Shown piece by piece: positions 1 to 64,000 of a stretch of 64,000 nucleotides of DNA (positions are counted from its first letter, which is position 1; the number at the start of each line of letters is the position of its first letter). This DNA is from a virus: the IMG/VR virus record IMGVR_UViG_3300022700_000177, positions 1-64,000 of that record; one strand, given 5' to 3'. A program made the translations under genes and the position numbers. Below the pieces are notes generated by a model. That model had not been told where the DNA came from. It did not search any database and saw only the letters and a list, made by a program, of their open reading frames with translations.

Positions 1-519
1 TTTTGATTGAGCTGATTGTGGCTCTTGGTTTCTACTGACTCCCCAATCATGCTCGGCATCTTTGTAACTAACTCAAAAAATACAAGTTTTTCCCCGATTT
101 ACTATCGTATTTTTGAGTTAGAGAAGATTCGGGGTGTGATTGATAACTGTGAGCAGAGAGAAGACAAACCACGCTCAATCAAAACTTCAGTTTTAGGCTG
201 AAGGGATGTTCTTTGACAATACAGAAGTTTTGGGGTTTTGGTAAGATTATTGTTGCTTTTCTCAGGCAAGGCAAAACAGTAACACCCTAAGTTTATTAAC
301 AGTTTTCTTTGTGTGCGAACGCTCTGCGGGGATTGTTTTACTTGTAGTTTAATAATTCTCGTTAGTACAAATTTTCGCCAAAGTGAAACGCCAACCACTA
401 CTTATCGTGTGAGTCTGCCTCCATTAGCTTGGCAAAGGCAGGCCGGGTGTCTGATGTTTCATTTTAACTGCAAGTAGCTGTTTTTCAAATCGGGGACTAC
501 TTGTTTTAATTGACTCTGA
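1..519. other. Non-coding region with a large inverted-repeat structure
   Basis: I see no convincing gene before 584: the short open frames here lack ribosome sites and resemble no family. Positions 1-12 (TTTTGATTGAGC) are perfectly complementary to 173-184. Within that, 69-83 pairs with 107-120 (14 base pairs, one bulged A), and a further hairpin, CTTCAG/CTGAAG, follows at 185-203. CCCCGA at 92-97 could instead pair with TCGGGG at 129-134. This could be a structured RNA, the end of a small mobile element or an untranslated leader. The remainder (204-519) shows nothing recognisable. Confidence 0.4.
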
Positions 520-546
520 GAAGGGGAGAACTGAGTTCTTCCCTTC
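520..546 (+). other. Intergenic hairpin, 12-bp stem
   Basis: GAAGGGGAGAAC pairs with GTTCTTCCCTTC across a TGA loop, with one G.T wobble. No run of T follows, so it is not a classical intrinsic terminator. The next 35 bases are an AACC...AAATTGGAGGT leader into the gene at 584. Its left arm with flank (TCTGAGAAGGGGAGA) recurs at 1163-1177. Confidence 0.6.
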
Positions 547-583
547 AATTGTGTCAGTTAACCATTAAAATTGGAGGTGGTTT

Positions 584-910
584 ATGTTTAAAGTACAATT
601 TGATTGTCCAGTATGTGGGACCAACAAAATTGAACAGGTAGCTGAAGGGTCTTTTGTTTCTCAACTTGTAGCAATTGTGGACAATGGGGAAAACGTACAA
701 AAAGACTTGGAAATAACAGAAGAGTTTGTTCAAAGATTCCAGTGCTTTGAATGTGGTTTTGTATTAAAAGACGATAATGGGAATTACATCTCTGACCCCG
801 AAGAACTTTACGAACACTTGCTTGAAAACGGCTGGGTATCTAATGAAGAGTATGAGGACACTATTACGGCTGAACGTGCTTCTTATATGAAAGAACAGTT
901 AAACACTTAA
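584..910 (+). CDS. Small zinc-ribbon protein
   Basis: This 108-residue protein opens with CPVC near residue 9 and has a second pair, CFEC, near residue 58, the layout of a four-cysteine zinc ribbon with a long insert. The C-terminal half is acidic. ATG at 584 follows a strong TTGGAGGTGG site, and the next gene starts 14 bases after the stop. It is the first of a long series of small zinc-ribbon genes in the left third of the window. The function is not recognised. Confidence 0.7.
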   Translation: MFKVQFDCPVCGTNKIEQVAEGSFVSQLVAIVDNGENVQKDLEITEEFVQRFQCFECGFVLKDDNGNYISDPEELYEHLLENGWVSNEEYEDTITAERASYMKEQLNT

Positions 911-923
911 ATTGGAGGTTGTT

Positions 924-1157
924 ATGAGTAACATTATCAGCAATCGTATGGGGCACAGGCCAATGGGGTATGTAACTTCTCAGTTTTTTGGTATGAATAC
1001 TGATGGGAGTTACATGAGAGAGCTAAGGAAAATAGATAGAGAAGCTCGGGAAGCATCTTCTCGGGGTTCTGCTGTGATTCATGTACGAAAAGGTGAGTCT
1101 CGTTTAGGTGCTTATTTGAGTAGTATTCCAGAGAAAAGCAAGCGTAAGCGTGGTTAA
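924..1157 (+). CDS. Small basic protein, unknown function
   Basis: This is a 77-residue protein with an arginine-rich middle (MRELRKIDREAREA) and a basic tail ending KSKRKRG. I chose ATG at 924 because TTGGAGG lies just upstream; the TTG at 912 is inside that ribosome site. It may bind nucleic acid given its charge, but no family is recognised. A hairpin follows its stop. Confidence 0.6.
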   Translation: MSNIISNRMGHRPMGYVTSQFFGMNTDGSYMRELRKIDREAREASSRGSAVIHVRKGESRLGAYLSSIPEKSKRKRG

Positions 1158-1168
1158 ATAATTCTGAG

Positions 1169-1193
1169 AAGGGGAGAGCATTGTTCTCCCCTT
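1169..1193 (+). other. Intergenic hairpin, 11-bp stem
   Basis: AAGGGGAGAGC pairs with GTTCTCCCCTT over a 3-base loop, with one wobble. It shares the flank TCTGAGAAGGGGAGA with the hairpin at 520. It is followed by TTTAAC...GATTGGAGGTGG leading to ATG 1231, and no T run is present. Confidence 0.6.
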
Positions 1194-1230
1194 TGATTGG
1201 ATCGTTTAACTTATAAGATTGGAGGTGGCT

Positions 1231-1536
1231 ATGAAACACAAAAACGGTATTTTCTTTCGTAAGGGCATGATTGTAATGATTACAAACATTTATAACAAAG
1301 ACCTTAAAAGAATACGAATAAGACGTACGGTTGGAATAATTCATCATATTGATGAAGATGGGTATGTCTCATTGTACCCACTGCATGGTACTGCGAGAAA
1401 GGTATTGCGAGAAAGGTATTGCGAGAAAGATGGTCTTGAATACCACACAAATGGAGATAAGACATACAGCGATACTTACGGACATGCTTGCCATCATGTT
1501 TCATTAAAAACCACCCGTATTCTTGGAGAGGTGTAA
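1231..1536 (+). CDS. Small protein of unknown function with an internal 14-bp tandem repeat
   Basis: The protein has 101 residues and starts at ATG 1231, six bases after GGAGGT. The N-terminal half is strand-like and basic, and residues around 53-66 are encoded by three copies of a 14-base unit. Three copies make 42 bases, so the frame is kept although one unit is not a multiple of three. No family is recognised. Confidence 0.6.
   Translation: MKHKNGIFFRKGMIVMITNIYNKDLKRIRIRRTVGIIHHIDEDGYVSLYPLHGTARKVLRERYCEKDGLEYHTNGDKTYSDTYGHACHHVSLKTTRILGEV
1387..1428 (+). repeat. Tandem repeat, 3 x 14 bp, inside a coding sequence
   Basis: GGTAYTGCGAGAAA occurs three times head to tail; the first copy has C and the others T at position 5. 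The array lies inside the 1231-1536 gene and adds 14 codons. Replication slippage is the likely origin. Confidence 0.9.
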
Positions 1537-1595
1537 TTTCAAGTAGGGAGTACTATAATACTCGACCTAATAACCATTAAAATTGGAGGTGGTTT

Positions 1596-1892
1596 ATGTC
1601 TGTTGAAGTGTTGAATATTGAGAGTGGGGTTATCTTGGATTATGGGGAAGTCTTCGGTGAAGAAGACTATACCGATTGTCTCCTCGATCCGGGGGAAGTT
1701 CAAATAACTTTAACTGATGGCAGGGTGTTCACTCTTTATAAGGGTGAACGGCTTGAAATCAACGGACAGACTTGGGAAGTTGTTAATTGCACAATCCCAT
1801 TGTATTGTCCTCAGTGTGGCTTGGCGCATACTTGGGACTCTCACAAATGCGTATATCACGATGCGGATTTAGTGACTGAACCTTTAACATAA
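1596..1892 (+). CDS. Small protein with C-terminal cysteine cluster
   Basis: The N-terminal two thirds of this 98-residue protein is acidic and strand-rich, and a CPQCG motif sits near residue 70 with further Cys and His close behind (HKCVYH), suggesting one zinc site. ATG 1596 follows a leader nearly identical to that of the 584 gene (ACCATTAAAATTGGAGGTGG). Function unknown. Confidence 0.65.
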   Translation: MSVEVLNIESGVILDYGEVFGEEDYTDCLLDPGEVQITLTDGRVFTLYKGERLEINGQTWEVVNCTIPLYCPQCGLAHTWDSHKCVYHDADLVTEPLT

Positions 1893-1903
1893 AGGGAATC
1901 TTA

Positions 1904-1934
1904 CAAGCTGTCTGCTCTCATAGTAGGCAGCTTG
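1904..1934 (+). other. Intergenic hairpin
   Basis: CAAGCTG at 1904-1910 pairs with CAGCTTG at 1928-1934, with extra possible pairs inside. No T run follows directly. It belongs to the recurrent hairpin-plus-leader set; here the leader is AAACCTATAAAATTTTAGAGGTGG. Confidence 0.5.
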
Positions 1935-1976
1935 GATAGATTTCTTTTTAAACCTATAAAATTTTAGAGGTGGTTT

Positions 1977-2282
1977 ATGAGTTTTAATAATACTTTATAC
2001 TTAAAACCTTTAGAAGAGCTACAAAGGAGACTTGGCGGTAAGTGCGGTGAAAATAAAAGATGCTGCCCTTATTTCATAACAAAAGGTCTTTGGATTTGTA
2101 AAGATTGTGTTGAGATGTTTAAGGATATTGCGGATCTTCAAAAAGAGGTTGGAGAATCTGAAAAGTCCCATGTAAACCCATGTCCTTGCTGTTCCAAACA
2201 ATTAAGTAGTGAAGTAGTCATAGCAAGACTGGAAGAACTTATTGAGGAATTAAGGGAAGAACTTATTGAAGGGGAAAAATAA
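1977..2282 (+). CDS. Small cysteine-rich protein with C-terminal helix
   Basis: This 101-residue protein has three cysteine groups (CCPYF, CKDC, CPCC), enough for one or two zinc sites, followed by a Glu-rich helix that could be a short coiled coil. ATG 1977 follows TAGAGGTGG. The next gene starts 19 bases downstream, so the two are probably cotranscribed. No family is recognised. Confidence 0.65.
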   Translation: MSFNNTLYLKPLEELQRRLGGKCGENKRCCPYFITKGLWICKDCVEMFKDIADLQKEVGESEKSHVNPCPCCSKQLSSEVVIARLEELIEELREELIEGEK

Positions 2283-2301
2283 AACTAAATTGGAGGTATT
2301 T

Positions 2302-2568
2302 ATGAACTGTCCAGTATGTAACTGTGCTTCATTTTGGAATGAAGAAACTGGGTTTGCTTTTGTTTGCCGAGATTGTGGTACAGAAATTCGGTGCAGTGCT
2401 TTAAATTTTCACAAAGTGAACCTTGATTCCGCTATTGATAAACAAGAGTGGATCAAGGCTATCAAAGCAATCCGAAACATTTCCTGTTCACAGGGAGGTG
2501 AAACTATTGGCTTGAAGGAAGCCAAAACCATAGTAGATGTTTTTAGGAAATACATTCCTGTAGATTAG
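2302..2568 (+). CDS. Zinc ribbon fused to a ribosomal-L7/L12-C-terminal-like domain
   Basis: This 88-residue protein has CPVC at 3-6 and CRDC at 22-25, a zinc ribbon. Residues 48-85 (K..WIKAIKAIR....IGLKEAKTIVD) follow the pattern of the bL12 C-terminal domain, which in ribosomes contacts translational GTPases; here a short insert sits between the two helices. ATG 2302 follows TTGGAGG. Contact with translation factors is inference; the L7/L12 likeness is from motif reading only. Confidence 0.6.
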   Translation: MNCPVCNCASFWNEETGFAFVCRDCGTEIRCSALNFHKVNLDSAIDKQEWIKAIKAIRNISCSQGGETIGLKEAKTIVDVFRKYIPVD

Positions 2569-2578
2569 GAGGTTTTTA

Positions 2579-2605
2579 GAAGGCTTGAGTAAAATTCAAG
2601 CCTTC
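2579..2605 (+). other. Intergenic hairpin, perfect 10-bp stem
   Basis: GAAGGCTTGA pairs perfectly with TCAAGCCTTC over a 7-base loop, about 10 bases after the stop of the upstream gene. No clear T run follows, so termination is uncertain. A second weak hairpin (CTGTC/GACAG) precedes the next ribosome site. Confidence 0.55.
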
Positions 2606-2675
2606 AATAAAACCTTTTAGTTTTAACAAACCTACTGTCACTCCGGGGACAGCACAAACAAATTGGAGGTGGATT

Positions 2676-2819
2676 ATGCCAAAGAGCAAGCATAGGAAAA
2701 AAGAAAAACCTAATAGCAGAGCGAGAAAAAGCCAAAAGGTTCAAACGCCCAAACCCAACAACCAAACATATCTGGAAAAAATGTTTTTTGATGCGTTTTT
2801 TAGATTAAAGAATTTTTAA
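2676..2819 (+). CDS. 47-residue basic peptide
   Basis: ATG 2676 follows AAATTGGAGGTGG and opens a 47-codon frame. The first 27 residues are strongly basic (MPKSKHRKKEK...), and the C-terminus is aromatic and hydrophobic (MFFDAFFRLKNF). The strong ribosome site is the main reason for calling it. A nucleic-acid or membrane contact is possible, but function is unknown. Confidence 0.6.
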   Translation: MPKSKHRKKEKPNSRARKSQKVQTPKPNNQTYLEKMFFDAFFRLKNF

Positions 2820-2850
2820 GATTTTAAACTCACTCCTGAGGAGGTGGCTT

Positions 2851-3312
2851 ATGTGTATTGCTGTACCTGTAGAAAAAATTGATTTTTTCGATGAAACAGA
2901 AGGATTTGGTTATAAGGTAATGACTGAAAAAAATGGTTTTATTCAGCCTTTATTTCCTCGAGGACAAAAAGGATTTGGTAGGGTTCCTAAATTTTTTAAG
3001 TATGCAAAAAATAGCTTTGTCCCTTTCAAAGACAAAGCTGCTATAAGAGAGTCCCTTATTTATTTCGGACCAAAACATATGTTTGACAATTATGTTCAGG
3101 GTTTCAACTTCTTTCTATATTTTGATGAGGCAGCGAAATACCTGCGAGAAACCGGGTATTATTATTTAAATGCAGAAGTAGGTATTTATAAAATTTATTA
3201 TCAAAAAGGTATTGGCAGCTACACAATACCTTCAGGCTTAGTTGGGAATTATATGAAAACTTCTATTTGTTCTGAATTTATAATTATGAGAAGAGAAAGG
3301 GGGTTTATTTAA
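2851..3312 (+). CDS. Hypothetical protein, 153 aa
   Basis: ATG 2851 follows GAGGAGGTGG. The protein is rich in Phe and Tyr with no signal peptide or membrane span and no motif I recognise. The gene at 3315 begins two bases after its stop, so the two are probably translated together. Confidence 0.65.
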   Translation: MCIAVPVEKIDFFDETEGFGYKVMTEKNGFIQPLFPRGQKGFGRVPKFFKYAKNSFVPFKDKAAIRESLIYFGPKHMFDNYVQGFNFFLYFDEAAKYLRETGYYYLNAEVGIYKIYYQKGIGSYTIPSGLVGNYMKTSICSEFIIMRRERGFI

Positions 3313-3314
3313 GT

Positions 3315-3818
3315 ATGTGTAACCGATTTGACGAAGCTATCCAGTGTTTCCATGATGTAAAATTGGATGTTGGGTACAAACTATTTGAATTGTGGGCTAA
3401 AGAATCTACGGGAGATATTTTATACCTCCCTCCATGGTCTTCTTATCCTTATGAATTCAATAAGGATGTTTGTACTTTCATTAAAGAAAAAGAAAGCGAA
3501 GGTGATGGCTTTTCTTTCTTTGTTGAATTAAAAGAAGCTGAACATTTCTTTAAAAACCTTAATTCATGCAATCCCCCTATTAATACCGAACAGGCAGTGC
3601 TGCTTTTTGATAAAACTACTCGTGTAACAAACGTGTTTAAAGGGATTGCTTTAGCCGAAATAGCTTTATTTAACCCCTCATTGGTAATTAGTCACAAATT
3701 GGATGGAAAAAGAAGGGTACTTGGACTTACACCTAAATTTATAATTAAGAAGATTATAGAAACTACAACTACAAACCATGAAATTACGAAAAAAAGGGAG
3801 GATCATTATGGAATGTAA
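3315..3818 (+). CDS. Hypothetical protein, 167 aa
   Basis: The start at ATG 3315 follows AGAAAGGGGGTTTATTTAAGT. The end overlaps the start of the next gene by 11 bases. The sequence is mixed alpha/beta in character with a basic C-terminus. No family is recognised. Confidence 0.65.
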   Translation: MCNRFDEAIQCFHDVKLDVGYKLFELWAKESTGDILYLPPWSSYPYEFNKDVCTFIKEKESEGDGFSFFVELKEAEHFFKNLNSCNPPINTEQAVLLFDKTTRVTNVFKGIALAEIALFNPSLVISHKLDGKRRVLGLTPKFIIKKIIETTTTNHEITKKREDHYGM

Positions 3819-4137
3819 AAATTGTGGTACAGAAATGTGTTTGGTGGGTTTTGAATCAGAAAAACCTAAAAGGCCAAAGTATATATGTACTGAGTGTGGG
3901 AAACAAGAGGTAAATACTGCCAGAGCTTGGGTAGCTTGGCTTGTACCTTCTATCATGATTAGACTTGACAGTACAAGTCCTGTCAATGAGACCATCCTAA
4001 ATCTTGCTGTTGAATTTTTAGGTCCAATTCATATTCAAGGAGGTAACTACAAAGAAATGATGAGGTTGGAAAGTGTGGTGAAATTCCCAAGAAAATTCTC
4101 TTCTCTTTCATTAGATAGAAAGTATTTTAGGTCTTGA
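3808..4137 (+). CDS. Zinc-ribbon protein, 109 aa
   Basis: CKNC at residues 3-6 and CTEC near 29-32 make a classic N-terminal zinc ribbon. The remaining 75 residues show no known motif. ATG 3808 is chosen because GGGAGG lies eight bases upstream; it overlaps the previous gene by 11 bases. A strong hairpin follows the stop. Confidence 0.65.
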   Translation: MECKNCGTEMCLVGFESEKPKRPKYICTECGKQEVNTARAWVAWLVPSIMIRLDSTSPVNETILNLAVEFLGPIHIQGGNYKEMMRLESVVKFPRKFSSLSLDRKYFRS

Positions 4138-4143
4138 ATCATC

Positions 4144-4170
4144 GGAGCCCTGAGTTATTCTCGGGGTTCC
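4144..4170 (+). other. Intergenic hairpin, 11-bp stem
   Basis: GGAGCCCTGAG pairs with CTCGGGGTTCC with two wobbles over a 5-base loop. The leader GGAACCTTAAACCAAATTGG and AGGTGG follow before ATG 4210. There is no T run. Confidence 0.6.
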
Positions 4171-4209
4171 CATTGATTTAGGAACCTTAAACCAAATTGG
4201 AGGTGGATT

Positions 4210-4518
4210 ATGGAAGAGACAAATTTTTATGTGGGGTTTTATGCAAAGTATAACGAAAGGTTTCATGCTGAAAGGGTTCTTCACATTCTTTCAAATTTTG
4301 AAATGCCTTGTTCTATGTCTGTTTGTCCAGGAGAACCTTATTTTCGTATACCTTGGGTGGGAGGTATTGATTATTTGGAGCATAAAATAATCTTTGCTTG
4401 CCCCATTTGCCGTAAATTTGCCGGTATTGACAGAGGTGAGTGCCCTTGTCCAACCCTTGGAAAGGAAGAAAATATCAAAAGGTCTTGGTTAAAACTTAAA
4501 GAAATGGGATTAGTTTAA
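4210..4518 (+). CDS. Small protein with CPIC/CPCP zinc-ribbon-like motif
   Basis: This 102-residue protein carries CPIC near residue 64 and CPCP near 77, consistent with one zinc site, after a mixed N-terminal domain. ATG 4210 follows GGAGGTGG. It heads a compact run of genes (4210-5518) with gaps of 10 bases or fewer. Function unknown. Confidence 0.65.
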   Translation: MEETNFYVGFYAKYNERFHAERVLHILSNFEMPCSMSVCPGEPYFRIPWVGGIDYLEHKIIFACPICRKFAGIDRGECPCPTLGKEENIKRSWLKLKEMGLV

Positions 4519-4527
4519 GGGGGTTTT

Positions 4528-4764
4528 ATGTACAAAATGTATGATGTTGACATTGAGGACTTAACTCAAGAAGAAATTCAAGAGTTATTCCTTAAGCATG
4601 ATGAGTCAAACCTGTGGCCTATCAAAGGAAGATTCAATGTTACTGAAAAAGCGATACAAAACCTTAAACAGTTTGAGGAACTTGGTGGTGTTTTGAATGA
4701 CGGTCTTGAGTACGCATTGGCTTTAGACAATGAAATATCTAAAATTGTAAACTCGGAGGTGTAG
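4528..4764 (+). CDS. Hypothetical acidic protein, 78 aa
   Basis: ATG 4528 follows AAGGGGG. The protein is acidic and predicted largely helical. The next gene starts one base after its stop. No motif is recognised. Confidence 0.6.
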   Translation: MYKMYDVDIEDLTQEEIQELFLKHDESNLWPIKGRFNVTEKAIQNLKQFEELGGVLNDGLEYALALDNEISKIVNSEV

Positions 4765-4765
4765 T

Positions 4766-4969
4766 ATGAAGTACATTAACCATGCAATGGATGAAAAGTT
4801 GCACAAAAAGTTGGTTAAGCTGGCTGAGGAAAGACGCTTGCCCTTACGTCACTTAATGAATAAACTGGTGGACTTGGGGCTTGATCTTGTCAAAGCCCAA
4901 AAGAAAGGGAGTAAAATTGTTGTTGTTGATAAGGAAGGCAATGAAACCCAACTCAAAATCTATCTTTAA
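4766..4969 (+). CDS. Small basic protein, possible ribbon-helix-helix DNA-binding protein
   Basis: The protein has 67 residues, with a strand-like start (MKYINHAMDEKL) followed by two helices (HKKLVKLAEERR and RHLMNKLVDLGLDLV). This resembles ribbon-helix-helix regulators, but the fit is weaker than for the gene at 24517. ATG 4766 follows CGGAGGTG. It may regulate neighbouring genes. Confidence 0.55.
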   Translation: MKYINHAMDEKLHKKLVKLAEERRLPLRHLMNKLVDLGLDLVKAQKKGSKIVVVDKEGNETQLKIYL

Positions 4970-4978
4970 GGAGGTATC

Positions 4979-5155
4979 ATGGGAGAACAAATCAATCACA
5001 AACCAAGTGAAAAAAGGCAGATCAGGAAAGCTCAAAAAAAACGTGGAATGAAATATCTTCAAGAAAAAGGTGTTGATGTCATTGAATGGTGTAGACAACA
5101 TGACCCGTTGTATCAAGTCAAGGGTATTGAACGGCACCTAAAAACAAGGAGGTAA
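4979..5155 (+). CDS. 58-residue basic protein
   Basis: ATG 4979 follows AAGGAGG, and the frame encodes 58 residues rich in Lys and Arg in the N-terminal half (KPSEKRQIRKAQKKRG). The following gene begins 3 bases after the stop behind its own AAGGAGG. Function unknown. Confidence 0.6.
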   Translation: MGEQINHKPSEKRQIRKAQKKRGMKYLQEKGVDVIEWCRQHDPLYQVKGIERHLKTRR

Positions 5156-5158
5156 CTC

Positions 5159-5518
5159 ATGGCACTGTATTTCAATCCCAATCCAGAGGCACAGAGGGCA
5201 ATAATGAAGACAATTTTCTTTGTCTACAACAACCACTCTTTATCATCCTTCACTGCTTTTATGGGAAAACTGTCATACCTGGATGGCTATGGTGATGATG
5301 GGGTTGATGTTATTTTGACTTCAGCTAACAGAAGGCCGGTCCAAGACAAAGAGGATTTCATTGAGTTCGGGATTCAGTGGACTCAACAAAAAGATATAAA
5401 TGAACCACATTATGAACATCCAATTTATTGTAGAGAAAACATCTTTATGGTTGGAGGTCTTGTTTATCATGGCAATGATCAATGGGGGTGTTCATACCTA
5501 AAAGTTGCTGAAAAGTAG
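5159..5518 (+). CDS. Hypothetical protein, 119 aa
   Basis: ATG 5159 follows ACAAGGAGGTAACTC, a near-ideal ribosome site. The protein looks like a single alpha/beta domain with no recognised motif. A hairpin begins directly at the base after its stop codon. Confidence 0.6.
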   Translation: MALYFNPNPEAQRAIMKTIFFVYNNHSLSSFTAFMGKLSYLDGYGDDGVDVILTSANRRPVQDKEDFIEFGIQWTQQKDINEPHYEHPIYCRENIFMVGGLVYHGNDQWGCSYLKVAEK

Positions 5519-5544
5519 ATGCCCTTGGCTTGTGTCAGGGGCAT
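5519..5544 (+). other. Intergenic hairpin abutting a stop codon
   Basis: ATGCCCTTG pairs with CAGGGGCAT with one wobble over an 8-base loop and starts immediately after a TAG stop. It is followed by a short T-containing stretch and the leader AACATCAACAAATTGGGGGT. Confidence 0.6.
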
Positions 5545-5583
5545 TTATCGTTTCAGGAACATCAACAAATTGGGGGTGGATTT

Positions 5584-5751
5584 ATGTATGTGATTAAAAA
5601 AGGTTCATTGTATGTGGCAAAGGAAGGATTGCCTTGTTCCTACACAAAAGTTGTAAAAAAAGCAAGGAAATTCAAAACAAAAGAGGAGGCTGAACGAAAC
5701 AGATGTCCTGAAAATGAACGGGTTGTTGACTTATTGACTGACATTCTTTAA
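5584..5751 (+). CDS. 55-residue basic protein
   Basis: ATG 5584 follows TTGGGGGTGG. The product is a basic 55-residue protein with two cysteines. It lies 11 bases upstream of the radical SAM gene, so the two are likely cotranscribed. No family is recognised. Confidence 0.55.
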   Translation: MYVIKKGSLYVAKEGLPCSYTKVVKKARKFKTKEEAERNRCPENERVVDLLTDIL

Positions 5752-5762
5752 GGAGTGACTGC

Positions 5763-6461
5763 ATGACCTACATTCAAATCACTACAAGGTGCAACATGCG
5801 TTGTCCACACTGCTGCTACTCATGTACAGAGGATGGACAAGACATGGACATCGAAACATTCAAAAGGGCAGTTAAGGAATCGGATGAGATTGAGGATAGT
5901 GGTATAACTATTGGGGGTGGAGAACCCACACTTCATCCCCAATTTTGGGAGTTCATGGGTATTGCTTTGAGTGCATGGTGTCTTGACGATTTGCCTTTAT
6001 TCATTGCCACTAATGGTTCAAACAAAGACATCTCCATGAGGCTTGCACACATGGCAAAACGGGGACTGATTCATGCAGCTCTGTCCGTTGATGATTTTCA
6101 CTTAGGCATAGATGAGTCAGTGCTAAAGGCTTTCGGCTATTACAGGTCCAGGAAACAGCCTTCCTGGCCTTATGTGGGGCAATACAACACTACGCCAACA
6201 GACTTACGAGAAATCAGAAATGTCTCCTCAAATGTTGCAAACATTGGGAGGGCTGTTGAGAATGGTTTAGGAGTTTCTGATCGTTGTGTATGTGAAACCC
6301 CATTCATCACACCAACAGGCGAAATTTATATGTGCGGTTGTCAAGAGTTTCTTTTAGGTGATATTTTTAATGGGTATGCTTTCCCTGAAGGTTACCATGA
6401 CTTGGATGAGAGGTGTTCAAAGGAATATTTTCAAATGTTAGAGGAAGAGGAGGCGATATGA
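5763..6461 (+). CDS. Radical SAM enzyme
   Basis: This 232-residue protein has the radical SAM cluster motif C10-x3-C14-x2-C17 (CNMRCPHC), which binds a 4Fe-4S cluster and cleaves S-adenosylmethionine, and a GGGEP motif at 51-55. More cysteines near residues 175-200 (CVCETPFITPTGEIYMCGC) look like part of a SPASM-like auxiliary cluster region, but the domain is short. The next gene overlaps by four bases (ATGA) and encodes an unknown protein that could be a partner or substrate. The modification catalysed cannot be told; it is clearly distinct from the QueE gene at 25044. Confidence 0.85.
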   Translation: MTYIQITTRCNMRCPHCCYSCTEDGQDMDIETFKRAVKESDEIEDSGITIGGGEPTLHPQFWEFMGIALSAWCLDDLPLFIATNGSNKDISMRLAHMAKRGLIHAALSVDDFHLGIDESVLKAFGYYRSRKQPSWPYVGQYNTTPTDLREIRNVSSNVANIGRAVENGLGVSDRCVCETPFITPTGEIYMCGCQEFLLGDIFNGYAFPEGYHDLDERCSKEYFQMLEEEEAI

Positions 6462-6835
6462 CTTACTATGAGTTCAAAAATGAAGAGGGAGAAGGTTATG
6501 GCAGTTTCAAAACCTTTTATTTAGATAAAACTGATAGAATGTGGGAAGATGAAGCAACTGAATGGTTTAAATCTTTAGTGGACTATACTGGAGAACACAG
6601 GGACGATATTAGCCTTCTACTCAAATTGAAAGAAAGGGCAGAATACGCAGGTTTTGACTTGGTTCTTGTCGCTGCAAAAAACGAACCTATTTACATGGAA
6701 ATCCAAAAAGCAAAGAAAGCCCTTTCAGGTTGGTATTGGGTGGCAGAATTTCCTGGCTGCCTGCCTGATGGTGACTTTTTTGGCCCTTTTGAAACTGAAG
6801 AGAAAGCTGTTAACAATGCAAGGAGTTTAGAATGA
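6458..6835 (+). CDS. Hypothetical protein, 125 aa, coupled to the radical SAM gene
   Basis: ATG 6458 overlaps the radical SAM stop (ATGA) and follows GAGGAGG, so translation is probably coupled. The C-terminal part (WYWVAEFPG....GPFETEEKAV) resembles small domains that end in a 'GPF.T...A...A' pattern, common in phage proteins. It could serve the radical SAM enzyme, but that rests only on position. Confidence 0.6.
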   Translation: MTYYEFKNEEGEGYGSFKTFYLDKTDRMWEDEATEWFKSLVDYTGEHRDDISLLLKLKERAEYAGFDLVLVAAKNEPIYMEIQKAKKALSGWYWVAEFPGCLPDGDFFGPFETEEKAVNNARSLE

Positions 6836-7143
6836 AAAAAGGAAAGTTCAAAATTAGTGTTGTGAATGATTTGACTGAAGAACAAAGTTGGCGGGAAGTT
6901 TCTGGGTTGATATCAAAATATTTAGGTATACACAAAGGTGAAGGAGGATATCAAGTAACTCATCTACCTACAGGTTTACTCGCTATTAAGTATCCGCTAA
7001 AATATCTAAGGACTGCAAAGGAAATAGTTTCTGAATATGAAAAAAAGTTTCCTTTTGCATTAGCAGAAAAAAATGTTGATAAAATAAAACCCGTTATTCC
7101 AAAAATGCTCGAAATATTTAACTATTATTTCAACAGGGAGTGA
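6832..7143 (+). CDS. Hypothetical protein, 103 aa
   Basis: It starts at ATG 6832 in an ATGA overlap with the preceding gene. The product is basic with a helical C-terminus and no recognised motif. The next small gene starts 3 bases after its stop. Confidence 0.55.
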   Translation: MKKGKFKISVVNDLTEEQSWREVSGLISKYLGIHKGEGGYQVTHLPTGLLAIKYPLKYLRTAKEIVSEYEKKFPFALAEKNVDKIKPVIPKMLEIFNYYFNRE

Positions 7144-7145
7144 CT

Positions 7146-7301
7146 ATGGAAAAGCATAAAAGTATCAGACAAGCTGTGGATTTCTTGGAGATTCAGGGGT
7201 ATAAGCCTATAGCAGGAAAGCCCTGTCATTTCTTCAAATGTAAAAAGAGGGCTGTTATTGTCATCTCCCCAAGAGCAAAGATATTTGTGGCTTACCATTA
7301 G
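7146..7301 (+). CDS. 51-residue hypothetical protein
   Basis: ATG 7146 follows CAGGGAGTGACT. The short product (RQAVDFLEIQGYKPIAGKP...) has a helix followed by strands and resembles small phage proteins of unknown role. A hairpin follows within 20 bases. Confidence 0.5.
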   Translation: MEKHKSIRQAVDFLEIQGYKPIAGKPCHFFKCKKRAVIVISPRAKIFVAYH

Positions 7302-7316
7302 GTTGGCTGATCCTGA

Positions 7317-7344
7317 AAAGGGGCAAGCTACTGTTTGTCCCTTT
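7317..7344 (+). other. Intergenic hairpin, 10-bp stem
   Basis: AAAGGGGCAA pairs with TTGTCCCTTT with one wobble over an 8-base loop. It is followed by TGATTG and the leader AACCTATAACGAGTGGAGGT before ATG 7384. Confidence 0.55.
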
Positions 7345-7383
7345 GATTGTTTCAGTGGAACCTATAACGAGTGGAGGTAATTT

Positions 7384-7842
7384 ATGAAGCTGAAACTTTC
7401 TCAAAACGGTTTTAACTATCTGATGTTCGGGCATGAAGAGGATGAAAGAGCAACCTTTAAACTCTGGGTGAACAAATACCTTACCAATGGGGAACGTGAA
7501 ATTCACTTCCCCTTAAAAGCTAAGGTGATTGTCACAGGCAAAGGTAACAAAGTTCTAAAGCCAGCAGAGGATGTTTGGACTTTGAACCTGTTTGCAGAAT
7601 GTAACTATAAAGGGGAGACTGATATTTGTGTGCTTGGCAAATCGGTCCCCTTTCTCAGATCGCTTAGTCCATACAAAGAACTGAATTGTGTACACAATCC
7701 AGCTCTTGGTATATCTCGTGGTTTACTTGTCTCTGTCTCTACCCCTGAGCTTTTCTATGAAGTGACAAGAGACAATAAAGTGTTTCAATTACACTGGACA
7801 GAAGGAGGTAAAAGCGTATTGACAAACACCTACAAAGTCTAA
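7384..7842 (+). CDS. Hypothetical protein, 152 aa
   Basis: ATG 7384 follows AGTGGAGGTAATTT. The protein is predicted mostly beta, without membrane segments or metal motifs. No family is recognised. The following gene has the full AACCTTAACCAAATTGGAGGT leader but no hairpin in front. Confidence 0.6.
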   Translation: MKLKLSQNGFNYLMFGHEEDERATFKLWVNKYLTNGEREIHFPLKAKVIVTGKGNKVLKPAEDVWTLNLFAECNYKGETDICVLGKSVPFLRSLSPYKELNCVHNPALGISRGLLVSVSTPELFYEVTRDNKVFQLHWTEGGKSVLTNTYKV

Positions 7843-7881
7843 GGCCAAAAACTATAAACCTTAACCAAATTGGAGGTTTTT

Positions 7882-8454
7882 ATGACTGAACAATTTCAAT
7901 CAACCTGTGGCTGCCCTTTCGATCCCAATCCAAAGTCTTCCTGTTTCACAATCTGCAAGAAAGATGATCCTGAATCTTTTAAGCAGTGTGAAGGGGCTTT
8001 TGCTTCTGCATCGGAGACAAAGAAGGCTAAACGGAAGAAAGCTGCCAAACCTAAGAAGCAGAAAAGGTATGACATCATCGGTGATGGAGTTGGCACTTCA
8101 GCATCCATGATCAACTCACTCCTCATTTGCGGGGCTACTATGCAAGAGTTTCAAGAGGAAATTGGTTGTGATGCTTCTCGTATTCGGGGTCATTTTGGTG
8201 GGCTGCGTAACGGCAACAAGAATCGTGGTCCAAAAGAAATCTTCCACTCAAAAGAGAACGGCAGGTTTTACTTTGATGATCCCAACTTGGAATACTTTGG
8301 GGAATGTGGCGAAGAGGGCGAGTTGCCCAAACCTACTCCAAAGAAAGGGAAGAAAACTTCAGCCAAGCGTAAAACGGATACGAAAGTGAAAGCCAAACCT
8401 AAAGCTAAAGCCAAACCTAAGGCGAAGAAGGAAACTAAAGCGGAAGCTAAGTAA
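7882..8454 (+). CDS. Lysine-rich DNA-binding-like protein, paralogue of the 25789 gene
   Basis: The 190-residue protein has three parts: an N-terminal Cys cluster (residues 9-36), a domain at about 66-131, and a Lys/Ala/Pro tail (about 149-190) like histone-H1-type tails. The middle domain aligns without gaps to residues 159-205 of the 25789 product: GAT at 84-86, IGC at 94-96, R100, R102 and H104 are shared at the same spacing. Its 'GAT..E....IGC...R.R.H' pattern suggests a small helix-turn-helix. ATG 7882 follows TTGGAGG. A true intrinsic terminator follows. Confidence 0.65.
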   Translation: MTEQFQSTCGCPFDPNPKSSCFTICKKDDPESFKQCEGAFASASETKKAKRKKAAKPKKQKRYDIIGDGVGTSASMINSLLICGATMQEFQEEIGCDASRIRGHFGGLRNGNKNRGPKEIFHSKENGRFYFDDPNLEYFGECGEEGELPKPTPKKGKKTSAKRKTDTKVKAKPKAKAKPKAKKETKAEAK

Positions 8455-8461
8455 TCACCAC

Positions 8462-8493
8462 AGCCCCTGGCTCAGGCCGGGGGCTTATTTTTT
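8462..8493 (+). terminator. Intrinsic terminator
   Basis: AGCCCCTGG pairs with CCGGGGGCT (one wobble) and is followed by TATTTTTTT, the classic GC stem plus T run. It begins seven bases after the stop codon of the 7882 gene. It is one of only two intergenic hairpins here with a proper T run. Confidence 0.85.
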
Positions 8494-8620
8494 TCCTTCT
8501 CCAGCAAGGTAAAACCTGTATTTTCTACTGGCTTTTCTATGCAATTTTACTATTTTAGAGTGTTTGACTTTCTTTAATGCGTGGATCATCTTTCCGCGGA
8601 TCAAAACTAAGGAGGTTTTT

Positions 8621-8914
8621 ATGGGAGGAAGAGTTTGTGTGGGTTGTGGTAATGTGACAAATGACTTCCAAACCTGCGTTAAATGTAACGGTCAATATAT
8701 TTGTCCTAAATGTTCCTTTTGTAATTATTGTGGTCATGAAGATAAACACCTGTATTACATAAAAAGACAACTGCAAAGAAAAAGGGAATCAAAGGAAAAC
8801 AGAATTGAAGAATTAAAAAAAGGATACTATGTCAATTTGTTTGAATTAGCTACTTTAGAAAAACAAATAGAATTGCTTGAAAACATCTATTTTGAATTCC
8901 TTTACTATAAATAG
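8621..8914 (+). CDS. Double zinc-ribbon protein with C-terminal coiled coil
   Basis: The first 45 residues of this 97-residue protein hold four CxxC-type pairs (CVGC, CVKC, CPKC, CNYC), enough for two zinc sites, followed by a charged helix of about 50 residues that could form a coiled coil. ATG 8621 follows AAGGAGG. Function unknown; the layout suits a nucleic-acid or protein adaptor. Confidence 0.65.
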   Translation: MGGRVCVGCGNVTNDFQTCVKCNGQYICPKCSFCNYCGHEDKHLYYIKRQLQRKRESKENRIEELKKGYYVNLFELATLEKQIELLENIYFEFLYYK

Positions 8915-8922
8915 GGGTTTTT

Positions 8923-9129
8923 ATGATGACCAGAATTGAAAATGAGTTAAAAACAATTCAAGACAGTAGGGTTTTAAAGGAGGAACTCCATTGTTTCATG
9001 GATGAAATTCAAAATCATTACCTTCACATCAACGATGACCATATCTTTCTAATCTTTTTGGAATTTGTATTAGATAGGTGTAAAAAAGCTAAAAAGGAGG
9101 AGCTTAATGAACAAAGAGCAGGTAGTTAA
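8923..9129 (+). CDS. Hypothetical helical protein, 68 aa
   Basis: ATG 8923 follows TAGGGG. The protein is predicted all-helical and acidic. Its last 23 bases overlap the DUF2786-like gene, whose ribosome site AGGAGG lies inside it, so the two are coupled. Confidence 0.55.
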   Translation: MMTRIENELKTIQDSRVLKEELHCFMDEIQNHYLHINDDHIFLIFLEFVLDRCKKAKKEELNEQRAGS

Positions 9130-9748
9130 AAAAATCCACAAGCTGTTAGCGTTGGCAAGCAACAATCCAGAGTCACACGAAGCTAAACTTGCTGGGGAAA
9201 AAGCTGCGGAGTTAATGGCTAAATACCAGATTGAAAGTATCAAGGCTGAGGGAGAGGATTCCAAAGTTTCTGAAGTTAGCACCTCAAGGTACAAAGCTAT
9301 GAATAGCTGGGAGGGGGTATTTCTTGTAAAAATCTGTGACATTTTTGAATGTCGGTGTCTTATCTCAGGGAACAGCTTTAGGATAATTGGAATGAAAGCG
9401 GATGCTGATCTTGCTTTATGGTATTTCGTTTTTATCCGCAGAACGATTATCCGACAATCAGAAGTGTACTCTAAGAAAAAGAAAGAACAGGATGACTTCT
9501 GTGTAGGAATGTCAATTCGTGTTACTGAGAGGTTGAATGAGATTTACAAAAAGAAGGAAGAACAGCAAGTAAAAGAGATGACTAAGGATCTTGTTGTTTT
9601 AAAGAAGGGCGAAGTTGATAATTATATGAAAAACAATTATAAATTGAAGAAAAATCATAGTAAAAGAAGAAGGACAGATGCTAAGGATTATTATGCTGGA
9701 TACAAAAAAGGTGATGACATTTCATTGAACAAACCAGTTGAAAAATAA
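9107..9748 (+). CDS. DUF2786-family protein
   Basis: The N-terminus of this 213-residue protein (KKIHKLLALA.....HEAKLAGEKAAELMAKY) matches the DUF2786 pattern: a helical start in which a 'KIxKLLALA' helix precedes an 'A...A.ELM.KY' helix. The middle resembles the companion domain often found with it, and the C-terminus is strongly basic (about residues 180-200). The family is common in phages and mobile elements, and its biochemical role is not established. ATG 9107 follows AGGAGG. Confidence 0.75.
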   Translation: MNKEQVVKKIHKLLALASNNPESHEAKLAGEKAAELMAKYQIESIKAEGEDSKVSEVSTSRYKAMNSWEGVFLVKICDIFECRCLISGNSFRIIGMKADADLALWYFVFIRRTIIRQSEVYSKKKKEQDDFCVGMSIRVTERLNEIYKKKEEQQVKEMTKDLVVLKKGEVDNYMKNNYKLKKNHSKRRRTDAKDYYAGYKKGDDISLNKPVEK

Positions 9749-9761
9749 GGATGCTTTCACA

Positions 9762-9790
9762 GGGCCAGTGACTTCAAGTGTCATTGGCCC
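9762..9790 (+). other. Intergenic hairpin, 11-bp stem, followed by a doubled leader
   Basis: GGGCCAGTGAC pairs with GTCATTGGCCC with one wobble. The following 35 bases contain the ATTGGAGGT phrase twice, the second within AACCTTAACCAAATTGGAGG, which serves ATG 9826. The duplicate suggests the leader itself was copied. Confidence 0.6.
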
Positions 9791-9825
9791 CATTGGAGGT
9801 AACCTTAACCAAATTGGAGGTATTT

Positions 9826-10047
9826 ATGCCAAAAGCAGAAGTGTTTCATGGGCCAACGCTTATAACAACCCTTACATCAAAAACAGTAAAGGGGGTGTTT
9901 AACCAATGTCAAGGTTATTTTGGTCATTGTTTAGGTGCAACAAAAAACACTGAAGGAAGGAGAATAGGTTGGAAGTTCGCAAGATGCGGAACAAAAATGG
10001 AATGTGTAACTGAAATTTACAACGTTCGTTTATATGAGGAGGATTAG
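9826..10047 (+). CDS. Hypothetical protein, 73 aa
   Basis: ATG 9826 follows AAATTGGAGGTATTT. The small protein has four cysteines spread through it and no recognised motif. The next gene starts two bases after the stop. Confidence 0.55.
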   Translation: MPKAEVFHGPTLITTLTSKTVKGVFNQCQGYFGHCLGATKNTEGRRIGWKFARCGTKMECVTEIYNVRLYEED

Positions 10048-10048
10048 T

Positions 10049-10417
10049 ATGCCAACTTATAAAAGGTCTTTGCAACTTCAAACCAGAGCAGTGAATGAGG
10101 TTAGAATGATCTATTCAATGGCGGTTACTTGCAAGGTAACACATTCAGAATTAACCAAACAAATTATGGAGGTTTACAATCACACCTTAAAAGAAGCACC
10201 GCAATGGGCGAGAGAGTATGTTCGTGGTTATGTTGCTTGTCTCTTGGATAGAATCCAAGAGGAGCATATGGAATTCTGCTATATTATCAAAGGGCATCGT
10301 TACAGTACCAGAAAAGACTCCCCTATCAATTACGAAAAACACCACATTCTCCCAAGTCAGCTTTCAGGCCAGCCAAACGGCTTTTATTGGAAAGACACAG
10401 ACAAACTTTTCTACTAA
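10049..10417 (+). CDS. Hypothetical protein, 122 aa
   Basis: ATG 10049 follows GAGGAGG. The N-terminal two thirds is helical (about residues 12-75), and the C-terminus contains HH and several aromatic residues. No family is recognised. Confidence 0.55.
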   Translation: MPTYKRSLQLQTRAVNEVRMIYSMAVTCKVTHSELTKQIMEVYNHTLKEAPQWAREYVRGYVACLLDRIQEEHMEFCYIIKGHRYSTRKDSPINYEKHHILPSQLSGQPNGFYWKDTDKLFY

Positions 10418-10440
10418 CCTTTAGCTGATTGGAGGTATTT

Positions 10441-11295
10441 ATGAGTTTCGTAGAAGCAATGGAAGAAAAAGCAAGGATCATTGATGGAGTCAGAGAAAGA
10501 TTCCCAGAAGTAGAATGGCCTACCCCTGTCAAGGAGCCTATTTGGACAGGGCGGTTTGACAAGAAGCCTATTGAAGGTTGGTATGCGTTAAGGGATCAAA
10601 ACAATCAAAATCTATTCCAGTTTGTGTCCGATGATTATGCTCTGGTGTTTAATGAAGAAATTGTGGACAAAGCTGTTACTGCTGTGGATGAACTTGGCGA
10701 TACTTTTGGAGAACCCAAATTCGCTTTCAAGTTCTTCAAAGATGGGGCGAGGTTTAAGCTAAACATCACATTCCCGGACGCTCAAAAGAATATAGCACTG
10801 AAAGATCCTGTTGCCCCAACATTGTCCCTTAAAAACTGCTATGACAAATCAAGGAAGTTCATCTTTGAACGTGGAGCAATGGAACTTGTGTGTACTAATG
10901 GGTTAGTCGTACCAAGATTTAAAGACATGATTCAAAAGAAACATATCGGAGACTTTGATGTTCCTGACATTAAACAGGAATTGGTTAATTTCATTGAGGG
11001 CTTTGATCACACAACAGCAATTTGGCAGAAGTGGACTCAAACAAAAATTGACAAGTTTCAGGTTGCTGAGATTTGGGAAGCGATGCCCTTCTCAGAGAAG
11101 GAACGAGAGAAAATTGAAGCGTTACCTCTCATTGGGGATGGCAAGACTTTGGGTAGCTCAACTGATGGTTCAGTACTGCTTTGGGATTTGAATCGTGCTA
11201 CCACTCAATACCTAACTCACGAAATGAAATCTTCAGTAAGGGCAGACGAAGCAGGCCCTATCATTGCCAACATTATTTCCAAGTATTCTAATTAG
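10441..11295 (+). CDS. DUF932-like phage/plasmid protein
   Basis: The 284-residue sequence has the features of DUF932-type proteins: an early 'FQFVSDDYALVFNEE' stretch, a central strand-rich part ending in 'GAMELVCTNGLV', and a long helical C-terminus. The family is common on phages, plasmids and integrative elements, and its exact role is unknown. ATG 10441 follows ATTGGAGGTATTT. A perfect hairpin follows the stop. Confidence 0.75.
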   Translation: MSFVEAMEEKARIIDGVRERFPEVEWPTPVKEPIWTGRFDKKPIEGWYALRDQNNQNLFQFVSDDYALVFNEEIVDKAVTAVDELGDTFGEPKFAFKFFKDGARFKLNITFPDAQKNIALKDPVAPTLSLKNCYDKSRKFIFERGAMELVCTNGLVVPRFKDMIQKKHIGDFDVPDIKQELVNFIEGFDHTTAIWQKWTQTKIDKFQVAEIWEAMPFSEKEREKIEALPLIGDGKTLGSSTDGSVLLWDLNRATTQYLTHEMKSSVRADEAGPIIANIISKYSN

Positions 11296-11311
11296 TTATC
11301 AACTTAACAAC

Positions 11312-11335
11312 TGGGGGCTGAGAAGTCAGCCCCCA
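11312..11335 (+). other. Intergenic hairpin, perfect 10-bp stem
   Basis: TGGGGGCTGA pairs perfectly with TCAGCCCCCA across a GAAG tetraloop. It is the most stable-looking of the series, but no T run follows; AAAAAGGAGG for the next gene comes directly after. Confidence 0.65.
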
Positions 11336-11354
11336 TACAAAAAGGAGGTTCGAA

Positions 11355-11810
11355 TTGAGAAATCCATTTAAGAAGAAAAAACAAACACCAACAGAAAGGA
11401 AACAAAGTGAACCAGAGTTTGCAAAGCAGATGGCAGGGAAACTTCAGTTTGAAAAGTGGAAGATACTAAGAATACAAAGACCTTACGATCAACTTGAAGT
11501 CCTCATTGATGATTTTGATGCTCGATTTATTGATTGGGAATTTATCTATGGCAATGGATGGACTGCAAGAGTAACGGACTTTATCTACACCTTTGAGCAG
11601 TTGGAGAGAAAGAAGATACCGACAGCAGGAAATATTTGGACGTGTGAATGTAAAAGTAAATACCAGTTTGTTCATTCTGATTACATCAAAATATGCACTC
11701 GGTGTTTTGCAATTTTGGATGAAAAAGAGTACACTAAGAGACTCCCCTACATTGGAGATATACTCAAGGGATGGCGAAGATTTGCTGAACTTCCTAAATA
11801 TGTAAAATAA
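11355..11810 (+). CDS. Zinc-ribbon protein, 151 aa (TTG start)
   Basis: The start is TTG 11355, six bases after AAGGAGG, with no better ATG nearby. The N-terminal 40 residues are very basic, and a CxC...CxxC cluster (CEC near 97, CTRC near 113) suggests a zinc ribbon near the C-terminus. Function unknown. Confidence 0.6.
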   Translation: MRNPFKKKKQTPTERKQSEPEFAKQMAGKLQFEKWKILRIQRPYDQLEVLIDDFDARFIDWEFIYGNGWTARVTDFIYTFEQLERKKIPTAGNIWTCECKSKYQFVHSDYIKICTRCFAILDEKEYTKRLPYIGDILKGWRRFAELPKYVK

Positions 11811-11820
11811 GGATACTTTA

Positions 11821-11845
11821 GGGGCAGAGAGTCATTCCCTGCCCC
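11821..11845 (+). other. Intergenic hairpin
   Basis: GGGGCAG pairs with CTGCCCC, and a few more pairs are possible after one mismatch. It lies 11 bases after a stop codon. TTTTAACCTAAAAAGGAGG follows before ATG 11887. It is the last member of the hairpin-leader series. Confidence 0.55.
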
Positions 11846-11886
11846 AATAAGTGGTCTTATTGTTTTAACCTAAAAAGGAGGTTTTT

Positions 11887-12204
11887 ATGAAGTACAATTA
11901 TCAGTTTGATTGTAGAGATCCTCTTATTCCTACAGAAGAAATGATTAAAGCTGTGGATGAAGCTACTGAAATTACATGGGAAACTTTTAGAAGAAATATA
12001 AACCTTGATGACCTGAAGGCTTTAATGCCCGGTCTTTATTCCTGGACAGGCAGGGGTTTACACATCAAAAATGACCCATGTGTTTCCTTTTGGAAAACAA
12101 AAATGAGGGGTTTTGTTTGTTATTTTATTTCATGGAGTTCTATAGAATTCTTTTTCACAACAAGGAGGATTTATGGCAAGGGTAAACGTATCAGTAAGGT
12201 TTAA
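11887..12204 (+). CDS. Hypothetical protein, 105 aa
   Basis: ATG 11887 follows AAAAAGGAGG. The protein shows no known motif. Its last 32 bases overlap the next gene, whose ribosome site (ACAAGGAGG) lies inside this frame, and the basic tail here may exist only because of that overlap. Confidence 0.55.
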   Translation: MKYNYQFDCRDPLIPTEEMIKAVDEATEITWETFRRNINLDDLKALMPGLYSWTGRGLHIKNDPCVSFWKTKMRGFVCYFISWSSIEFFFTTRRIYGKGKRISKV

Positions 12205-12382
12205 GTGCAGGGAAAAGAAAGAACAGGTGGACACTTTTGCAGGAAATTTTGAGGACATTGAATTTTATTACAACCACATAGAAGATAGATTATTTGCTGA
12301 AATTTCCGCTTTATGCCCTAAATGCGGAAAGATTCATGTGTTTAAAAAAGAGGTAAAACATATACAAGAAGCAATAAGGTAA
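12173..12382 (+). CDS. Small protein with CPKCGK metal-binding motif, 69 aa
   Basis: ATG 12173 follows AAGGAGG. A CPKC pair near residue 44, followed by a His, could bind zinc with Cys14 or form half a ribbon. The rest is strand-rich. Function unknown. Confidence 0.55.
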   Translation: MARVNVSVRFKCREKKEQVDTFAGNFEDIEFYYNHIEDRLFAEISALCPKCGKIHVFKKEVKHIQEAIR

Positions 12383-12386
12383 TTTT

Positions 12387-12944
12387 ATGGCTACAAACAC
12401 AAGGTGGCTACTTCCAAACATAGTAATACCTAATTATTATTTTCAAGTCCATGACTGTGCAGCCCACCGATACAACCCACCTTGGTTCTTCAAATGGTTT
12501 CCAAGAAAGCCCTGTTTTTACTGTGATTCAGGTGTCATCGCTAATATACCGCACTACTCAAATAAAGTTATATACTTCAAATGGACTTACATTCAATTGA
12601 ATATTGACGCTGTTAGGGTTGGGGGAGTTCATGGATTAAACTTTGAAAAAGGCGACCCATTTAGGCTCCCCCTATATATCAGGAAGATTGTAAAAAAATT
12701 CCTGAACAGAGAAGACAAGTCAATAATGATGCTTGACATAGAAGAGTATGAGAGGCTTAGGAAAGAAGATTCCAGCCTTCCTCCCGCCCTAAAGACTGAA
12801 GAGCAGTTACTTGATGCAGTAAAAAATAGAGGCTACAGGGTTAAGGGTTATGAAGGGTTGAGAAATCGAGGGGAGAAAACAACTGAGGAGCTTTACAAAG
12901 AAACTATAGACCTCATAAAAAAAGAAGGAAAATGGGAGGAATAA
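12387..12944 (+). CDS. Hypothetical protein, 185 aa
   Basis: ATG 12387 follows AAGGTAATTTT, a weak ribosome site, and starts 4 bases after the upstream stop. Residues about 20-55 hold His and Cys residues (HDC, CFYC) that could bind metal, and the C-terminus is helical and charged. Its stop overlaps the next start (TAATG). No family is recognised. Confidence 0.55.
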   Translation: MATNTRWLLPNIVIPNYYFQVHDCAAHRYNPPWFFKWFPRKPCFYCDSGVIANIPHYSNKVIYFKWTYIQLNIDAVRVGGVHGLNFEKGDPFRLPLYIRKIVKKFLNREDKSIMMLDIEEYERLRKEDSSLPPALKTEEQLLDAVKNRGYRVKGYEGLRNRGEKTTEELYKETIDLIKKEGKWEE

Positions 12945-13420
12945 TGCAATTTTATGTGATTCACAAAGATCCTAGGAAGAACGCAGCATTTTTACCTGAC
13001 TACGCATTAAAAAGGGTTAACGTGCGAGAAGGCTATCAAATCCTAAGTGACATTGGACACTATTTTGGTGTTCATTGGGGAACACAAAATAAGCAGTACA
13101 ACTACAATCATCCTGCTGTGATGAGATGGTGTAAAGACGGTGAATCTTTTGACAGATTTGTGGATTATTATGAAGCTTGCCTGGATGCATATGAAAAAAG
13201 GTATAATAAGAAAACCGCGTTTCATATTGGATTTAGGGATTTTCTCCAAGGTTCCTTAAACGCTTACTCTCCATACAAATCAATCATGTTTTTAATCGAA
13301 CCTCGTATCTCCTGGGAACAACTTACAATTAGCTACCTCATGTCTGCAAAACGAGACAAACTTACAGAAGAAGAAACCAAAATTTTAGGTGAACTTTATC
13401 TACAAAAGGGGGGGTTATGA
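12944..13420 (+). CDS. Conserved phage protein, possibly of a family annotated as pyrimidine-dimer-glycosylase-like
   Basis: The start is ATG 12944 (TAATG overlap, GGGAGG upstream), giving 158 residues. The pattern 'DP..NA', 'QILS', 'YN.NHP...W' and 'A...YE.RYNKK.A' in order recalls phage proteins that carry 'NHPC..W.RES..N......ALC.EYT.RYGK.H', some of which are annotated as pyrimidine-dimer DNA glycosylases. The N-terminal Thr used by T4 endonuclease V is absent, so activity cannot be assumed. The resemblance is from memory of the motif only. Confidence 0.45.
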   Translation: MQFYVIHKDPRKNAAFLPDYALKRVNVREGYQILSDIGHYFGVHWGTQNKQYNYNHPAVMRWCKDGESFDRFVDYYEACLDAYEKRYNKKTAFHIGFRDFLQGSLNAYSPYKSIMFLIEPRISWEQLTISYLMSAKRDKLTEEETKILGELYLQKGGL

Positions 13421-13770
13421 CTGACAAAGCATTACAACTGTATACCTTGAAAAAGGAAAAGGATGAACTTGAAAAGGAAATCAAAAAAATTCAAGAGGGG
13501 CTCATTGAAGAATGGAAAAATGAAAAGAGGATACCAATTGACGATTTAAGGTACTTTACTGTTATTGACAACACCGTATCAGTAATAAACAACTCCAGAC
13601 TTATTCAATCCATTGGTCAAACAAACTACAACAAGGTTTCTTCTGCAAAGAAATCAGCAATCCAAAAGCAGTTGGGTACTGGCAAAGTTACTGATCTTAT
13701 CAAGAAAGGCATAATCAAGATACAGGACAAAGGCAAGTATCTAAGGTTAGTTGAACAAAAGGGGGAGTAA
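13417..13770 (+). CDS. Coiled-coil protein, 117 aa
   Basis: It starts in an ATGA overlap with the previous gene. Residues 1-38 form a charged helix (LKKEKDELEKEIKKIQ) likely to be a coiled coil, and a basic, Gly/Lys-rich second half may touch nucleic acid. Function unknown. Confidence 0.6.
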   Translation: MTDKALQLYTLKKEKDELEKEIKKIQEGLIEEWKNEKRIPIDDLRYFTVIDNTVSVINNSRLIQSIGQTNYNKVSSAKKSAIQKQLGTGKVTDLIKKGIIKIQDKGKYLRLVEQKGE

Positions 13771-14103
13771 ATGTATTGCAGGTATTGTGAAATTTATGCT
13801 CAGAGTAATAAGCGAAAAAAGGAAGAAAATATCCAATATCGACACTGTCCCATAAGAAAAACATTTGTTCATAAAATGGAAGTTGCTTGTGATTCCTTCA
13901 AGCGAAATAAGATTTTCTGGTGTGAAAATGACAGTAAATGGCTAACTTTTGAATCCTGTGTGAGCAGACAGAAAAGAAAGGATGAATGTTCTTCCAGATG
14001 CAGACAAAAAAGGGTTATTAACGACATAATGAAAAAGGAATTTTTTAGAGAAAAAAGGAGAAAGAGACTATCTAAAGGTACCTCTTTGAAAAGGAGAAAA
14101 TGA
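13771..14103 (+). CDS. Cysteine-rich basic protein, 110 aa
   Basis: ATG 13771 directly follows the previous stop. Eight cysteines, including CRYC at 3-6, and a C-terminus that is almost all Lys and Arg point to a metal-binding nucleic-acid-contacting protein. No family is recognised. Confidence 0.55.
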   Translation: MYCRYCEIYAQSNKRKKEENIQYRHCPIRKTFVHKMEVACDSFKRNKIFWCENDSKWLTFESCVSRQKRKDECSSRCRQKRVINDIMKKEFFREKRRKRLSKGTSLKRRK

Positions 14104-14441
14104 TGTGGGATTCAATAGACTGTGCCCTAAACGCCTTCAATCCTGAAAACTACCTATCAATTCATGAATTTCCTAATATACTTAAAACCTCTGAAGAGGA
14201 GTCAATAGAAAATTCAATAGTTAATAAATTAGCATTTCTGGAGTCTATTGATGAGGATGCCTTATTCATTGTCAACCTCATAAAAGCAGACTTACCTGAA
14301 CTTTACAGTGATAAAACCGATAAGATTACAAAGTATATGCTGAGAAAATATCTAAAGAAAATGGGCTGGAGTGAAAGGAAAATATCCAGAATATTTTCAG
14401 AGTTAGGTAACCACTATAAAATGTGTTTCGAGGAGTACTGA
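14100..14441 (+). CDS. Hypothetical helical protein with possible C-terminal helix-turn-helix, 113 aa
   Basis: The start is ATG 14100 (ATGATG, overlapping the upstream stop). The first 65 residues are acidic. The last 40 (MLRKYLKKMGWSERKISRIF) have the spacing of a helix-turn-helix. The stop overlaps the helicase start by one base (TGATG), so the product is made together with the helicase. Confidence 0.55.
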   Translation: MMWDSIDCALNAFNPENYLSIHEFPNILKTSEEESIENSIVNKLAFLESIDEDALFIVNLIKADLPELYSDKTDKITKYMLRKYLKKMGWSERKISRIFSELGNHYKMCFEEY

Positions 14442-15811
14442 TGATTGTTGTATTAAAAATACTAAACTCCTGTATCACCGAGATAACCCCCAATGGTTAT
14501 AAGGTGTTAAAGGAAAAATTAGCGTTTGAGGATGTCTTTTATAAACCGACACCTTATGGTCCAAAGAAAGCTGTCCAGTATTATAAGACAATGGTTTCGA
14601 AATCCAAGAGTGGTTATTTCATACCTACGGGGCTTTTAATGCACGCAGTTGCAATCCTGGAGTCTGAAAAAATCAAGTATGAAATCATAGGTGAGCAAGA
14701 AAAACTTCCAGTAAAAAAGCCAAAGCTAAAAGGTATTACTTTTCGTGATGACCAGGAAAGAATGATAGACTCCGCTTTACAAAAACAAAGAGGAGTTTTG
14801 ATTGCACCTACAGGTACTGGCAAATCTATTCTTGCGTTGGGAATCATGTCAGCCCTGCCAAAGAAAGCGAAAATACTATTCCTTGCACACACAGTTGACC
14901 TCGTAAAACAATTCAAAGCCGATTGCGAAAAATATGGATTTGATACAGGACTTGTTCAGGGTCAGAGTAAAGACATTTCTAAACGAGTGACCTGTGCTAC
15001 AATTCAAACGATAAGCAAACTTGATTGGAGAGAAATTTCTGATCATTGGGACACTGTTCTCATAGACGAGTCCCATAAAGTAAGCTCTGTCAAGAACAGA
15101 TATTCAGACTTCCTACAAAGGCAGTTAGCCCCAATGAAAATTGGATTTACTGCTACTATTCCAAAAGAAGGGGAAGCAAGATGGTGTTCTGACGCTTTCA
15201 TAGGTCCCCCAATTGATGAAGTGACTATGGATGAAGGGGTTGAGAATGAAATGCTCACACCTCCAATTGTTAAAATCTTGACATACCAAAGGGTGCATGG
15301 AGATCCAAATATAAGACAGTATAAGGATTACTATAATACCTTCATTGTAAACAACCCAACAAGAAACAGATTGATTGTCAAAGCAGCAAAACATCACATA
15401 GACAAGGGCCAGTCTGTTCTTATCTTTGTTAGCAAGATTTCTCAAGGAGATATTTTACAACAATTGGCTAAAGATAAAGGCTTAACTGTCCCTTTCTACA
15501 GAGGCCAATCCCCAAGTGACGAAAGAGAAGACGCTTTGAAAAGAATGAAAAGTAAGGACATTCTTGCCTGTATATGTACCACAATTTGGAAAGAAGGTAT
15601 TAACATTCCGCCTTTGAATGTAATAATCAATGCTTCTGGTGGCAAATCTGACATTCAAACGATTCAAGTAATTGGAAGAGGCACAAGAAAATTTGAGGAT
15701 AAAGACAAACTGATCGTTTATGATTTTGTTGATCCATACAGGTATATTGCAGATCATTTTTGTTTGAGATTGCTTATGTACAAAAACTTAAAATGGGAGG
15801 TGAAGTTTTGA
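14441..15811 (+). CDS. UvsW-like superfamily 2 DNA helicase
   Basis: This 456-residue protein has helicase motif I APTGTGKS at 122-129, motif II DESH at 209-212, motif III-like GFTATI near 235-240 and motif VI QVIGRGTR near the C-terminus, the order of SF2 helicases. The roughly 100-residue N-terminal region before the helicase core matches the layout of phage UvsW, which remodels recombination and replication forks. ATG 14441 follows CGAGGAG; the upstream GTG at 14423 lacks a site. It sits upstream of the primase and likely serves replication restart. Confidence 0.85.
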   Translation: MIVVLKILNSCITEITPNGYKVLKEKLAFEDVFYKPTPYGPKKAVQYYKTMVSKSKSGYFIPTGLLMHAVAILESEKIKYEIIGEQEKLPVKKPKLKGITFRDDQERMIDSALQKQRGVLIAPTGTGKSILALGIMSALPKKAKILFLAHTVDLVKQFKADCEKYGFDTGLVQGQSKDISKRVTCATIQTISKLDWREISDHWDTVLIDESHKVSSVKNRYSDFLQRQLAPMKIGFTATIPKEGEARWCSDAFIGPPIDEVTMDEGVENEMLTPPIVKILTYQRVHGDPNIRQYKDYYNTFIVNNPTRNRLIVKAAKHHIDKGQSVLIFVSKISQGDILQQLAKDKGLTVPFYRGQSPSDEREDALKRMKSKDILACICTTIWKEGINIPPLNVIINASGGKSDIQTIQVIGRGTRKFEDKDKLIVYDFVDPYRYIADHFCLRLLMYKNLKWEVKF

Positions 15812-16161
15812 CAGATTATCAAAAATACAGAGGTCGATGTAGGGAACTTGCTGAAAAAGAATGTGAAAACAACCCCAATCTTGAATTGATTAGAGGTTAC
15901 TATCATTGCCCTATTTGGGGCACACAACAACATTGGTGGTGTAAGAATAAAGTCACAAATGAAATAGTTGATCCCACAAAAAGACAATTCCCATCAAAAG
16001 GTGTTGGAGAATATGAAGAATTTAATGGTATGGTTACTTGTGCTGAATGTGGTAAAATGGAATATGAAAAAGTAGCAATGGAACAATGGCATATTATGGG
16101 AAACTATATATGCTGTTCTATGGAGTGTTGTGGGAAATTAGTCGGGGTACCAATAGGATAA
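15808..16161 (+). CDS. Zinc-ribbon protein with HWW...DPT...FPS motif (TTG start)
   Basis: The TTG at 15808 overlaps the helicase stop (TTGA) and lies behind GGGAGGTG, so translation is coupled. The 117-residue protein carries 'YYHCPIWGTQQHWWCKN....VDPTKRQFPS..GEYEEFNG', a pattern I associate with small phage proteins of unknown function, then a CxxC...CCxxxCC cluster. No activity can be assigned. Confidence 0.6.
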   Translation: MTDYQKYRGRCRELAEKECENNPNLELIRGYYHCPIWGTQQHWWCKNKVTNEIVDPTKRQFPSKGVGEYEEFNGMVTCAECGKMEYEKVAMEQWHIMGNYICCSMECCGKLVGVPIG

Positions 16162-16174
16162 AGGAGGTGAAGTT

Positions 16175-16483
16175 TTGAAAAGCAAGCATCCTGAAAAAGA
16201 AAAAGTATTTTTGGTTCGTAGGTGCATGAGGATGTTTAGAGACTTAAAACCTAATGAGAATACTGAATATATGTATGACGAACACATAATAAAACATCAG
16301 GGCACCCATATTAAAGTATTCCTAAGATATATGAAACTAATAGCAAAGAAATTTCAATGGGATAATTCTCAGTTGTTCAGTTTTATTGCTATCGCTGAAC
16401 GCATGGATGCATTTGATCAAGAGGAGATTGAAACCATAATAAACAGGCTGGATTATTCTAAAAATATAGAGGTTATTGTATGA
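16175..16483 (+). CDS. Hypothetical helical protein, 102 aa (TTG start)
   Basis: TTG 16175 follows AAGGAGGTGAAGTT, the same ribosome site as the previous gene, which supports the unusual start. The protein is predicted all-helical. Its end overlaps the next gene in ATGA. Function unknown. Confidence 0.55.
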   Translation: MKSKHPEKEKVFLVRRCMRMFRDLKPNENTEYMYDEHIIKHQGTHIKVFLRYMKLIAKKFQWDNSQLFSFIAIAERMDAFDQEEIETIINRLDYSKNIEVIV

Positions 16484-16743
16484 AATACCCAAGTTTGTGG
16501 ATAAAAATAAGACAAATAAACCCAATATTTCTTGCCAGAGAATGTCGCAAATGCGAAATGCTGGTAAAAAGAGAAACCTTATGGAAAACTTCAACAAATG
16601 ACGGTAATAATAGGAGAGCTGGACATTCTGGTAATGTTTACAGATACCCTGAATTTTATTGTTTTGACTGCTTCCCAACAAAAGAAAGTTTAACTGAATA
16701 TTTGTTGAAAGGGAGAGAAACTACAAAATATAGGTTTAAATGA
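16480..16743 (+). CDS. Small cysteine-containing protein, 87 aa
   Basis: The gene starts in an ATGA overlap and ends in an ATGA overlap with the primase. CRKC near residue 22 and CFDC near 65 could form one zinc site. Tight packing just before the primase suggests a replication-linked role, but nothing direct shows it. Confidence 0.55.
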   Translation: MKYPSLWIKIRQINPIFLARECRKCEMLVKRETLWKTSTNDGNNRRAGHSGNVYRYPEFYCFDCFPTKESLTEYLLKGRETTKYRFK

Positions 16744-17645
16744 TGCAAGTAGATACCTTAGCACTACTTAGGGATCTAAATATTCCCTATAAAGAAACAG
16801 GTAAAAATGTGAGTAGTGGATGGGTTGGTGTGAATTGCCCATTTTGCACTGACCCATCATACCACATGGGAATCAACGTTGAAAACGCAACATTTTCTTG
16901 TTGGAGGTGTAGAGAACGGGGTTTTATTGTCAGATTTGTAGAAGAAATTTTGAATATCGACAACAAGGCCGCTTATGGCTATTGCTTGCAGTTCTCAGAT
17001 CGCCAGGAAGGCTTCTCCTTGAACCCACAATCACCCACAGAGTCTAAGCCTAACATAGATGCCATAACACTACCCGGAGAATCTCCTGGACCTAATTCCC
17101 AGAGTTTTAGATATTTGGAATCGAGAGGGCTCAATGCTGGGTTCGTTTCTGAATATTTTGAATTGCAGGAGACTGACTATAGTGACCCAGAGTTCAAATA
17201 TCGAATAATAATTCCAGTATATATCAAAAGAAAATTAGTTACTTTTTTAGGTAGAGATTATACTGACAAAGCAAACCTCAGGTACAAAAACTTATCAAAG
17301 GAAAAGTCAATCATTCCTGTGAAAAAAACAATACTGAACTATGACAAGATACAAAAGTCCTGCTTTATTACAGAGGGTCCTTTTGATGCGTTTGCATTAG
17401 GTGAAGATGCTACTTGCTTATTTGGATCGGAATATACAAAGGAACAAATTGAATTATTGTATAGCAAAGGTTTAGAAAGAGTGGTTGTTATTTATGATCC
17501 AGAAGCATTTCAAATAGGAGAACAATTAGCAAATGAGCTTGCAGGATTTGTACCAGATGTTAAAGAGGTTCAACTTGACCCAGGACAAGACCCAGGTAGT
17601 TTGCCAAGAAAAGAAGTATTCCAGATCAAGAGGTTACTTAGTTGA
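16740..17645 (+). CDS. DNA primase (CHC2-like zinc finger plus Toprim)
   Basis: This 301-residue protein has an N-terminal zinc ribbon with C33/C36 and C54/C57 and a Toprim domain with TEGPFDA at 211-217 and YDPEA at 252-256, the acidic metal-binding residues of bacterial and T7-type primases. It would make RNA primers for lagging-strand synthesis. It lacks a fused helicase; the DnaB-like helicase is separate at 21025. The -35 box of a strong promoter overlaps its stop codon. Start ATG 16740 or 16743. Confidence 0.85.
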   Translation: MMQVDTLALLRDLNIPYKETGKNVSSGWVGVNCPFCTDPSYHMGINVENATFSCWRCRERGFIVRFVEEILNIDNKAAYGYCLQFSDRQEGFSLNPQSPTESKPNIDAITLPGESPGPNSQSFRYLESRGLNAGFVSEYFELQETDYSDPEFKYRIIIPVYIKRKLVTFLGRDYTDKANLRYKNLSKEKSIIPVKKTILNYDKIQKSCFITEGPFDAFALGEDATCLFGSEYTKEQIELLYSKGLERVVVIYDPEAFQIGEQLANELAGFVPDVKEVQLDPGQDPGSLPRKEVFQIKRLLS

Positions 17646-17670
17646 CAAAACTAAATTTATTGTGTATCAT
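17642..17670 (+). promoter_or_regulatory. Strong sigma-70-type promoter
   Basis: TTGACA at 17642-17647, a 17-base spacer and TATCAT at 17665-17670. It overlaps the primase stop and points into the 860-base gene-free region before the rep gene. The same -10 sequence is used at 25737. Confidence 0.8.
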
Positions 17671-17676
17671 AGATTC

Positions 17677-17900
17677 TTCCCTGCTGGAGGAGCTTTGGGT
17701 TTTACCTCCAATTTGACCAGACCTTCTCCAGTCTCTTCCTCCTTCTCCTTGTTGGGGCAGCTTTTGATCGGCTGCCCCAACCCACCTTTATTATCTGCAA
17801 GGTCTCACCATTATTTCCTACAAAAACAAGTGGTACTATCAAAAACCTTTTTTAGGTATCAAAGGTGCCTACCTCTCTATCTACAAGAGAGATTTTTTAT
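17677..17900 (+). ncRNA. Putative structured non-coding RNA
   Basis: This stretch lies directly downstream of a strong promoter and has no plausible gene. It contains a perfect 11-bp hairpin (17751-17761 with 17771-17781), competing pairs among TGGAGG (17685), CTGGAG (17684), CCTCCA (17705) and CTCCAG (17726), and ends near a CTCTCT/AGAGAG stem (17873-17891) followed by ATTTTTTATTA. The mutually exclusive pairings suggest a regulatory RNA or attenuator controlling replication; this is inference. It could also be a long leader for the rep gene. Confidence 0.5.
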
Positions 17901-17932
17901 TAGTCTGGAATTTAATATCAAAGTTTATCTTT

Positions 17933-18122
17933 AGGAATCCGTCGTCACTCCGCAGGAGCAAGGACATATTCCTGAGAATAGCAAAGTATTTCCTAATAAT
18001 ATTTTGATACCGAAGGTAGGAGCGTTACTACTCACTCCATATTCGCGTAGCGAAGCGGAGCGAATAGGAGTGTTTAACTCCGAAACGTAGCTTCGCGGAG
18101 CGAAGCAGAGTGGAGGAGTTAA
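17933..18122. repeat. Cluster of three inverted repeats next to the origin
   Basis: Three palindromes lie in a row: AGGAAT/ATTCCT with an inner CTCC/GGAG (17933-17973); CACTCC(A)TATTCGC/GCGAATAGGAGTG (18033-18072); and TTAACTCC/GGAGTTAA enclosing GCTTCGC/GCGAAGC (18074-18122). The last two are GC-rich compared with the surroundings and share AGCGAAGCGGAGCGAA-like loops. They may be structural elements of the origin, a terminator or a small mobile palindromic element. Confidence 0.6.
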
Positions 18123-18235
18123 GTTTGGGTTTGAATTTATTTAGGAAGGATGGTTTTCCTTATAAAGAACTCTTTCTTATAAGAACTTACCGAAAGGCAA
18201 TCCGCTATTGAAAACATCGAGATACCTTGATCTCA

Positions 18236-18311
18236 TTTACTTCTCAATCATCATTATTTTACTTCTCAATCATCATTATTTTTTCGCCACCTTTACTTCT
18301 CAATCATCATT
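18236..18311. repeat. Three iterons of the replication origin
   Basis: The 20-base unit TTTACTTCTCAATCATCATT occurs exactly at 18236, 18258 and 18292. Spacing is 22 bases, then 34 bases, so the first two lie on the same DNA face. Directly repeated sites of this size upstream of a Rep gene are typical binding sites for a plasmid replication initiator. Confidence 0.85.
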
Positions 18312-18450
18312 TTTTTTCCTTTTTTTGCCTACAATTACAAAAAAATTATTGTGAATAACCTTTGTAAATAAGCGTTTTTATAAATTAAAATTGAAAATAA
18401 GTATTGCTCTTTATCATTTTTTTATTATTCTTTAGGAATACAAATAAAAT
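18305..18450. other. Probable origin of replication: AT-rich unwinding region with DnaA-like box
   Basis: Directly after the iterons the sequence is nearly all A and T with T runs. TGTGAATAA at 18350-18358 is the complement of TTATTCACA, a good match to the DnaA box. Iterons, DnaA box, AT-rich stretch and rep gene in this order are the standard parts of an iteron origin. Confidence 0.7.
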
Positions 18451-18454
18451 TACG

Positions 18455-18483
18455 TTGACAATGTGTAATTTTTAATATATTAT
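18455..18483 (+). promoter_or_regulatory. Promoter of the rep gene
   Basis: TTGACA at 18455-18460, a 17-base spacer and TATTAT at 18478-18483, 25 bases before the rep start. A second TATAAT overlaps downstream at 18483. Iteron-bound Rep protein could repress it, as in many plasmids. Confidence 0.8.
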
Positions 18484-18507
18484 ATAATAAAAATAAGGGG
18501 GCTTACA

Positions 18508-19278
18508 ATGAAAGAAACAGACTATTTTTCTACAAATTTAAACTTCATAGAATATCCATTATGGGATATTGGTTATGCCAATTCAAACTATCAAACCAGA
18601 ATAATTTATTCAAAAAAAGGTACTTTTAGGAGGTCTTCATCTTTAAAACCACCTACAAGACTTGATTGGTTGTTTCTAAATTATTTATTAAAATCAATAC
18701 AAGGTGAAAAAAATAATAAAGGATTAGCACAACTCAGTTTGTCCCATAAAAATATTATAACAAACTCAGGAATCTGTTATTCCAATGAAACAATAGAAAG
18801 ATTAAGAGATTCCTTAAATAGATGGGCGCATACAACTTTAAAATTTGAAGGGAATTTGTATGAAAAAAATAAGCATGTGTTTATGACTTTCGGTATTATT
18901 TCTAATTGGGAATTTGTCAAAGGTTCAAAAAGTAAAATTTTAATAACCCTTGATAATAAGTTTTTATGGTGGGCTAATGAAGCCCGATATACAAAATCTT
19001 TTGACTTTTCTGTGATGAAAAGAATAAGTAAACCTTTGAATTTGAGGCTTTATGAATTATTTGATTCAAAAAAGTTGTTTTTAAGTCAAGGGAAAATATG
19101 GGAAAACGATGTGGAAATGTTTGGTCAGAAAACAACTATAAACTATAAACATAGCAGTGATGTTGTATTTAAGGTTAAAAGGGCCTTACCAGAAGTTTCT
19201 GAATATCTTGGATTTCAGGTTCTTCATAAAGTTAAAGCCTCAAAAACAGGCAGAAATATAATATTCTTCAGAGAATAA
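18508..19278 (+). CDS. Plasmid-type replication initiator protein
   Basis: This 256-residue protein has the general character of RepA/Rep_3-type initiators: two winged-helix-like halves, with 'WDIGYANSNYQTRIIYSK', a 'LDWLFLNYLL' helix, 'LSLSHKNIITNSGI' and 'LNLRLYELFDSKKLF' in the order seen in that group. It would bind the three iterons at 18236-18311, melt the AT-rich region and recruit the helicase at 21025. ATG 18508 follows AAGGGGG. It stands alone under its own promoter, and the neighbouring gene also has its own. Confidence 0.7.
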   Translation: MKETDYFSTNLNFIEYPLWDIGYANSNYQTRIIYSKKGTFRRSSSLKPPTRLDWLFLNYLLKSIQGEKNNKGLAQLSLSHKNIITNSGICYSNETIERLRDSLNRWAHTTLKFEGNLYEKNKHVFMTFGIISNWEFVKGSKSKILITLDNKFLWWANEARYTKSFDFSVMKRISKPLNLRLYELFDSKKLFLSQGKIWENDVEMFGQKTTINYKHSSDVVFKVKRALPEVSEYLGFQVLHKVKASKTGRNIIFFRE

Positions 19279-19321
19279 TAAAACATTGTACGGTTGTAAG
19301 GGAGTTAAAACAAAAAGTCTA

Positions 19322-19350
19322 TTGACAATATATAAATAAAAGTATAAAAT
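19322..19350 (+). promoter_or_regulatory. Promoter of the helicase operon
   Basis: TTGACA at 19322-19327, a 17-base spacer and TAAAAT at 19345-19350, in the 107-base gap between rep and the next gene. It probably drives 19386 through the DnaB-like helicase. Confidence 0.75.
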
Positions 19351-19385
19351 ATTTCTTTATGTCTTGAAATAAATTGGGGGTATCT

Positions 19386-19553
19386 ATGCTTATAAATTAT
19401 TGGGATTGTTATTACTCATATGCAGAAGAGCAATTAAAAGATGGTAGCCTTGAATGGGTATATTATTGTGATCATCCTAAAAACCCAAGTGAATTTTGTA
19501 TTTGCGATAATCAATGGGGTGATGAAGAGGATGACTGCGAATTTTTGGATTGA
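19386..19553 (+). CDS. 55-residue acidic cysteine-containing protein
   Basis: ATG 19386 follows TTGGGGGT and is the first frame after a strong promoter. The peptide is acidic and aromatic, with four cysteines (DCYYS, YYCDH, CICD, DDCEF). Function unknown. Confidence 0.55.
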   Translation: MLINYWDCYYSYAEEQLKDGSLEWVYYCDHPKNPSEFCICDNQWGDEEDDCEFLD

Positions 19554-19585
19554 TAACATAAGTGATAATTGAATTGGAGGTTCAA

Positions 19586-19966
19586 ATGAAAAAAGAGGAA
19601 CTTCGCAAAAGAGTACAAGAAAGGCAACATAAAGATATGGAACCCTGCCCTTTATGTGGAGGAAAAGATTTATCTCCACAAACCCCAATACAAATGGATT
19701 CTGAAGAAATTGATTTTAATGATCCTGATGCAGCAAAAAAACTTTTAGGGTTATATGTTAGGACAATGAAAAATACAGGTGGGTTACTTAAAGGTCCCGT
19801 ATATTTCATATGTAAAAATTGCAGGTTTAAAGGTGGAGAAGTGGATTGCACAGGAAGAACATCAATAGATGTAGGAAAAGACAAAGAAGTTTACAAAAAA
19901 ATGAAACAAGAGTGGAATAAAAAAGCAAAAGCTTCAAGAGGGATTGTTGAAAATGAGAATACTTGA
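19586..19966 (+). CDS. Zinc-ribbon protein, 126 aa
   Basis: CPLC near residue 20 and CKNC near 75 form a split zinc ribbon. ATG 19586 follows TTGGAGG. The C-terminal 30 residues are basic. It overlaps the next gene by 14 bases and belongs to the replication operon. Confidence 0.6.
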   Translation: MKKEELRKRVQERQHKDMEPCPLCGGKDLSPQTPIQMDSEEIDFNDPDAAKKLLGLYVRTMKNTGGLLKGPVYFICKNCRFKGGEVDCTGRTSIDVGKDKEVYKKMKQEWNKKAKASRGIVENENT

Positions 19967-20975
19967 AATATTAGATTCCATAAGACGCTCAATAGAGGAC
20001 AACCCTTCCTTTTATTCGGAAAAAGTGGAAGAAATTTTATCAACTGCCCTCTCAGAAATCCCCGAAGATCAACGAAACCACTTAATTAAGGAAGTACAGG
20101 CCCTTCTTGTCCCTTTTGTCGGAAAAAAAGGTGAAGAGCCAAAAAAACTTAAACGCAGGAAGTTAACTAAAAGGGAAAGATTATCAAAAGTCAAAACCGA
20201 TAAAGAACCAGAAGAGAAAAAGAAACCAAGATTTAAGGAGTTAGAATATCCAGTAAAGAAATGGGTGGACTACTATATAAATCACGCAAAAGCACCAAAG
20301 CATAGAGAACATACAAGAAAAATGAACATGATTATTGCGAGGATTGAGGATTTAATGACGGCTAAATTTAAAGTTTTATCTGGTTTAACTTTTAATTATA
20401 GTTCTTTTTCTTTTGAGGACTTTCAATACTCTGTTGATAATTACAGGAAAGCTGCATTAGATTGGGCTTACAAACCAAGAAACAAACACCATTTGTTAGA
20501 TGAAAACAAAAGACTAATATCACTGGAAGCTTTTATATTCAACCCTAACAACGCCACGAGACCTTCATTATTTATGTACTTTTTAGAAAATCCAGCAGAG
20601 CTTAAACATCAATCAGAGTATCAAGAATTAGTTCAACTTATAATAAATAAATATAGGGAAAGTTTAAAAATAACAAAGGTTGAATTTAATGAGAAAGACT
20701 TAGATTGCTTTAATAAATCAGCTACGAAACTTAAGGAGTTCAAAAAAGACAATGGTATTGAAGTTAAAGACGCTCAACTTGTGGCCTATTTGATAGATGC
20801 TCTTAATAAAAGGTATAAGGATGATTTTTACATAGCTTCATTAGCAAGCCACACCACATTTAACACTGTACTACCAAACTATATGAAGAAATTGAATGTA
20901 ACAACTTCAAAGACAAGGGAAGAACAGAGGAAGAAACAAAGGGAATTTTTCAAAAACAAAAACATTGTAGGATAA
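19953..20975 (+). CDS. Putative helicase loader or replication accessory protein
   Basis: This 340-residue protein has no recognised motif. It has an acidic helical N-terminus, a very basic linker (about residues 60-95), and a helical body. Its place directly before the DnaB-like helicase, in the same operon, is where phages often encode a helicase loader. The assignment is by position only. ATG 19953 is preferred over TTG 19944. Confidence 0.5.
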   Translation: MRILEILDSIRRSIEDNPSFYSEKVEEILSTALSEIPEDQRNHLIKEVQALLVPFVGKKGEEPKKLKRRKLTKRERLSKVKTDKEPEEKKKPRFKELEYPVKKWVDYYINHAKAPKHREHTRKMNMIIARIEDLMTAKFKVLSGLTFNYSSFSFEDFQYSVDNYRKAALDWAYKPRNKHHLLDENKRLISLEAFIFNPNNATRPSLFMYFLENPAELKHQSEYQELVQLIINKYRESLKITKVEFNEKDLDCFNKSATKLKEFKKDNGIEVKDAQLVAYLIDALNKRYKDDFYIASLASHTTFNTVLPNYMKKLNVTTSKTREEQRKKQREFFKNKNIVG

Positions 20976-21024
20976 GGGGGATCTGATGCTTGTTACACCC
21001 AAAATGGCTGAATAAGGAAATACT

Positions 21025-22566
21025 ATGGCAATAGAGGTCCGTGCTGTTAATAAGGATTCCTCTTTAGAAAAACAAATCACACTCTCAATACTGACTTCAA
21101 CAGAGTTCTTAAAAAGGATACGTTATTCCTACAACAAGGACTATTTCCAAAATTCAGCAATGGCTTTGATCTCTTATTGGGCCATCGAATTTTTTGACAA
21201 TTACGGGGAAGCCCCTAAAGAAAACATATTTAGAATATTTGATGTAGAAAAGGAGGATTTAGACTCAAGCATTATACCTGTAATAGAAGGTGTATTGCAA
21301 AGAGTTACAAGTCAACAACCAGATGCCTTAGAATACATCCTTGAAAAGACGAAAAGCTATTTTGAGAAAAGGGATCTATTGCTGACAGCAAGGAGAATGG
21401 AAAGTCTTGCAGAGAGAGGTTTGGTTGACAAAGCTAAAGAGGTTAGGTATGACATAACAAAAAGCGTTGAATTGGTACAAGATGACTTTAGGGATATTTT
21501 AGATGAACACACGATTGAGACAGCATTAAATGCGAAGAAGGAAACAACCCTGTTTACGTTTCCAGGGGTTGTTGGCAACATTATTAAGCCATTACGCAGA
21601 GGCGAATTTATAACGTTTCAGGGTCCAGGAAAAAGGGGGAAAAGTTGGTGGCTTGTTTACACAGCAGTACAGGCATTATACCAACGAATACCTTTTGTCT
21701 ATTTCTCATTAGAATTGCCAAGAGAAATGGTTGAGACAAGAATCTATCAAGCTTTGACAGGATTTGTAGATGAATCAGATGATACGGTGTCAGATAAAGA
21801 CGTTTTTCCTGTGTTTGACTGTAACCTCAACCAAACAGATGAATGTGCGAGAAGCGAGCGAACTTGCGATGTTGGGCTTTTATTGGAGGATGGATCAAAG
21901 CCTCCCTTTGGTAATGAGGATAGAAGATACATTCCATGTTCCAGTTGTCGCAACCACCCTGAACTGAGAGAGTTCTTTGAACCTGCAGTTTGGTATGAAA
22001 GAGAATCAAGACCGGACTTATACAACACAAAGAATGTCAAGAGTAAAATAAGAAAACTCAAAACATATTTAAGGGCTTGTGGGGTTGTTGAAAGTTACCC
22101 AAAAGCTTCAGTAACCATTGAAGATATTGAAACCAGATTAAACATTCTTGAATATGAAAGGAACTTTATACCACAAGTTGTAATAATAGACATGCTTGAT
22201 AATACAGCGAAAACTGTTGCAGATCAAAGGGCTGCCACAAATCATATTTGGGAATATGCTGACAGAATATCGAAAGACAGAAAAATTCTTTTTGTAACAG
22301 CAAATCAGGGAGGCAGAGGGGCAGCAAATAAAGAAACACAGACTGAGGATGATGTATTTGAAGATATTAGGAAGCAGCATCATGTGGATGCAATGATTGC
22401 AATTAACCAGTTAAAGAAAGAAAAACTTGAAAAATGTTGGCGTATTGGGATGCTTGCTAAACGTGATGGAATGTTTGACTCATACCACCAAGCACTCGTA
22501 TTGAGTAATTTGAGTGCGGGGCAGGTAAATTTGGATTCAACGTTTTGGTTTTCTTCTGGTGGTTAA
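21025..22566 (+). CDS. dnaB: DnaB-like replicative helicase with an unusual cysteine insertion
   Basis: This 513-residue protein has the RecA-fold core of DnaB helicases: Walker A GPGKRGKS at 200-207, 'VYFSLELPREMV' just after it, Walker B 'VVIIDML' near 385-391 and a late 'AKRDGMF' segment. Residues 266-308 carry five cysteines (C266, C274, C281, C305, C308) in an insertion after the Walker A region, possibly a zinc or iron-sulfur site not found in ordinary DnaB. It would unwind the fork and work with the separate primase at 16740. Confidence 0.85.
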   Translation: MAIEVRAVNKDSSLEKQITLSILTSTEFLKRIRYSYNKDYFQNSAMALISYWAIEFFDNYGEAPKENIFRIFDVEKEDLDSSIIPVIEGVLQRVTSQQPDALEYILEKTKSYFEKRDLLLTARRMESLAERGLVDKAKEVRYDITKSVELVQDDFRDILDEHTIETALNAKKETTLFTFPGVVGNIIKPLRRGEFITFQGPGKRGKSWWLVYTAVQALYQRIPFVYFSLELPREMVETRIYQALTGFVDESDDTVSDKDVFPVFDCNLNQTDECARSERTCDVGLLLEDGSKPPFGNEDRRYIPCSSCRNHPELREFFEPAVWYERESRPDLYNTKNVKSKIRKLKTYLRACGVVESYPKASVTIEDIETRLNILEYERNFIPQVVIIDMLDNTAKTVADQRAATNHIWEYADRISKDRKILFVTANQGGRGAANKETQTEDDVFEDIRKQHHVDAMIAINQLKKEKLEKCWRIGMLAKRDGMFDSYHQALVLSNLSAGQVNLDSTFWFSSGG

Positions 22567-22586
22567 AATAACATAAGGAAAGAAAA

Positions 22587-22784
22587 ATGTACTGGAAAAT
22601 AGAACCTTATCATACTAACGAAGCTGATTTCTGTGTTTTACCAGCTGAAGATGACTTAGATCATCAAATAGCTTTAGACTATGCTAAAGAAAGACTTGAA
22701 GAAGTATGGGATCAACTTGGTCCGGGGGAAAAAGCGACTGTGAATATAGAATTATGTGAAGGTGATATGCCTGAAGTAGATTAG
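22587..22784 (+). CDS. Hypothetical acidic protein, 65 aa
   Basis: ATG 22587 follows ATAAGGAAAG. The protein is acidic, with a 'WKIEPYHTNEADFCVLPAEDD' start. It closes the helicase operon before a region of different base composition. No family is recognised. Confidence 0.55.
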   Translation: MYWKIEPYHTNEADFCVLPAEDDLDHQIALDYAKERLEEVWDQLGPGEKATVNIELCEGDMPEVD

Positions 22785-22800
22785 GGAAGGAGAAATAATT

Positions 22801-23208
22801 ATGCCATGCATACACAAAGAAGCATTAAAGGCCATTGAAAAAGCTCATAATATGGTAGGCGATTTGGCCGCTGGCCGGAAACGCTGGATTATGACCGTAC
22901 CTGTTCGAGACGATGATACAGACATGATTCTTGCGGATGCTCTCATCAAGGCAAAAGAGGCTTTGGAGTGCAAACCCCGCACGATCACGATTCCGCAGTC
23001 AGAATTGCCAGAACCGATGCGGGAAGAGCCGGCGATAGGGTCGTATTATTTTACATGGAAGAAGCTGGGACTTTCTGTGTGCAAATATAGATGGGATGGT
23101 GATTCATCAGACAAGATGAGACTTAATGCGTGTTTGTCGTTCCACACCGAAGAGGACGCCAGGGCGTGGCGGGACTGGTGGCGAGAGAATGTTATGGGGA
23201 GGGGATAA
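22801..23208 (+). CDS. Hypothetical protein, 135 aa, in a GC-richer island
   Basis: ATG 22801 follows GGGAAGGAG. Codons here favour G and C at third positions (GGC CGG, GCG GAT), unlike the genes on either side, which suggests recent transfer. The N-terminus is helical, and the C-terminus is rich in Trp and Arg (ARAWRDWWREN). Function unknown. Confidence 0.6.
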   Translation: MPCIHKEALKAIEKAHNMVGDLAAGRKRWIMTVPVRDDDTDMILADALIKAKEALECKPRTITIPQSELPEPMREEPAIGSYYFTWKKLGLSVCKYRWDGDSSDKMRLNACLSFHTEEDARAWRDWWRENVMGRG

Positions 23209-23210
23209 CT

Positions 23211-23297
23211 ATGCTATATGCGCACGATAGGGAACGGCCCTGGCCGAAGCCTGAATCTCTATATTATGTTGTCGGCGGTGTAATGATTACAATGTGA
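23211..23297 (+). CDS. 28-residue peptide, doubtful
   Basis: ATG 23211 follows GGGGAGGGG. The frame encodes 28 residues ending in a hydrophobic stretch. It is supported only by the ribosome site and by filling the gap inside the GC-richer island. Confidence 0.3.
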   Translation: MLYAHDRERPWPKPESLYYVVGGVMITM

Positions 23298-23312
23298 TAA
23301 GGAGAGTCAAAA

Positions 23313-23489
23313 ATGAACACTGTACCAAAGACGCAACTCACTCCAAAACAGGTACTTGAATTTATTATCCTCGGGATAGAAAAAGGAAACTATCAAGCGG
23401 CTATAGATATAGCCAAGCAGTGTATTGAACAGTTGGACGAAGAGCCTGTTAATGAAAAGCCTGACGAGCATGTGATAGGGAGGGAGTAA
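23313..23489 (+). CDS. 58-residue hypothetical protein
   Basis: ATG 23313 follows AAGGAGAGTC. The product has one amphipathic helix (PKQVLEFIILGIEKGNYQAAI) and an acidic tail. The next gene starts 3 bases after its stop behind AGGGAGGG. Function unknown. Confidence 0.5.
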   Translation: MNTVPKTQLTPKQVLEFIILGIEKGNYQAAIDIAKQCIEQLDEEPVNEKPDEHVIGRE

Positions 23490-23491
23490 CC

Positions 23492-23818
23492 ATGCCAACA
23501 GGATATACTTTTGACGAAATACAAGAACTTCGCTTCGAAAACCGCCGCCTTGCCACTCTCTTGGACGAGATCAAGCAGGAGAATGATACCCTCAGATCCC
23601 ATGCGCGAGATGCTGAACAAGCATTTCAGAATTATGGAGAAATCAAACAGGAGAACCAGCAGTTGCGGGAGGCGTTGAAAGTCTACGCAAACAAGAGGAA
23701 TTGGACACGGAATGGGCCTCACTTGAACATATTTACTTGCGATACAAATGGGCCATATATAGCTATAAAAGTCCTGGAGAGGGAAAAGGAGAAGAGCAAG
23801 GGAGGGAGGAAGATATGA
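23492..23818 (+). CDS. Coiled-coil protein, 108 aa
   Basis: Residues about 8-70 are a heptad-like helix (IQELRFENRRLATLLDEI), a likely parallel coiled coil. The last third is unlike the first and ends in a basic tail that contains the ribosome site of the next gene. It is part of the GC-richer island. No family is recognised. Confidence 0.55.
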   Translation: MPTGYTFDEIQELRFENRRLATLLDEIKQENDTLRSHARDAEQAFQNYGEIKQENQQLREALKVYANKRNWTRNGPHLNIFTCDTNGPYIAIKVLEREKEKSKGGRKI

Positions 23819-24072
23819 TAAAGTCAACAGATTTTGAATCAGAAACCGTAGCTTTGGAAAGGTTAATTGATATTTTTAATCAAAAGATGAAAAACAAACT
23901 CATAATAAAACACATGGAAGACAAAAGAGGTTGGGACAATCCCAAATTAAAAGAAGCTATCACTGTGTCTCTTGAAGACCATGTAAGGAAGGCTAAAGAA
24001 GATCCCAGACAATGGGTAGATGTAGCGAATCTTGCTGCTATGCTCTGGAACTTTGGAGAGACTAATGGATAA
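23815..24072 (+). CDS. Small all-helical protein, possibly MazG-like/dNTP-pyrophosphatase-related
   Basis: ATG 23815 overlaps the previous stop and follows GGGAGGAAG, giving 85 residues. The pattern 'FNQKM..KL...KH....GW....L......L..HV......DP...VDVANLAAML' recalls the short helical phage proteins related to MazG-type nucleotide pyrophosphohydrolases, which end in a 'DVANFAMM' helix. The EExxE metal motif of active MazG is not obvious, so enzymatic activity is uncertain. Confidence 0.4.
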   Translation: MIKSTDFESETVALERLIDIFNQKMKNKLIIKHMEDKRGWDNPKLKEAITVSLEDHVRKAKEDPRQWVDVANLAAMLWNFGETNG

Positions 24073-24526
24073 TACAACAAAAGAAGCAATCGAAAGGCTT
24101 AACCCCATAAATGAAGACTTAAAAGCTTTCTTCAAAAAACATGGGGTTGTTACAGGTTCATTTAAATTTGGGGGATTTGTAAAGGGAAAATCTGACATTG
24201 ATATAATTATACCTTACTTTTTAAAAGAAGACGGTTTCTTTCAAGACCTTATTGATAACAAACAAGGTTTTTATATTCCACATGAATATTCAAAAGAAGA
24301 ATTTCGATGTATTTATGTTAAAACAAAAGACGGTACAATACTAAATCTATTGCTTCCACATACAAAAGAGTATTATAATATAATGGTAAGAGCAACAAAA
24401 ATAACGATAGGAATTACAAAGTATTTTGAGAGTATAGGAATAAAACACCCATTTGAACAAAGAGAAACCCGGCTGAGAGTATTTGAATACTGCAAAGATA
24501 TATGTAAGGAGCTAATATGCGAGTAA
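24065..24526 (+). CDS. Nucleotidyltransferase of the polymerase-beta fold
   Basis: This 153-residue protein has GS at 31-32 and SDIDI at 43-47 (D44, D46), the hallmark of the minimal nucleotidyltransferase fold, which transfers nucleoside monophosphates from NTPs. The gene overlaps both neighbours, and the following gene encodes a ribbon-helix-helix protein. It could modify a protein, RNA or small molecule; no substrate is evident. Confidence 0.65.
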   Translation: MDNTTKEAIERLNPINEDLKAFFKKHGVVTGSFKFGGFVKGKSDIDIIIPYFLKEDGFFQDLIDNKQGFYIPHEYSKEEFRCIYVKTKDGTILNLLLPHTKEYYNIMVRATKITIGITKYFESIGIKHPFEQRETRLRVFEYCKDICKELICE

Positions 24527-24687
24527 GGATGACAATTACTTTGGATGAAAAAACAATTGATGAACTGGATTCTTTTCCGAGAAATCGTGTCAAAAACAAA
24601 TCTGCATTGATTGAGGGGTTGTTAAAAGAGTGGATTAGAAAAGAGAAAAAACTTATAGAGAAAGAGGAGGAGGAAGATGACGAGTGA
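24517..24687 (+). CDS. Ribbon-helix-helix transcriptional regulator
   Basis: The 56-residue protein begins MRVRMTITLDEKTIDELD, a strand then a helix, followed by 'KNKSALIEGLLKEWI', the classic CopG/Arc pattern. ATG 24517 follows AAGGAG. It overlaps the nucleotidyltransferase upstream and queD downstream, so it may regulate the deazaguanine genes or act with the nucleotidyltransferase. Confidence 0.7.
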   Translation: MRVRMTITLDEKTIDELDSFPRNRVKNKSALIEGLLKEWIRKEKKLIEKEEEEDDE

Positions 24688-25066
24688 ACAAATCAAAGTG
24701 GGATTGAGGTTTGAAATAAGCTATGCTCATTGGCTGCCAAGACATGGGGGAAAATGTAAAAATCTGCATGGGCACAATGGAATATGTGAGATAGTGTTCA
24801 AACAATCAATAAATTATCTTGATGACGGAATGGTAATGGACTTTTCTTTAATGAAAAACAGATTTGCAGCAGAGATAAAAAACAGATTAGACCATAAATA
24901 TCTTAATGAATGTTTTGATTGGAGACCCACAGCAGAGAACACCGTAATTTTTATCAAAAATGAATTGAAAGCTATGTTGAATTGTAAGGGTACTGATCAT
25001 GTAAAACTCCATAAAGTCAAATTTTGGGAGGATAGGGATTCTTATGCAGAGTGGGAAGATAAGTGA
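24677..25066 (+). CDS. queD: 6-carboxy-tetrahydropterin synthase QueD
   Basis: QueD converts dihydroneopterin triphosphate to 6-carboxytetrahydropterin, step two of 7-deazaguanine synthesis. The 129-residue protein has zinc ligands H18, H31 and H33 (AH and LHGH), catalytic C27 (GKCKNLHGHN), LDH at 71-73 and PTAENT at 84-89. It overlaps queE by 23 bases and is preceded by the ribbon-helix-helix gene in an overlap. FolE, which supplies its substrate, is at 26517. Confidence 0.9.
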   Translation: MTSEQIKVGLRFEISYAHWLPRHGGKCKNLHGHNGICEIVFKQSINYLDDGMVMDFSLMKNRFAAEIKNRLDHKYLNECFDWRPTAENTVIFIKNELKAMLNCKGTDHVKLHKVKFWEDRDSYAEWEDK

Positions 25067-25697
25067 AATTTTTAGATCGTTTGATGGAGAGCATAACCGT
25101 TTTGGAATAGGGGCACCTTCTATCTTTATAAGATTTTATGGCTGTTCCTGCGATTGTTCCTATTGTGACACCAGACAAGTTTCCTTTAAAGAATACACAG
25201 TTGATGAAGTTTTCAAGGATATTGGGAGGCTGAAAGCAAATACCGTTAAGAAATTGACAATTACAGGAGGTGAGCCATTAGAACAACCTAAATTCTTTTT
25301 GGAATTGACAGATTTCTTGAGTTCGCAGAGATATAGCATGACAGTTGAAACAAATGGTAAACATCCAAGAACACCGTATGACCCAAATATTTCATTTGTT
25401 ATGGACTGGAAGATGCCAAGCTCTGGATGTTATGATGAAAATGATTTAACAAATATTTTGACATTAGAAGATGAGGATAGCGTAAAATTTGTGATTGATG
25501 ATCAAAAGGATTTTGAGACTGCTGTTCATTGTGCCGGTTATTTACTTAACCATGAGTTTACAGCAGAACAGATAGTATTTTCTCCAACATATTCCGCAGA
25601 TCATAATAAAGCAAAAATTCTTTCAAATCAGATGATCAGTCACAATTTGCCTTATAGGATCTCTTACCAAATGCATAAAATTATTCATATTAAATAA
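25044..25697 (+). CDS. queE: 7-carboxy-7-deazaguanine synthase QueE
   Basis: QueE is a radical SAM enzyme that turns 6-carboxytetrahydropterin into 7-carboxy-7-deazaguanine (CDG). The 217-residue sequence begins 'ISEIFRSFDGE', has C34-x3-C38-x2-C41 followed by DT, GGEP at 75-78 and ends 'YQMHKIIH', all typical. The usual next enzyme, QueC, which makes preQ0 from CDG, is not found in this window, so CDG may be the end product made by the phage. Confidence 0.9.
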   Translation: MQSGKISEIFRSFDGEHNRFGIGAPSIFIRFYGCSCDCSYCDTRQVSFKEYTVDEVFKDIGRLKANTVKKLTITGGEPLEQPKFFLELTDFLSSQRYSMTVETNGKHPRTPYDPNISFVMDWKMPSSGCYDENDLTNILTLEDEDSVKFVIDDQKDFETAVHCAGYLLNHEFTAEQIVFSPTYSADHNKAKILSNQMISHNLPYRISYQMHKIIHIK

Positions 25698-25713
25698 AAC
25701 CGTACAGGACCTA

Positions 25714-25742
25714 TTGACTTTATGTTACAATAGTTTTATCAT
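25714..25742 (+). promoter_or_regulatory. Promoter of the 25789-folE operon
   Basis: TTGACT at 25714-25719, a 17-base spacer and TATCAT at 25737-25742, in the 91-base gap after queE. The -10 is identical to that at 17665. Confidence 0.8.
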
Positions 25743-25788
25743 AGTTTCTTCCCATCACAAATTTTTAACCCAAACGTAGGAGGCATTT

Positions 25789-26514
25789 ATGGCAATCAAA
25801 GGAGACTTTGAATCAATCAGTCTGAAAAATCTGAAAATGGTTTGTAATGAGCTGAATGATTCTGGACTGGTTGAGAAAAAGAAAAAGGTTGACACCAAGA
25901 AACTGAAGAAAAAGCTCGATCTTATCGAAGGTTTCATTGATGCAATCGAAAGTATCCCAGAGAAATCTGAGGAAGAAACCAAGCTGGAGAAGGAGCACAA
26001 CAAAGTAGTCGAGATGCACAACTCTATCACTGACATCATTGACCAAGCAGAAAACGGGGAAACAGCCGATCCTGAACCTGAGGCTGGAGAAAAAGATGAA
26101 TCTGAGCCTGAGCCTGAGAAAAAGTCTGAGAAGAAGGACAAAGGCAAGGGCAAAGCTAAAGAAAAAGCAAAGCCTAAAGCAGAGAAGAAGGAGAAGTCTG
26201 AGAAAAAGTCTGAAGGCAAAAAGAAGGGCGGGTTGCCCCACATGAACGCTCCCAAAGATGATCTCGGGGCCGTAATTGGTAAAGGAACAAATCTTATCAA
26301 TGAAGAGTTCAAAGCAGGGGCCACTTTTGAGGAGATTGCTGACAAGATTGGTTGCAAACCAGGAAGGGTACGGACTCACTATGCTTCTCTTGTGAAAAGC
26401 GGAGTTGAATTTGAAACCAAAACCCGAAAATATAAATTGATTGGAGGCAAAGAAAAGGATACTGTTTATTGGGTTAAGATCAAAAAGATCCCCAAAAACT
26501 TCAAAAAGGTTTAG
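25789..26514 (+). CDS. Lys/Glu-rich protein with C-terminal DNA-binding-like domain, paralogue of the 7882 gene
   Basis: The 241-residue protein has a helical N-terminus (1-88), a low-complexity Glu/Pro/Lys linker (about 89-148) and a C-terminal domain (159-230). That domain shares GAT (177-179), IGC (187-189), R193, R195 and H197 with the 7882 product at a constant offset of 93 residues. It is first after a strong promoter and sits between queE and folE. It may be an abundant DNA-associated protein. ATG 25789 follows GTAGGAGG. Confidence 0.65.
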   Translation: MAIKGDFESISLKNLKMVCNELNDSGLVEKKKKVDTKKLKKKLDLIEGFIDAIESIPEKSEEETKLEKEHNKVVEMHNSITDIIDQAENGETADPEPEAGEKDESEPEPEKKSEKKDKGKGKAKEKAKPKAEKKEKSEKKSEGKKKGGLPHMNAPKDDLGAVIGKGTNLINEEFKAGATFEEIADKIGCKPGRVRTHYASLVKSGVEFETKTRKYKLIGGKEKDTVYWVKIKKIPKNFKKV

Positions 26515-26516
26515 TC

Positions 26517-27071
26517 ATGCCTACGAAAGCATTTGTTGAAAATCTGGTGTCCCATTGGAAAGAAGACCCTAATCTTCAAGAGACACCAGAAAGAATTGAA
26601 CGAATGTATAGGGAAGAGCTTTTCAAAAATGTGGATAAGGAATTTACAGATTGGAAAGCATTCCCTAATGAGAAAGGTTATAATCAACTCATTGTATTTG
26701 ACAGGATTTTCTTTTCGTCAACTTGCTCCCACCATTTCGTCCCCTTCACAGGCTTTGCCTACATTGCATATATACCTGGAGATTATTTGGTGGGGGCAAG
26801 TAAGCCTATGAGAGCTGTTGAACATTACGCAGCAAGACCGCAAATCCAAGAAAATCTATGTCACGAAGTGTTACAAAGTTTCACTGAAGCAGCAAAACCT
26901 ATCGGTGCTGCTGTTATAATGAAAGCTTCTCATATGTGTGTGGTTGGTAGAGGAGCTAAACAACCTACATCAAAGATGGTTACATCTGCTTTGTTTGGAA
27001 AGTGTTTTGAGGATAAGGTAAAATGGGAAATTTTTGAACTAATTAAACTTCAAGGAGGATTACATGACTGA
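26517..27071 (+). CDS. folE: GTP cyclohydrolase I
   Basis: FolE opens the guanine ring of GTP to make dihydroneopterin triphosphate, the first step of 7-deazaguanine (and folate) synthesis. The 184-residue protein keeps the zinc ligands C70, H73 and C141 (STCSHHFVPFTG and HMCVVGRG), the substrate-binding 'GASKPMRAVEHYA' and a C-terminal 'TSALFG'. Together with queD, queE and the DpdA-like gene it points to DNA modification rather than folate. Confidence 0.9.
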   Translation: MPTKAFVENLVSHWKEDPNLQETPERIERMYREELFKNVDKEFTDWKAFPNEKGYNQLIVFDRIFFSSTCSHHFVPFTGFAYIAYIPGDYLVGASKPMRAVEHYAARPQIQENLCHEVLQSFTEAAKPIGAAVIMKASHMCVVGRGAKQPTSKMVTSALFGKCFEDKVKWEIFELIKLQGGLHD

Positions 27072-27264
27072 TTATAGCGAACTCGATACTTTGGAAGAGG
27101 TTCATAATGTAATTATGAGTGAAATGGAAGACTACCAAAACAACGCCGCAAAAGCTATTGAAAAAGGTAACAAGTCTGCTGCTCGTAGAGCAAGGTCAGC
27201 ACTTCAAAACATTACTAAGTTGAAAAAGCCTTTCAAAGAAATGTCAATGGATATAGGGAAGTAA
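27064..27264 (+). CDS. Histone-H1-like small nucleoid protein
   Basis: The 66-residue protein follows the pattern of short bacterial/phage histone-H1-like (Hc1-type) proteins: an acidic helix, then 'KGNKSAARRARSALQNITKL', then a basic helix. These bind DNA without sequence preference. It overlaps folE by 8 bases and is followed by a strong terminator, so it ends the folE operon. Assignment rests on this short pattern. Confidence 0.6.
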   Translation: MTDYSELDTLEEVHNVIMSEMEDYQNNAAKAIEKGNKSAARRARSALQNITKLKKPFKEMSMDIGK

Positions 27265-27285
27265 ATCTTCTGAAAGGTTAACTTG

Positions 27286-27320
27286 AAATGGCGGGGTTTT
27301 TCATCCCGCCATTTTTGTTT
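27286..27320 (+). terminator. Intrinsic terminator
   Basis: AAATGGCGGG pairs perfectly with CCCGCCATTT over a 9-base loop and is followed by TTTTTGTTT. It closes the 25789-27264 operon. Confidence 0.85.
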
Positions 27321-27342
27321 CGGAAAAGGAGGGTAAAAAAAA

Positions 27343-27603
27343 ATGGAGATTATGGTATATAAAAACAAAAACGGACAAGAATTTATAAAACAGGTAAAGA
27401 TTTGTTGTCCAGAAATGAGTAGAATAATTTGTGAGGACCCTCAGGTTAGAGCAAATATGAATATTCCATTCTTTTCTGTGAGATCCAGGATATTATATAC
27501 TTTTGATAAAGCATCACTTCAAATTGATTATTGCCCATATTGCGGTGAAAAAATAGAGGTACTAAAAAGAGAATATGACCCAAACACAGAAAGTACAGCA
27601 TAA
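27343..27603 (+). CDS. Small zinc-ribbon protein, 86 aa
   Basis: ATG 27343 follows AAGGAGGG. A CC pair near residue 21 and CPYCGEK near residue 65 suggest a zinc ribbon. It lies just behind a terminator, so it is transcribed by read-through or from an unseen promoter. Function unknown. Confidence 0.55.
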   Translation: MEIMVYKNKNGQEFIKQVKICCPEMSRIICEDPQVRANMNIPFFSVRSRILYTFDKASLQIDYCPYCGEKIEVLKREYDPNTESTA

Positions 27604-27616
27604 AAAGGATGCTTAT

Positions 27617-28753
27617 ATGAGAATAATATATTTTCCTTTAGAGTCCTATAAAGAAAGATATACTTGCCAACTCAGTGCAGCTAATACAGGTTGGCTCCAC
27701 TCCAGATGGCTGGAAAATGAAATTCCAGTAATAAGAATAAAAGGCGATACAGCATTTTCAACAGCTATTAAGACAGGCAGCGTTCTTGATGCCACAAGAA
27801 GACCCCAATATGCTTGTTCCCAAGTAAGAGAATATTTGTACTATCTTGAGGATGAAAAATTCAGTAAAGAAGATGTAATTTACTTTGATGATTTTTTTCA
27901 TCCAGGAATTGAAGCAATTGCTTATGCTCACAATCTTATGAGCAGGTATAATAATCATTACAAGAAAAAGGGCTTGCCAAGAATGTATGCCTTGCTTCAT
28001 GCACAGTCTGTGGATGTTTATGATTTCACTTATCAGATGCGGGACTGGATGCGTTATTATGAAATGATGGTTGGCAGTATTCTTGATGGTGTTTTTGTTT
28101 CTTGTAATTTATTAAAGGAATTAGTTGATAAAGCAGGTATAAGCCATCCAACAAAGGTACATTCTGTAGGGCTGCCTTTTAATTCTGACAGAGTAAGAGA
28201 CTATTTTCCTAAAAAGATCCCAGAAAAGAAAAGACAGGTTATCTTTAGTTCCAGATGGGATGATGAAAAAGACCCTTCTTTATTTTTAGAATTGGCATAC
28301 TATGCAAAAAAGTATGACCCTACAATTAAGTTTGTTATCACAACATCCCAACCAAAATTAAGAAGTAACTTTGGGGGGCTTCTTTCTTTATTGCATAAAG
28401 CTCTTGCAGAATTGCCAAATCTTGAATTAAGGGAAAACCAATCAAAAACACAATACTATGAAAACCTTTTGGAATCAAAAATACAATTCAATTGTGCCGA
28501 TCAGGATTTTATTTCATGGACTTTATTAGAAGCATTGGTATGTAAATGTATTCCTGTATATCCAAATTTTAGGAGCTTTCCTGAAGTTTTACCTTCTGGG
28601 TACTTATATGAAAAAAGAAAGGTACAAGAGGCATTTGCTTTGATAAATTTCTTTATGGATTTAGAATTTCCAACCCCATTAATAGATGTATATAAAAACC
28701 AGGATCTTACATGGAAAAGAATGTTAGATATTATGGAGGAAGACAATGGATAG
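27617..28753 (+). CDS. GT-B glycosyltransferase (family-1/4-like)
   Basis: The C-terminal half of this 378-residue protein has the nucleotide-sugar-binding pattern of GT-B enzymes: 'RQVIFSSRWDDEKDP', a central strand region, and 'DFISWTLLEALVCKCIPVYPN' with the E that holds the sugar donor. The N-terminal acceptor domain is divergent. ATG 27617 follows AAAAGGATG. It is separate from the sugar cassette at 49-55 kb but near the base-modification genes, so its acceptor could be modified DNA, a protein or a surface glycan. Confidence 0.65.
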   Translation: MRIIYFPLESYKERYTCQLSAANTGWLHSRWLENEIPVIRIKGDTAFSTAIKTGSVLDATRRPQYACSQVREYLYYLEDEKFSKEDVIYFDDFFHPGIEAIAYAHNLMSRYNNHYKKKGLPRMYALLHAQSVDVYDFTYQMRDWMRYYEMMVGSILDGVFVSCNLLKELVDKAGISHPTKVHSVGLPFNSDRVRDYFPKKIPEKKRQVIFSSRWDDEKDPSLFLELAYYAKKYDPTIKFVITTSQPKLRSNFGGLLSLLHKALAELPNLELRENQSKTQYYENLLESKIQFNCADQDFISWTLLEALVCKCIPVYPNFRSFPEVLPSGYLYEKRKVQEAFALINFFMDLEFPTPLIDVYKNQDLTWKRMLDIMEEDNG

Positions 28754-29075
28754 ACATACAGAAATATTTATAACTACTTTTTTCCCTGCTTATCATAGGT
28801 GGGTTGACGCTCCTGAAAAGTATTGGGTATTGAGAGAATACCACAGACATATATTTCATGTGTCTATGAATTGGGAGGTATCCCATGCTAACAGGGAAAT
28901 TGAATTTATCGAAATGAAAAACAAAGTGGATGCGTATATTGAAAAGGAACTAAAGAATAAATATTTTAATTATTCCTGTGAAATGTTAGCTAAAATACTA
29001 TTAATGAGCTTTGAGGCTTCTTCGGTAACTGTATCTGAAGATGGTGAGAATGGGGCAACTGTAATTGTTAAATAG
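28746..29075 (+). CDS. Hypothetical protein, 109 aa
   Basis: ATG 28746 overlaps the glycosyltransferase stop and follows TATGGAGGAAG. The sequence is rich in aromatic residues and His in the first third and helical later. No family is recognised. Confidence 0.55.
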   Translation: MDRHTEIFITTFFPAYHRWVDAPEKYWVLREYHRHIFHVSMNWEVSHANREIEFIEMKNKVDAYIEKELKNKYFNYSCEMLAKILLMSFEASSVTVSEDGENGATVIVK

Positions 29076-29084
29076 GAGTAAGGT

Positions 29085-29348
29085 ATGTCAAGAATTACAT
29101 GGGAACCCTCAAAACGCCAATATGGTTCAGGCGAAGAAGGAAAATTAGATAAATATATAATTTTTGAATTGTTCTATGATGGGAGTAGACCAAAAAGTAA
29201 GGAAGTTCCTCCATATAAATTAGTGTGCCTACTTCCAGGAATAAAAGAGCATCTGGGACATTATAATCAAAAAGAAGGGAAAGAATTTGCTGAAAGGGTT
29301 TTAGAACATTGGCTTAAAAATGCGGGATTAATTAAAAAAGAGAATTAA
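29085..29348 (+). CDS. Hypothetical protein, 87 aa
   Basis: ATG 29085 follows TAGGAGTAAGGT. It is a compact basic protein with no recognised motif, in line with the peptidase and DpdA-like genes downstream. Confidence 0.5.
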   Translation: MSRITWEPSKRQYGSGEEGKLDKYIIFELFYDGSRPKSKEVPPYKLVCLLPGIKEHLGHYNQKEGKEFAERVLEHWLKNAGLIKKEN

Positions 29349-29385
29349 AATGAAGAGGATTCTAAAAACAAATAGAGGAACTATT

Positions 29386-29880
29386 ATGTCAAGAGAATTA
29401 GAGGACCTCGTCCCAAGATTACATGACGCAGCATTGAAAATGAAGGATGCGTTTGAATTAGCTTTTAAAGATGAAAATATAGAATTGTTAATTTATTGCA
29501 CATATAGATCCTTTGAAGAGCAAGCAAAACTTTATCGTCAGGGAAGGCCCTTTCATGTCATACAAGGAATGGCAATAAGGTTAAAGAAAAAATACAATAG
29601 GGAAGACCTGCATGACATTTTATTAGGAGTTGGCCCTCAATATGGAAAGAAGGTGACTTATGCAGCTCCAGGACAATCCTTGCATAATTACAGAATGGCC
29701 TTTGATGCTGTTCCTTTAAAGGCAGGGAGGAAGCCCTTATGGAGTAAAAAAGAAGAGACATGGCAAGTATATGGAAGAATAGCAACACAATCAGGACTTG
29801 AATGGGCTGGAAATTGGAAGCGATTCAAAGAGTTTCCTCATGTCCAACTTCCAAACTTAGACTGGAGACAATTAATTTGA
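29386..29880 (+). CDS. M15-family peptidase, likely L-alanyl-D-glutamate endolysin
   Basis: M15 peptidases cut cell-wall peptides. The 164-residue protein has 'YCTYRSFEEQAKLYRQGR' (39-54), the SxHxxxxAxD zinc motif with H100 and D107, and H152 in 'FPHVQL', the third ligand. ATG 29386 is chosen because GAGGAA lies upstream and family members begin with a similar 'SR.L.DL.P'; ATG 29350 would add 12 residues. It has no signal peptide. It overlaps the DpdA-like gene, an odd place for a lysis gene. Confidence 0.75.
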   Translation: MSRELEDLVPRLHDAALKMKDAFELAFKDENIELLIYCTYRSFEEQAKLYRQGRPFHVIQGMAIRLKKKYNREDLHDILLGVGPQYGKKVTYAAPGQSLHNYRMAFDAVPLKAGRKPLWSKKEETWQVYGRIATQSGLEWAGNWKRFKEFPHVQLPNLDWRQLI

Positions 29881-30842
29881 ACCACAAAGATTTCAAACTA
29901 ATGGTCGATAGTGGGGCACACGGCCTTTTCACTCACCTTGTAAGAAAAGGCCATAGAATTGATGAATCTCATAGATGGGACTGGAAAAACTATGAATCTG
30001 ATGCGTTCAAACACTATGCGGAATACTACATACAATTCCTGAAAGAGTATAAACATCTTCTGGATTACTACATAACCATTGATGCCATTTATGAACCTGA
30101 AATATCTTATAGATGGTATAGATATTTAAAAGATGAACATGGATTAGATCCTATTCCTGTTTATCATTACAATGAACCTCTAAAGTATTTTGAGAAGTAT
30201 CTACAAGAGACTGATTATGTTGCCATATCAGGACTTGGACAGGGCATACCAAAAGATAAGTATATTAAGTGGGCTGACTCTGTTTTTGATATTGTATGCG
30301 ATAATAAAGGTGCATTGCCAAAGTATAAGATACATGGTTTAGCTTTAACATCATTGCAGATTATAATGCGGTATCCATTCTACTCTGTAGACTCAAGCAC
30401 TTGGGTACGCTATGCTCAGTTTGGAAAGATAATGTTACCAAAAGTCATAAGAGGGGAGAGAAGATATGACGTTATACCAAATGTCATTCACACCTCAACA
30501 AGATCACCCTATATGTACAATGGAGACATACAACACTTTCATAATTTATCCAAAACGGAACAAAAATTTATCTTGACATATCTGAAAGAGCTTGGCATAA
30601 AGTATGGCAAAAGTCATTTCAAAACAGTAGATAAAGATTACACACCCAAAAAACACGAAAAGACATGGGGCAAGCCAAAAGATGGAAAGCGCACCATTGA
30701 AGTTATAAAAGAATACGGTGTTTCTAATAGGCATGAATACAGATGCCTTGTAAACATGATATTCTTTTGTAGAGTGGAGCACTTTCTTAAATGGCCGAGA
30801 CCTTGGCAACATAAAAAGAAGAAATTCATGAGGATATTATAA
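29877..30842 (+). CDS. dpdA: DpdA-like DNA 7-deazaguanine transglycosylase
   Basis: DpdA enzymes are relatives of tRNA-guanine transglycosylase that swap guanine in DNA for a 7-deazaguanine. The 321-residue protein has DSGAH with D11 and a second active-site Asp, D172, in 'YSVDSSTWVRYAQFG', plus 'AISGLGQG' between, the family order. It lacks the C-terminal zinc motif of tRNA enzymes, as DpdA does. TTG 29877 overlaps the upstream stop (TTGA), with GGAG about 10 bases before. With folE, queD and queE it completes a DNA-modification route. Confidence 0.85.
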   Translation: MNHKDFKLMVDSGAHGLFTHLVRKGHRIDESHRWDWKNYESDAFKHYAEYYIQFLKEYKHLLDYYITIDAIYEPEISYRWYRYLKDEHGLDPIPVYHYNEPLKYFEKYLQETDYVAISGLGQGIPKDKYIKWADSVFDIVCDNKGALPKYKIHGLALTSLQIIMRYPFYSVDSSTWVRYAQFGKIMLPKVIRGERRYDVIPNVIHTSTRSPYMYNGDIQHFHNLSKTEQKFILTYLKELGIKYGKSHFKTVDKDYTPKKHEKTWGKPKDGKRTIEVIKEYGVSNRHEYRCLVNMIFFCRVEHFLKWPRPWQHKKKKFMRIL

Positions 30843-31144
30843 TGGATTTGTCTCTTACAAAAATGGATTCCTTCAGTATGAAAGACCCATATACAATACC
30901 AAAAAGTGAACTTGTTCTTCAGTTTCTTAATAAAGGTGGGGTCTTTAGATATAACGATGTTGAATTATGTTTATCAGATGAAGACAAGCTTTGTGCAATA
31001 GAAATTGAAGATGATGAAGAGGTACTGTATGAATTTCATATTGGTTTCAATAACTTTGTTGGGATGTGTAATGAAATAACAGAAGAAGTAAGGTTACATA
31101 TGTTCCTTTTTATACAAGAGCCAAGAACAAAATCAGATGCTTGA
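30842..31144 (+). CDS. Hypothetical acidic protein, 100 aa
   Basis: It starts in a TAATG overlap with the DpdA-like gene. The protein is acidic in its middle (EDKLCAIEIEDDEEV) and shows no motif. It could be an accessory of the modification, but that is only positional. Confidence 0.55.
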   Translation: MDLSLTKMDSFSMKDPYTIPKSELVLQFLNKGGVFRYNDVELCLSDEDKLCAIEIEDDEEVLYEFHIGFNNFVGMCNEITEEVRLHMFLFIQEPRTKSDA

Positions 31145-31152
31145 GGTACTAC

Positions 31153-31413
31153 ATGACTAAAATTTTTCTGGTGGGCAACTACGATACCCTTATATACCTC
31201 CACAAAGAAAAGAAAGTAAAGCGATTTGTTGAAAAGCTTGGCTATAAGTATAGAAGGCTGGTATCCTTTTGGGACTTTCATAGGATGCCAAATATTATGG
31301 ATTTCAAAGAAGAAATTATAACAGGAAAAAAACCAGAGGAGGATCAGGATGAAACTACCCTTGAGAAGTTTAAAAGAATCCATAAGGAAAGTCAAAGTTG
31401 GGATATCGACTAA
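31153..31413 (+). CDS. Hypothetical basic protein, 86 aa
   Basis: ATG 31153 lies six bases after GAGGT. The basic N-terminus is followed by an acidic tail that overlaps the clamp gene by 65 bases. No family is recognised. Confidence 0.5.
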   Translation: MTKIFLVGNYDTLIYLHKEKKVKRFVEKLGYKYRRLVSFWDFHRMPNIMDFKEEIITGKKPEEDQDETTLEKFKRIHKESQSWDID

Positions 31414-32386
31414 GGATTTAGTTGAAGAACTCACCCACCTTTCATTCATAAATGGTAACATTGTTGCCTATAATGACAAACTTTGTGTTATAAGCCCGTT
31501 CCCACAGATAGAGGACAATTTCAGTATCAAAGCACAGGATTTCCAAAAGATGTTGGATTCCTTTTCAGATGAAGAAATAAAATTTGAGATCAAAACTGAG
31601 AATGAAAAGCATACAGTAAAGCTTTCTTCAAAAGACACAATATCAGAAATTGAAGTCAACAAGGATTTAAGAGTCATTGAAGAGGTCTTTGATAGCTTTG
31701 ATCTAAAGAAAGGTTTCAAGAAGTTAAAAACTAAGGAATTCATGAGGAATTTAGGTCTTGTGAGTTTCAGTGCAGACAAGTCAATATCAGAACAAAACCT
31801 TCACTGTGTTGCTTTGAAAGACGGTCTTCTGATGTCAACCGATGGCTTGCGTTTTTCTTTATATGAAATTGAAGAGGATCTTGAGGGGTTCTTAATTCCT
31901 GCTGACTCAGCAAACAAAGTTTCTCATGTAGAAGCAACACACGTCAAAATTGAAAATGACTGGGCAATATTCAAAGATAATGGGGGTACTTTCTATGCTT
32001 GTAGAAATGTAGCAGGGGAATATCCTGATTTGAAAGAATATGTTAAAGGGCTGTCTTTCAAAGAAGAGGTATATGAATTTCCAAAAGGTACTCAGTCACT
32101 TATCAATTCCATTTCATTCATGTGTGATGGCGACACCCCATTTGAAAAAAGTGTAACGGTAAGTATGTCACCAAAAGGACTTGTTATTACTGCAAGAAAA
32201 TCTAATGGATATATTAAAAAGAAGCTGAAAGCTAAGTATAAAAAAGAAGTAGTATTCCAGATAAATCCAGATGCATTATATGATATATTGTCAATCACAA
32301 ATGAGGTTATGTTGAGTAAAGAAAACGACATGGCAAAGTTAAGTTCTGACAATTTTACACATATTATGAGGATTGCCATACGATGA
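31349..32386 (+). CDS. dnaN: DNA polymerase sliding clamp (bacterial beta type)
   Basis: The 345-residue length and three-part repeat of alpha/beta subdomains match bacterial DnaN, a ring that tethers the polymerase. Telling segments are 'LHCVALKDGLLMSTDGLRFSLYE' in the middle and 'KGLVITARKSNGYI' and 'VVFQINPDALYDIL' in the last third. ATG 31349 follows GAGGATCAG. The polymerase starts in an ATGA overlap, and the clamp loader follows, so the operon encodes a holoenzyme. Most DNA phages with their own clamp use a T4 gp45 type; this one is bacterial-like. Confidence 0.8.
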   Translation: MKLPLRSLKESIRKVKVGISTKDLVEELTHLSFINGNIVAYNDKLCVISPFPQIEDNFSIKAQDFQKMLDSFSDEEIKFEIKTENEKHTVKLSSKDTISEIEVNKDLRVIEEVFDSFDLKKGFKKLKTKEFMRNLGLVSFSADKSISEQNLHCVALKDGLLMSTDGLRFSLYEIEEDLEGFLIPADSANKVSHVEATHVKIENDWAIFKDNGGTFYACRNVAGEYPDLKEYVKGLSFKEEVYEFPKGTQSLINSISFMCDGDTPFEKSVTVSMSPKGLVITARKSNGYIKKKLKAKYKKEVVFQINPDALYDILSITNEVMLSKENDMAKLSSDNFTHIMRIAIR

Positions 32387-35022
32387 CTTTTCAAAGCTTT
32401 GGTTTTGTTGATCCATATTTGCCGAAGTGCAGTAAATGCGGTCTTAATAAAGACTGCAAAACACCGAAGATGAGACATAGCGGTGAGGGCAAGCTTAAAA
32501 CTCTCATTATTGGAGAGCGACCTGGGGCTGAAGAGGACAGAGAAGGTATACAGTTTGTAGGAGAAGCTGGCTTTGCGTTTGAGAAACTTTTGAAACAATA
32601 TGGATTAAAACTCCATTATGATTTTTGGCTCATCAATGCCACAAACTGCTTTGTAAAAGGCAATCCAAAGCCCACACGAAATGAACTTTTATATTGCTGG
32701 CCTTTGGTTCAGAAAGCAATTGATACTTTGAGTCCAGATAATATATGGCTTATGGGGGGTTCTGTAATTGAAGCATTTTTTATGAAAAGGTTTTCCACTG
32801 ATACTTCAATTACAAGATTTAGAGGATTTAGAATACCAGACAGAGACTACAATGCTTGGCTTTTCCCAATGTACCATCCAAGCTATGTTCTTATTAGAAA
32901 TTCACATGACCGGCACTTAAAAACAACCTATGAAAGAGACCTCAAACATGCAATTGATCATATAAATAAAGGTAAGCCTGTATTCAATGATGATTATAAG
33001 GATGAAGCACAAATTGAAACTGAGTCTAAGGACATTATAAACCATTTAACAGAAGTAAAAAAGAAAGCCAAGTTCTTCTTTTTTGACTTTGAGACAAGCG
33101 GACTAAAGCCATATAACAAAGGACACAAGATTTACACAATAAGCCATGCTGCGCTTGACAATAAATATAACACAATTTCATTAGCTTCCTACCCACTTCA
33201 ATACCCAAATCATTTCAAAAAACAAGAAGTAATTGATATTAGGAATGCCTTTGCCACAATCTTAAAAGATAAGAGCATAAAAAAGGCCGCACACAATATG
33301 GCTTATGAAGACGTGTGGGCAGAGTTTGTTTTGAAAGCAAAAGTTAGAAATTGGTTCTGGTGTACAATGGAAATTGCACACCTAATAGATGAAAGACACA
33401 AAACATCTGGACTCGATTTTCAATCTTATGTTCATTTAGGAATACCTGATTACAGCGGATGGCTTAGTTCCTACAAAAAATCAAAGACAGCAAACAGTTT
33501 CAACAATATGCATAGAGTGGATCTGGCAAAGCTTTTGATATATGGAGGTACTGATGCTTGGGCGATGAGAGAGTTATTTTTTCTTCAATTTGATATTTAT
33601 AAACAGGAAGAATATTTACGAAGAATATGGAAGGATTTATTTAAGAATGGAACCCTTTGCTTAACAGAAACTACGAAAGATGGTATTAAGGGAGACAGAG
33701 ATTATTTTGAAGAGAAGAGGTTGGAAGTTTCTAAAAAGGCTTCGGAGTTAAAAGAAAAGCTGAACGATTCAGATATTGGTAAACAGTTTCGTAAGAGGCA
33801 GGGAACTGAGCCAAATTTACGTTCTCCCGATGATCTAAAGATTATCGTGTATGATCTATTAGGCTGTGAGTCAGAAAAGGTTACAAAGTCAGGAAACAAG
33901 TCAGTTGATCAAGAAGTTTTGGAGAGTATTGAGGATAGTACTGGGTGGGTAAAAGAATTACTTGAATACAAAAAATTGGATAAGATTGTTGGGACTTTCA
34001 TAAAGAACATGCAAGTGGAATTGAATGATGATGGTTATATAAGACCCTCTTATTATTTACTAAATACCTCCGGGAGGTCCAGTTCCTCCTCACCGAACGT
34101 TCAGCAGATCCCGAAGAGACAAGAACAGGCTAAGAAAATTATCAGGCGGGGACTTATTGTTGAAGAGGATGAGTATCCTGGAGAAGTAGACTATGGATCA
34201 ATGGAATGGAATATTGCTACTTGCCATACAAGAGACCCCGAAATGGTTAAGTATGCCAAAGACCCAACTTCAGATATTCATAGAGATACTTGCATGGGCT
34301 TGTTTTTCATTGATGAGTTTGGGACTGATAAGGTGCATAAGAAGTTGAGGCAGATTGCAAAGAACAGCTATGTTTTTCCTGAACTGTATGGTTCTTATTG
34401 GGGAAGCTGTTCCAAGTCTTTGTGGGAAGATATTGCATTTTTGTCTTTTGAGGATGGAACTACTGTTAGGCAGCACCTTGCGAATAATGGAGTTGTTTGT
34501 TTTTCAAATCGTAAGGGAAAGAAAGAAGATCCAAAGCCTGGATCATACGAGTATCACACTAAGGAATTTGAACGTAAATTTTGGAAACGGTTCTCAACTG
34601 CTAAGGAATGGCAAGAGGAACAGATTAAATTTTATCTTAAACATGGATATATTGAGAACTTTTTTGGTTTTAGAAGGCGGGGATATCTATCTAAAAATCA
34701 GGTAATTAATACTAATATTCAAGGTGCTTCATTTCATTGTCTTCTTTGGTCAATGGTAGAAACAAAAAAGCTTGAGAAAAAAGAGAAATGGAAATCTAAA
34801 ATACGTGGACAAGTGCATGATGAAATAAAATATAGTGCCCACAAAGATGAGTATAAACACGTTATGAAAACTTTACAGTATATCATGACTGAGAAAATCA
34901 GAGAGGTATATGATTGGATCATAGTACCGCTAAAAGCAGAGCATAGCATTGGCCCACTTGGGGGGTCATGGCTTGATGTTAAGGAATTAAGTGATGAAGA
35001 GTTCAAAGAATTTGTAAAATGA
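32383..35022 (+). CDS. polA: Fusion of family-4-like uracil-DNA glycosylase with family A DNA polymerase
   Basis: This protein has 879 residues. Residues 1-190 are a uracil-DNA glycosylase domain: cysteines C16, C19, C89 and C105 in the 4Fe-4S spacing, GERPGAEED at 44-52 and HPS at 165-167. Residues about 230-410 are a proofreading exonuclease (D235 and E237 in DFETSG, N in AHNMAYED, D in YGGTDAW). The rest is a family A polymerase with VDYGSMEW, a K/YG O-helix segment and QVHDEI. The fusion would remove uracil at the replication fork. Its clamp and loader flank it. Confidence 0.9.
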   Translation: MTFQSFGFVDPYLPKCSKCGLNKDCKTPKMRHSGEGKLKTLIIGERPGAEEDREGIQFVGEAGFAFEKLLKQYGLKLHYDFWLINATNCFVKGNPKPTRNELLYCWPLVQKAIDTLSPDNIWLMGGSVIEAFFMKRFSTDTSITRFRGFRIPDRDYNAWLFPMYHPSYVLIRNSHDRHLKTTYERDLKHAIDHINKGKPVFNDDYKDEAQIETESKDIINHLTEVKKKAKFFFFDFETSGLKPYNKGHKIYTISHAALDNKYNTISLASYPLQYPNHFKKQEVIDIRNAFATILKDKSIKKAAHNMAYEDVWAEFVLKAKVRNWFWCTMEIAHLIDERHKTSGLDFQSYVHLGIPDYSGWLSSYKKSKTANSFNNMHRVDLAKLLIYGGTDAWAMRELFFLQFDIYKQEEYLRRIWKDLFKNGTLCLTETTKDGIKGDRDYFEEKRLEVSKKASELKEKLNDSDIGKQFRKRQGTEPNLRSPDDLKIIVYDLLGCESEKVTKSGNKSVDQEVLESIEDSTGWVKELLEYKKLDKIVGTFIKNMQVELNDDGYIRPSYYLLNTSGRSSSSSPNVQQIPKRQEQAKKIIRRGLIVEEDEYPGEVDYGSMEWNIATCHTRDPEMVKYAKDPTSDIHRDTCMGLFFIDEFGTDKVHKKLRQIAKNSYVFPELYGSYWGSCSKSLWEDIAFLSFEDGTTVRQHLANNGVVCFSNRKGKKEDPKPGSYEYHTKEFERKFWKRFSTAKEWQEEQIKFYLKHGYIENFFGFRRRGYLSKNQVINTNIQGASFHCLLWSMVETKKLEKKEKWKSKIRGQVHDEIKYSAHKDEYKHVMKTLQYIMTEKIREVYDWIIVPLKAEHSIGPLGGSWLDVKELSDEEFKEFVK

Positions 35023-35033
35023 AGGAGGATGAA

Positions 35034-35963
35034 GTGGAAGAGAAAACACTGGAATTGAAGTATCGACCAAACAAGATTGAGGATGTGTTTGGTCAGGAGG
35101 AGACAAAGAAAGCCCTTCAAAAACTGCTACAAAGAAAAACCGGAGTACCAAAATCCTACTTGTTTCATGGTGATAGGGGATGTGGAAAAACAACGTTCAG
35201 CAGATTAATTGCTAAAGAGCTTGGTGTCAGTGGACTGGATTACAAAGAAGTGGATATGGCAGATAAAACAGGGGTAGAAAATATGCGTTCTATCATTGAA
35301 TCTGCCCACTGTTCACCAAATAAAAGCCCTTACAGGATATTCATGCTGGACGAGGTCCACCAAGTTAGTAAATCATCAATGAATGCCCTCTTGAAAACTC
35401 TTGAAGACCCACCAAAAAAGACAATCTTTATCCTATCCACTACAGACCCAGAACGCTTACTAAAAACCATTGTATCAAGATGCCACTCATTCCATATCAA
35501 ACCATTGAAGATGAAAGAGATGGGAAAACTTCTTATGCATATTTGCAAACAAGAAGGTATTAAAACCACAAATAAAGTTCTGAAAGCCATTGCAATGAAT
35601 ACTGAAGGTATTCCAAGAGAAGCATTGAAACTTCTTGATATGGTAAGAGATTGCGATAGTGAAGAGGAAGGGATTGCACTTGCTTCTAATGCTATTGTTG
35701 GGGAAAATACTGCTGGAATTGAAATATGTAAACAGATACTTGATAATCAACCTTGGAAAACACTATCAGAAACGTTGAAAAGCATTGAGAAAGATACTGA
35801 TTATGCGATATTGAGAAGGGCGATGCTTAACTATATTAAGAAAGTTCTGCATGACAAAGAAAATGAAAAACTTTTTGATCTATACGATATCCTTTGTGAT
35901 GAACCTTTCTACTATGTTCCCCAACATAAACTATTTAGAGCAGTTTACAGTTTGTATCATTAA
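35034..35963 (+). CDS. Clamp loader ATPase (DnaX/gp44-like)
   Basis: This 309-residue AAA+ protein has 'LKYRP..IEDVFGQE', Walker A GDRGCGKT at 46-53, Walker B 'MLDEVHQ' and an SRC motif in 'VSRCHSF'. It lacks the zinc-binding cysteines of bacterial DnaX and has the size of T4 gp44. I prefer GTG 35034, behind AAGGAGG, over ATG 35019, which has no ribosome site. No small loader subunit was recognised nearby. It would load the clamp encoded at 31349. Confidence 0.85.
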   Translation: MEEKTLELKYRPNKIEDVFGQEETKKALQKLLQRKTGVPKSYLFHGDRGCGKTTFSRLIAKELGVSGLDYKEVDMADKTGVENMRSIIESAHCSPNKSPYRIFMLDEVHQVSKSSMNALLKTLEDPPKKTIFILSTTDPERLLKTIVSRCHSFHIKPLKMKEMGKLLMHICKQEGIKTTNKVLKAIAMNTEGIPREALKLLDMVRDCDSEEEGIALASNAIVGENTAGIEICKQILDNQPWKTLSETLKSIEKDTDYAILRRAMLNYIKKVLHDKENEKLFDLYDILCDEPFYYVPQHKLFRAVYSLYH

Positions 35964-35986
35964 CCGCACAGTAAACAATAAAAATA

Positions 35987-35995
35987 TGCTATAAT
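35987..35995 (+). promoter_or_regulatory. Extended -10 promoter
   Basis: TGCTATAAT is a perfect extended -10 in the 54-base gap after the clamp loader gene. No good -35 is present. It could start transcription of the SSB/RecA operon. Confidence 0.55.
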
Positions 35996-36017
35996 ATGAA
36001 TAGCAAAGGAGAAGTAA

Positions 36018-36518
36018 ATGTTTACTCCTAACACACCAGATTTCTCACTAACTTCCTTCAACATTGACGAACAATGGTACAAGCTTCCAACAGAATTTGA
36101 TGAGTGGTTAAGCTTTTATGCAGAAATAAACAACAAAGTGGACGAACTTAAAAAGCAACTGGAAGAAAAGGATGCAGAACTTGATTTGTATTTCAGAGAA
36201 CAATGGGATTCTTTGTTTGCAATCAAGATGACTGAGACTGCAATTTCAAAAGAGATCATTGATAACAAGAGCAGAAAGGACATAAGCGAAAGGCTTTTGT
36301 CCGCAAAAAAGAAACAGAACAATGTTAAAAGTATCGTGTCAAAATTGGATCATAAGGAAAAAGCTCTGGAATACTTATCGAAACTTTATCTTGGAAACTA
36401 TTTTGTGAAAACAGGGGAGAATGAAGCAACAAAAGAAATTGCTGATGGTGCTTCTAAGAAAGAAATGAATCAGAAAACAAAAGATACTTTAAAGCGTAGA
36501 AGGGAAAATCGAGAATGA
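36018..36518 (+). CDS. Coiled-coil protein between clamp loader and SSB genes
   Basis: Residues about 35-125 of this 166-residue protein form long charged helices (NNKVDELKKQLEEKDAELD). The C-terminus is basic (KDTLKRRRENRE). ATG 36018 follows AAAGGAGAAG. Its place suggests a replication or recombination accessory role, but no family is recognised. Confidence 0.6.
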   Translation: MFTPNTPDFSLTSFNIDEQWYKLPTEFDEWLSFYAEINNKVDELKKQLEEKDAELDLYFREQWDSLFAIKMTETAISKEIIDNKSRKDISERLLSAKKKQNNVKSIVSKLDHKEKALEYLSKLYLGNYFVKTGENEATKEIADGASKKEMNQKTKDTLKRRRENRE

Positions 36519-36691
36519 TGGAATTCCTTTATTTTTGTATTCAAATATTTTGTGTGTTATTCCTATTTTTAATTTGTTGGCATATGGTTGTGGATATATT
36601 CTTTAAACGTAAAACCCAATTTTATTTGGAGGTAGCACATGGCCTTAAAAAACAGAAAGAAGGCAAAGAAGGATCTGGAGAAGAGAGTTAA
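36515..36691 (+). CDS. 58-residue single-span membrane peptide overlapping the SSB start
   Basis: ATG 36515 overlaps the previous stop (ATGA). Residues 4-28 are almost all hydrophobic (FLYFCIQIFCVLFLFLICW), a clear membrane span, followed by a charged tail that overlaps the first 53 bases of the SSB gene in another frame. Only the membrane part is well supported. It is odd inside a replication operon. Confidence 0.45.
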   Translation: MMEFLYFCIQIFCVLFLFLICWHMVVDIFFKRKTQFYLEVAHGLKKQKEGKEGSGEES

Positions 36692-37748
36692 GGAAAGCCA
36701 TGAACGGAAAGACATGGGCGGTACTGGACAGGGTATTTTTTCATCTGAAGCCCCATTTCAGAAATGGAAATGCTCAGAAGATGACCATGAATTGGACTTT
36801 ATTCCATGGGAAATTGAAGAGGAACCTAATGTTCCTAAATACAACGGTTTGAAAGAAGGCGAAGTCGCCCATTGCATTGACGTTTATGTTCATCAAAGTG
36901 TTGGGCCAAACAATGACAGGTATATCTGCCCTCAAAGAAACTATGGCTTACCTTGCCCAATTTGTGAGGAAAGAGACGAACTTCTGGATGAGGGATACGA
37001 TTATCAACACCCAAAAGTCAAGGCTACTGGTGCTTCAAGACGTTGTATCTATAATGTTTGGGTACATGATTCTTTGAAAGAACAAAAAGTTGGCCCGCAA
37101 GTGTGGGAAGTTGCCCATTGGTTTATCGAAAAGCATATTTCAAGTCTTGCTCGTAATGCAAAACGTGGGACTTACGTTCCTTTTGCTGATCCTGACGAAG
37201 GAAAAACTTTCTCTTTCACGAAGTCTGGTAAACAGAGAAATACTGAATATACAGGATTGAAATTCGTTGACAGGGATGAGCCAATTCCAGATGAGATTGT
37301 TGATAGTGCTTACGCTATTGAAAAGTATTTGTATCTGCCTACTTATGAAGAAATGAAAGAAAGTTTTGAGGCAGGTAAGGTTCAACAGGAAAAGAAAGAA
37401 GGTACTGAGCCTGAGCCCGATAAGGAAGAAAAGCCTGAACCAAAAGAAGAACCAAAACAGGAGGAAAAGGAAGAGGAAGAGAATGAAATTACTAAAGAGG
37501 ATGTAGAAGCCCTTAAAACAAAAGCTAAGGCCAAAAAGTTTGTTAAGGAGCACAAAGACGAAATTGACCTCGATGCCGATGATATTAAAGAAATGTCATT
37601 AGAAGACATTAAGGAATATATCCTTAGCGAACTTGGCCTTGAGGAAGATGAAGAGGAAAGGAGAGACGAGAAGAAAGAGGAAGAGAAGGAGGAAGACGGG
37701 GATGACCCCGAGGATTTCTTCAGTGACGATGATGATGAAGCGTTCTAA
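36639..37748 (+). CDS. Single-stranded DNA-binding protein, T4 gp32-like
   Basis: The 369-residue protein has a basic N-terminus, a core with the zinc site H85-x11-C97-x8-C106-x2-C109, very close to the H-C-C-C spacing of T4 gp32, and a long acidic C-terminus (about 245-369) ending in Asp/Glu/Phe, as SSBs use to bind partners. It coats single-stranded DNA in replication and recombination. ATG 36639 follows TTGGAGGTAGC. RecA follows within ten bases. Confidence 0.85.
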   Translation: MALKNRKKAKKDLEKRVKESHERKDMGGTGQGIFSSEAPFQKWKCSEDDHELDFIPWEIEEEPNVPKYNGLKEGEVAHCIDVYVHQSVGPNNDRYICPQRNYGLPCPICEERDELLDEGYDYQHPKVKATGASRRCIYNVWVHDSLKEQKVGPQVWEVAHWFIEKHISSLARNAKRGTYVPFADPDEGKTFSFTKSGKQRNTEYTGLKFVDRDEPIPDEIVDSAYAIEKYLYLPTYEEMKESFEAGKVQQEKKEGTEPEPDKEEKPEPKEEPKQEEKEEEENEITKEDVEALKTKAKAKKFVKEHKDEIDLDADDIKEMSLEDIKEYILSELGLEEDEEERRDEKKEEEKEEDGDDPEDFFSDDDDEAF

Positions 37749-37757
37749 GGGGGTATA

Positions 37758-38783
37758 ATGGCATTAAAAAGAAGAAATAAAAAAGAAGAACCAGAAGAAA
37801 AACAAGAATCAGCCGAGTTTTTAACAAAAATACCAATCAGCGTTGAGCATGTTATTTCTACAGGTTCTACTCTTCTTGACCTTGCCATTACTGGGGGCCG
37901 CCGCAGAGGCGGGGGCCTCCCAGGAGGTGTCTTGGTTGAGATATTTGGCAAATCAGGCAGTGGAAAGACGGCAGTATTAGTGGAAACTGCTTCTTCCGCA
38001 CAATTCAATGGTGGAAAAATTCAATTTCAAGACCCAGAAGGAAGGCTTGACAGAGAATATACGAGCCTTTATGGACTCAAGTTGGATAAGGATAATTACC
38101 ACAGACCTAAATATGTATCAGAATTTTTTGATGCAATTAATAATTGGGAAACAGATCCCGAAGCAATCAATGTCATTGCTGCTGATTCTCTTGCTGCATT
38201 TTCTACTGAAGTTGAAATGAAAGATGGGGACAAGAGAGGGCAGCTACGAGCAAAGCAATTTTCTGAAGGCACAAGAAAGATGGCATTGAAACTTGCTGAA
38301 GAAAACAGGATTGTGCTTTGTTCTAATCAGGTTCGTCAGGGAGACTTTGGAGACATCACACCCGGAGGAAATGCAATTCCCTTCTATGCTTCTGTACGAA
38401 TAAAAATGAAAGTGGATGAAAAGATAACCCCTGAAAAAACAGTAAGGGAAATTAAACAAAAGAGAGTTGTTGGAATTAAATCCACTTGCGAGATTGTTAA
38501 AAATAGTGTGGGGTCCCCTTTCAGAACAGTTCCTATATATATAATGTTCCAAAAGGGCATTGATGACGTAAGAGCAAACATGCAATGGTATAAAGATAAC
38601 ACCAAATCCACAATGTATGATGCAATTGATAAACAATTCAAACAGTTTGACGCAGCGATACGTTATGTTGAGGATAATGATCTGGAAGGTGACGTTAGAG
38701 AAAAAGTCATTGATCTTTGGGATGAAATTGAGACTGCTTTTCAAGCTGAAAAAGTAAAGCCAAAAAAACGGTTTACATTATGA
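37758..38783 (+). CDS. recA: RecA/UvsX-like recombinase
   Basis: The 341-residue protein has 'STGSTLLDLAITGG', Walker A GKSGSGKT at 64-71, an Asp-rich 'FQDPEGRLD' in place of the RecA 'DAEHALD', Walker B 'IAADSLAAF' and 'TPGGNAIPFYASVRIKM', the most telling RecA phrase. It forms filaments for strand exchange, helped by the SSB upstream and the UvsW-like helicase at 14441. It overlaps the exonuclease gene in ATGA. Confidence 0.9.
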   Translation: MALKRRNKKEEPEEKQESAEFLTKIPISVEHVISTGSTLLDLAITGGRRRGGGLPGGVLVEIFGKSGSGKTAVLVETASSAQFNGGKIQFQDPEGRLDREYTSLYGLKLDKDNYHRPKYVSEFFDAINNWETDPEAINVIAADSLAAFSTEVEMKDGDKRGQLRAKQFSEGTRKMALKLAEENRIVLCSNQVRQGDFGDITPGGNAIPFYASVRIKMKVDEKITPEKTVREIKQKRVVGIKSTCEIVKNSVGSPFRTVPIYIMFQKGIDDVRANMQWYKDNTKSTMYDAIDKQFKQFDAAIRYVEDNDLEGDVREKVIDLWDEIETAFQAEKVKPKKRFTL

Positions 38784-39637
38784 TTAACGAAGGCCCTCCA
38801 ATAATAATTGATTCCTCTTCCCTTGCCCACCGAGCAAAACATGCTGTGAAAGACCTCTCCTATGATTTTATAAAAACCTCTGTCCTGTTTGGTTTTATGA
38901 ACCAATTGAAAAAGATTGCAGATAACCTCAAAAATGCCAATTTTGTATTCTGTTTTGATAGCAGAGAAAATTATAGGAAAAAAATATTTCCTGAGTATAA
39001 ACTTAGGAAGAGAGCAAAGGAATTAACAGATTATGAAAAGGAATTGAATGAGGCTACTTATAGACAAATCAATTTGTTAAGGGAAGAAATTCTTCCCTCT
39101 TTAGGTTTCAAGAATATTTTCATACAAGAAGGATTTGAAGCAGATGATCTTATAGCTTCGATTTGCTTTTGTAATGAAGGGCACAAGATAATTGTAAGTA
39201 GTGATGAGGATCTTTATCAACTTCTTGATACTGCGGATATGTACAAGGCTAACGGTAAGCTTTACTCAAAACAAGATTTACAAGAAGAGTTTGGAATCAC
39301 ACCTAAAGAGTGGTGGAGAGTAAAAGCTATTGCTGGATGTAACTCAGACGAGGTTCCAGGAGTACCTAAAGTAGGAGAGAAAACTGCTATTAGGTATCTT
39401 AAAGGGACTCTAAAGAAAGATTCAGTTGCTTATAAAAACATTGAGGATAGCAAAAAGCTACTAAACAGGAATGTAAAGCTTGTTAAACTCCCATTGAAAG
39501 GAACAAGGAAAATTAAATTGGATAACTCTCCTGAAAACATTTCTTTATATGAGTTCAGAAGGTTTGCAAGAATGTATAATATGCAATCTTTGCTAAATAA
39601 AACCGACCAATGGGTCTCAAGCTTTTGGATGGTATAA
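38780..39637 (+). CDS. 5'-3' exonuclease (PolA N-terminal/FLAP type)
   Basis: This 285-residue protein has 'IIIDSSSLAHR', 'FCFDSRENYRKKIFPEYKLRKR', 'FEADDLIASI', 'IVSSDEDLYQLL' and a helix-hairpin-helix 'GVPKVGEKTAIRYL', the complete set of the FEN/5'-nuclease family. It removes RNA primers and flaps. The fused polymerase at 32383 lacks this domain, so this gene supplies it. Confidence 0.9.
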   Translation: MINEGPPIIIDSSSLAHRAKHAVKDLSYDFIKTSVLFGFMNQLKKIADNLKNANFVFCFDSRENYRKKIFPEYKLRKRAKELTDYEKELNEATYRQINLLREEILPSLGFKNIFIQEGFEADDLIASICFCNEGHKIIVSSDEDLYQLLDTADMYKANGKLYSKQDLQEEFGITPKEWWRVKAIAGCNSDEVPGVPKVGEKTAIRYLKGTLKKDSVAYKNIEDSKKLLNRNVKLVKLPLKGTRKIKLDNSPENISLYEFRRFARMYNMQSLLNKTDQWVSSFWMV

Positions 39638-39638
39638 T

Positions 39639-39887
39639 ATGGAACAGACAGTCACTTTCAAAACAACAGAAGAAACACCATCTGGCAGAAGCAAAGATAT
39701 TAATAATCAACTTTCTAAAGACAGAAGGAAAAGAAATCCTGATATTGGTTACCACTATATGGATTATTTCATAAATAGCAATGGAGATTTATCTGTTACC
39801 TATTATTTAAGAAGAAATTTAATGGATTGCAACAGTAAGAGGTATATTACCAATGGTGGCGAGGACAGTAGCATCAAGGAAAGCTAA
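39639..39887 (+). CDS. Hypothetical protein, 82 aa
   Basis: ATG 39639 starts one base after the exonuclease stop. The product is polar and basic with no recognised motif. It overlaps the nuclease gene by 35 bases. Confidence 0.5.
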   Translation: MEQTVTFKTTEETPSGRSKDINNQLSKDRRKRNPDIGYHYMDYFINSNGDLSVTYYLRRNLMDCNSKRYITNGGEDSSIKES

Positions 39888-40272
39888 AGGCAGGAATCTT
39901 CAAAAAGAGATTGCTGAAGCTATTTCTTATATATTGGATGAGGAATGTGGAAAAGATTGCCCTATTCAATCAAGGGAAATGGGCCAATCTGGCGTTGATA
40001 TTAAACTTGAAAAATGGTTACTTAAGGAATTTCCATTTTCCATTGAGGTAAAAGCTCAGGACAGATGGAGCGTGCCCGCTTGGATAAAACAAGCAGAAGA
40101 TAATGAACTTGAAAATACAAACTGGTTATTGTTTTTCCAGAGAAAAAATAAAAATCCTGTAGCTGTAATAGATGCTTATGTATTCTTTGACATTTTGAGG
40201 AGAGTTTATGGCAGGACTAAAGAGAAAGAAAAAGAATCAAAGCTCAATAGAAAAACCACCAAGAATACATAA
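39853..40272 (+). CDS. PD-(D/E)XK nuclease, possibly Holliday-junction resolvase-like
   Basis: The 139-residue protein has 'KGRNLQKEIAEAI' (helix with Glu), 'GQSGVDIKL' (Asp) and 'FSIEVKAQ' (ExK), the order of the PD-(D/E)XK fold. Small phage nucleases of this kind are often resolvases. The neighbours (exonuclease, Rad50/Mre11) support a recombination role. The exact substrate cannot be read from sequence. Confidence 0.7.
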   Translation: MVARTVASRKAKGRNLQKEIAEAISYILDEECGKDCPIQSREMGQSGVDIKLEKWLLKEFPFSIEVKAQDRWSVPAWIKQAEDNELENTNWLLFFQRKNKNPVAVIDAYVFFDILRRVYGRTKEKEKESKLNRKTTKNT

Positions 40273-40468
40273 ACCCAATAAAAAACTTCCTTGGAAAAAA
40301 GTAAAATCAAAAGAAGATTTCCCTCCAGAGACAAATGATTTGATAGTTTTTTATCAAAGTGATTATGGCTCAGAAATAGGAACTTCTGGAGTTGTGAGAC
40401 AGCACATGCTAAAAAAAGAAAATCCAATAAAAGTACTTGCATGGTTTTTGTTGGAGGAGGCTTTATGA
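40208..40468 (+). CDS. Hypothetical basic protein, 86 aa
   Basis: ATG 40208 follows GAGGAGAG and overlaps the nuclease by 65 bases. The first 40 residues are strongly basic, and the C-terminal half has 'VFYQSDYGSEIGTSGVVRQH'. No family is recognised. Confidence 0.5.
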   Translation: MAGLKRKKKNQSSIEKPPRIHKPNKKLPWKKVKSKEDFPPETNDLIVFYQSDYGSEIGTSGVVRQHMLKKENPIKVLAWFLLEEAL

Positions 40469-40686
40469 GACAAAAAAGAGTTAGGAGTTTGAGAGAAGCT
40501 TTTTTAGGTTTAGTACAGAGGATGAAAATAGCGGATAAACAGCAAACCTCTTTTTGGAGAAAACTCAAAAGAGGTTATAATGAATCCAAGCAACCAAAAA
40601 TGAAAGATCACAGACCAGAAATAAAAGCAAAAATTGAAAGGAGTAAGAGGAGAAAAAAGAAAAATGCTGAACTGGCTACATCTTAA
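40465..40686 (+). CDS. Hypothetical basic protein, 73 aa
   Basis: ATG 40465 (ATGA overlap) follows TTGGAGGAGG. The protein is Lys/Arg-rich throughout and helical. Its end contains the start of the Rad50 N-half. It may bind nucleic acid. Confidence 0.5.
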   Translation: MRQKRVRSLREAFLGLVQRMKIADKQQTSFWRKLKRGYNESKQPKMKDHRPEIKAKIERSKRRKKKNAELATS

Positions 40687-41698
40687 AAATTTCCAAATCC
40701 ATAAGGATTCTCTATTGGAGTTTAGTCCAGGCATAAACTTCATAAAAGGGGAAACTCACAATGGCAAATCCTCTATTGTGAGGGCATTAAGATTAATTGC
40801 TTTCAACGATCCCCTAACAGATGAATACTTACATGAAGGCAAAACCACCACAATAAAAGCTGATATTGACGGAAATACTGTAACAAAAATACGAAGTAAA
40901 TCAAAGAATGAATATAAAGTCAACAATGGCCCTTCTTTGAAAGCTTTCAGAACGAAAGTCCCGGAAGAAGTTTCTCAAGTATTGAATCTCACCACACAAA
41001 ACTTTCAAGAACAGAAGGAACCCTACTTCCTAATACAGAATACCCCTACAGAACGAATGTCAATTCTTGACAATATTGCTGGATTTGAGGAAATAAAAAA
41101 TATTCTTAGTAATGCCAATTTGGAAGTCCATAGAATTTCAAGTGGTATAAATGCTTTGAAAGAAAGGATTGAAGAACATCAAGAACAGCTTAAGGATTAT
41201 AAAGGGGTTGAGGAAAAGTATAATCAAGTTGAATCCACATTGAACAACCTTGAACTTGTAAAATATTATAAAAACTGTATTTTTGAAATTGAAAATATCC
41301 TTGAACAGTTAAGAAATTTCAAAAAGAAGGAAGCCAAATTAAAAAGGATTATAAGTAAAAAACCCGTTGTTGCAGAGTTCAAAAAAGTAAGGAACAAATA
41401 TTGGGAAATACATTCTGATAGAGTGGGCTTAATCACCATTCAAAAAGATATCATAGATGTAAAGAGAAAAATAAGTGAATCTCAAAAAGTGATTGAGAAG
41501 AAAGAAGCTGTTCAGCAAGCAAAAGATTTGATACAGAGATTGACAGAAATAGCCAAGGGCAAGGTCCTGCTGAACGATCTACTCAAACATGATAACAAAC
41601 TACAGGCAGCTAAAAAACGAGCAGAGGACCTCAAGGAGCAGAGAAAACAGCTTGAGGCAGAGGTAGAAGTATGCCCTATATGTAAGAAACCCTTCTGA
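40664..41698 (+). CDS. Rad50/SbcC N-terminal half ending at the zinc hook
   Basis: The 344-residue protein starts 'LHLKNFQIHKDS', has Walker A GETHNGKS at 29-36, a Q-loop region 'FQEQKEPYFL', then a coiled coil of about 190 residues, and stops four residues after the zinc hook CPIC (337-340). An intact Rad50 would continue back along the coil to a second ATPase half; here that half is a separate gene at 43840. Head-to-head pairing of the two proteins would rebuild the ATPase. ATG 40664 precedes LNWLHLKNF. Confidence 0.85.
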   Translation: MLNWLHLKNFQIHKDSLLEFSPGINFIKGETHNGKSSIVRALRLIAFNDPLTDEYLHEGKTTTIKADIDGNTVTKIRSKSKNEYKVNNGPSLKAFRTKVPEEVSQVLNLTTQNFQEQKEPYFLIQNTPTERMSILDNIAGFEEIKNILSNANLEVHRISSGINALKERIEEHQEQLKDYKGVEEKYNQVESTLNNLELVKYYKNCIFEIENILEQLRNFKKKEAKLKRIISKKPVVAEFKKVRNKYWEIHSDRVGLITIQKDIIDVKRKISESQKVIEKKEAVQQAKDLIQRLTEIAKGKVLLNDLLKHDNKLQAAKKRAEDLKEQRKQLEAEVEVCPICKKPF

Positions 41699-41705
41699 GG
41701 AAAAA

Positions 41706-42575
41706 ATGAAACATTTACCAGTATTTATTCCATGTTATTTTGGGGACAAATCAGTTAGAGAAAAACGAATCAAAGCATTTGAGACTCAGGTAGAATGGTT
41801 TTTATCTTTGGATGAGAGAATAGTTCTCTTTATTACTATAATGGACCCCCACTATAAACCCGCACCAAACAAAAGAATCTATTATTTTTATTCAACTAAA
41901 ATTGTGCACCCTTCAGTCATAAAAAATAGAGGGTTGAAAGAGTTTTATAATAGTGAGGCCAAGTGGTGCATACTTGCTGATAATGATTCTATACTATATG
42001 ACCACTTCATTGGAGAAAAAATATTCTCTCATATGCTTGACTACCCAAAAGAATGGTCTAAATTAGATATGTGGTATCCTATCAATCCTATAAATGAGCC
42101 TTTTAATTGGAGATACAGGAACGGTACTGTAAAGCAACTTATTTATTTTGAAACAGCAAGTGTGACTTTGAAAGGGAGCTTAATTGCTTTAAGGAATACA
42201 GGAACAAAAGTGTTTTTCAATGAGAACAGGCTTTGCTCTGAAGACACAGAGTTTCTTATCAATATGATTATGGAGGGCAAGAGGTGCTATAAATGTGTGG
42301 GTGCGGTATTAAAGGAATTAGTACAATCAAAAACACAAAGTACCTTTGAAAAACTAAAAAACCCAGAAGATAGAAAAACAATAGTCTCACAAGATAAATT
42401 AGAATTGGCAAAGAAGTACCCCCCACTGCAAGCGAAAGTTATGGAGAATGGGAATGTGAATTTTATTACCAATCAGTTTTATAAAAAATACAGGGTAGGA
42501 CCAAAGAATATAAAGATACCCATAGATCCAAATGATAACCCTGTAATATTCAAATCTATGTTCAATGGGGAATGA
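41706..42575 (+). CDS. GT-A-type glycosyltransferase inside the Rad50/Mre11 operon
   Basis: The 289-residue protein begins 'KHLPVFIPCYFGD', carries 'WCILADNDSILYD' with a DxD-like DND that would bind the sugar-nucleotide metal, and has a late 'LCSEDTEFLINMI' acid segment, as in GT-A enzymes. ATG 41706 is eight bases after the Rad50 N-half stop. Its place between recombination genes suggests a DNA-linked substrate or just an inserted gene; both are guesses. Confidence 0.6.
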   Translation: MKHLPVFIPCYFGDKSVREKRIKAFETQVEWFLSLDERIVLFITIMDPHYKPAPNKRIYYFYSTKIVHPSVIKNRGLKEFYNSEAKWCILADNDSILYDHFIGEKIFSHMLDYPKEWSKLDMWYPINPINEPFNWRYRNGTVKQLIYFETASVTLKGSLIALRNTGTKVFFNENRLCSEDTEFLINMIMEGKRCYKCVGAVLKELVQSKTQSTFEKLKNPEDRKTIVSQDKLELAKKYPPLQAKVMENGNVNFITNQFYKKYRVGPKNIKIPIDPNDNPVIFKSMFNGE

Positions 42576-42576
42576 T

Positions 42577-42786
42577 ATGGAAAACGAAGTTGATATTTTT
42601 TCACTTCCAATAGAAATGGATGAAACACACGAAAGAGGAAACGCAAGCATTTGTGTAGATAAAATAAAATGCCACCCAGATGATTATGAGTTGCTTGTTA
42701 CAGGATTAAATGGATTAAGAGGAAAGATAAATGAAAATCATGGCGTTGCCGGATCTTCATCTGAGGATTCAGAAACCAAAGAATAG
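42577..42786 (+). CDS. Hypothetical acidic protein, 69 aa
   Basis: ATG 42577 lies just behind the glycosyltransferase stop, with GGGGAA upstream. The protein is acidic and mostly unstructured at its C-terminus. The Mre11-like gene begins inside its last 56 bases. Confidence 0.5.
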   Translation: MENEVDIFSLPIEMDETHERGNASICVDKIKCHPDDYELLVTGLNGLRGKINENHGVAGSSSEDSETKE

Positions 42787-43747
42787 GAAAGACCAAGATT
42801 TCTATTCTTCAGTAGTGTTAAAAAAATTACAATGGATTCAAGACTTTGCAACTGAGAATGGGATTAATTATGTGATCCAACCTGGGGACTTTTTTGATTC
42901 AGCAGAAGTCCCAAAAAGAATCATAGGTGATGTAATAAAAATTCTTTATCCTAACACATTTGCCAAAATAGACTGGTTTGTTGTTCCAGGCCAGCACGAT
43001 CTTGTCAATCACTCTCCTAATCTATCAAATACACCAATAAGGCTTCTTGAAGAGGCTAAGGTTGTCCGTATTCTCAAAAAAGATGAAGCTGTATGGCTTA
43101 GTGATGAAGTTTCCCTCCAGGGGACGGGTTGGGGAGAAGAGATTCCAGAGCCATCAGAAGATGCTGCTATAAATATTCTCACACTACATAAAATGATTGT
43201 GAATGAAGAAAAAGAATGGGATGCTCAGGAAGGACATACATGGGCATTACAACTTCTAAGAAATAGTGGGTTTGACTATATAATTTCAGGAGACAACCAC
43301 AGAAGTTTTCATATACGAAACAGAAGTAAATATTTGATTAATTGCGGCACACTCATCAGAAACAAGATTGACATGAAAGAGTATAAACCTTGTGTTTATG
43401 TAATAGACACCGAAAAGAAAGAAGTTAAAAAGCATTATGTTCCTATAAATACAGATGTATTTCAAGAGGTTGAGACTGAAGTTGAAAAATTGGCAGAAAC
43501 CTTAAAAACCTCTTTTGAAGTTTCACTAAGCTACAGAGAGAATGTTTTCAAAAGAATGGAAGAGCAAGAAATAGATGAGTTAACAAGATCCTATATATTA
43601 AAAGCAATGGAGGTTGAAGATGGCGAAGAATATAGAGGAAATGTCCCAGAGGTTTCTGGATCTGGAAGAGGAGATCAATCAAGCAGAACAAAACGTCCAT
43701 CGCTTAACAGGAGAAAGAAGCGTTTTAGTCAAGACCTTGAAAGATAA
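42731..43747 (+). CDS. Mre11/SbcD-like nuclease
   Basis: This 338-residue metallophosphoesterase has DLHL (D8, H10), GDFFD (52-56), GQHD (87-90), LH at 152-153 and GDNH (187-190), in Mre11 order. GQHD replaces the usual GNHD and GDNH replaces GHxH, so two metal-ligand positions differ; similar variants probably occur in other phage enzymes. It forms the nuclease of the split Rad50 complex. The last 128 bases overlap the 43620 gene in another frame, and its tail there is low-complexity. Confidence 0.85.
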   Translation: MKIMALPDLHLRIQKPKNRKDQDFYSSVVLKKLQWIQDFATENGINYVIQPGDFFDSAEVPKRIIGDVIKILYPNTFAKIDWFVVPGQHDLVNHSPNLSNTPIRLLEEAKVVRILKKDEAVWLSDEVSLQGTGWGEEIPEPSEDAAINILTLHKMIVNEEKEWDAQEGHTWALQLLRNSGFDYIISGDNHRSFHIRNRSKYLINCGTLIRNKIDMKEYKPCVYVIDTEKKEVKKHYVPINTDVFQEVETEVEKLAETLKTSFEVSLSYRENVFKRMEEQEIDELTRSYILKAMEVEDGEEYRGNVPEVSGSGRGDQSSRTKRPSLNRRKKRFSQDLER

Positions 43748-43868
43748 ATATAATGTGTCCTCAAATAAAGAGACAACAGATAAACTTGAGGAATTAAAAA
43801 AGGAAGAACAAGAGGCAAAAGCGAAATTGGAGGAGTTGTATGAGCAAATTACAGAGGATGCAAGTTAG
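43620..43868 (+). CDS. Coiled-coil protein, probable Rad50 arm fragment
   Basis: ATG 43620 lies six bases after GGAGG, inside the end of the Mre11-like gene. The 82-residue product is an almost continuous heptad helix (MSQRFLDLEEEINQAEQNV and KLEELKKEEQEAKAKLEEL). It overlaps the Rad50 C-half start by 29 bases. It could be part of the returning coiled-coil arm of Rad50, making Rad50 a three-piece protein. Confidence 0.6.
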   Translation: MAKNIEEMSQRFLDLEEEINQAEQNVHRLTGERSVLVKTLKDKYNVSSNKETTDKLEELKKEEQEAKAKLEELYEQITEDAS

Positions 43869-44457
43869 GCTTGAGGAGATACAGGATGAGTTGAAAGACA
43901 AATTAGCCAATAAGAGGTATGTTGAAGATCAGATTAAAGAAGTAGAAGAAAGGATTTCTACTGAGGAAGAGAATAAAAATGCAGCAAAGATAGCGAGAGA
44001 ATTTTTACAATCGGTTGCTACTCAAACCCAAAATCAGATTGTAGAATATTTTGAAAGTACTGGAACCCATGCAATTCAGCCTCTTTCCGTAGAACCCATA
44101 TCTGTTAAAATGGATTTTTTGGAGAAGAGGGGCAAGACAGAATGTGATTTGTATTATCAGGATAAGAATGGCAAGAGGCTGAGTCCTATGTTTTCTTCAG
44201 GATATGGACTCAATGATATGAGTTCCATAGCTTTCAGACTTCTTTACTGTAACATATTGAAAACGAATAAGATTTTAGTTCTTGATGAACCTATGAAGCA
44301 GGTAAGTGAGGGGTATATTGAGGAAGCATGTGAAATCCTAAAAACACTTGTTAAGTCAGAAGGTTTCCAAGTAATCCTAATTTCAAATGCTTACAAACCT
44401 TTCTTTGAAGAAATTGCAGATAAAGTTTTTTATGTTGAACAGGGTGAAGTTTATTAA
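43840..44457 (+). CDS. Rad50/SbcC C-terminal half
   Basis: The 205-residue protein begins with about 60 residues of coiled coil, then an ABC-type ATPase end: a signature-like 'SSGYGLNDMSSIAFRLL' (119-135), Walker B 'KILVLDEP' with D149-E150, and 'VILISNAY' near the end. Walker A is absent because it is on the N-half (40664). ATG 43840 follows TTGGAGGAG. Together with Mre11 it would resect DNA ends. Confidence 0.85.
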   Translation: MSKLQRMQVRLEEIQDELKDKLANKRYVEDQIKEVEERISTEEENKNAAKIAREFLQSVATQTQNQIVEYFESTGTHAIQPLSVEPISVKMDFLEKRGKTECDLYYQDKNGKRLSPMFSSGYGLNDMSSIAFRLLYCNILKTNKILVLDEPMKQVSEGYIEEACEILKTLVKSEGFQVILISNAYKPFFEEIADKVFYVEQGEVY

Positions 44458-44469
44458 AGGGGGTGGAAT

Positions 44470-44658
44470 ATGCCCCCAAAACTCAAAAGAAGGGATAAGC
44501 GACATAAATGTAAAAGATGCGGAGAAAAAACCACAAATAGAATGTATTGCTCAGATTGTTTAAGGTATTTAGAAAACAACCCAAAAGATACTTTGTATGA
44601 TGAGGAAAGCTATAAACTATCAATAGACTTTGAACTGGAGGGCTACTATGAGAATTAA
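44470..44658 (+). CDS. Small zinc-ribbon protein, 62 aa
   Basis: CKRC near residue 15 and CSDC near 29 form a compact zinc ribbon after a basic N-terminus. ATG 44470 follows AGGGGGTGG. It overlaps the next gene by 11 bases. Function unknown. Confidence 0.6.
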   Translation: MPPKLKRRDKRHKCKRCGEKTTNRMYCSDCLRYLENNPKDTLYDEESYKLSIDFELEGYYEN

Positions 44659-44902
44659 TAATAAAGAAGTCTCTGTTTATTGCGCACATTGTGGGCAGAA
44701 TTTTACTGTCTCAAGTAATTGTGACCATAATGATGAAGTTGTTATTTATGTGGAACCTCACCTTTGTAATATGTATGTGGATGATAGAGGAATGGTGATT
44801 GATAGGGTAAAGAAGCAAAATGAAGCTTTACAAAAAAGGAACACGGAACTTGTTGAGGAGAACAGGAAGTTAAAAGCAGGGGTTGTGCCAAGTGCCACAT
44901 AA
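44648..44902 (+). CDS. Small cysteine-containing protein with C-terminal helix, 84 aa
   Basis: ATG 44648 follows GGAGGG. It has CAHC near residue 11 and a Cys/His-rich stretch, then a helix (NEALQKRNTELVEENRKL) likely to be a coiled coil. The next gene begins within its last bases. No family is recognised. Confidence 0.55.
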   Translation: MRINNKEVSVYCAHCGQNFTVSSNCDHNDEVVIYVEPHLCNMYVDDRGMVIDRVKKQNEALQKRNTELVEENRKLKAGVVPSAT

Positions 44903-45071
44903 AGGACCCCCAAAAGGATGCAAAAGAAAGCATCTTGTTTTTTGTTCTGTATGTGGAAAAGAGGTTTATCTATCACACCGTAGAATAGCAGAAGGTAGGG
45001 TATGCTCTAAATGCAGAACAGAAAAAATAGATTGGCCTGAGTGGATTCCAGAAATAATACAACAGTTTTAG
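44892..45071 (+). CDS. Small zinc-ribbon protein, 59 aa (GTG start)
   Basis: GTG 44892 lies nine bases after CAGGGG; TTG 44883 is in frame but has no spacing to a ribosome site. CSVC and CSKC make a zinc ribbon in the middle of the protein. The start is uncertain. Function unknown. Confidence 0.5.
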   Translation: MPHKGPPKGCKRKHLVFCSVCGKEVYLSHRRIAEGRVCSKCRTEKIDWPEWIPEIIQQF

Positions 45072-45080
45072 GGGGAGACG

Positions 45081-45683
45081 ATGATGGAAGTTGACTACAT
45101 AAAGGAAGTAAAAAGGCAATTCAATTTGGAACCGGTTACTTATTTTATATTCAGGAGGGGGACTCGATTTTCACTTGAGGAACTTCAAATTTATTTAGAC
45201 CAAATAGATGGTTTAGAAAATGAAATGTTAAAAAATAACCACAAGTACATACAAGATAAAAGGTATAAAAGACCGTTGATTACTGTGGTGCTGTTTGTTG
45301 ATCAAAATAGAGAGTGCAAAGTCAAGGCTTTGTCTGTCAGGTCTCAAAAAGATGAGTTTGATGCTGAAAGGGGAATTAATGAAGCTGCCAGGCACACTTT
45401 ACGATTGTTAAAAGGAAGAGAAGAAACCCCAGTAAGAAGACCATATGCTGTTAGGACATTGATTAACTGCTGCATGAATACCACATGCCATGCAGAAGAG
45501 TATCCAAAACTCGACCTATTCGAACAGTCCCTTATCTGTTCCAAGAAAAAGGTGGTAGATATGGTTCAGAATGGAAATGCTTCATCAACACCCTGTTTTG
45601 ATGCTAAATACCCACCTATAAATGTTAACCTATCTTTAAAAAGTACTCTATTTAAAAGCCCCTTTTTAGACAAATTTTTGTGA
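45081..45683 (+). CDS. Hypothetical protein, 200 aa
   Basis: ATG 45081 (or 45084) follows GGGGGAGACG. Residues about 60-150 look alpha/beta, with a basic stretch 'LLKGREETPVRRPYAVRTL'. Six cysteines lie in the second half (including NCCMNTTCH). No family is recognised. Confidence 0.6.
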   Translation: MMEVDYIKEVKRQFNLEPVTYFIFRRGTRFSLEELQIYLDQIDGLENEMLKNNHKYIQDKRYKRPLITVVLFVDQNRECKVKALSVRSQKDEFDAERGINEAARHTLRLLKGREETPVRRPYAVRTLINCCMNTTCHAEEYPKLDLFEQSLICSKKKVVDMVQNGNASSTPCFDAKYPPINVNLSLKSTLFKSPFLDKFL

Positions 45684-45702
45684 GATAACAGGAGAATTAG
45701 AT

Positions 45703-46539
45703 ATGAATAAAGCTGTTTTTGATCCAATTTTTATTAAAGGAATGGATCTGGATGACACATGGTTTCAATTGCTATACAACTTAAAACATCATGGAAGACA
45801 ATACTATATAGACGAAGGTTCATATGCAGGGCAGTATCGTCTGGCATTTGATTTTGTATCTGGTGTTGTACAATATCCTCATCAAAGACCACTGGCTCCA
45901 CGTATTCCTGAGTCCAGCCCTTTGCCTCCTCCAGCAACAGATGAAGAGATAGAGCAGTATTTTGCAAACTATCTTATGGATAGTGAGATTGCTGTAAATG
46001 AGGATTATCGCTATGCTACATGGATTGTTGGTGGTGAATATACTTTACCAAAAGCAAAATTGCTACTGGAGCAAACTGAGGTTGAAATAAGCAAAACCTC
46101 CCCATCCATGGAATACATAACAAGAAAATTTAAAACAGTGACCGAACAAAAAATTGAAGTCCCAAATCAGGTGCAATGGTTAATTGATCATTTCAAGGAA
46201 AAGGGTCATGGAAATGAACATGGATTTATTACTATTGGGTATCCTGAGTCTAATTTTGCTTATGACATTCCATACCAAAACGAAAATGAACGTAGGACTT
46301 CTCCTTGCTTACGTGGTCTGGACTTTCGCATTATTGATGGCAGGCTTACTACTCATGTTGTTTATAGGAGTTGGGACCTTGTTGGGGGTTGGCCCACTAA
46401 CATGGGGGGTTTTACGCTACTCAATGAATATATTGCCCAAGAAATAGGGGTTGATCCTGGACCACTCACATTTTCCTGCAAATCCCTTCATGCTTATGAT
46501 CATGCCCTCAATTTTCTAAATCAAAGGGTGGGAGGTTAA
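45703..46539 (+). CDS. Thymidylate-synthase-superfamily enzyme
   Basis: The catalytic residues keep the exact spacing of E. coli ThyA: C202 (SPC), R222 and D225 (YRSWD), N233, H263 and Y265 match C146, R166, D169, N177, H207 and Y209. N233 favours dUMP over dCMP. The core resembles the short archaeal-type enzymes, with an N-terminal extension of about 150 residues and no normal ThyA C-terminus. It makes dTMP or, possibly, 5-hydroxymethyl-dUMP. dUTPase and ribonucleotide reductase lie next door. Confidence 0.75.
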   Translation: MNKAVFDPIFIKGMDLDDTWFQLLYNLKHHGRQYYIDEGSYAGQYRLAFDFVSGVVQYPHQRPLAPRIPESSPLPPPATDEEIEQYFANYLMDSEIAVNEDYRYATWIVGGEYTLPKAKLLLEQTEVEISKTSPSMEYITRKFKTVTEQKIEVPNQVQWLIDHFKEKGHGNEHGFITIGYPESNFAYDIPYQNENERRTSPCLRGLDFRIIDGRLTTHVVYRSWDLVGGWPTNMGGFTLLNEYIAQEIGVDPGPLTFSCKSLHAYDHALNFLNQRVGG

Positions 46540-46540
46540 A

Positions 46541-46687
46541 ATGAAAAAGAATAAAAAGAAAGAAATACAATGTAGGTATTGCGGTAAAAAGTATTTGGCA
46601 ACCCCTCAGAAATTGTATTATAGGGGGCCAGTATGTCATAGGTGTTTAAATACAATTAATAAAGGAGCAGTAAATGGAATACAGTGA
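46541..46687 (+). CDS. 48-residue zinc-ribbon peptide
   Basis: ATG 46541 lies six bases after GGGAGG. A basic start, CRYC near residue 12 and CHRC near 35 make a zinc ribbon. It overlaps the reductase start by 14 bases. Function unknown. Confidence 0.55.
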   Translation: MKKNKKKEIQCRYCGKKYLATPQKLYYRGPVCHRCLNTINKGAVNGIQ

Positions 46688-48908
46688 TAATGCAAAGAAA
46701 ATTTATGAAAATCTTTATCTTGCAAGGAATAATAAAGATGAGATTACCGAAAACATTTATATGTGTCATCAAAGGGTGGCAAAATCTTTAGCTGTAAATA
46801 AAGAAGAGGAAAAAGAATTCCTCACCCTTTTGAATGAAAAGAAGTTCAGACCAAACACCCCTGTAATGCTTAATGCCGGGATAAATCCAGACTTGTCCCT
46901 ATTTGCCTGTTTTATCCTTGATTTAGAAGACAGCATGGAGTCCATCATCGAAATGTGGGCTACTGTTGCAAAAATATATTCAGGGGGAGGGGGCGCAGGA
47001 ATACCAATTACAAATCTTAGAGGGGCAGGGGAGAATATATCTACTGGTGGGCAAGCTTCTGGTCCAGTTTCTTATTCAAGGGTGGTTCAAAGTATTAGTG
47101 ATCAAGTACGTTCAGGAGGACGTGGAAGAAGAGCAGCAAACCTTTTATCATTTTGGTACAAGCACAAAGACATCTTTGATTTGATAAAAATGAAAGATGG
47201 AAACAATGATTTCTCTGCAATAAATATTTCAGTACTTTTGGACAATGCCTTTTTTGTCTCACCATTAAAAGAGGATGAAGAACTATTGGATGAAATTGCA
47301 AGACAGGCATGGAGAACGGGAGATCCTGGCTTGTTGTTTTATAACGCCATCAATGAAAAAAATCCATTTCCTTCTATGGGAGATATTATTTGTGGAAATC
47401 CTTGCACAGAAATAGTCCTGCCCCCTTGGTCTGCATGTAATCTTGGGAGTATGAACCTAAATAGATATTGTGGTGAGACCGCATTTGATATAAGTGAGTT
47501 TGGAAAGGATATTGATGTAGCAGTAAGATTTCTAAACAGAGTTATTGACAAAAGCAGCTATCCAAATTCTAAATTCAAAGACATGATGAAGAAAACAAGG
47601 CCAATTGGTTTGGGCCTTATGGGGTTCGCTGATTTGTTATACAGGCTTAGAATTCCATACAACAGTCAAGAAGCACGTGATCTATTCAGCCAAATAACAA
47701 TGATTCTCACCAAAAAGGCTTACAAAAGCTCAGTAAGACTTGCTCAAAAAGAAGGGAGAACTGTGTCTTGTCCAGAGATGGATAAAACCCATTTTCTCAG
47801 TCTTCAGAACAGTTTTGGGATAGAAAACCCAACCCTGGAAATTGCTAATTCAACTGTGACATGCCTGCCTCCAACCGGATCTACTGCTATATCAGCAGAC
47901 TGTTCTTATTCTTTTGAACCGCAAATGGCACTCGTATGGACTAAGAAATTAACAGACTCCAGCGACACTCTAATCTTTGTAAACGAGTATTTCCTTGACT
48001 ACTGTGCTGAACATGGCATTGGAATAGATGAAAACATCAAAGAAAGAATACGGGATAATATGGGGAGTATTCAAGGTATGGATGATGTGTTTCCAAAGGA
48101 ATGTCAGGAAATATTTGTGACTGCACATGACATTCACTGGAAAGACAGAATTGAAATGCAAGCTGAAGGTCAAAAGAACATTACAATGGCAATCTCCTCA
48201 ACAATAAACCTCCCAAATTCTTCTACAGAAAAAGATATAAAAAATGCTTACCTTTATGCCTGGAAAAAAGGACTCAAAGGTATAACAGTTTATCGTGACG
48301 GAAGCAGAGAAGAGCAACCTGTAAACTTTGGCAATAAAGTAGAAACTACCATTGAAAACTTCGATCACACCTATGTTCAAGAAAGACCACAAGAGCTTTT
48401 TGGCAGAACTGTGAAGATGAAAACTGGGAGTGGGGAATTATTCTTAACCATTAATGAGTTGAATGGTGTTCCATTTGAAGTCTTTGCTACTATAGGAAAA
48501 GGCGGTAGAAGTATGGCCGCAAAGGCAGAGGCCATTGGCAGACTTGTTTCTCTTTGTTTGAGAGCGGGAATAAATGTTGAGCAGATTGTAAAACAGCTTG
48601 AAGGAATTGGCGGTGATTATCAAATATTCCAAGAGGGAAGGCTGATAAAGAGTATTCCTGATGCAATTGCTAATGTTTTAAAGACATATAAAGATGAAAA
48701 ACCCAATGATGGGAAATGGAATGAAGATCCTGCAATGGAAGAACTTCTTCAAGACATTGCAGACATGAAAGAAACAATAAAAAACCCAGTTGGATATTCT
48801 CCAGAATCAATATGCCCCCAATGCGGTCAGCCTACATTGAAACGTGATATGGGATGTCGTGGAGGAATATGTGTAAATCCGGATTGTGGGTTCTCAAACT
48901 GTTCATAG
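46674..48908 (+). CDS. nrdJ: Class II (adenosylcobalamin-dependent) ribonucleotide reductase
   Basis: This 744-residue enzyme makes deoxynucleotides. It has C79, the catalytic NPCTE at 242-246 (thiyl C244, E246), the paired C255 in SACNLGS and 'CLPPTGSTAISAD' at 397-409. Residues about 560-650 form the TSCPD-type domain ('ATIGKGG.S..AKAEAIGRL'), and the end is a cysteine-rich redox tail (CPQC, CRGGIC, CGFSNC). No NrdB-like subunit is nearby, as expected for class II. It needs vitamin B12 from the host. Confidence 0.9.
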   Translation: MEYSDNAKKIYENLYLARNNKDEITENIYMCHQRVAKSLAVNKEEEKEFLTLLNEKKFRPNTPVMLNAGINPDLSLFACFILDLEDSMESIIEMWATVAKIYSGGGGAGIPITNLRGAGENISTGGQASGPVSYSRVVQSISDQVRSGGRGRRAANLLSFWYKHKDIFDLIKMKDGNNDFSAINISVLLDNAFFVSPLKEDEELLDEIARQAWRTGDPGLLFYNAINEKNPFPSMGDIICGNPCTEIVLPPWSACNLGSMNLNRYCGETAFDISEFGKDIDVAVRFLNRVIDKSSYPNSKFKDMMKKTRPIGLGLMGFADLLYRLRIPYNSQEARDLFSQITMILTKKAYKSSVRLAQKEGRTVSCPEMDKTHFLSLQNSFGIENPTLEIANSTVTCLPPTGSTAISADCSYSFEPQMALVWTKKLTDSSDTLIFVNEYFLDYCAEHGIGIDENIKERIRDNMGSIQGMDDVFPKECQEIFVTAHDIHWKDRIEMQAEGQKNITMAISSTINLPNSSTEKDIKNAYLYAWKKGLKGITVYRDGSREEQPVNFGNKVETTIENFDHTYVQERPQELFGRTVKMKTGSGELFLTINELNGVPFEVFATIGKGGRSMAAKAEAIGRLVSLCLRAGINVEQIVKQLEGIGGDYQIFQEGRLIKSIPDAIANVLKTYKDEKPNDGKWNEDPAMEELLQDIADMKETIKNPVGYSPESICPQCGQPTLKRDMGCRGGICVNPDCGFSNCS

Positions 48909-48917
48909 GAGGTTGTC

Positions 48918-49028
48918 ATGACAAAGAAAGGTACCCCAAAAAGAGACGGTAGTGGTAAAGGACAAAGAGCAAATAGAGGTAGGGGAGGCTGTACTCCACC
49001 AAAAGACAAGAATAAAAGGAGCAAATAA
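48918..49028 (+). CDS. 36-residue Arg/Gly-rich peptide
   Basis: ATG 48918 lies five bases after AGGAGG. The peptide (MTKKGTPKRDGSGKGQRANR...) is rich in Gly and basic residues with one Cys, and its stop overlaps the dut start (TAATG). It recalls small Gly/Arg proteins of unknown role. Only the ribosome site and coupling support it. Confidence 0.45.
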   Translation: MTKKGTPKRDGSGKGQRANRGRGGCTPPKDKNKRSK

Positions 49029-49477
49029 TGCCAGATATCCTTATCAAAAAGCAACCCAACTTCCCTGAAGGGGCTGAACATTCTATAAAGTTTCAAAAAG
49101 AAGATGACGCTTGCTTTGATCTTGTTTGTGCTGTTTATCCATATATAGAAATCAATCATAATCAAGTTTCTAAGGTATACACAGGTATTTCAATGGAAAT
49201 ACCAAAAGGTTATGAACTTCAAATTAGGCCAAGATCAGGGTTGGCATTGAAATACGGAATAACTATTGTAAACTCACCTGGAACGATAGATTCAGGATAT
49301 AGAGGAGAAATTATTGTACCAATGATAAAGATGACCTCTGGTACTTATAAAATTTTTCCAGGTGATAGAATTGCCCAGGCAAAATTATCCATTGTACCCA
49401 ATACCAAAATAATTTTTGTAAATGAGCTTTCTGAATCAGAAAGGGGTTCAGACGGCTTTGGGAGTACAGGAGTTTAA
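49028..49477 (+). CDS. dut: dUTPase
   Basis: The 149-residue trimeric-type dUTPase has all five motifs: 'ACFDLVCA', 'RPRSGLALKYGI', 'VNSPGTIDSGYRGEI', 'GDRIAQAKL' and C-terminal 'RGSDGFGSTG'. It hydrolyses dUTP to dUMP, keeping uracil out of DNA and feeding the thymidylate-synthase-like enzyme at 45703. This fits with the uracil glycosylase fused to the polymerase. Confidence 0.95.
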   Translation: MPDILIKKQPNFPEGAEHSIKFQKEDDACFDLVCAVYPYIEINHNQVSKVYTGISMEIPKGYELQIRPRSGLALKYGITIVNSPGTIDSGYRGEIIVPMIKMTSGTYKIFPGDRIAQAKLSIVPNTKIIFVNELSESERGSDGFGSTGV

Positions 49478-49478
49478 T

Positions 49479-50738
49479 ATGGAAAAAAAGAAAGTATTAT
49501 TCATAGGGGTTCACCCATCAACTGCTACCGGAAACGGTAACATGATGATGGGAATTGCATCTCAAGTTGATAGAGAAAAGTATGAACCCTATTTCCTAAC
49601 CAATACCTTTAATATGGATTTTGAAAGGTATTTAGAAGACAAAGATATCATTGATAACATCATTCCAGCAAGAAACACTGATAACGAAGATTATTGGGGT
49701 AAGCAAACGGTTGTTAGTTTAATGGGCACTGGTTACTTCGATTTGTGTTTCTTTGTCGGTGCTGACATATGGATTTATATTGACATTTTTGATCATATTG
49801 AAAAACTCAAAAATACGGAAGGATTTGAATGGGGTTTCTTATTCCCGTATGATCTCCCCTATGCAAGAGAAGATTGGATGCAATGGATTAATACTATACC
49901 TTTTCCATATGTTTATTCCGAATTTGGTTATAATATTATAAAGGATTATGTAAAAAGAATACAATATTTCAGACCGCCAAATGGAAATAAGGAAATTCAT
50001 ACAACTGAATATGAAACTTTTAATAGAGACCACTTAAAGAAAAATTTCTTTCAAGATATTGATGTAGAAAAAACTGTTATATTGGGGACAATTGGTCCTA
50101 ATCAGAAAAGAAAGAACATAGCAAGGCAGATGAAAGGCTTTGGCATTGCCAGAAAAAAACTGAAAGAAAAGTTTCCAGAATTGGAGATGATTTACTATAT
50201 CCATGCGTCACCAACAGGATATATTGATATTAACAGGTTTGCAAAAGATTATGATTTGACTGGCGGTATTATTAGAACAAAGCCTTCTGATATAAAAGTG
50301 GATGAAAAGACAATGAAAAAGCTCATTTGTTCCTTTGACTGTTTATTGAATTGTTCTTTTCAAGAAGGCTTGTCATGGACAGTATTGGAGGCAATGCTTT
50401 GTAAAACACCTGTAATTGCATCAAAATCAACTGGGCATATTGAATTGCTTGAAGATGGAAATGGTATCTTAGTCACTCCGTACGAAACTGACTTCCTAAA
50501 CTTAATGACAAAAAGCGGACCAAATCCCATTGAAATAAAAGCTTGTGATCAACACTCTATTGCAAATGCCATTGAACAGTTTGTAACCAATTACGAACAA
50601 GTTCCGGCGTTGAAAGAAAAAGCATATAATAAAGCTATTGAATGGTTATCTGGAGTAAATGATATAAACAAAATACTTGATGATATGGTTAATAGAATTG
50701 AAAAGAGTAAAAACGAAGTATGGGGGATGGAGCTGTGA
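49479..50738 (+). CDS. Glycosyltransferase, GT-B fold (family 4-like)
   Basis: This 419-residue protein begins 'KKKVLFIGVHPSTATGNGNMMMGIA', the Rossmann start of GT4 enzymes, and has 'LNCSFQEGLSWTVLEAMLCKTPVIASKSTGHIELL' with the donor-binding Glu. ATG 49479 starts one base after dut. It opens the sugar cassette at 49.5-55.5 kb. The sugar and acceptor are unknown. Confidence 0.8.
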   Translation: MEKKKVLFIGVHPSTATGNGNMMMGIASQVDREKYEPYFLTNTFNMDFERYLEDKDIIDNIIPARNTDNEDYWGKQTVVSLMGTGYFDLCFFVGADIWIYIDIFDHIEKLKNTEGFEWGFLFPYDLPYAREDWMQWINTIPFPYVYSEFGYNIIKDYVKRIQYFRPPNGNKEIHTTEYETFNRDHLKKNFFQDIDVEKTVILGTIGPNQKRKNIARQMKGFGIARKKLKEKFPELEMIYYIHASPTGYIDINRFAKDYDLTGGIIRTKPSDIKVDEKTMKKLICSFDCLLNCSFQEGLSWTVLEAMLCKTPVIASKSTGHIELLEDGNGILVTPYETDFLNLMTKSGPNPIEIKACDQHSIANAIEQFVTNYEQVPALKEKAYNKAIEWLSGVNDINKILDDMVNRIEKSKNEVWGMEL

Positions 50739-51859
50739 GTAAAATAGGAATAAGATGGAAGGGGCCTTCCCTTGATCCAAGTGGTTATGGGGAGGCCACA
50801 AGGAATTATATAAAAGGGTGTTATTATTCCGGACTCTTTGATATTCAAGTAGAACCTTGGAATTTTGAAAAAAAAGACGGAAGTTTCTATGGCGATAGTG
50901 GTATTTTAGTAGAGAAACTAAAAGAAAATAAAGTAGATCATTCAGTTGTTTTTGTCCACTGCGTACCAAATCAGATTTCAGGTTTCATTGAGCCTGGAAA
51001 ACTTAACGTAGGATACTCTACTTGGGAAACTGATAGGATTCCAAAGCATTGGGTTAAAAACATCAACAACCATTTTGATCTTCAATTAGTACCATCAGAA
51101 TATAACAAACAGGTATATATAAATAGTGGAGTTACGGTTCCTATTGAAGTCCTGCCTCATTGTATTCATATGGCAGAAATAGACTCTATACCTGCTGCCG
51201 ATTTAGAAATGTATGCAAACAAATTCAAATTTATTTCGGTATTTCAATGGACAGAAAGAAAGAACCCAATAGGGTTATTGAAAGCCTATTTTGCTGAATT
51301 TTGGGAACACAATGATGTGGTTTTAATACTAAAAAGCTATAGAAGCAACGCCTCACAAATTGAGCAAGACAAAATTATTAATGACATCAAGCATTTAAAA
51401 AATGATATGGATTTACCTAAGTACCCTCCTATATATTTCATAGGGAGTTTAATTCCACATAGAAATGTATTTGAACTTTACAAAGCAAGTGACTGTTTTG
51501 TACTACCTTCACGTTCAGAGGGCTTTGGTATCCCTATTCTTGAAGCAATGTCCTGTAGTTTACCTATTGTCACAACTAATTATGGAGGAGGTAAAGAGTT
51601 ATTATATGAGAGTGCCTCAAATGTGGGTTATTTTGAAACACCCGTATGTGGAATGCCTTGGATTCCTTATTATGATTCAACACAGCTTTGGGCAGAACCA
51701 AATATTGCAGATTTAAGATTTCACATGCACAAAATGTACATTTCAAATAAGGAATCAATTGAAAAAGAAAGTAAATGGTCTTATAAACGAGCTTGGAATT
51801 TTGATATATCAACTATCTCAAAAAAATTCTATGAAATACTGAAAAAATATGGAGCTTAA
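50735..51859 (+). CDS. Glycosyltransferase, GT-B fold (family 4-like)
   Basis: This protein has about 374 residues, with 'GIRWKGPSLDPSGYGEATRNY' at the N-terminus, 'FKFISVFQWTERKNPIGLLKAY' at the domain boundary and 'VLPSRSEGFGIPILEAMSCSLPIV', the GT4 donor motif with EX7E. GTG 50735 overlaps the upstream stop; ATG 50720 in frame is an alternative. It follows another GT4 and would add the next sugar of a glycan. Confidence 0.8.
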   Translation: MSKIGIRWKGPSLDPSGYGEATRNYIKGCYYSGLFDIQVEPWNFEKKDGSFYGDSGILVEKLKENKVDHSVVFVHCVPNQISGFIEPGKLNVGYSTWETDRIPKHWVKNINNHFDLQLVPSEYNKQVYINSGVTVPIEVLPHCIHMAEIDSIPAADLEMYANKFKFISVFQWTERKNPIGLLKAYFAEFWEHNDVVLILKSYRSNASQIEQDKIINDIKHLKNDMDLPKYPPIYFIGSLIPHRNVFELYKASDCFVLPSRSEGFGIPILEAMSCSLPIVTTNYGGGKELLYESASNVGYFETPVCGMPWIPYYDSTQLWAEPNIADLRFHMHKMYISNKESIEKESKWSYKRAWNFDISTISKKFYEILKKYGA

Positions 51860-51860
51860 T

Positions 51861-52682
51861 ATGAAAATTGCATGTGCCCTATTTGCATATAACAGACCTC
51901 ACTATTTGAAACCAGTGTTAAAATCTATAATTGGAAATACTCATTTTGATAAGGTAGACTGGTATATTATTCAAGATAGTCCAGAATATATAATGCCTAA
52001 TAAAGAAAAAAGTGTTATAAAGGAACATATAAAACCAGTTAAAGAAAGCACTGAAATTCTCAAAGATTTCAGCAACTACAAAAATGTAAAAGCCCTAAAA
52101 ATTAATCTTATAAATCAAGGAATCCCAAGAAACAAAAGTATGGTACATGATTTGGTTATCAAAGGAGGGTATGATGCCGTAATATTCTTTGAAGATGATT
52201 TGATTGTAAGCAGATATTATATAAGACTTCTGACCGAATTATTCAGTCAATTCCCCAAATATATTATTTCAGGTAGCGATTTGACAAAAGGGGAACAATT
52301 TGAAAACCCTAAACTGAATGAAATAGCAAGGTTCAATTGTCATTGGTGGGGTTATATAATGGGTATAGACGTAATTGAAATGCTACAACCCCATTTACAG
52401 GAATATATTAATGTTATTGGGCCTTGTTATCCAAAGAGACCCCATGAATTTATAAGGAAAAAATTTGGTATTCATGTTACTTCTCATGATGGATTTATTG
52501 AAAAAGTAACCAAAGACTATGGAATACAAAGGCTAAACTTTTGCTTACCAAGAAGCAGATATATTGGTGCTGTTGGAGTACATTCAAAACAAAGTATGTA
52601 TGAAGGAGCGGGTTTTAATAACTTTAAGGATTTTGAATTTGAAGAGGATGCAACCTTAACAGATTTTGTATGGAGAGATTAG
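51861..52682 (+). CDS. GT-A glycosyltransferase (GNT-I/GT2-like)
   Basis: The 273-residue protein has 'CALFAYNRPHYLKPVLKSI', 'INQGIPRNKSMVHDLVIKGGYDAVIFFEDDLIVS' with an EDD metal motif, and 'RFNCHWWGYIMG', a pattern like GNT-I-type N-acetylglucosaminyltransferases. ATG 51861 follows one base after the previous stop. It continues the sugar cassette; donor and acceptor are unknown. Confidence 0.7.
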   Translation: MKIACALFAYNRPHYLKPVLKSIIGNTHFDKVDWYIIQDSPEYIMPNKEKSVIKEHIKPVKESTEILKDFSNYKNVKALKINLINQGIPRNKSMVHDLVIKGGYDAVIFFEDDLIVSRYYIRLLTELFSQFPKYIISGSDLTKGEQFENPKLNEIARFNCHWWGYIMGIDVIEMLQPHLQEYINVIGPCYPKRPHEFIRKKFGIHVTSHDGFIEKVTKDYGIQRLNFCLPRSRYIGAVGVHSKQSMYEGAGFNNFKDFEFEEDATLTDFVWRD

Positions 52683-52683
52683 C

Positions 52684-53649
52684 ATGAAGAAATCTATTGT
52701 TTGTGGTGCAGGCGGTTTTATAGGTTCTCACTTAGTCAGGGCATTGAAAGAGAGAGGTGACTATGTTATTGGGTTTGATCTTAAAAAACCAGAATGGCCT
52801 GAAATGGATTGTGCAGATCACTTTATTATCAAAGATTTAAGGAAATTAGAAAGATCCCATTTCTTTAAAAATGTGAAAGAAGTATATCAGCTTGCTGCTG
52901 ATATGGGCGGGGCAGGATTTGTTTTTACAGGTGAAAATGATGCTGCAATAATGCATAACTCCGCATTAATAAACCTAAACGTACTTGAACTTTGCAGGAT
53001 TTATAATGTAAAGAAAGTTTTCTATTCCAGTTCAGCTTGTATCTACCCAGAATACAACCAACTCGATCCCAACAACCCAATATGCAAAGAAGAAACAGCT
53101 TATCCAGCAGAACCAGATAGCGAATATGGATGGGAGAAGCTTTTCAGTGAAAGACTTTATTTGTCTTACCAAAGAAATTATGGTATGGATGTTAAGATAG
53201 CAAGGTACCATAATATATTTGGGCCTTTTGGTACATGGAGAGGAGGAAGAGAAAAAGCACCAGCAGCCCTATGTAGAAAAGTTGCAGAAGCAATACTGAA
53301 TAAAAGCAACAGCATTGAAATTTGGGGCGACGGTAACCAAACCCGTTCTTTTCTCTACATTGATGAATGTGTGGAAGGTACAATTAAACTTATGGAATCT
53401 GATCTTACAGGTCCATATAATATTGGGTCAAGCGAAATGGTTTCTATCAATGAGCTTGCTGAGGCTATTATGGTGATTGGAGGTAAACAGCTTTACCTAA
53501 AACACATTGATGGCCCACTTGGAGTTAGAGGAAGAACTTCTTATAATGAAAATATTGCAGAGGATCTTAAATGGAGACCCTCCCAACCGCTATTTAAAGG
53601 ACTGGAAAAAACTTATAGATGGATTGAAAAGCAGGTATTCCATGATTGA
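52684..53649 (+). CDS. gme: GDP-mannose 3,5-epimerase
   Basis: This enzyme converts GDP-D-mannose to GDP-L-galactose (and GDP-L-gulose). The 321-residue SDR protein has GAGGFIG at 8-14 and 'AADMGGAGFV' at 71-80. Catalytic residues C119, Y148, K152 and K191 match C145, Y174, K178 and K217 of the plant enzyme at a constant offset of 26. The phrases SSACIYPE, GPFGTW.GGREKAPAA, GDG.QTRSF and IDECVEG are shared. ATG 52684 follows GGAGAG. Sulfotransferases and a fucosyltransferase-like gene follow. Confidence 0.85.
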   Translation: MKKSIVCGAGGFIGSHLVRALKERGDYVIGFDLKKPEWPEMDCADHFIIKDLRKLERSHFFKNVKEVYQLAADMGGAGFVFTGENDAAIMHNSALINLNVLELCRIYNVKKVFYSSSACIYPEYNQLDPNNPICKEETAYPAEPDSEYGWEKLFSERLYLSYQRNYGMDVKIARYHNIFGPFGTWRGGREKAPAALCRKVAEAILNKSNSIEIWGDGNQTRSFLYIDECVEGTIKLMESDLTGPYNIGSSEMVSINELAEAIMVIGGKQLYLKHIDGPLGVRGRTSYNENIAEDLKWRPSQPLFKGLEKTYRWIEKQVFHD

Positions 53650-54166
53650 TCACAAAAGAAAAGTTGTATTTGTCCATATACCAAGGACAGGAGGTTCAAG
53701 TATTGAAAAAGGCTTTGGTATGATGGATCCACCAAAAAAGCATCATACAGCAAGTAAACTTGTGAATAGCAAAATAAAAGATTACACCTGGTTCAGCTTT
53801 ATAAGAAATCCATATACCAGAGCATTAAGTGCTTTCTTCCAACCCTACTATAAACATATAGGTTACAAAAGCAACAAGAGCTTCATATATTTTCTTGAAA
53901 GATGGAAAGATAATTTACCTGAATGGGAAAAAGGGTTTACTCAATCTGACTATATTGACTTACCAAACATCCTTGTTTTCAGATTTGAAGATAGAAAGGA
54001 TATTTTGAAATTAATGTCAAAAGTTTTTAATTTAACTGGAATTTGCAAGATTCATGAAAAGGAAACAGGAAGTAACAAACATCTTAATTTGTTGGGAGAA
54101 AAAGAAAAGAAGATGATACAGAGATTATTTCAAAAGGATTTTATGAGGTTTGATTATGATTTCTAA
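53642..54166 (+). CDS. Sulfotransferase
   Basis: The 174-residue protein has 'VFVHIPRTGGSS' (residues 9-20), the PAPS 5'-phosphosulfate loop, and 'FIRNPYTRALSAFF' (53-66), the 3'-phosphate motif, as in carbohydrate sulfotransferases of the Sulfotransfer_2 type. It overlaps the epimerase gene by 8 bases. It would put sulfate on a sugar. PAPS must come from the host because no PAPS synthesis gene is seen here. Confidence 0.75.
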   Translation: MIDHKRKVVFVHIPRTGGSSIEKGFGMMDPPKKHHTASKLVNSKIKDYTWFSFIRNPYTRALSAFFQPYYKHIGYKSNKSFIYFLERWKDNLPEWEKGFTQSDYIDLPNILVFRFEDRKDILKLMSKVFNLTGICKIHEKETGSNKHLNLLGEKEKKMIQRLFQKDFMRFDYDF

Positions 54167-54695
54167 TGTGTTTGTTGTAGGTACTGGAAGATGTGGTACT
54201 ACTACTTTCATCCAGGCTTGTAACCATATAGTAAACTTTACTGCTGGACATGAAACTCGGATTACCAAATTTGGAGAGTCTCGATTTAAATATTCAAGGA
54301 ATCACATTGAAGCTGATAACAGATTAAGCTGGATGCTGCCTGATTTAATAGCCAGGTTTCCTGACTCTGTCCTTGTTCATTTAAGACGTGATGTAGATGA
54401 TGTCGCAAAGAGCTATTCAAAGCGCAGAGGACCTCGTTCCCTTGCTGACAATTTGATTCGTGGCATATTATATCAAGCAGATGTTGAACAGAACAGACAA
54501 GAAGTATTGAAATTTGGAATGGCAGTTTTGAGAAACAATGTGGATTACATATTAAAAAGGGTAAATAATAAGGTTTATTTCATTGATATTGAATACCCCA
54601 ATAACTCTTTTATAGACTTTTGGAATTATATAGGTGCAAAGGGCGACATTATTGCCGCCCTTGATTGTTTCAATTATCATTTTAATCAATCATAA
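54156..54695 (+). CDS. Sulfotransferase-like P-loop protein
   Basis: The 179-residue protein begins 'NVFVVGTGRCGTTTF', the P-loop of sulfotransferases, and has 'SVLVHLRRDVDDVAKSYSKR', the 3'-phosphate-binding motif. ATG 54156 follows TATGAGG and overlaps the previous gene by 11 bases. It is unlike the first sulfotransferase in sequence, so they probably act on different positions or sugars. Its end overlaps the convergent gene by 10 bases. Confidence 0.75.
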   Translation: MISNVFVVGTGRCGTTTFIQACNHIVNFTAGHETRITKFGESRFKYSRNHIEADNRLSWMLPDLIARFPDSVLVHLRRDVDDVAKSYSKRRGPRSLADNLIRGILYQADVEQNRQEVLKFGMAVLRNNVDYILKRVNNKVYFIDIEYPNNSFIDFWNYIGAKGDIIAALDCFNYHFNQS

Positions 54696-55507
54696 AAGGT
54701 TTGATAAATGTCAAGCATTGTCTTTTCAGGAAACCTACATCTAAGGAAGTTTGTTACGTTTGAGTTTCCATGAACAATAACATCAGATACCCTACCTAAA
54801 ACAAAGGTGTCAAGTAATACTTCATATGCGAGTTGAAGCTTGACACCTTTTTTATTTTCCTCTTTCTGTCTATGGGGCTCACCGTTCTTTGGTCTGATAC
54901 ATTCAAGATAATAAACCCTATCTATGCCATACTTTTTTGTGAACATATCAATGACAAGTTTTGCATCTGTAGCAAGAAAAATAGGTCTGGTTTTGGGGAA
55001 TTTATCTATGTATTCACAAAAAGCTTTGAATGGTAGATTATTTTGTAGCTCATAATGATTTCTCATCCACGCAGTCCCACCATGTAACCTCAATGGACCC
55101 CTACAATGCACACCAATAAAAGTTTCATTAGGAAGTCTGTTTTGTGTTTTCTGTATTAAATCCTTAACATTTGGTTTTATTTTGATGAATTTTTTTGCCC
55201 CTATTTTTCCAAAAGGTTGTTTTAGGGGTAAAAGTATTTGTTCTGCTGGAGGTTTTCCTGGCTTAATCACCTTGCGTCTATCCATTGAACCCGACATTCT
55301 TGGTAATTTAGAAAAATCAATATTTTGTTTGAATGGTTGTTCAAAGAACTCTGTCCAAACATTAATAAGACCGTTACCATAGTTGTTTCTTGATTCCCAA
55401 ACTACCTTGACACCGACATTTTGCATTGCACATTGATAACACCTATCAATTACTTGGTTTACCATTGCGAAAAATCCAGGACCGTTTTTTAATCTGAACT
55501 CATGCAT
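54686..55507 (-). CDS. Fucosyltransferase-like protein (GT-B, GT11/GT23-like)
   Basis: The 273-residue protein has 'FIGVHCRG' (130-137), like the HxR donor loop of fucosyltransferases, 'IFLATDA' (176-182) and 'DVIVHGNSNVTNF' near 245, the end motif of the NodZ/FUT8 group. These enzymes use GDP-L-fucose; GDP-L-galactose, made by the epimerase at 52684, is its close analogue. It is the leftmost gene of the - strand block. The assignment is by motif memory. Confidence 0.6.
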   Translation of the reverse strand: MHEFRLKNGPGFFAMVNQVIDRCYQCAMQNVGVKVVWESRNNYGNGLINVWTEFFEQPFKQNIDFSKLPRMSGSMDRRKVIKPGKPPAEQILLPLKQPFGKIGAKKFIKIKPNVKDLIQKTQNRLPNETFIGVHCRGPLRLHGGTAWMRNHYELQNNLPFKAFCEYIDKFPKTRPIFLATDAKLVIDMFTKKYGIDRVYYLECIRPKNGEPHRQKEENKKGVKLQLAYEVLLDTFVLGRVSDVIVHGNSNVTNFLRCRFPEKTMLDIYQTFYD

Positions 55508-55518
55508 AAAAGCCCCTA

Positions 55519-56832
55519 TTAAATTGTGTATTGTTCAGGTTTTACTTTATCTATAATGTCAGAACTATATTCACCAGAAACATTGGAAACACATACTGCA
55601 TAGTAATACTCACCAGAAATAAGCTCACCGGAAACAAACTCACCTGATATATGGGTTCCGTCTTCTTGGTTAGACACTTCATAAGAACCGCCAACAGAAT
55701 TTGCTTTTGCAACCAAATTACCAGTGCTTCTGTTGTATATTCTTACTGGTCTATTTGACAAAACACTTTTGACCCTAACTTCTCCATATATTTTATAAGC
55801 CGTTACTGTTGCTACTTGTTCTTCCTCAGTCCCGAAGGTCAGGAGGTTGTCGGTTTGGGCGTAGTAATTGGCCTTTCTCCAGGCAGCGGATCTTGCAACA
55901 TCAGAAACTCTTAACTCATCTAAAAACCCATCTAAGTTCTCGTTTTGCTTGTTCGCATGACCGCCACCCCAATCATTTAAGGAAAAGTCAGTTCCTTGCG
56001 AAGCATTCCCTTTAGCTGAAGCATCCTGCTCGTAATAAATAGTACCAGATGAATTGTATAAAACCCCACAGACCCATCTATCCTCATCAGCACTAAAATC
56101 GGCAGGACCTAAATTTAAAGCTGAACCGCCATCGTGTTGTAAGTAAACATCATCATCATCCTTCCTTTGGAAATCAGTACTTGTTGAATCGTTATTGCCA
56201 AATATACGATGACTTGAACTTCCTGCTTGCATATAATAAGCAAACTCAAGAGTCCAATCGCCACCAGATGACAACGTAATTGTGCTATTTAAAGCAACAT
56301 GGTCTCCGTTGCCATCAAACTCTTTGCCATTTCCTAAAAGACCATCATTTCCAGTTGCATCGCAATTGTCTGTTCCGCTGTTACTGCCAACAGAATCCGT
56401 CATTCCTCCATCATGGGAAACATAAGTATAGTTGCCATCCCAAACATTCTGAGCCACAGCGTCAGTCGTATCTCCAACGTAAGTGGTGTTGTCCGCTTTT
56501 GTGGAATCGTAGTACAGGTACAGCGTTGAGGCTCCGCTGGAGGAAAGCTCCAGATCAGATTTGGATACCCACAATACCGCCTCTTCATTCGCATCGTCCC
56601 AACGCTCGATCTCAACATAAATTTGGGTTGTACCGTCATCTTTGGTGACGGCGATTTTCTTCCGGTTGGCATCAGAAGTCAGTTCATCAAAGACCGCTGA
56701 AACATCATCTGAGGATTGCCCGACAGCCGTGCCTAAAACAATAGGGATCGGAAAGTGAGTCAGATCACTGTCGATGTTGGTATTATCAACGGTGATCTCT
56801 ATTCGTTTAGCCCAATCGGAAAGCCATGCCAT
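55519..56832 (-). CDS. DUF2341/LamG-domain tail or surface protein with SGE repeats
   Basis: The N-terminus of this 437-residue protein (WLSDWAKRIEITVDN...LTHFPIPIVL) is a DUF2341 module, followed by a concanavalin-like LamG domain ending 'GFLDELRVSDVARSAAW', and a C-terminal phage-fibre-like domain (YGEVRVKSVLSNRPVRIYNR) with repeated SGE steps (about 394-428). These modules bind sugars, so this is a likely receptor-binding or decorative protein. Bases 56400-56832 are GC-richer than the rest, suggesting a swapped N-terminus. Confidence 0.75.
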   Translation of the reverse strand: MAWLSDWAKRIEITVDNTNIDSDLTHFPIPIVLGTAVGQSSDDVSAVFDELTSDANRKKIAVTKDDGTTQIYVEIERWDDANEEAVLWVSKSDLELSSSGASTLYLYYDSTKADNTTYVGDTTDAVAQNVWDGNYTYVSHDGGMTDSVGSNSGTDNCDATGNDGLLGNGKEFDGNGDHVALNSTITLSSGGDWTLEFAYYMQAGSSSHRIFGNNDSTSTDFQRKDDDDVYLQHDGGSALNLGPADFSADEDRWVCGVLYNSSGTIYYEQDASAKGNASQGTDFSLNDWGGGHANKQNENLDGFLDELRVSDVARSAAWRKANYYAQTDNLLTFGTEEEQVATVTAYKIYGEVRVKSVLSNRPVRIYNRSTGNLVAKANSVGGSYEVSNQEDGTHISGEFVSGELISGEYYYAVCVSNVSGEYSSDIIDKVKPEQYTI

Positions 56833-56841
56833 AATTTACTC

Positions 56842-57072
56842 CTAATCAATGCTCACAATAGTGGTTGTTTCAGTTCCCACTTTACCTATTATCTGATCCA
56901 TATAAACCAAAACATTATCCCCTATACCAGAAGTTCCCCATACAGTTCTGTTCATACCATTCTCAAGCAAAACCGTCCTTCTATCTCTTTTTATCCCTAC
57001 AACAGTGCCTATATGGTATTTATTTGGCTTCCTATTGATAGATTTCTGCATTTTCTTCAACAAATTGCTCAT
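56842..57072 (-). CDS. Small structural-module protein, 76 aa
   Basis: ATG at 57072 follows AGGAGTGAC. The basic N-terminus is followed by strands (YHIGTVVGIKRDRRTVLLENG), an OB- or SH3-like barrel by appearance. It overlaps the upstream gene by 4 bases. Probably a tail component. Confidence 0.5.
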   Translation of the reverse strand: MSNLLKKMQKSINRKPNKYHIGTVVGIKRDRRTVLLENGMNRTVWGTSGIGDNVLVYMDQIIGKVGTETTTIVSID

Positions 57073-57383
57073 GTGTCACTCCTTTCCACTGTACAAGTGA
57101 CCATAGCACTGACACTATCTGAAAAATCAATGTTCAGTGAAAATCCAGTAAGCTTTCCTCTGAAAACTTCTCCAAGTTGGGAATCATTTACCTCAACCAA
57201 ATCCCCAATACTTTTCCAGTCCTCATAGACTTTTTCTATATCATAAATCCACTTATGGGAGCTTTCCTCGGAGAGATACATCTTCCCCCTCTCAGTTGCA
57301 ACAGGCTCGGTAGCCATAAGCTCGTCTATGATTGGGTCCGGTGCTAACTTATCCCCGGCCCCAGTTATTACTTTCACTTTCAT
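57069..57383 (-). CDS. Structural-module protein, 104 aa
   Basis: ATG at 57383 follows CGGAGTAAG. The body contains 'LSEESSHKWIYDIEKVYEDW', and the end is strand-rich ('LNIDFSDSVSAMVTCTVER'). It lies between tail-hub-like and fibre genes. No family is recognised. Confidence 0.55.
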   Translation of the reverse strand: MKVKVITGAGDKLAPDPIIDELMATEPVATERGKMYLSEESSHKWIYDIEKVYEDWKSIGDLVEVNDSQLGEVFRGKLTGFSLNIDFSDSVSAMVTCTVERSDT

Positions 57384-57394
57384 ACTTACTCCGA

Positions 57395-57892
57395 TTAAGA
57401 AGCAGGATAAACTACAACAACAATCATTCCCTCACCAAAATCACTTGGGGGGGTGAGCTTCATAAGAGTGTATGTTGTTGTATAGTTGACTTTTGCTACT
57501 CCAGGGTTTGTATTGGAAGGAGAACCAGAACACTGGACTTCATTAGCAGCATCAGCTTGGGTTATTGTGCCAAGACCTCCACTTGATGGATACCATGTAT
57601 AAGAATCAAGGGTGTGTATGAGTTTAGAAACTGTGTCCGTAGTATCCCCCTCTTCAGTGAAAGTAACATAATCCTCAAGCTCTTCTGTGAATCCTGTTTC
57701 CTCAGTTGTAACAGTTCCAGCAGTTGGGGTAGTAGCAAAAGTCACATTTGCATAAACCCTGAAATAAACAGAATCTCCAGGCAAAAACGTTGTTTTCCCA
57801 TTATTGTCGTCAGAATTTATTTCTGCATCAATATAAAGGTTGCTCGCTGCGTCAGCAGAAAATTGAACTTGTATGGTTGCTGAAACTGCCAT
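57395..57892 (-). CDS. Beta-rich structural protein, 165 aa
   Basis: ATG at 57892 follows GGAGGAATAATT. The sequence is Thr/Ser/Gly-rich and strand-like (ATIQVQFSADAASNLYIDAEI), like an Ig-type decoration domain. It is part of the tail/structural operon. Function not recognised. Confidence 0.6.
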   Translation of the reverse strand: MAVSATIQVQFSADAASNLYIDAEINSDDNNGKTTFLPGDSVYFRVYANVTFATTPTAGTVTTEETGFTEELEDYVTFTEEGDTTDTVSKLIHTLDSYTWYPSSGGLGTITQADAANEVQCSGSPSNTNPGVAKVNYTTTYTLMKLTPPSDFGEGMIVVVVYPAS

Positions 57893-57894
57893 AA

Positions 57895-58926
57895 TTATTC
57901 CTCCGTATAAAAAAGAGTAGTTGTTCTCTCATCATGAGTAACTACAAATTTATGGTACTTTGTGGTGTATGTTATATTTAAAAGGGACTCACCTACAACA
58001 TTTGTATATAGATTCGTCCCATCATGTTCTAAGCTTCCAAGATTATCCCAATTGTAGGAGTAGCTATCAACACTGAATATTGGTTTTTCAGAACTACCTT
58101 GCCCCTCGACAATCTCAATGATTTCCTCAACTGACTCTGTTTGCTCACCGTAATTTACAATGCTGACTAAACTTGGATCACCCGCACTTAAAAGTTCAAC
58201 ACTGTCTTGGAATGGATAGACTCTTACAGCAAGAGTAACACTTTTGCTGTCATAATCCCAATCAATCTCCTCAATAGAGTAAGAAATATCGGAATCCAAA
58301 TCCTTATTCATCAAAATCACAGCATTGTAAAGTGATCTCAAATCCTTAGTTTCTGAAATACTGATAATATCATCTGCATCGTCTAAGGTTATTGTAGGGG
58401 TCTGGTCTGCATCATAATAATGGGATGGAGTTACACTGTATTTTGGCTGCACCTTTAATGTTCCTCCAGGTGTCGTTTGGAGTATAGCTCCAGCAGCATC
58501 AGCAATTCTACGTATAACCTCTATTGGATATTCCCCTTCAGCAATTAGAGTATTTGCGGGAATTGTCCAATCAAGAATGTCCCATGATAAAGTTATAGAA
58601 TGATCATCACAAAGACCCTGAACAATGCTTTGTGCGGTTTGGTCTGATTCCCATTCATAATATAGTTGAGAAGCATTCCCCTCCCCAAGCTTTGCTGTAA
58701 TGGATCTTCCTTCTATAGAGTACGAAGTTTCCCCGAAAGACCTTGTTCTTTCCCTATTGTCAATTATGAAAAGAAACGATGTTCCATTGATATCAATGGT
58801 TATTTCAGATCCAGTAGTGCATAAACTCCATTCATCAGGATCAAGCAATTCTGCTTTCATAGAGATGCAATAAGAATCTTCATCTGTATCTAAGGATATG
58901 GATCTGAAATCAGTTATTTGTGTCAT
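57895..58926 (-). CDS. Tail hub-like protein (gpD/gp27 type)
   Basis: The N-terminal 250 residues of this 343-residue protein show the tail-hub pattern: 'GSEITIDINGTSFLFIIDNRERT', 'SYSIEGRSITAKLG', 'TAQSIVQGLCDDHSITLSW' and 'EVIRRIADAAGAILQTTPGGTLKVQP'. Hub proteins form the baseplate ring through which DNA passes. The last 90 residues are strand-rich and may be a decoration. ATG at 58926 follows AGAGGTTTG. Confidence 0.7.
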   Translation of the reverse strand: MTQITDFRSISLDTDEDSYCISMKAELLDPDEWSLCTTGSEITIDINGTSFLFIIDNRERTRSFGETSYSIEGRSITAKLGEGNASQLYYEWESDQTAQSIVQGLCDDHSITLSWDILDWTIPANTLIAEGEYPIEVIRRIADAAGAILQTTPGGTLKVQPKYSVTPSHYYDADQTPTITLDDADDIISISETKDLRSLYNAVILMNKDLDSDISYSIEEIDWDYDSKSVTLAVRVYPFQDSVELLSAGDPSLVSIVNYGEQTESVEEIIEIVEGQGSSEKPIFSVDSYSYNWDNLGSLEHDGTNLYTNVVGESLLNITYTTKYHKFVVTHDERTTTLFYTEE

Positions 58927-58927
58927 A

Positions 58928-60934
58928 TCAAACCTCTGCTGACACTGTAATGGAGTAGAATGAACTTGTTCCTTTTATAAGGGAATCAATAATTGAAAAC
59001 TCCTTAGAAATTGGATTAAGACTGCTTATATCATGCTCATCAATAAATACAAGCCTTACTGTGTTGGCTATATAGTAGCTGTCCTGAACCTCTGTGCTTA
59101 CTTTTGGACGTAAGCTGTACTCAGCTTCAGTTTCATTGTTCGTTTGGTAGGAGAGCTGGAATTGCTCTTCATGCTCAGATGATACTCTTAATGAAGATTC
59201 TACTTCAAATTCAACATTTGCAGTTTCAGATAATAAATATTCCTCTTCAAATTCACTATTAACAACCAACCTCAAACTATCCTCAAAAACAAAATTCCTG
59301 GATATAATTGGAAGTGCATATCTTTCTTCAAGAAGCAGTTTAGCAGATATTCGTAAGCCACCAACCTCAATAGAGTTGTTTATATCAAAAGATTCTGAAA
59401 AAACAGATTCAATAAATCCTACTTCTCCAGTATCTATGCTTATGTTTATGCTAAATTCTGGAATCTCTATATTTATTGGGGCAAAAATCTCAACTGTTTC
59501 CCCAAGATCCCAATCCATGAGATCCGCATAAACATAAAATTCATCTGTTTGTACAAAATGATTGTATTCTGCTTCTGAAAAATAGGTAAAAGTTGAAGGA
59601 GAAGTTAGATTGTCATATTCTGTTTTATGCCAGTTTAAAGATATCGCATCATATCTGATTCTTATTTCGTCAAGAGATCCCTGCCAATGTCTATCATCTC
59701 CTGCCCTTCCACCTATATAAAAAGTTGGAGTAGAGTCTTCTACATCAGTGGGCCTCATGCTTTCTGTGGAAGACCCTTCTTCACCACCATTTATAAAAGA
59801 CTTCCAATCAACCCCATCTGCTGTCCACGAAGTGTAAAACCAAGTATTGTCAGAAGGAACCCAATTTGTAGTCGTTCTGTATGCAGAAGACCCGTTCCAC
59901 TCTCTCCAAGTCCGTATCCCATTGGAATTGTCGTCTAACCAGTAATAAAAACTATCATCTGAATTTCCGTATAAAGTAAAAAGAACTTGATTTGCGGTAT
60001 CTCCATCATCAGTTTTGGCAAAGCAAGAAAAGGTTAGTTCAGAAAATCCAAATTCTTCTAAGGTGTCATACATCCGTATATAAGGACGTGGATCGCTTGG
60101 AAAGTCTCCAGAATCCCCTATCTTTCCTGTAACTGCTGAAGGATTATCATTTGCTACAAAAACTGTATTGTCTACATGATTTGCCCTTGAAAGCATACCA
60201 TCATGAGAGACAAGCAAATAATCTTTCCAGCAAGCATCAGCTCCATAAGTACTAAAATAAACATAACCAAAGGCATCTGGATTGTCGAAATAGAGATAAA
60301 AATAGGTGTCTTCTGAGGAAGACAGATTTGGAGCAAGAAAATACATTTCTCCAGTTTTAAGTGCAGTGTCACAAGAAACAACATCTTGCGCACATTCCGT
60401 TACCTTATCTCCTTTTGTTATTCTTATGTCTGCTCCATCTTCTTTTACATAATCCCAAAATGAATCAGAAAATAAAGACAGGTCCAAATAAACCGGAAAA
60501 TCCTCTACGTCCTCCTGAACTTTGTCTTTGTCTATTGTTATTTTTATACGTCTTTTAAAATTTCCATCATACCAATGTTCTTCTACATAACCTCCCGACA
60601 CAGAAAATACAGAGCTGATATCAAAAGAGGATGATTCTACCTCTATGTCTTCTAATGTGTTCACTTCAGGAACAGGAAATTCAACCCCTACATCAAACTC
60701 CACGGAAGAAATACTTATGTCTGCTACTATTTTGTCAACAGACAATTCAGTAGTGGTAGAAAATTCCTCTGGCTCTACTGAAAAATCAGCAATAACAGAA
60801 CCAACAGAAATAGAGGAGGTTACTTCAAAGGAAGGGACCTCTATTTCTGTTGCTGCATCTCCCAAATTAAAATTAATTGGGGGGTTTGTAGTCCCAAGAG
60901 AGGAAGATGTGAGGTTGAAATCTTTAGAACTCAT
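58928..60934 (-). CDS. Large DUF2341/LamG tail protein with two repeat arrays
   Basis: The 668-residue protein has, in order, an N-terminal array of imperfect strand repeats (31-112), DUF2341 ('WYDGNFKRRIKITID', about 121-235), a LamG-like domain (about 240-455), and a C-terminal array (about 535-655) of 26-27-residue units with an 'SLR' step. Such modules are common in phage surface and adhesion proteins. ATG at 60934 follows AAGGAAGTGC. It is the second LamG protein of the block. Confidence 0.75.
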   Translation of the reverse strand: MSSKDFNLTSSSLGTTNPPINFNLGDAATEIEVPSFEVTSSISVGSVIADFSVEPEEFSTTTELSVDKIVADISISSVEFDVGVEFPVPEVNTLEDIEVESSSFDISSVFSVSGGYVEEHWYDGNFKRRIKITIDKDKVQEDVEDFPVYLDLSLFSDSFWDYVKEDGADIRITKGDKVTECAQDVVSCDTALKTGEMYFLAPNLSSSEDTYFYLYFDNPDAFGYVYFSTYGADACWKDYLLVSHDGMLSRANHVDNTVFVANDNPSAVTGKIGDSGDFPSDPRPYIRMYDTLEEFGFSELTFSCFAKTDDGDTANQVLFTLYGNSDDSFYYWLDDNSNGIRTWREWNGSSAYRTTTNWVPSDNTWFYTSWTADGVDWKSFINGGEEGSSTESMRPTDVEDSTPTFYIGGRAGDDRHWQGSLDEIRIRYDAISLNWHKTEYDNLTSPSTFTYFSEAEYNHFVQTDEFYVYADLMDWDLGETVEIFAPINIEIPEFSINISIDTGEVGFIESVFSESFDINNSIEVGGLRISAKLLLEERYALPIISRNFVFEDSLRLVVNSEFEEEYLLSETANVEFEVESSLRVSSEHEEQFQLSYQTNNETEAEYSLRPKVSTEVQDSYYIANTVRLVFIDEHDISSLNPISKEFSIIDSLIKGTSSFYSITVSAEV
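58970..59332 (-). repeat. 26-27-residue coding repeats
   Basis: Within the 58928-60934 gene, residues about 535-655 show three to four units in which 'EE.Y.L' is followed about 13 residues later by 'E.SLR'. The units are degenerate at DNA level, so they are old. They would form a beta-repeat stalk. Confidence 0.55.
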
Positions 60935-60943
60935 TGCACTTCC

Positions 60944-61381
60944 TTAATAGACGTTTAACCTAATTGTTTTTATCTTGAAGTCCTGTGCAGAGTCCACGGT
61001 GTAGTTCTGTCCAAAATTAATAAAACCCAAAACAGTGTCATCGTCTGTACTACTGTCATACACAATAGCGGAGCCTATTTCCCCGGAAAAACCGGAAGTT
61101 CCAGATCCAGTAAAAGTAACATCATTAAAAGACACCATAGCTTTGTCATTTGAATCATCCTCAGTATAAGAGGAAACTGTAAGAGTATTACCTCCAGTTG
61201 TATAACCACCTCCACCATTTATTTCTCCACCAGAAATATCAGAGTATGTTGCGTCCGTATCCTTATCAAAAGCATACTCACCAGACATTAAAGCACATTT
61301 AAAAGTGTCATTCAAAAGATCCACCTTTTTTGCACCTAACTGATATTTGAAATGATTTGAAACCGTTGTTGTGACTGCCAT
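60944..61381 (-). CDS. Phage structural protein, 145 aa
   Basis: The pattern 'VDLLNDTFKCALMSG', 'YSDISGGEINGGGGYTTGGNTL', 'AMVSFNDVTFTGSG', 'IGSAIVYDSSTDDDTVLGFINFG' is one I associate with small phage virion proteins of unknown detailed role encoded near tail genes. ATG at 61381 follows AAGGAGGC. Confidence 0.65.
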   Translation of the reverse strand: MAVTTTVSNHFKYQLGAKKVDLLNDTFKCALMSGEYAFDKDTDATYSDISGGEINGGGGYTTGGNTLTVSSYTEDDSNDKAMVSFNDVTFTGSGTSGFSGEIGSAIVYDSSTDDDTVLGFINFGQNYTVDSAQDFKIKTIRLNVY

Positions 61382-61390
61382 AATGCCTCC

Positions 61391-62386
61391 TTATGCACTT
61401 TCCCCTGCAAAGTTGATTTTAAAAGTATTCCCACTCTGACTTGCTGCCCCAGCAGGGACAACTTGTTTTAGCCATACCGGAACCGATGCTGGATGAGTTT
61501 TAAACGTGATTGTGTCCCCACTTGCCCAAGTCCCGCTCCATCCAGCAGCCAATAATGTAAAGTATTTACCACCAACATTAGGATTGGTATATGAAAAATC
61601 AGAAGAGGTGTTTCCACTTCCAATGCTGCCAACTGCTGCACCAGAAACGTTAAATGTAGTTGCTCCTGTAAATTCAACAGTCCAAGTTTCCTCAATCGTT
61701 CCAATGTTTGTCAAAGTCGGCGGACTCCCACTTTCATCATAAGTCCCATCTCCTGCGGCAGTCTCATTCCAGTTGTCAAAACTTGGCTCAACATCCCCAT
61801 ATTCATAAACAGATGCTACGTTTGCTGTGGTTGTGACATAACTATTAGAAAGCTGGCTATTCAAATTTATAGTGCAGAGTTCACCAGAAACAACAACCTC
61901 ACCAGATATTGTACCATACTCATATGTATCAGAACCGGAAACTCCAGTACCAATAAAAACCTTATCACCATCAACAAACATATCATTAACATTTAGATGC
62001 TCAACATTTGCAACCAAAGAAGATTCACCGGCATTTACATTAGCATTTAGTGGTGCTGCTCCAAAAACTCTCTCAGAACCAGTAATATTGCCCTGAGTAT
62101 TTGTTTGAGTGCCAGCAAACATCACAACATAGTCTTCGCCTTGGGTATACTTCGTAAAATGAATCTCCCCATTATACAAAACAAGGTTGGAACTATTGGC
62201 ATTTTTGAAAAAAACTTTTCTGTACCTTGTTAAACCAGCGTTTCTTTCAGCTTGAGTAACATCTGGAAGAATAGCATTTTTTATTCCAGAAGTTGCCTGA
62301 TTAGATGACATTTTGCCACCATTGGCAGCGGTGTCATTAATTGTTGCAGCTTTATAAATCTTTAATTCCGCACTTGTAATAGACAT
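61391..62386 (-). CDS. Phage structural protein, 331 aa
   Basis: It begins 'SITSAELKIYKAATIND' and contains 'DVTQAERNAGLTRYRKVFFKN', a phrase I associate with conserved virion proteins of several phages. Most of the rest is Gly/Thr/Ser-rich beta. An inner 'YGTISGEVVVSGEL' repeats the SGE step of the 55519 gene. ATG at 62386 follows GGGAGG. Detailed function unknown. Confidence 0.65.
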   Translation of the reverse strand: MSITSAELKIYKAATINDTAANGGKMSSNQATSGIKNAILPDVTQAERNAGLTRYRKVFFKNANSSNLVLYNGEIHFTKYTQGEDYVVMFAGTQTNTQGNITGSERVFGAAPLNANVNAGESSLVANVEHLNVNDMFVDGDKVFIGTGVSGSDTYEYGTISGEVVVSGELCTINLNSQLSNSYVTTTANVASVYEYGDVEPSFDNWNETAAGDGTYDESGSPPTLTNIGTIEETWTVEFTGATTFNVSGAAVGSIGSGNTSSDFSYTNPNVGGKYFTLLAAGWSGTWASGDTITFKTHPASVPVWLKQVVPAGAASQSGNTFKINFAGESA

Positions 62387-62397
62387 GCATCCCTCCC

Positions 62398-63300
62398 TTA
62401 ATCAATAACTATTGTATCGTTTGAAAGTTCATCCTCATTTGTATCCAAATACCCTGAAGCTGTTATGAGTAAATTGTGCGATCCTGCTGTTGTTTCTACT
62501 GTGATGTACCCATTTTCATCAGTCTGTCCTTTTAAATTTCCGTCAAAATAAACATAAGCACTTGCTATTGGTGTGAGTTCACTATGATCCACAACTAAAA
62601 GTTGTATGGTTCTGTCAGTTGTCTCTTCATCCTCAGTAGGCACAGACATTGTTATTGTGATTTCTTCTTGGAAAACCCCTTCCCTAAAAAGATAAAATTT
62701 ATTTACTCCAAGATTTAACAAATCATATACTTCCCAATACTTCCTATTAGATACTCTTTGATAAACAAGTTTGACAGTTCCAGAAATATTTGAACTTTGA
62801 AATGAAGGGGTTACGCATAAACCAGAAGGACTCAATTCAAAATCTTCAACTGGTATCCTCTCATCCTTTGAATACAATGTGGTCATCTGCCCACTTGAAG
62901 AAATAGATATAATTGCAGATTCAGCAGTTACAGACACTATTGATTCAGCAGGATAAGTAAGTGTCTCTTGAGCAAAAGAAACATCTGCCTCTTCACCAAA
63001 TATTAATTCGGTGTTGTCCACAGTTATATTATCAGGGGAAGAATCAAAACTAAAGGTAATGTAAGTTTCAATTTCTTCACTCGTAGCAGTATCATTGGTT
63101 CCCAGACCCAAAGCATCATCTGAATAGTAAAGGGAATATTTACTGCCCTCTTCCTGAGTTTTTGTCCATAAATATATTTTTTGGGAATAGGAAGACAGTC
63201 CCGTAAGTGTAAGATTTGTACTTATTCCATACTTTTTACTACACTCTGACCCATCACCCTCAGAGCTGTAAGTAACTTGAATTGAATCTTGTAATGCCAT
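62398..63300 (-). CDS. Beta-rich structural protein with PEGA/carboxypeptidase-regulatory-like C-terminus
   Basis: The last 70 residues of this 300-residue protein ('ASAYVYFDGNLKGQTDENGYITV...GSHNLLITASGY') follow the PEGA or CarboxypepD-regulatory fold, a small beta sandwich seen in adhesins and phage fibres. The N-terminal part is strand-rich. ATG at 63300 follows CAGGTTTATTTT. Likely part of the tail or its decoration. Confidence 0.65.
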   Translation of the reverse strand: MALQDSIQVTYSSEGDGSECSKKYGISTNLTLTGLSSYSQKIYLWTKTQEEGSKYSLYYSDDALGLGTNDTATSEEIETYITFSFDSSPDNITVDNTELIFGEEADVSFAQETLTYPAESIVSVTAESAIISISSSGQMTTLYSKDERIPVEDFELSPSGLCVTPSFQSSNISGTVKLVYQRVSNRKYWEVYDLLNLGVNKFYLFREGVFQEEITITMSVPTEDEETTDRTIQLLVVDHSELTPIASAYVYFDGNLKGQTDENGYITVETTAGSHNLLITASGYLDTNEDELSNDTIVID

Positions 63301-63317
63301 AAAATAAACCTGTTTAT

Positions 63318-64000
63318 TTAGGGAAAAGAAACGCCTTCTATTGGTGAAAAATCACCTTGAATGAAATAAATAAGATGCCCATTGAAGTTCTCTTCTTCTC
63401 CATCAGCCCATAAATATCTTGAAGATGGACTGGCATCATCAATCCGTATATTTATATACATAGTCGTAGAACCGCTGACATCTCCACCAGACAAATAATC
63501 TACAGTAAAAACAGCTTCATGCTGATTTACACCTGCACCTTTATTGTATTCTTTGGAGTTTGTAAAGAATGTGTCTGATTGATCCCCAACACATTCAACA
63601 TTGTTAACCTCATCACCATCGATTGTAACAATAACATTTGCATGGGTATTCGTTACATACTCTTCATCTGATACATCAGGACAACTCTTCGTAAGATTCG
63701 CAAAGTATTGAAATCCATCATATGAAAGTTTGTAATAAGAAAAGCTGCAATCTTCTCCAAGATTGTCTTTCATATTTTCCCATTCAGCATCAGTATATCT
63801 TTTTCCATAAATTGTCATTTCTGATTTGTCATAATCTGGTTCAATCCGTACTCTATATCCAATTCCAGAAATAACATCCCATGATACCGACATTTCCCCA
63901 GTGTCACCCTGATTTACTTCTCCAAAATTATTTACTCCTGTTATTCCATTATTAGTTTCTTGCCATATTGGAATTTTCATAGAGGAAACAAAATCATAAG
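63318..64000 (-). CDS. Structural protein, 5' end beyond the window
   Basis: An ATG at 63980 gives 220 residues, but no ribosome site precedes it and the frame stays open without a stop to the window edge (reading YDFVSS before that Met). The true start is therefore probably beyond 64000. The sequence is beta-rich and acidic and belongs to the tail/surface block. No family is recognised. Confidence 0.55.
   Translation of the reverse strand, partial: YDFVSSMKIPIWQETNNGITGVNNFGEVNQGDTGEMSVSWDVISGIGYRVRIEPDYDKSEMTIYGKRYTDAEWENMKDNLGEDCSFSYYKLSYDGFQYFANLTKSCPDVSDEEYVTNTHANVIVTIDGDEVNNVECVGDQSDTFFTNSKEYNKGAGVNQHEAVFTVDYLSGGDVSGSTTMYINIRIDDASPSSRYLWADGEEENFNGHLIYFIQGDFSPIEGVSFP

What the first reader, a model, noticed from the sequence alone, without database searches (positions are those of the whole stretch)
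17642..19278. Iteron origin and plasmid-type Rep protein inside a phage replication module
Three exact 20-base iterons, a DnaA-like box, an AT-rich stretch and a Rep gene with its own consensus promoter make a complete iteron origin. It lies between the primase and helicase genes. This suggests the element can start replication as a plasmid, as in phage-plasmids, and may control its copy number through Rep binding. No integrase was seen.
Basis: partly seen in the sequence, partly recalled or inferred. Interest (0 to 1): 0.65.

Follow-up and report, generated by a model that had tools for sequence, protein, structure and literature searches.

The report
Plasmid-type origin in a phage replisome
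A virus of bacteria that carries its own DNA-copying machinery appears to start copying from a plasmid-style origin with its own starter protein, placed where related viruses use a different built-in starter; this suggests that the start signal is a swappable part and does not show that the virus lives as a plasmid.

Summary
Three exact 20-bp iterons (18236, 18258, 18292) are the only 20-mer present three times in the 83,928-bp virus record. They precede a consensus DnaA box, an 80-88% A+T stretch, a near-consensus promoter and a Rep gene (18508-19278), between primase and DnaB-like helicase. Rep passes the Pfam RPA cut-off; its rough fold model matches RctB, RepE and pPS10 RepA before anything else. 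Alphaproteobacterial RPA plasmids likewise carry 22-bp-spaced repeats upstream of repA.

The phage-plasmid reading is not supported. No ParA, ParB, tyrosine integrase or serine resolvase was found, and the phage has its own replisome. In relatives the same slot holds an initiator gene whose C-terminal domain is conserved (54 of 79 helicase loci). Many N-termini are O-like winged helices, and some carry 21-24-bp iterons inside the gene, as in phage lambda. The window phage keeps only the C-terminal part (orf343) and has the separate Rep. No sampled relative has such a Rep.

Best explanation: a swapped origin-recognition module for vegetative phage replication. Function is inferred. A structured noncoding stretch (17677-18145) beside the origin and the orphan domain's unmatched predicted fold remain unexplained.

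The parts
14423..15811 (+). SF2 (UvsW/ResIII-like) helicase gene, left part of the conserved replication module
   Evidence: PHROG phrog_16 2e-71; syntenic in nine relatives
16740..17645 (+). DNA primase gene
   Evidence: phrog_47 2e-39; relatives 27-36% identical at the same place
17642..17670 (+). sigma-70-like promoter overlapping the primase stop codon
   Evidence: TTGACA-17-TATCAT, 11 of 12; most relatives also have a promoter-like site just after the primase gene, some weak
17677..18145 (+). noncoding stretch with strong predicted secondary structure; function unknown
   Evidence: z about -8 on the + strand and -6 on the - strand; lies in the only long noncoding gap of the record; no Rfam match
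18236..18255 (+). iteron 1
   Evidence: exact 20-mer
18258..18277 (+). iteron 2
   Evidence: exact 20-mer
18292..18311 (+). iteron 3
   Evidence: exact 20-mer
18320..18500 (.). A+T-rich stretch, candidate unwinding element
   Evidence: 80-88% A+T in most 40-base windows
18350..18358 (-). DnaA box TTATTCACA; a one-mismatch box follows at 18363-18371
18455..18483 (+). promoter of rep
   Evidence: TTGACA-17-TATTAT, 11 of 12
18508..19278 (+). rep: RPA-family iteron-type initiator, 256 aa
   Evidence: Pfam RPA 36.9 bits, cut-off 27; plasmid RepA 22-32% identical; top 13 fold matches are Rep initiators; G+C 28% against 36%
19322..19350 (+). promoter ahead of the loader and helicase genes
   Evidence: TTGACA-17-TAAAAT, 11 of 12
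19562..19966 (+). zinc-ribbon Lar-like small protein gene, possible passenger of the cassette
   Evidence: weak Pfam PF14354 and phrog_599 matches; not found in the relatives' loci
19944..20975 (+). orf343: orphan C-terminal domain of the clade's initiator, candidate helicase loader
   Evidence: 5.8e-35 to a profile built without it; no wHTH match; model pLDDT 86, no PDB or viral fold match
21025..22566 (+). DnaB-like replicative helicase gene
   Evidence: phrog_19 5e-34; seven syntenic relatives

Best explanation
The locus is the phage's own replication origin, with its origin-recognition module exchanged. In many relatives one protein does two jobs: an N-terminal winged helix binds origin DNA, and a conserved C-terminal domain is thought to bring the phage DnaB-like helicase. 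Here these jobs are split. The RPA-type Rep binds the three iterons at 18236-18311 and melts the A+T-rich stretch, perhaps helped by host DnaA at 18350. The orphan C-terminal domain (orf343) and the helicase downstream, with the phage primase and polymerase, then build the fork for vegetative replication. Shown by sequence: iterons, Rep family and fold class, the conserved slot, absence of a recognised DNA-binding domain in orf343. Inferred: iteron binding, melting, Rep-orf343 contact, helicase loading, use in lytic growth.
For: Iterons unique and exact. Rep passes the RPA cut-off and its model finds RctB, RepE and pPS10 RepA first. RPA plasmids have 22-bp-spaced repeats upstream of repA. Slot conserved: primase, initiator/loader gene, helicase. 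orf343 matches the conserved domain at 5.8e-35; N-termini in relatives match HTH_36 (11 of 44) and O-like initiator families (up to 15 of 44 for one family). Iterons in the linker of the initiator gene in L225, L224 and L231, above shuffle scores. Rep is among the most A+T-rich stretches of the record, as expected for an import. Full phage replisome. Precedent: in PLE satellites the DNA-binding domain and origin are exchanged as a unit while the C-terminal domain stays (PMC8263062).
Against: No binding, replication or read-depth data. Rep-orf343 contact and loader activity are guesses; the orphan domain has no known fold match. Several relatives also have only the C-terminal domain and no separate initiator recognised nearby, so that domain may not need Rep. 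No relative with Rep was found, so conservation of the cassette under selection cannot be tested. GC skew does not change sign at 18.3 kb. All relatives are distant (primase 27-37%).
Confidence: 0.62

Rival explanations
1. Phage-plasmid: Rep and the iterons maintain the genome as a low-copy plasmid in a lysogenic state, and another origin serves lytic growth.
For: Rep family and iteron anatomy are those of plasmids; DnaA box; mycobacteriophages with RepA or RNA origins exist (PMC7157519).
Against: No ParA, ParB, integrase or resolvase; no ParA in relatives; no repressor recognised among the proteins scanned. In the mycobacteriophages the origin is linked to parABS, which is missing here.
Confidence: 0.2
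2. The cassette is a passenger: a plasmid replicon fragment landed in the slot and Rep is idle, or acts only as a repressor or against competing plasmids.
For: Unusual base composition of rep; no sampled relative has it.
Against: Intact reading frame, promoter and three perfect iterons; insertion exactly in the clade's origin slot; orf343 lacks a recognised DNA-binding domain of its own.
Confidence: 0.1
3. An RNA-based origin: transcription from the promoter at 17642 through the structured stretch starts or controls replication, and Rep is auxiliary.
For: Strong predicted structure; some loader-only relatives (L172, L217, L232) also have structured leaders; RNA-based prophage origins exist (PMC7157519).
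Against: Coding controls also often reach z below -5; other loader-only relatives lack it (L204, L213); no sequence homology between leaders.
Confidence: 0.05
4. Assembly chimera of a plasmid and a phage contig.
For: Only one record; odd composition of rep.
Against: Both flanks continue the conserved gene order and the insert sits inside the variable slot.
Confidence: 0.03

Closest known systems
Iteron plasmid replicons with RPA (PF10134) RepA, such as Roseobacter denitrificans pTB2 and Salipiger abyssi pPABY6
   Same: Rep family; direct repeats with 22-bp spacing just upstream of rep
   Different: Rep only about 23-29% identical and shorter; those plasmids have an AAA ATPase and a ParB-like gene beside repA; here the surroundings are a phage replisome
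Phage lambda O protein and ori lambda
   Same: A phage initiator binding iterons next to an A+T-rich region; several relatives of the window phage have iterons inside the initiator gene
   Different: Here iterons lie outside and upstream of the gene, and Rep is a plasmid-type initiator, not an O-like protein
PLE satellites of Vibrio cholerae (RepA_N and ori modules)
   Same: Origin-binding part and origin exchanged while the C-terminal part is kept
   Different: There one RepA_N fusion protein in a satellite; here a separate RPA protein in a phage with its own replisome
Extrachromosomal mycobacteriophage prophages (RepA or RNA origins with parABS)
   Same: Phage genomes with a RepA-like gene, and others with a noncoding RNA origin
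   Different: No parABS here; position inside the replisome module

Membership tests
RPA-family (PF10134) iteron Rep initiators | Sequence match above the curated family cut-off | tested here: met
   36.9 bits against 27; 1.5e-11 to a profile of 33 RepAs built without it
RPA-family (PF10134) iteron Rep initiators | Winged-helix Rep fold | tested here: met
   Top 13 Foldseek matches are RctB, RepE, pPS10 RepA and MSBI1.176 Rep; model confidence is low outside residues 51-160
RPA-family (PF10134) iteron Rep initiators | Binds its iterons | not testable with these tools
   needs a gel shift or footprint
Iteron-type origin | Repeated sites of about 20 bp spaced by about two helical turns beside the rep gene | tested here: met
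   spacing 22 and 34; the second gap is not a whole number of turns
Iteron-type origin | A+T-rich unwinding stretch and DnaA box | tested here: met
Iteron-type origin | Autonomous replication of the segment | not testable with these tools
   needs cloning in the host, which is unknown
Phage-plasmid | Partition genes | tested here: not met
   ParA and ParB profiles find nothing; ParM-type search uninformative because its control did not ring; record may be truncated
Phage-plasmid | Extrachromosomal prophage state | not testable with these tools
   no host or lysogen known
Lambda O-type in-gene origin | Iterons inside the initiator gene | tested here: not met
   window iterons lie upstream of rep, 18236-18311 against a start at 18508; relatives L224, L225, L231 do have in-gene iterons

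The most novel reading that the evidence does not exclude
The phage clade carries a standing plug-in slot: a helicase-recruiting domain of a fold not seen in solved structures, kept constant, to which different origin-recognition parts are attached or supplied apart (O-like winged helices with in-gene iterons, a plasmid RPA Rep with upstream iterons, and perhaps structured transcripts in members that have only the constant domain).
Probability: 0.3. Interest if true: 0.68.

Novelty: new variant of a known kind. Interest (0 to 1): 0.5.

Why it matters
It would be a natural example of a tailed phage running its own replisome from a plasmid-type iteron initiator supplied as a separate protein. 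It makes a general question testable: how initiators of different ancestry hand over to the same phage helicase. The comparison also points to a widespread phage initiator domain with no recognised fold. Exchange of origin modules may be driven by origin-directed attack, as proposed for PLE satellites (PMC8263062).

Tried and rejected
Direct search for Rep in viral contigs, phage genomes and 24 related records: no match; an alignment-based scan of viral contigs confirmed none, and a profile search in 79 helicase loci also found none. Nucleotide searches with the origin region gave only chance-level, mostly A+T-rich hits. Rfam scans found nothing. The idea that a structured leader is a general feature of the clade was weakened: coding controls are often as structured. 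A separate initiator in loader-only relatives was looked for and not recognised. Sequence-profile search of PDB with the Rep and loader alignments gave nothing; only the fold comparison of Rep did. A plasmid partition system was sought and not found; the ParM search is uninformative because its control failed.

Full report
Setting. The window is bases 1-64000 of an 83,928-bp virus record without terminal repeats. It is a tailed phage. Genes run on the + strand to 54.7 kb (replication, nucleotide metabolism, queuosine-type genes, glycosyltransferases) and on the - strand beyond (tail, tape measure, major capsid, protease). It encodes primase, DnaB-like helicase, a DNA polymerase, clamp loader, gp32-like protein, UvsX, exonuclease, SbcC and SbcD parts, thymidylate synthase and ribonucleotide reductase. 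I recognised no terminase or portal, and the right end cuts an open frame, so the record is probably incomplete.

Observation. Three exact copies of TTTACTTCTCAATCATCATT lie at 18236, 18258 and 18292. Nothing else in the window comes within three mismatches, and no shuffle of 100 gives three. No other 20-mer occurs three times in the record. A strict DnaA box (minus strand) starts at 18350, a weaker one at 18363. From about 18320 to 18500 the sequence is 80-88% A+T. The rep promoter scores 11 of 12 at 18455. Rep (256 aa) passes the Pfam RPA cut-off.

What Rep is. By sequence it is a distant member of the RPA family. Matches are mostly alphaproteobacterial plasmid-type RepAs at 22-32% identity, found partly because the search patterns came from that group. 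A profile of 33 such proteins without Rep recognises it at 1.5e-11. A structure model made with them is fairly confident only for residues 51-160, yet its best matches in the PDB are RctB, RepE, MSBI1.176 and pPS10 RepA, all Rep-type initiators. In two of the plasmids, repeats spaced 22 bp lie upstream of repA, as here. Paracoccus plasmids show the same layout of three iterons, in one group followed by a DnaA box, upstream of rep (PMC3832669).

The slot in relatives. Fifty-four viral contigs share the capsid protein. None of 24 records searched has Rep or the RPA family (the RPA control rang in one genome). Seven have primase and helicase in the same order. Between them lies a gene whose C-terminal part is conserved and whose N-terminal part varies. 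A wider search with the helicase gave 79 loci; 54 encode the conserved C-terminal domain. Of 44 such proteins, 11 match HTH_36 and up to 15 match one O-like initiator family. In L225, L224 and L231, repeats of 21-24 bp in the linker of the initiator gene exceed all 438 shuffle scores; L245, L189, L193, L199 and L206 show weaker ones at the same position. L225 has the winged-helix-like N-terminus but its C-terminal part was not recognised by the profile. [quoted passage not shown] The window's orf343 belongs to the conserved domain family (5.8e-35 against a profile built without it) but has no recognised DNA-binding domain.

Reading. The simplest account is a split initiator. Rep and its iterons replaced the origin-recognition part, and orf343 kept the part next to the helicase. 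Rep's low G+C content (28% against a mean of 36%) suits an import. In PLE satellites the DNA-binding domain and the origin are exchanged together while the C-terminal domain stays (PMC8263062). That is a precedent for the pattern, not proof of the mechanism here. Iteron binding, contact between Rep and orf343, and use during lytic growth are inferences. The direction of change is also inferred: all relatives are distant, and some of them too have only the C-terminal domain.

Why not a phage-plasmid. ParA, ParB, tyrosine integrase and serine resolvase profiles find nothing in the record while ringing in control genomes, and ten relatives lack ParA. Mycobacteriophages that replicate as plasmids carry the origin beside parABS (PMC7157519). 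Truncation and an unusual maintenance system remain possible, so I give this reading 0.2.

Loose ends. Bases 17677-18145 are strongly structured (z about -8 and -6 on the two strands) behind a near-consensus promoter, and match no Rfam family. Some relatives have similarly structured leaders, but the coding controls were often as structured, so I do not claim a clade-wide RNA. The orf343 model is confident (pLDDT 86) and matches nothing in PDB or the viral fold library below E 0.001, so its loader role rests on position only.

Verdict. The finding is real, its plasmid interpretation is not supported, and the comparison gives a better one. It is a new variant of a known kind, with moderate interest.

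Noticed in passing
window 17677-18145: Strongly structured noncoding stretch of about 470 nt behind a near-consensus promoter, with no Rfam match; lies in the only long noncoding gap of the record.
   Followed up: partly
window 19944-20975 and 54 related loci: A conserved, mostly helical C-terminal domain of phage initiators next to the helicase gene; confident model without a match in PDB or the viral fold library.
   Followed up: partly
L225 6330-6440, L224 534-620, L231 4708-4800: Iterons of 21-24 bp inside initiator genes of uncultured phages, lambda-like.
   Followed up: partly
window 5763-6461, 25044-25697, 26517-27071, 29802-30842: Two radical SAM genes, GTP cyclohydrolase I and a queuine tRNA-ribosyltransferase-like gene: a possible 7-deazaguanine DNA modification set.
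   Followed up: no
L081 about 880-1600 and L082 about 800-1200: Very strongly structured stretches (z down to -11 and -13) upstream of the UvsW-like helicase gene in two related phages.
   Followed up: no
window 49422-54166: Two glycosyltransferases, a nucleotide-sugar epimerase and a sulfotransferase-like gene close together.
   Followed up: no
L002 17825-19927 (record 81825-83927): A protein of about 690-700 aa without any family match, open at the record's end; terminase and portal not recognised.
   Followed up: partly
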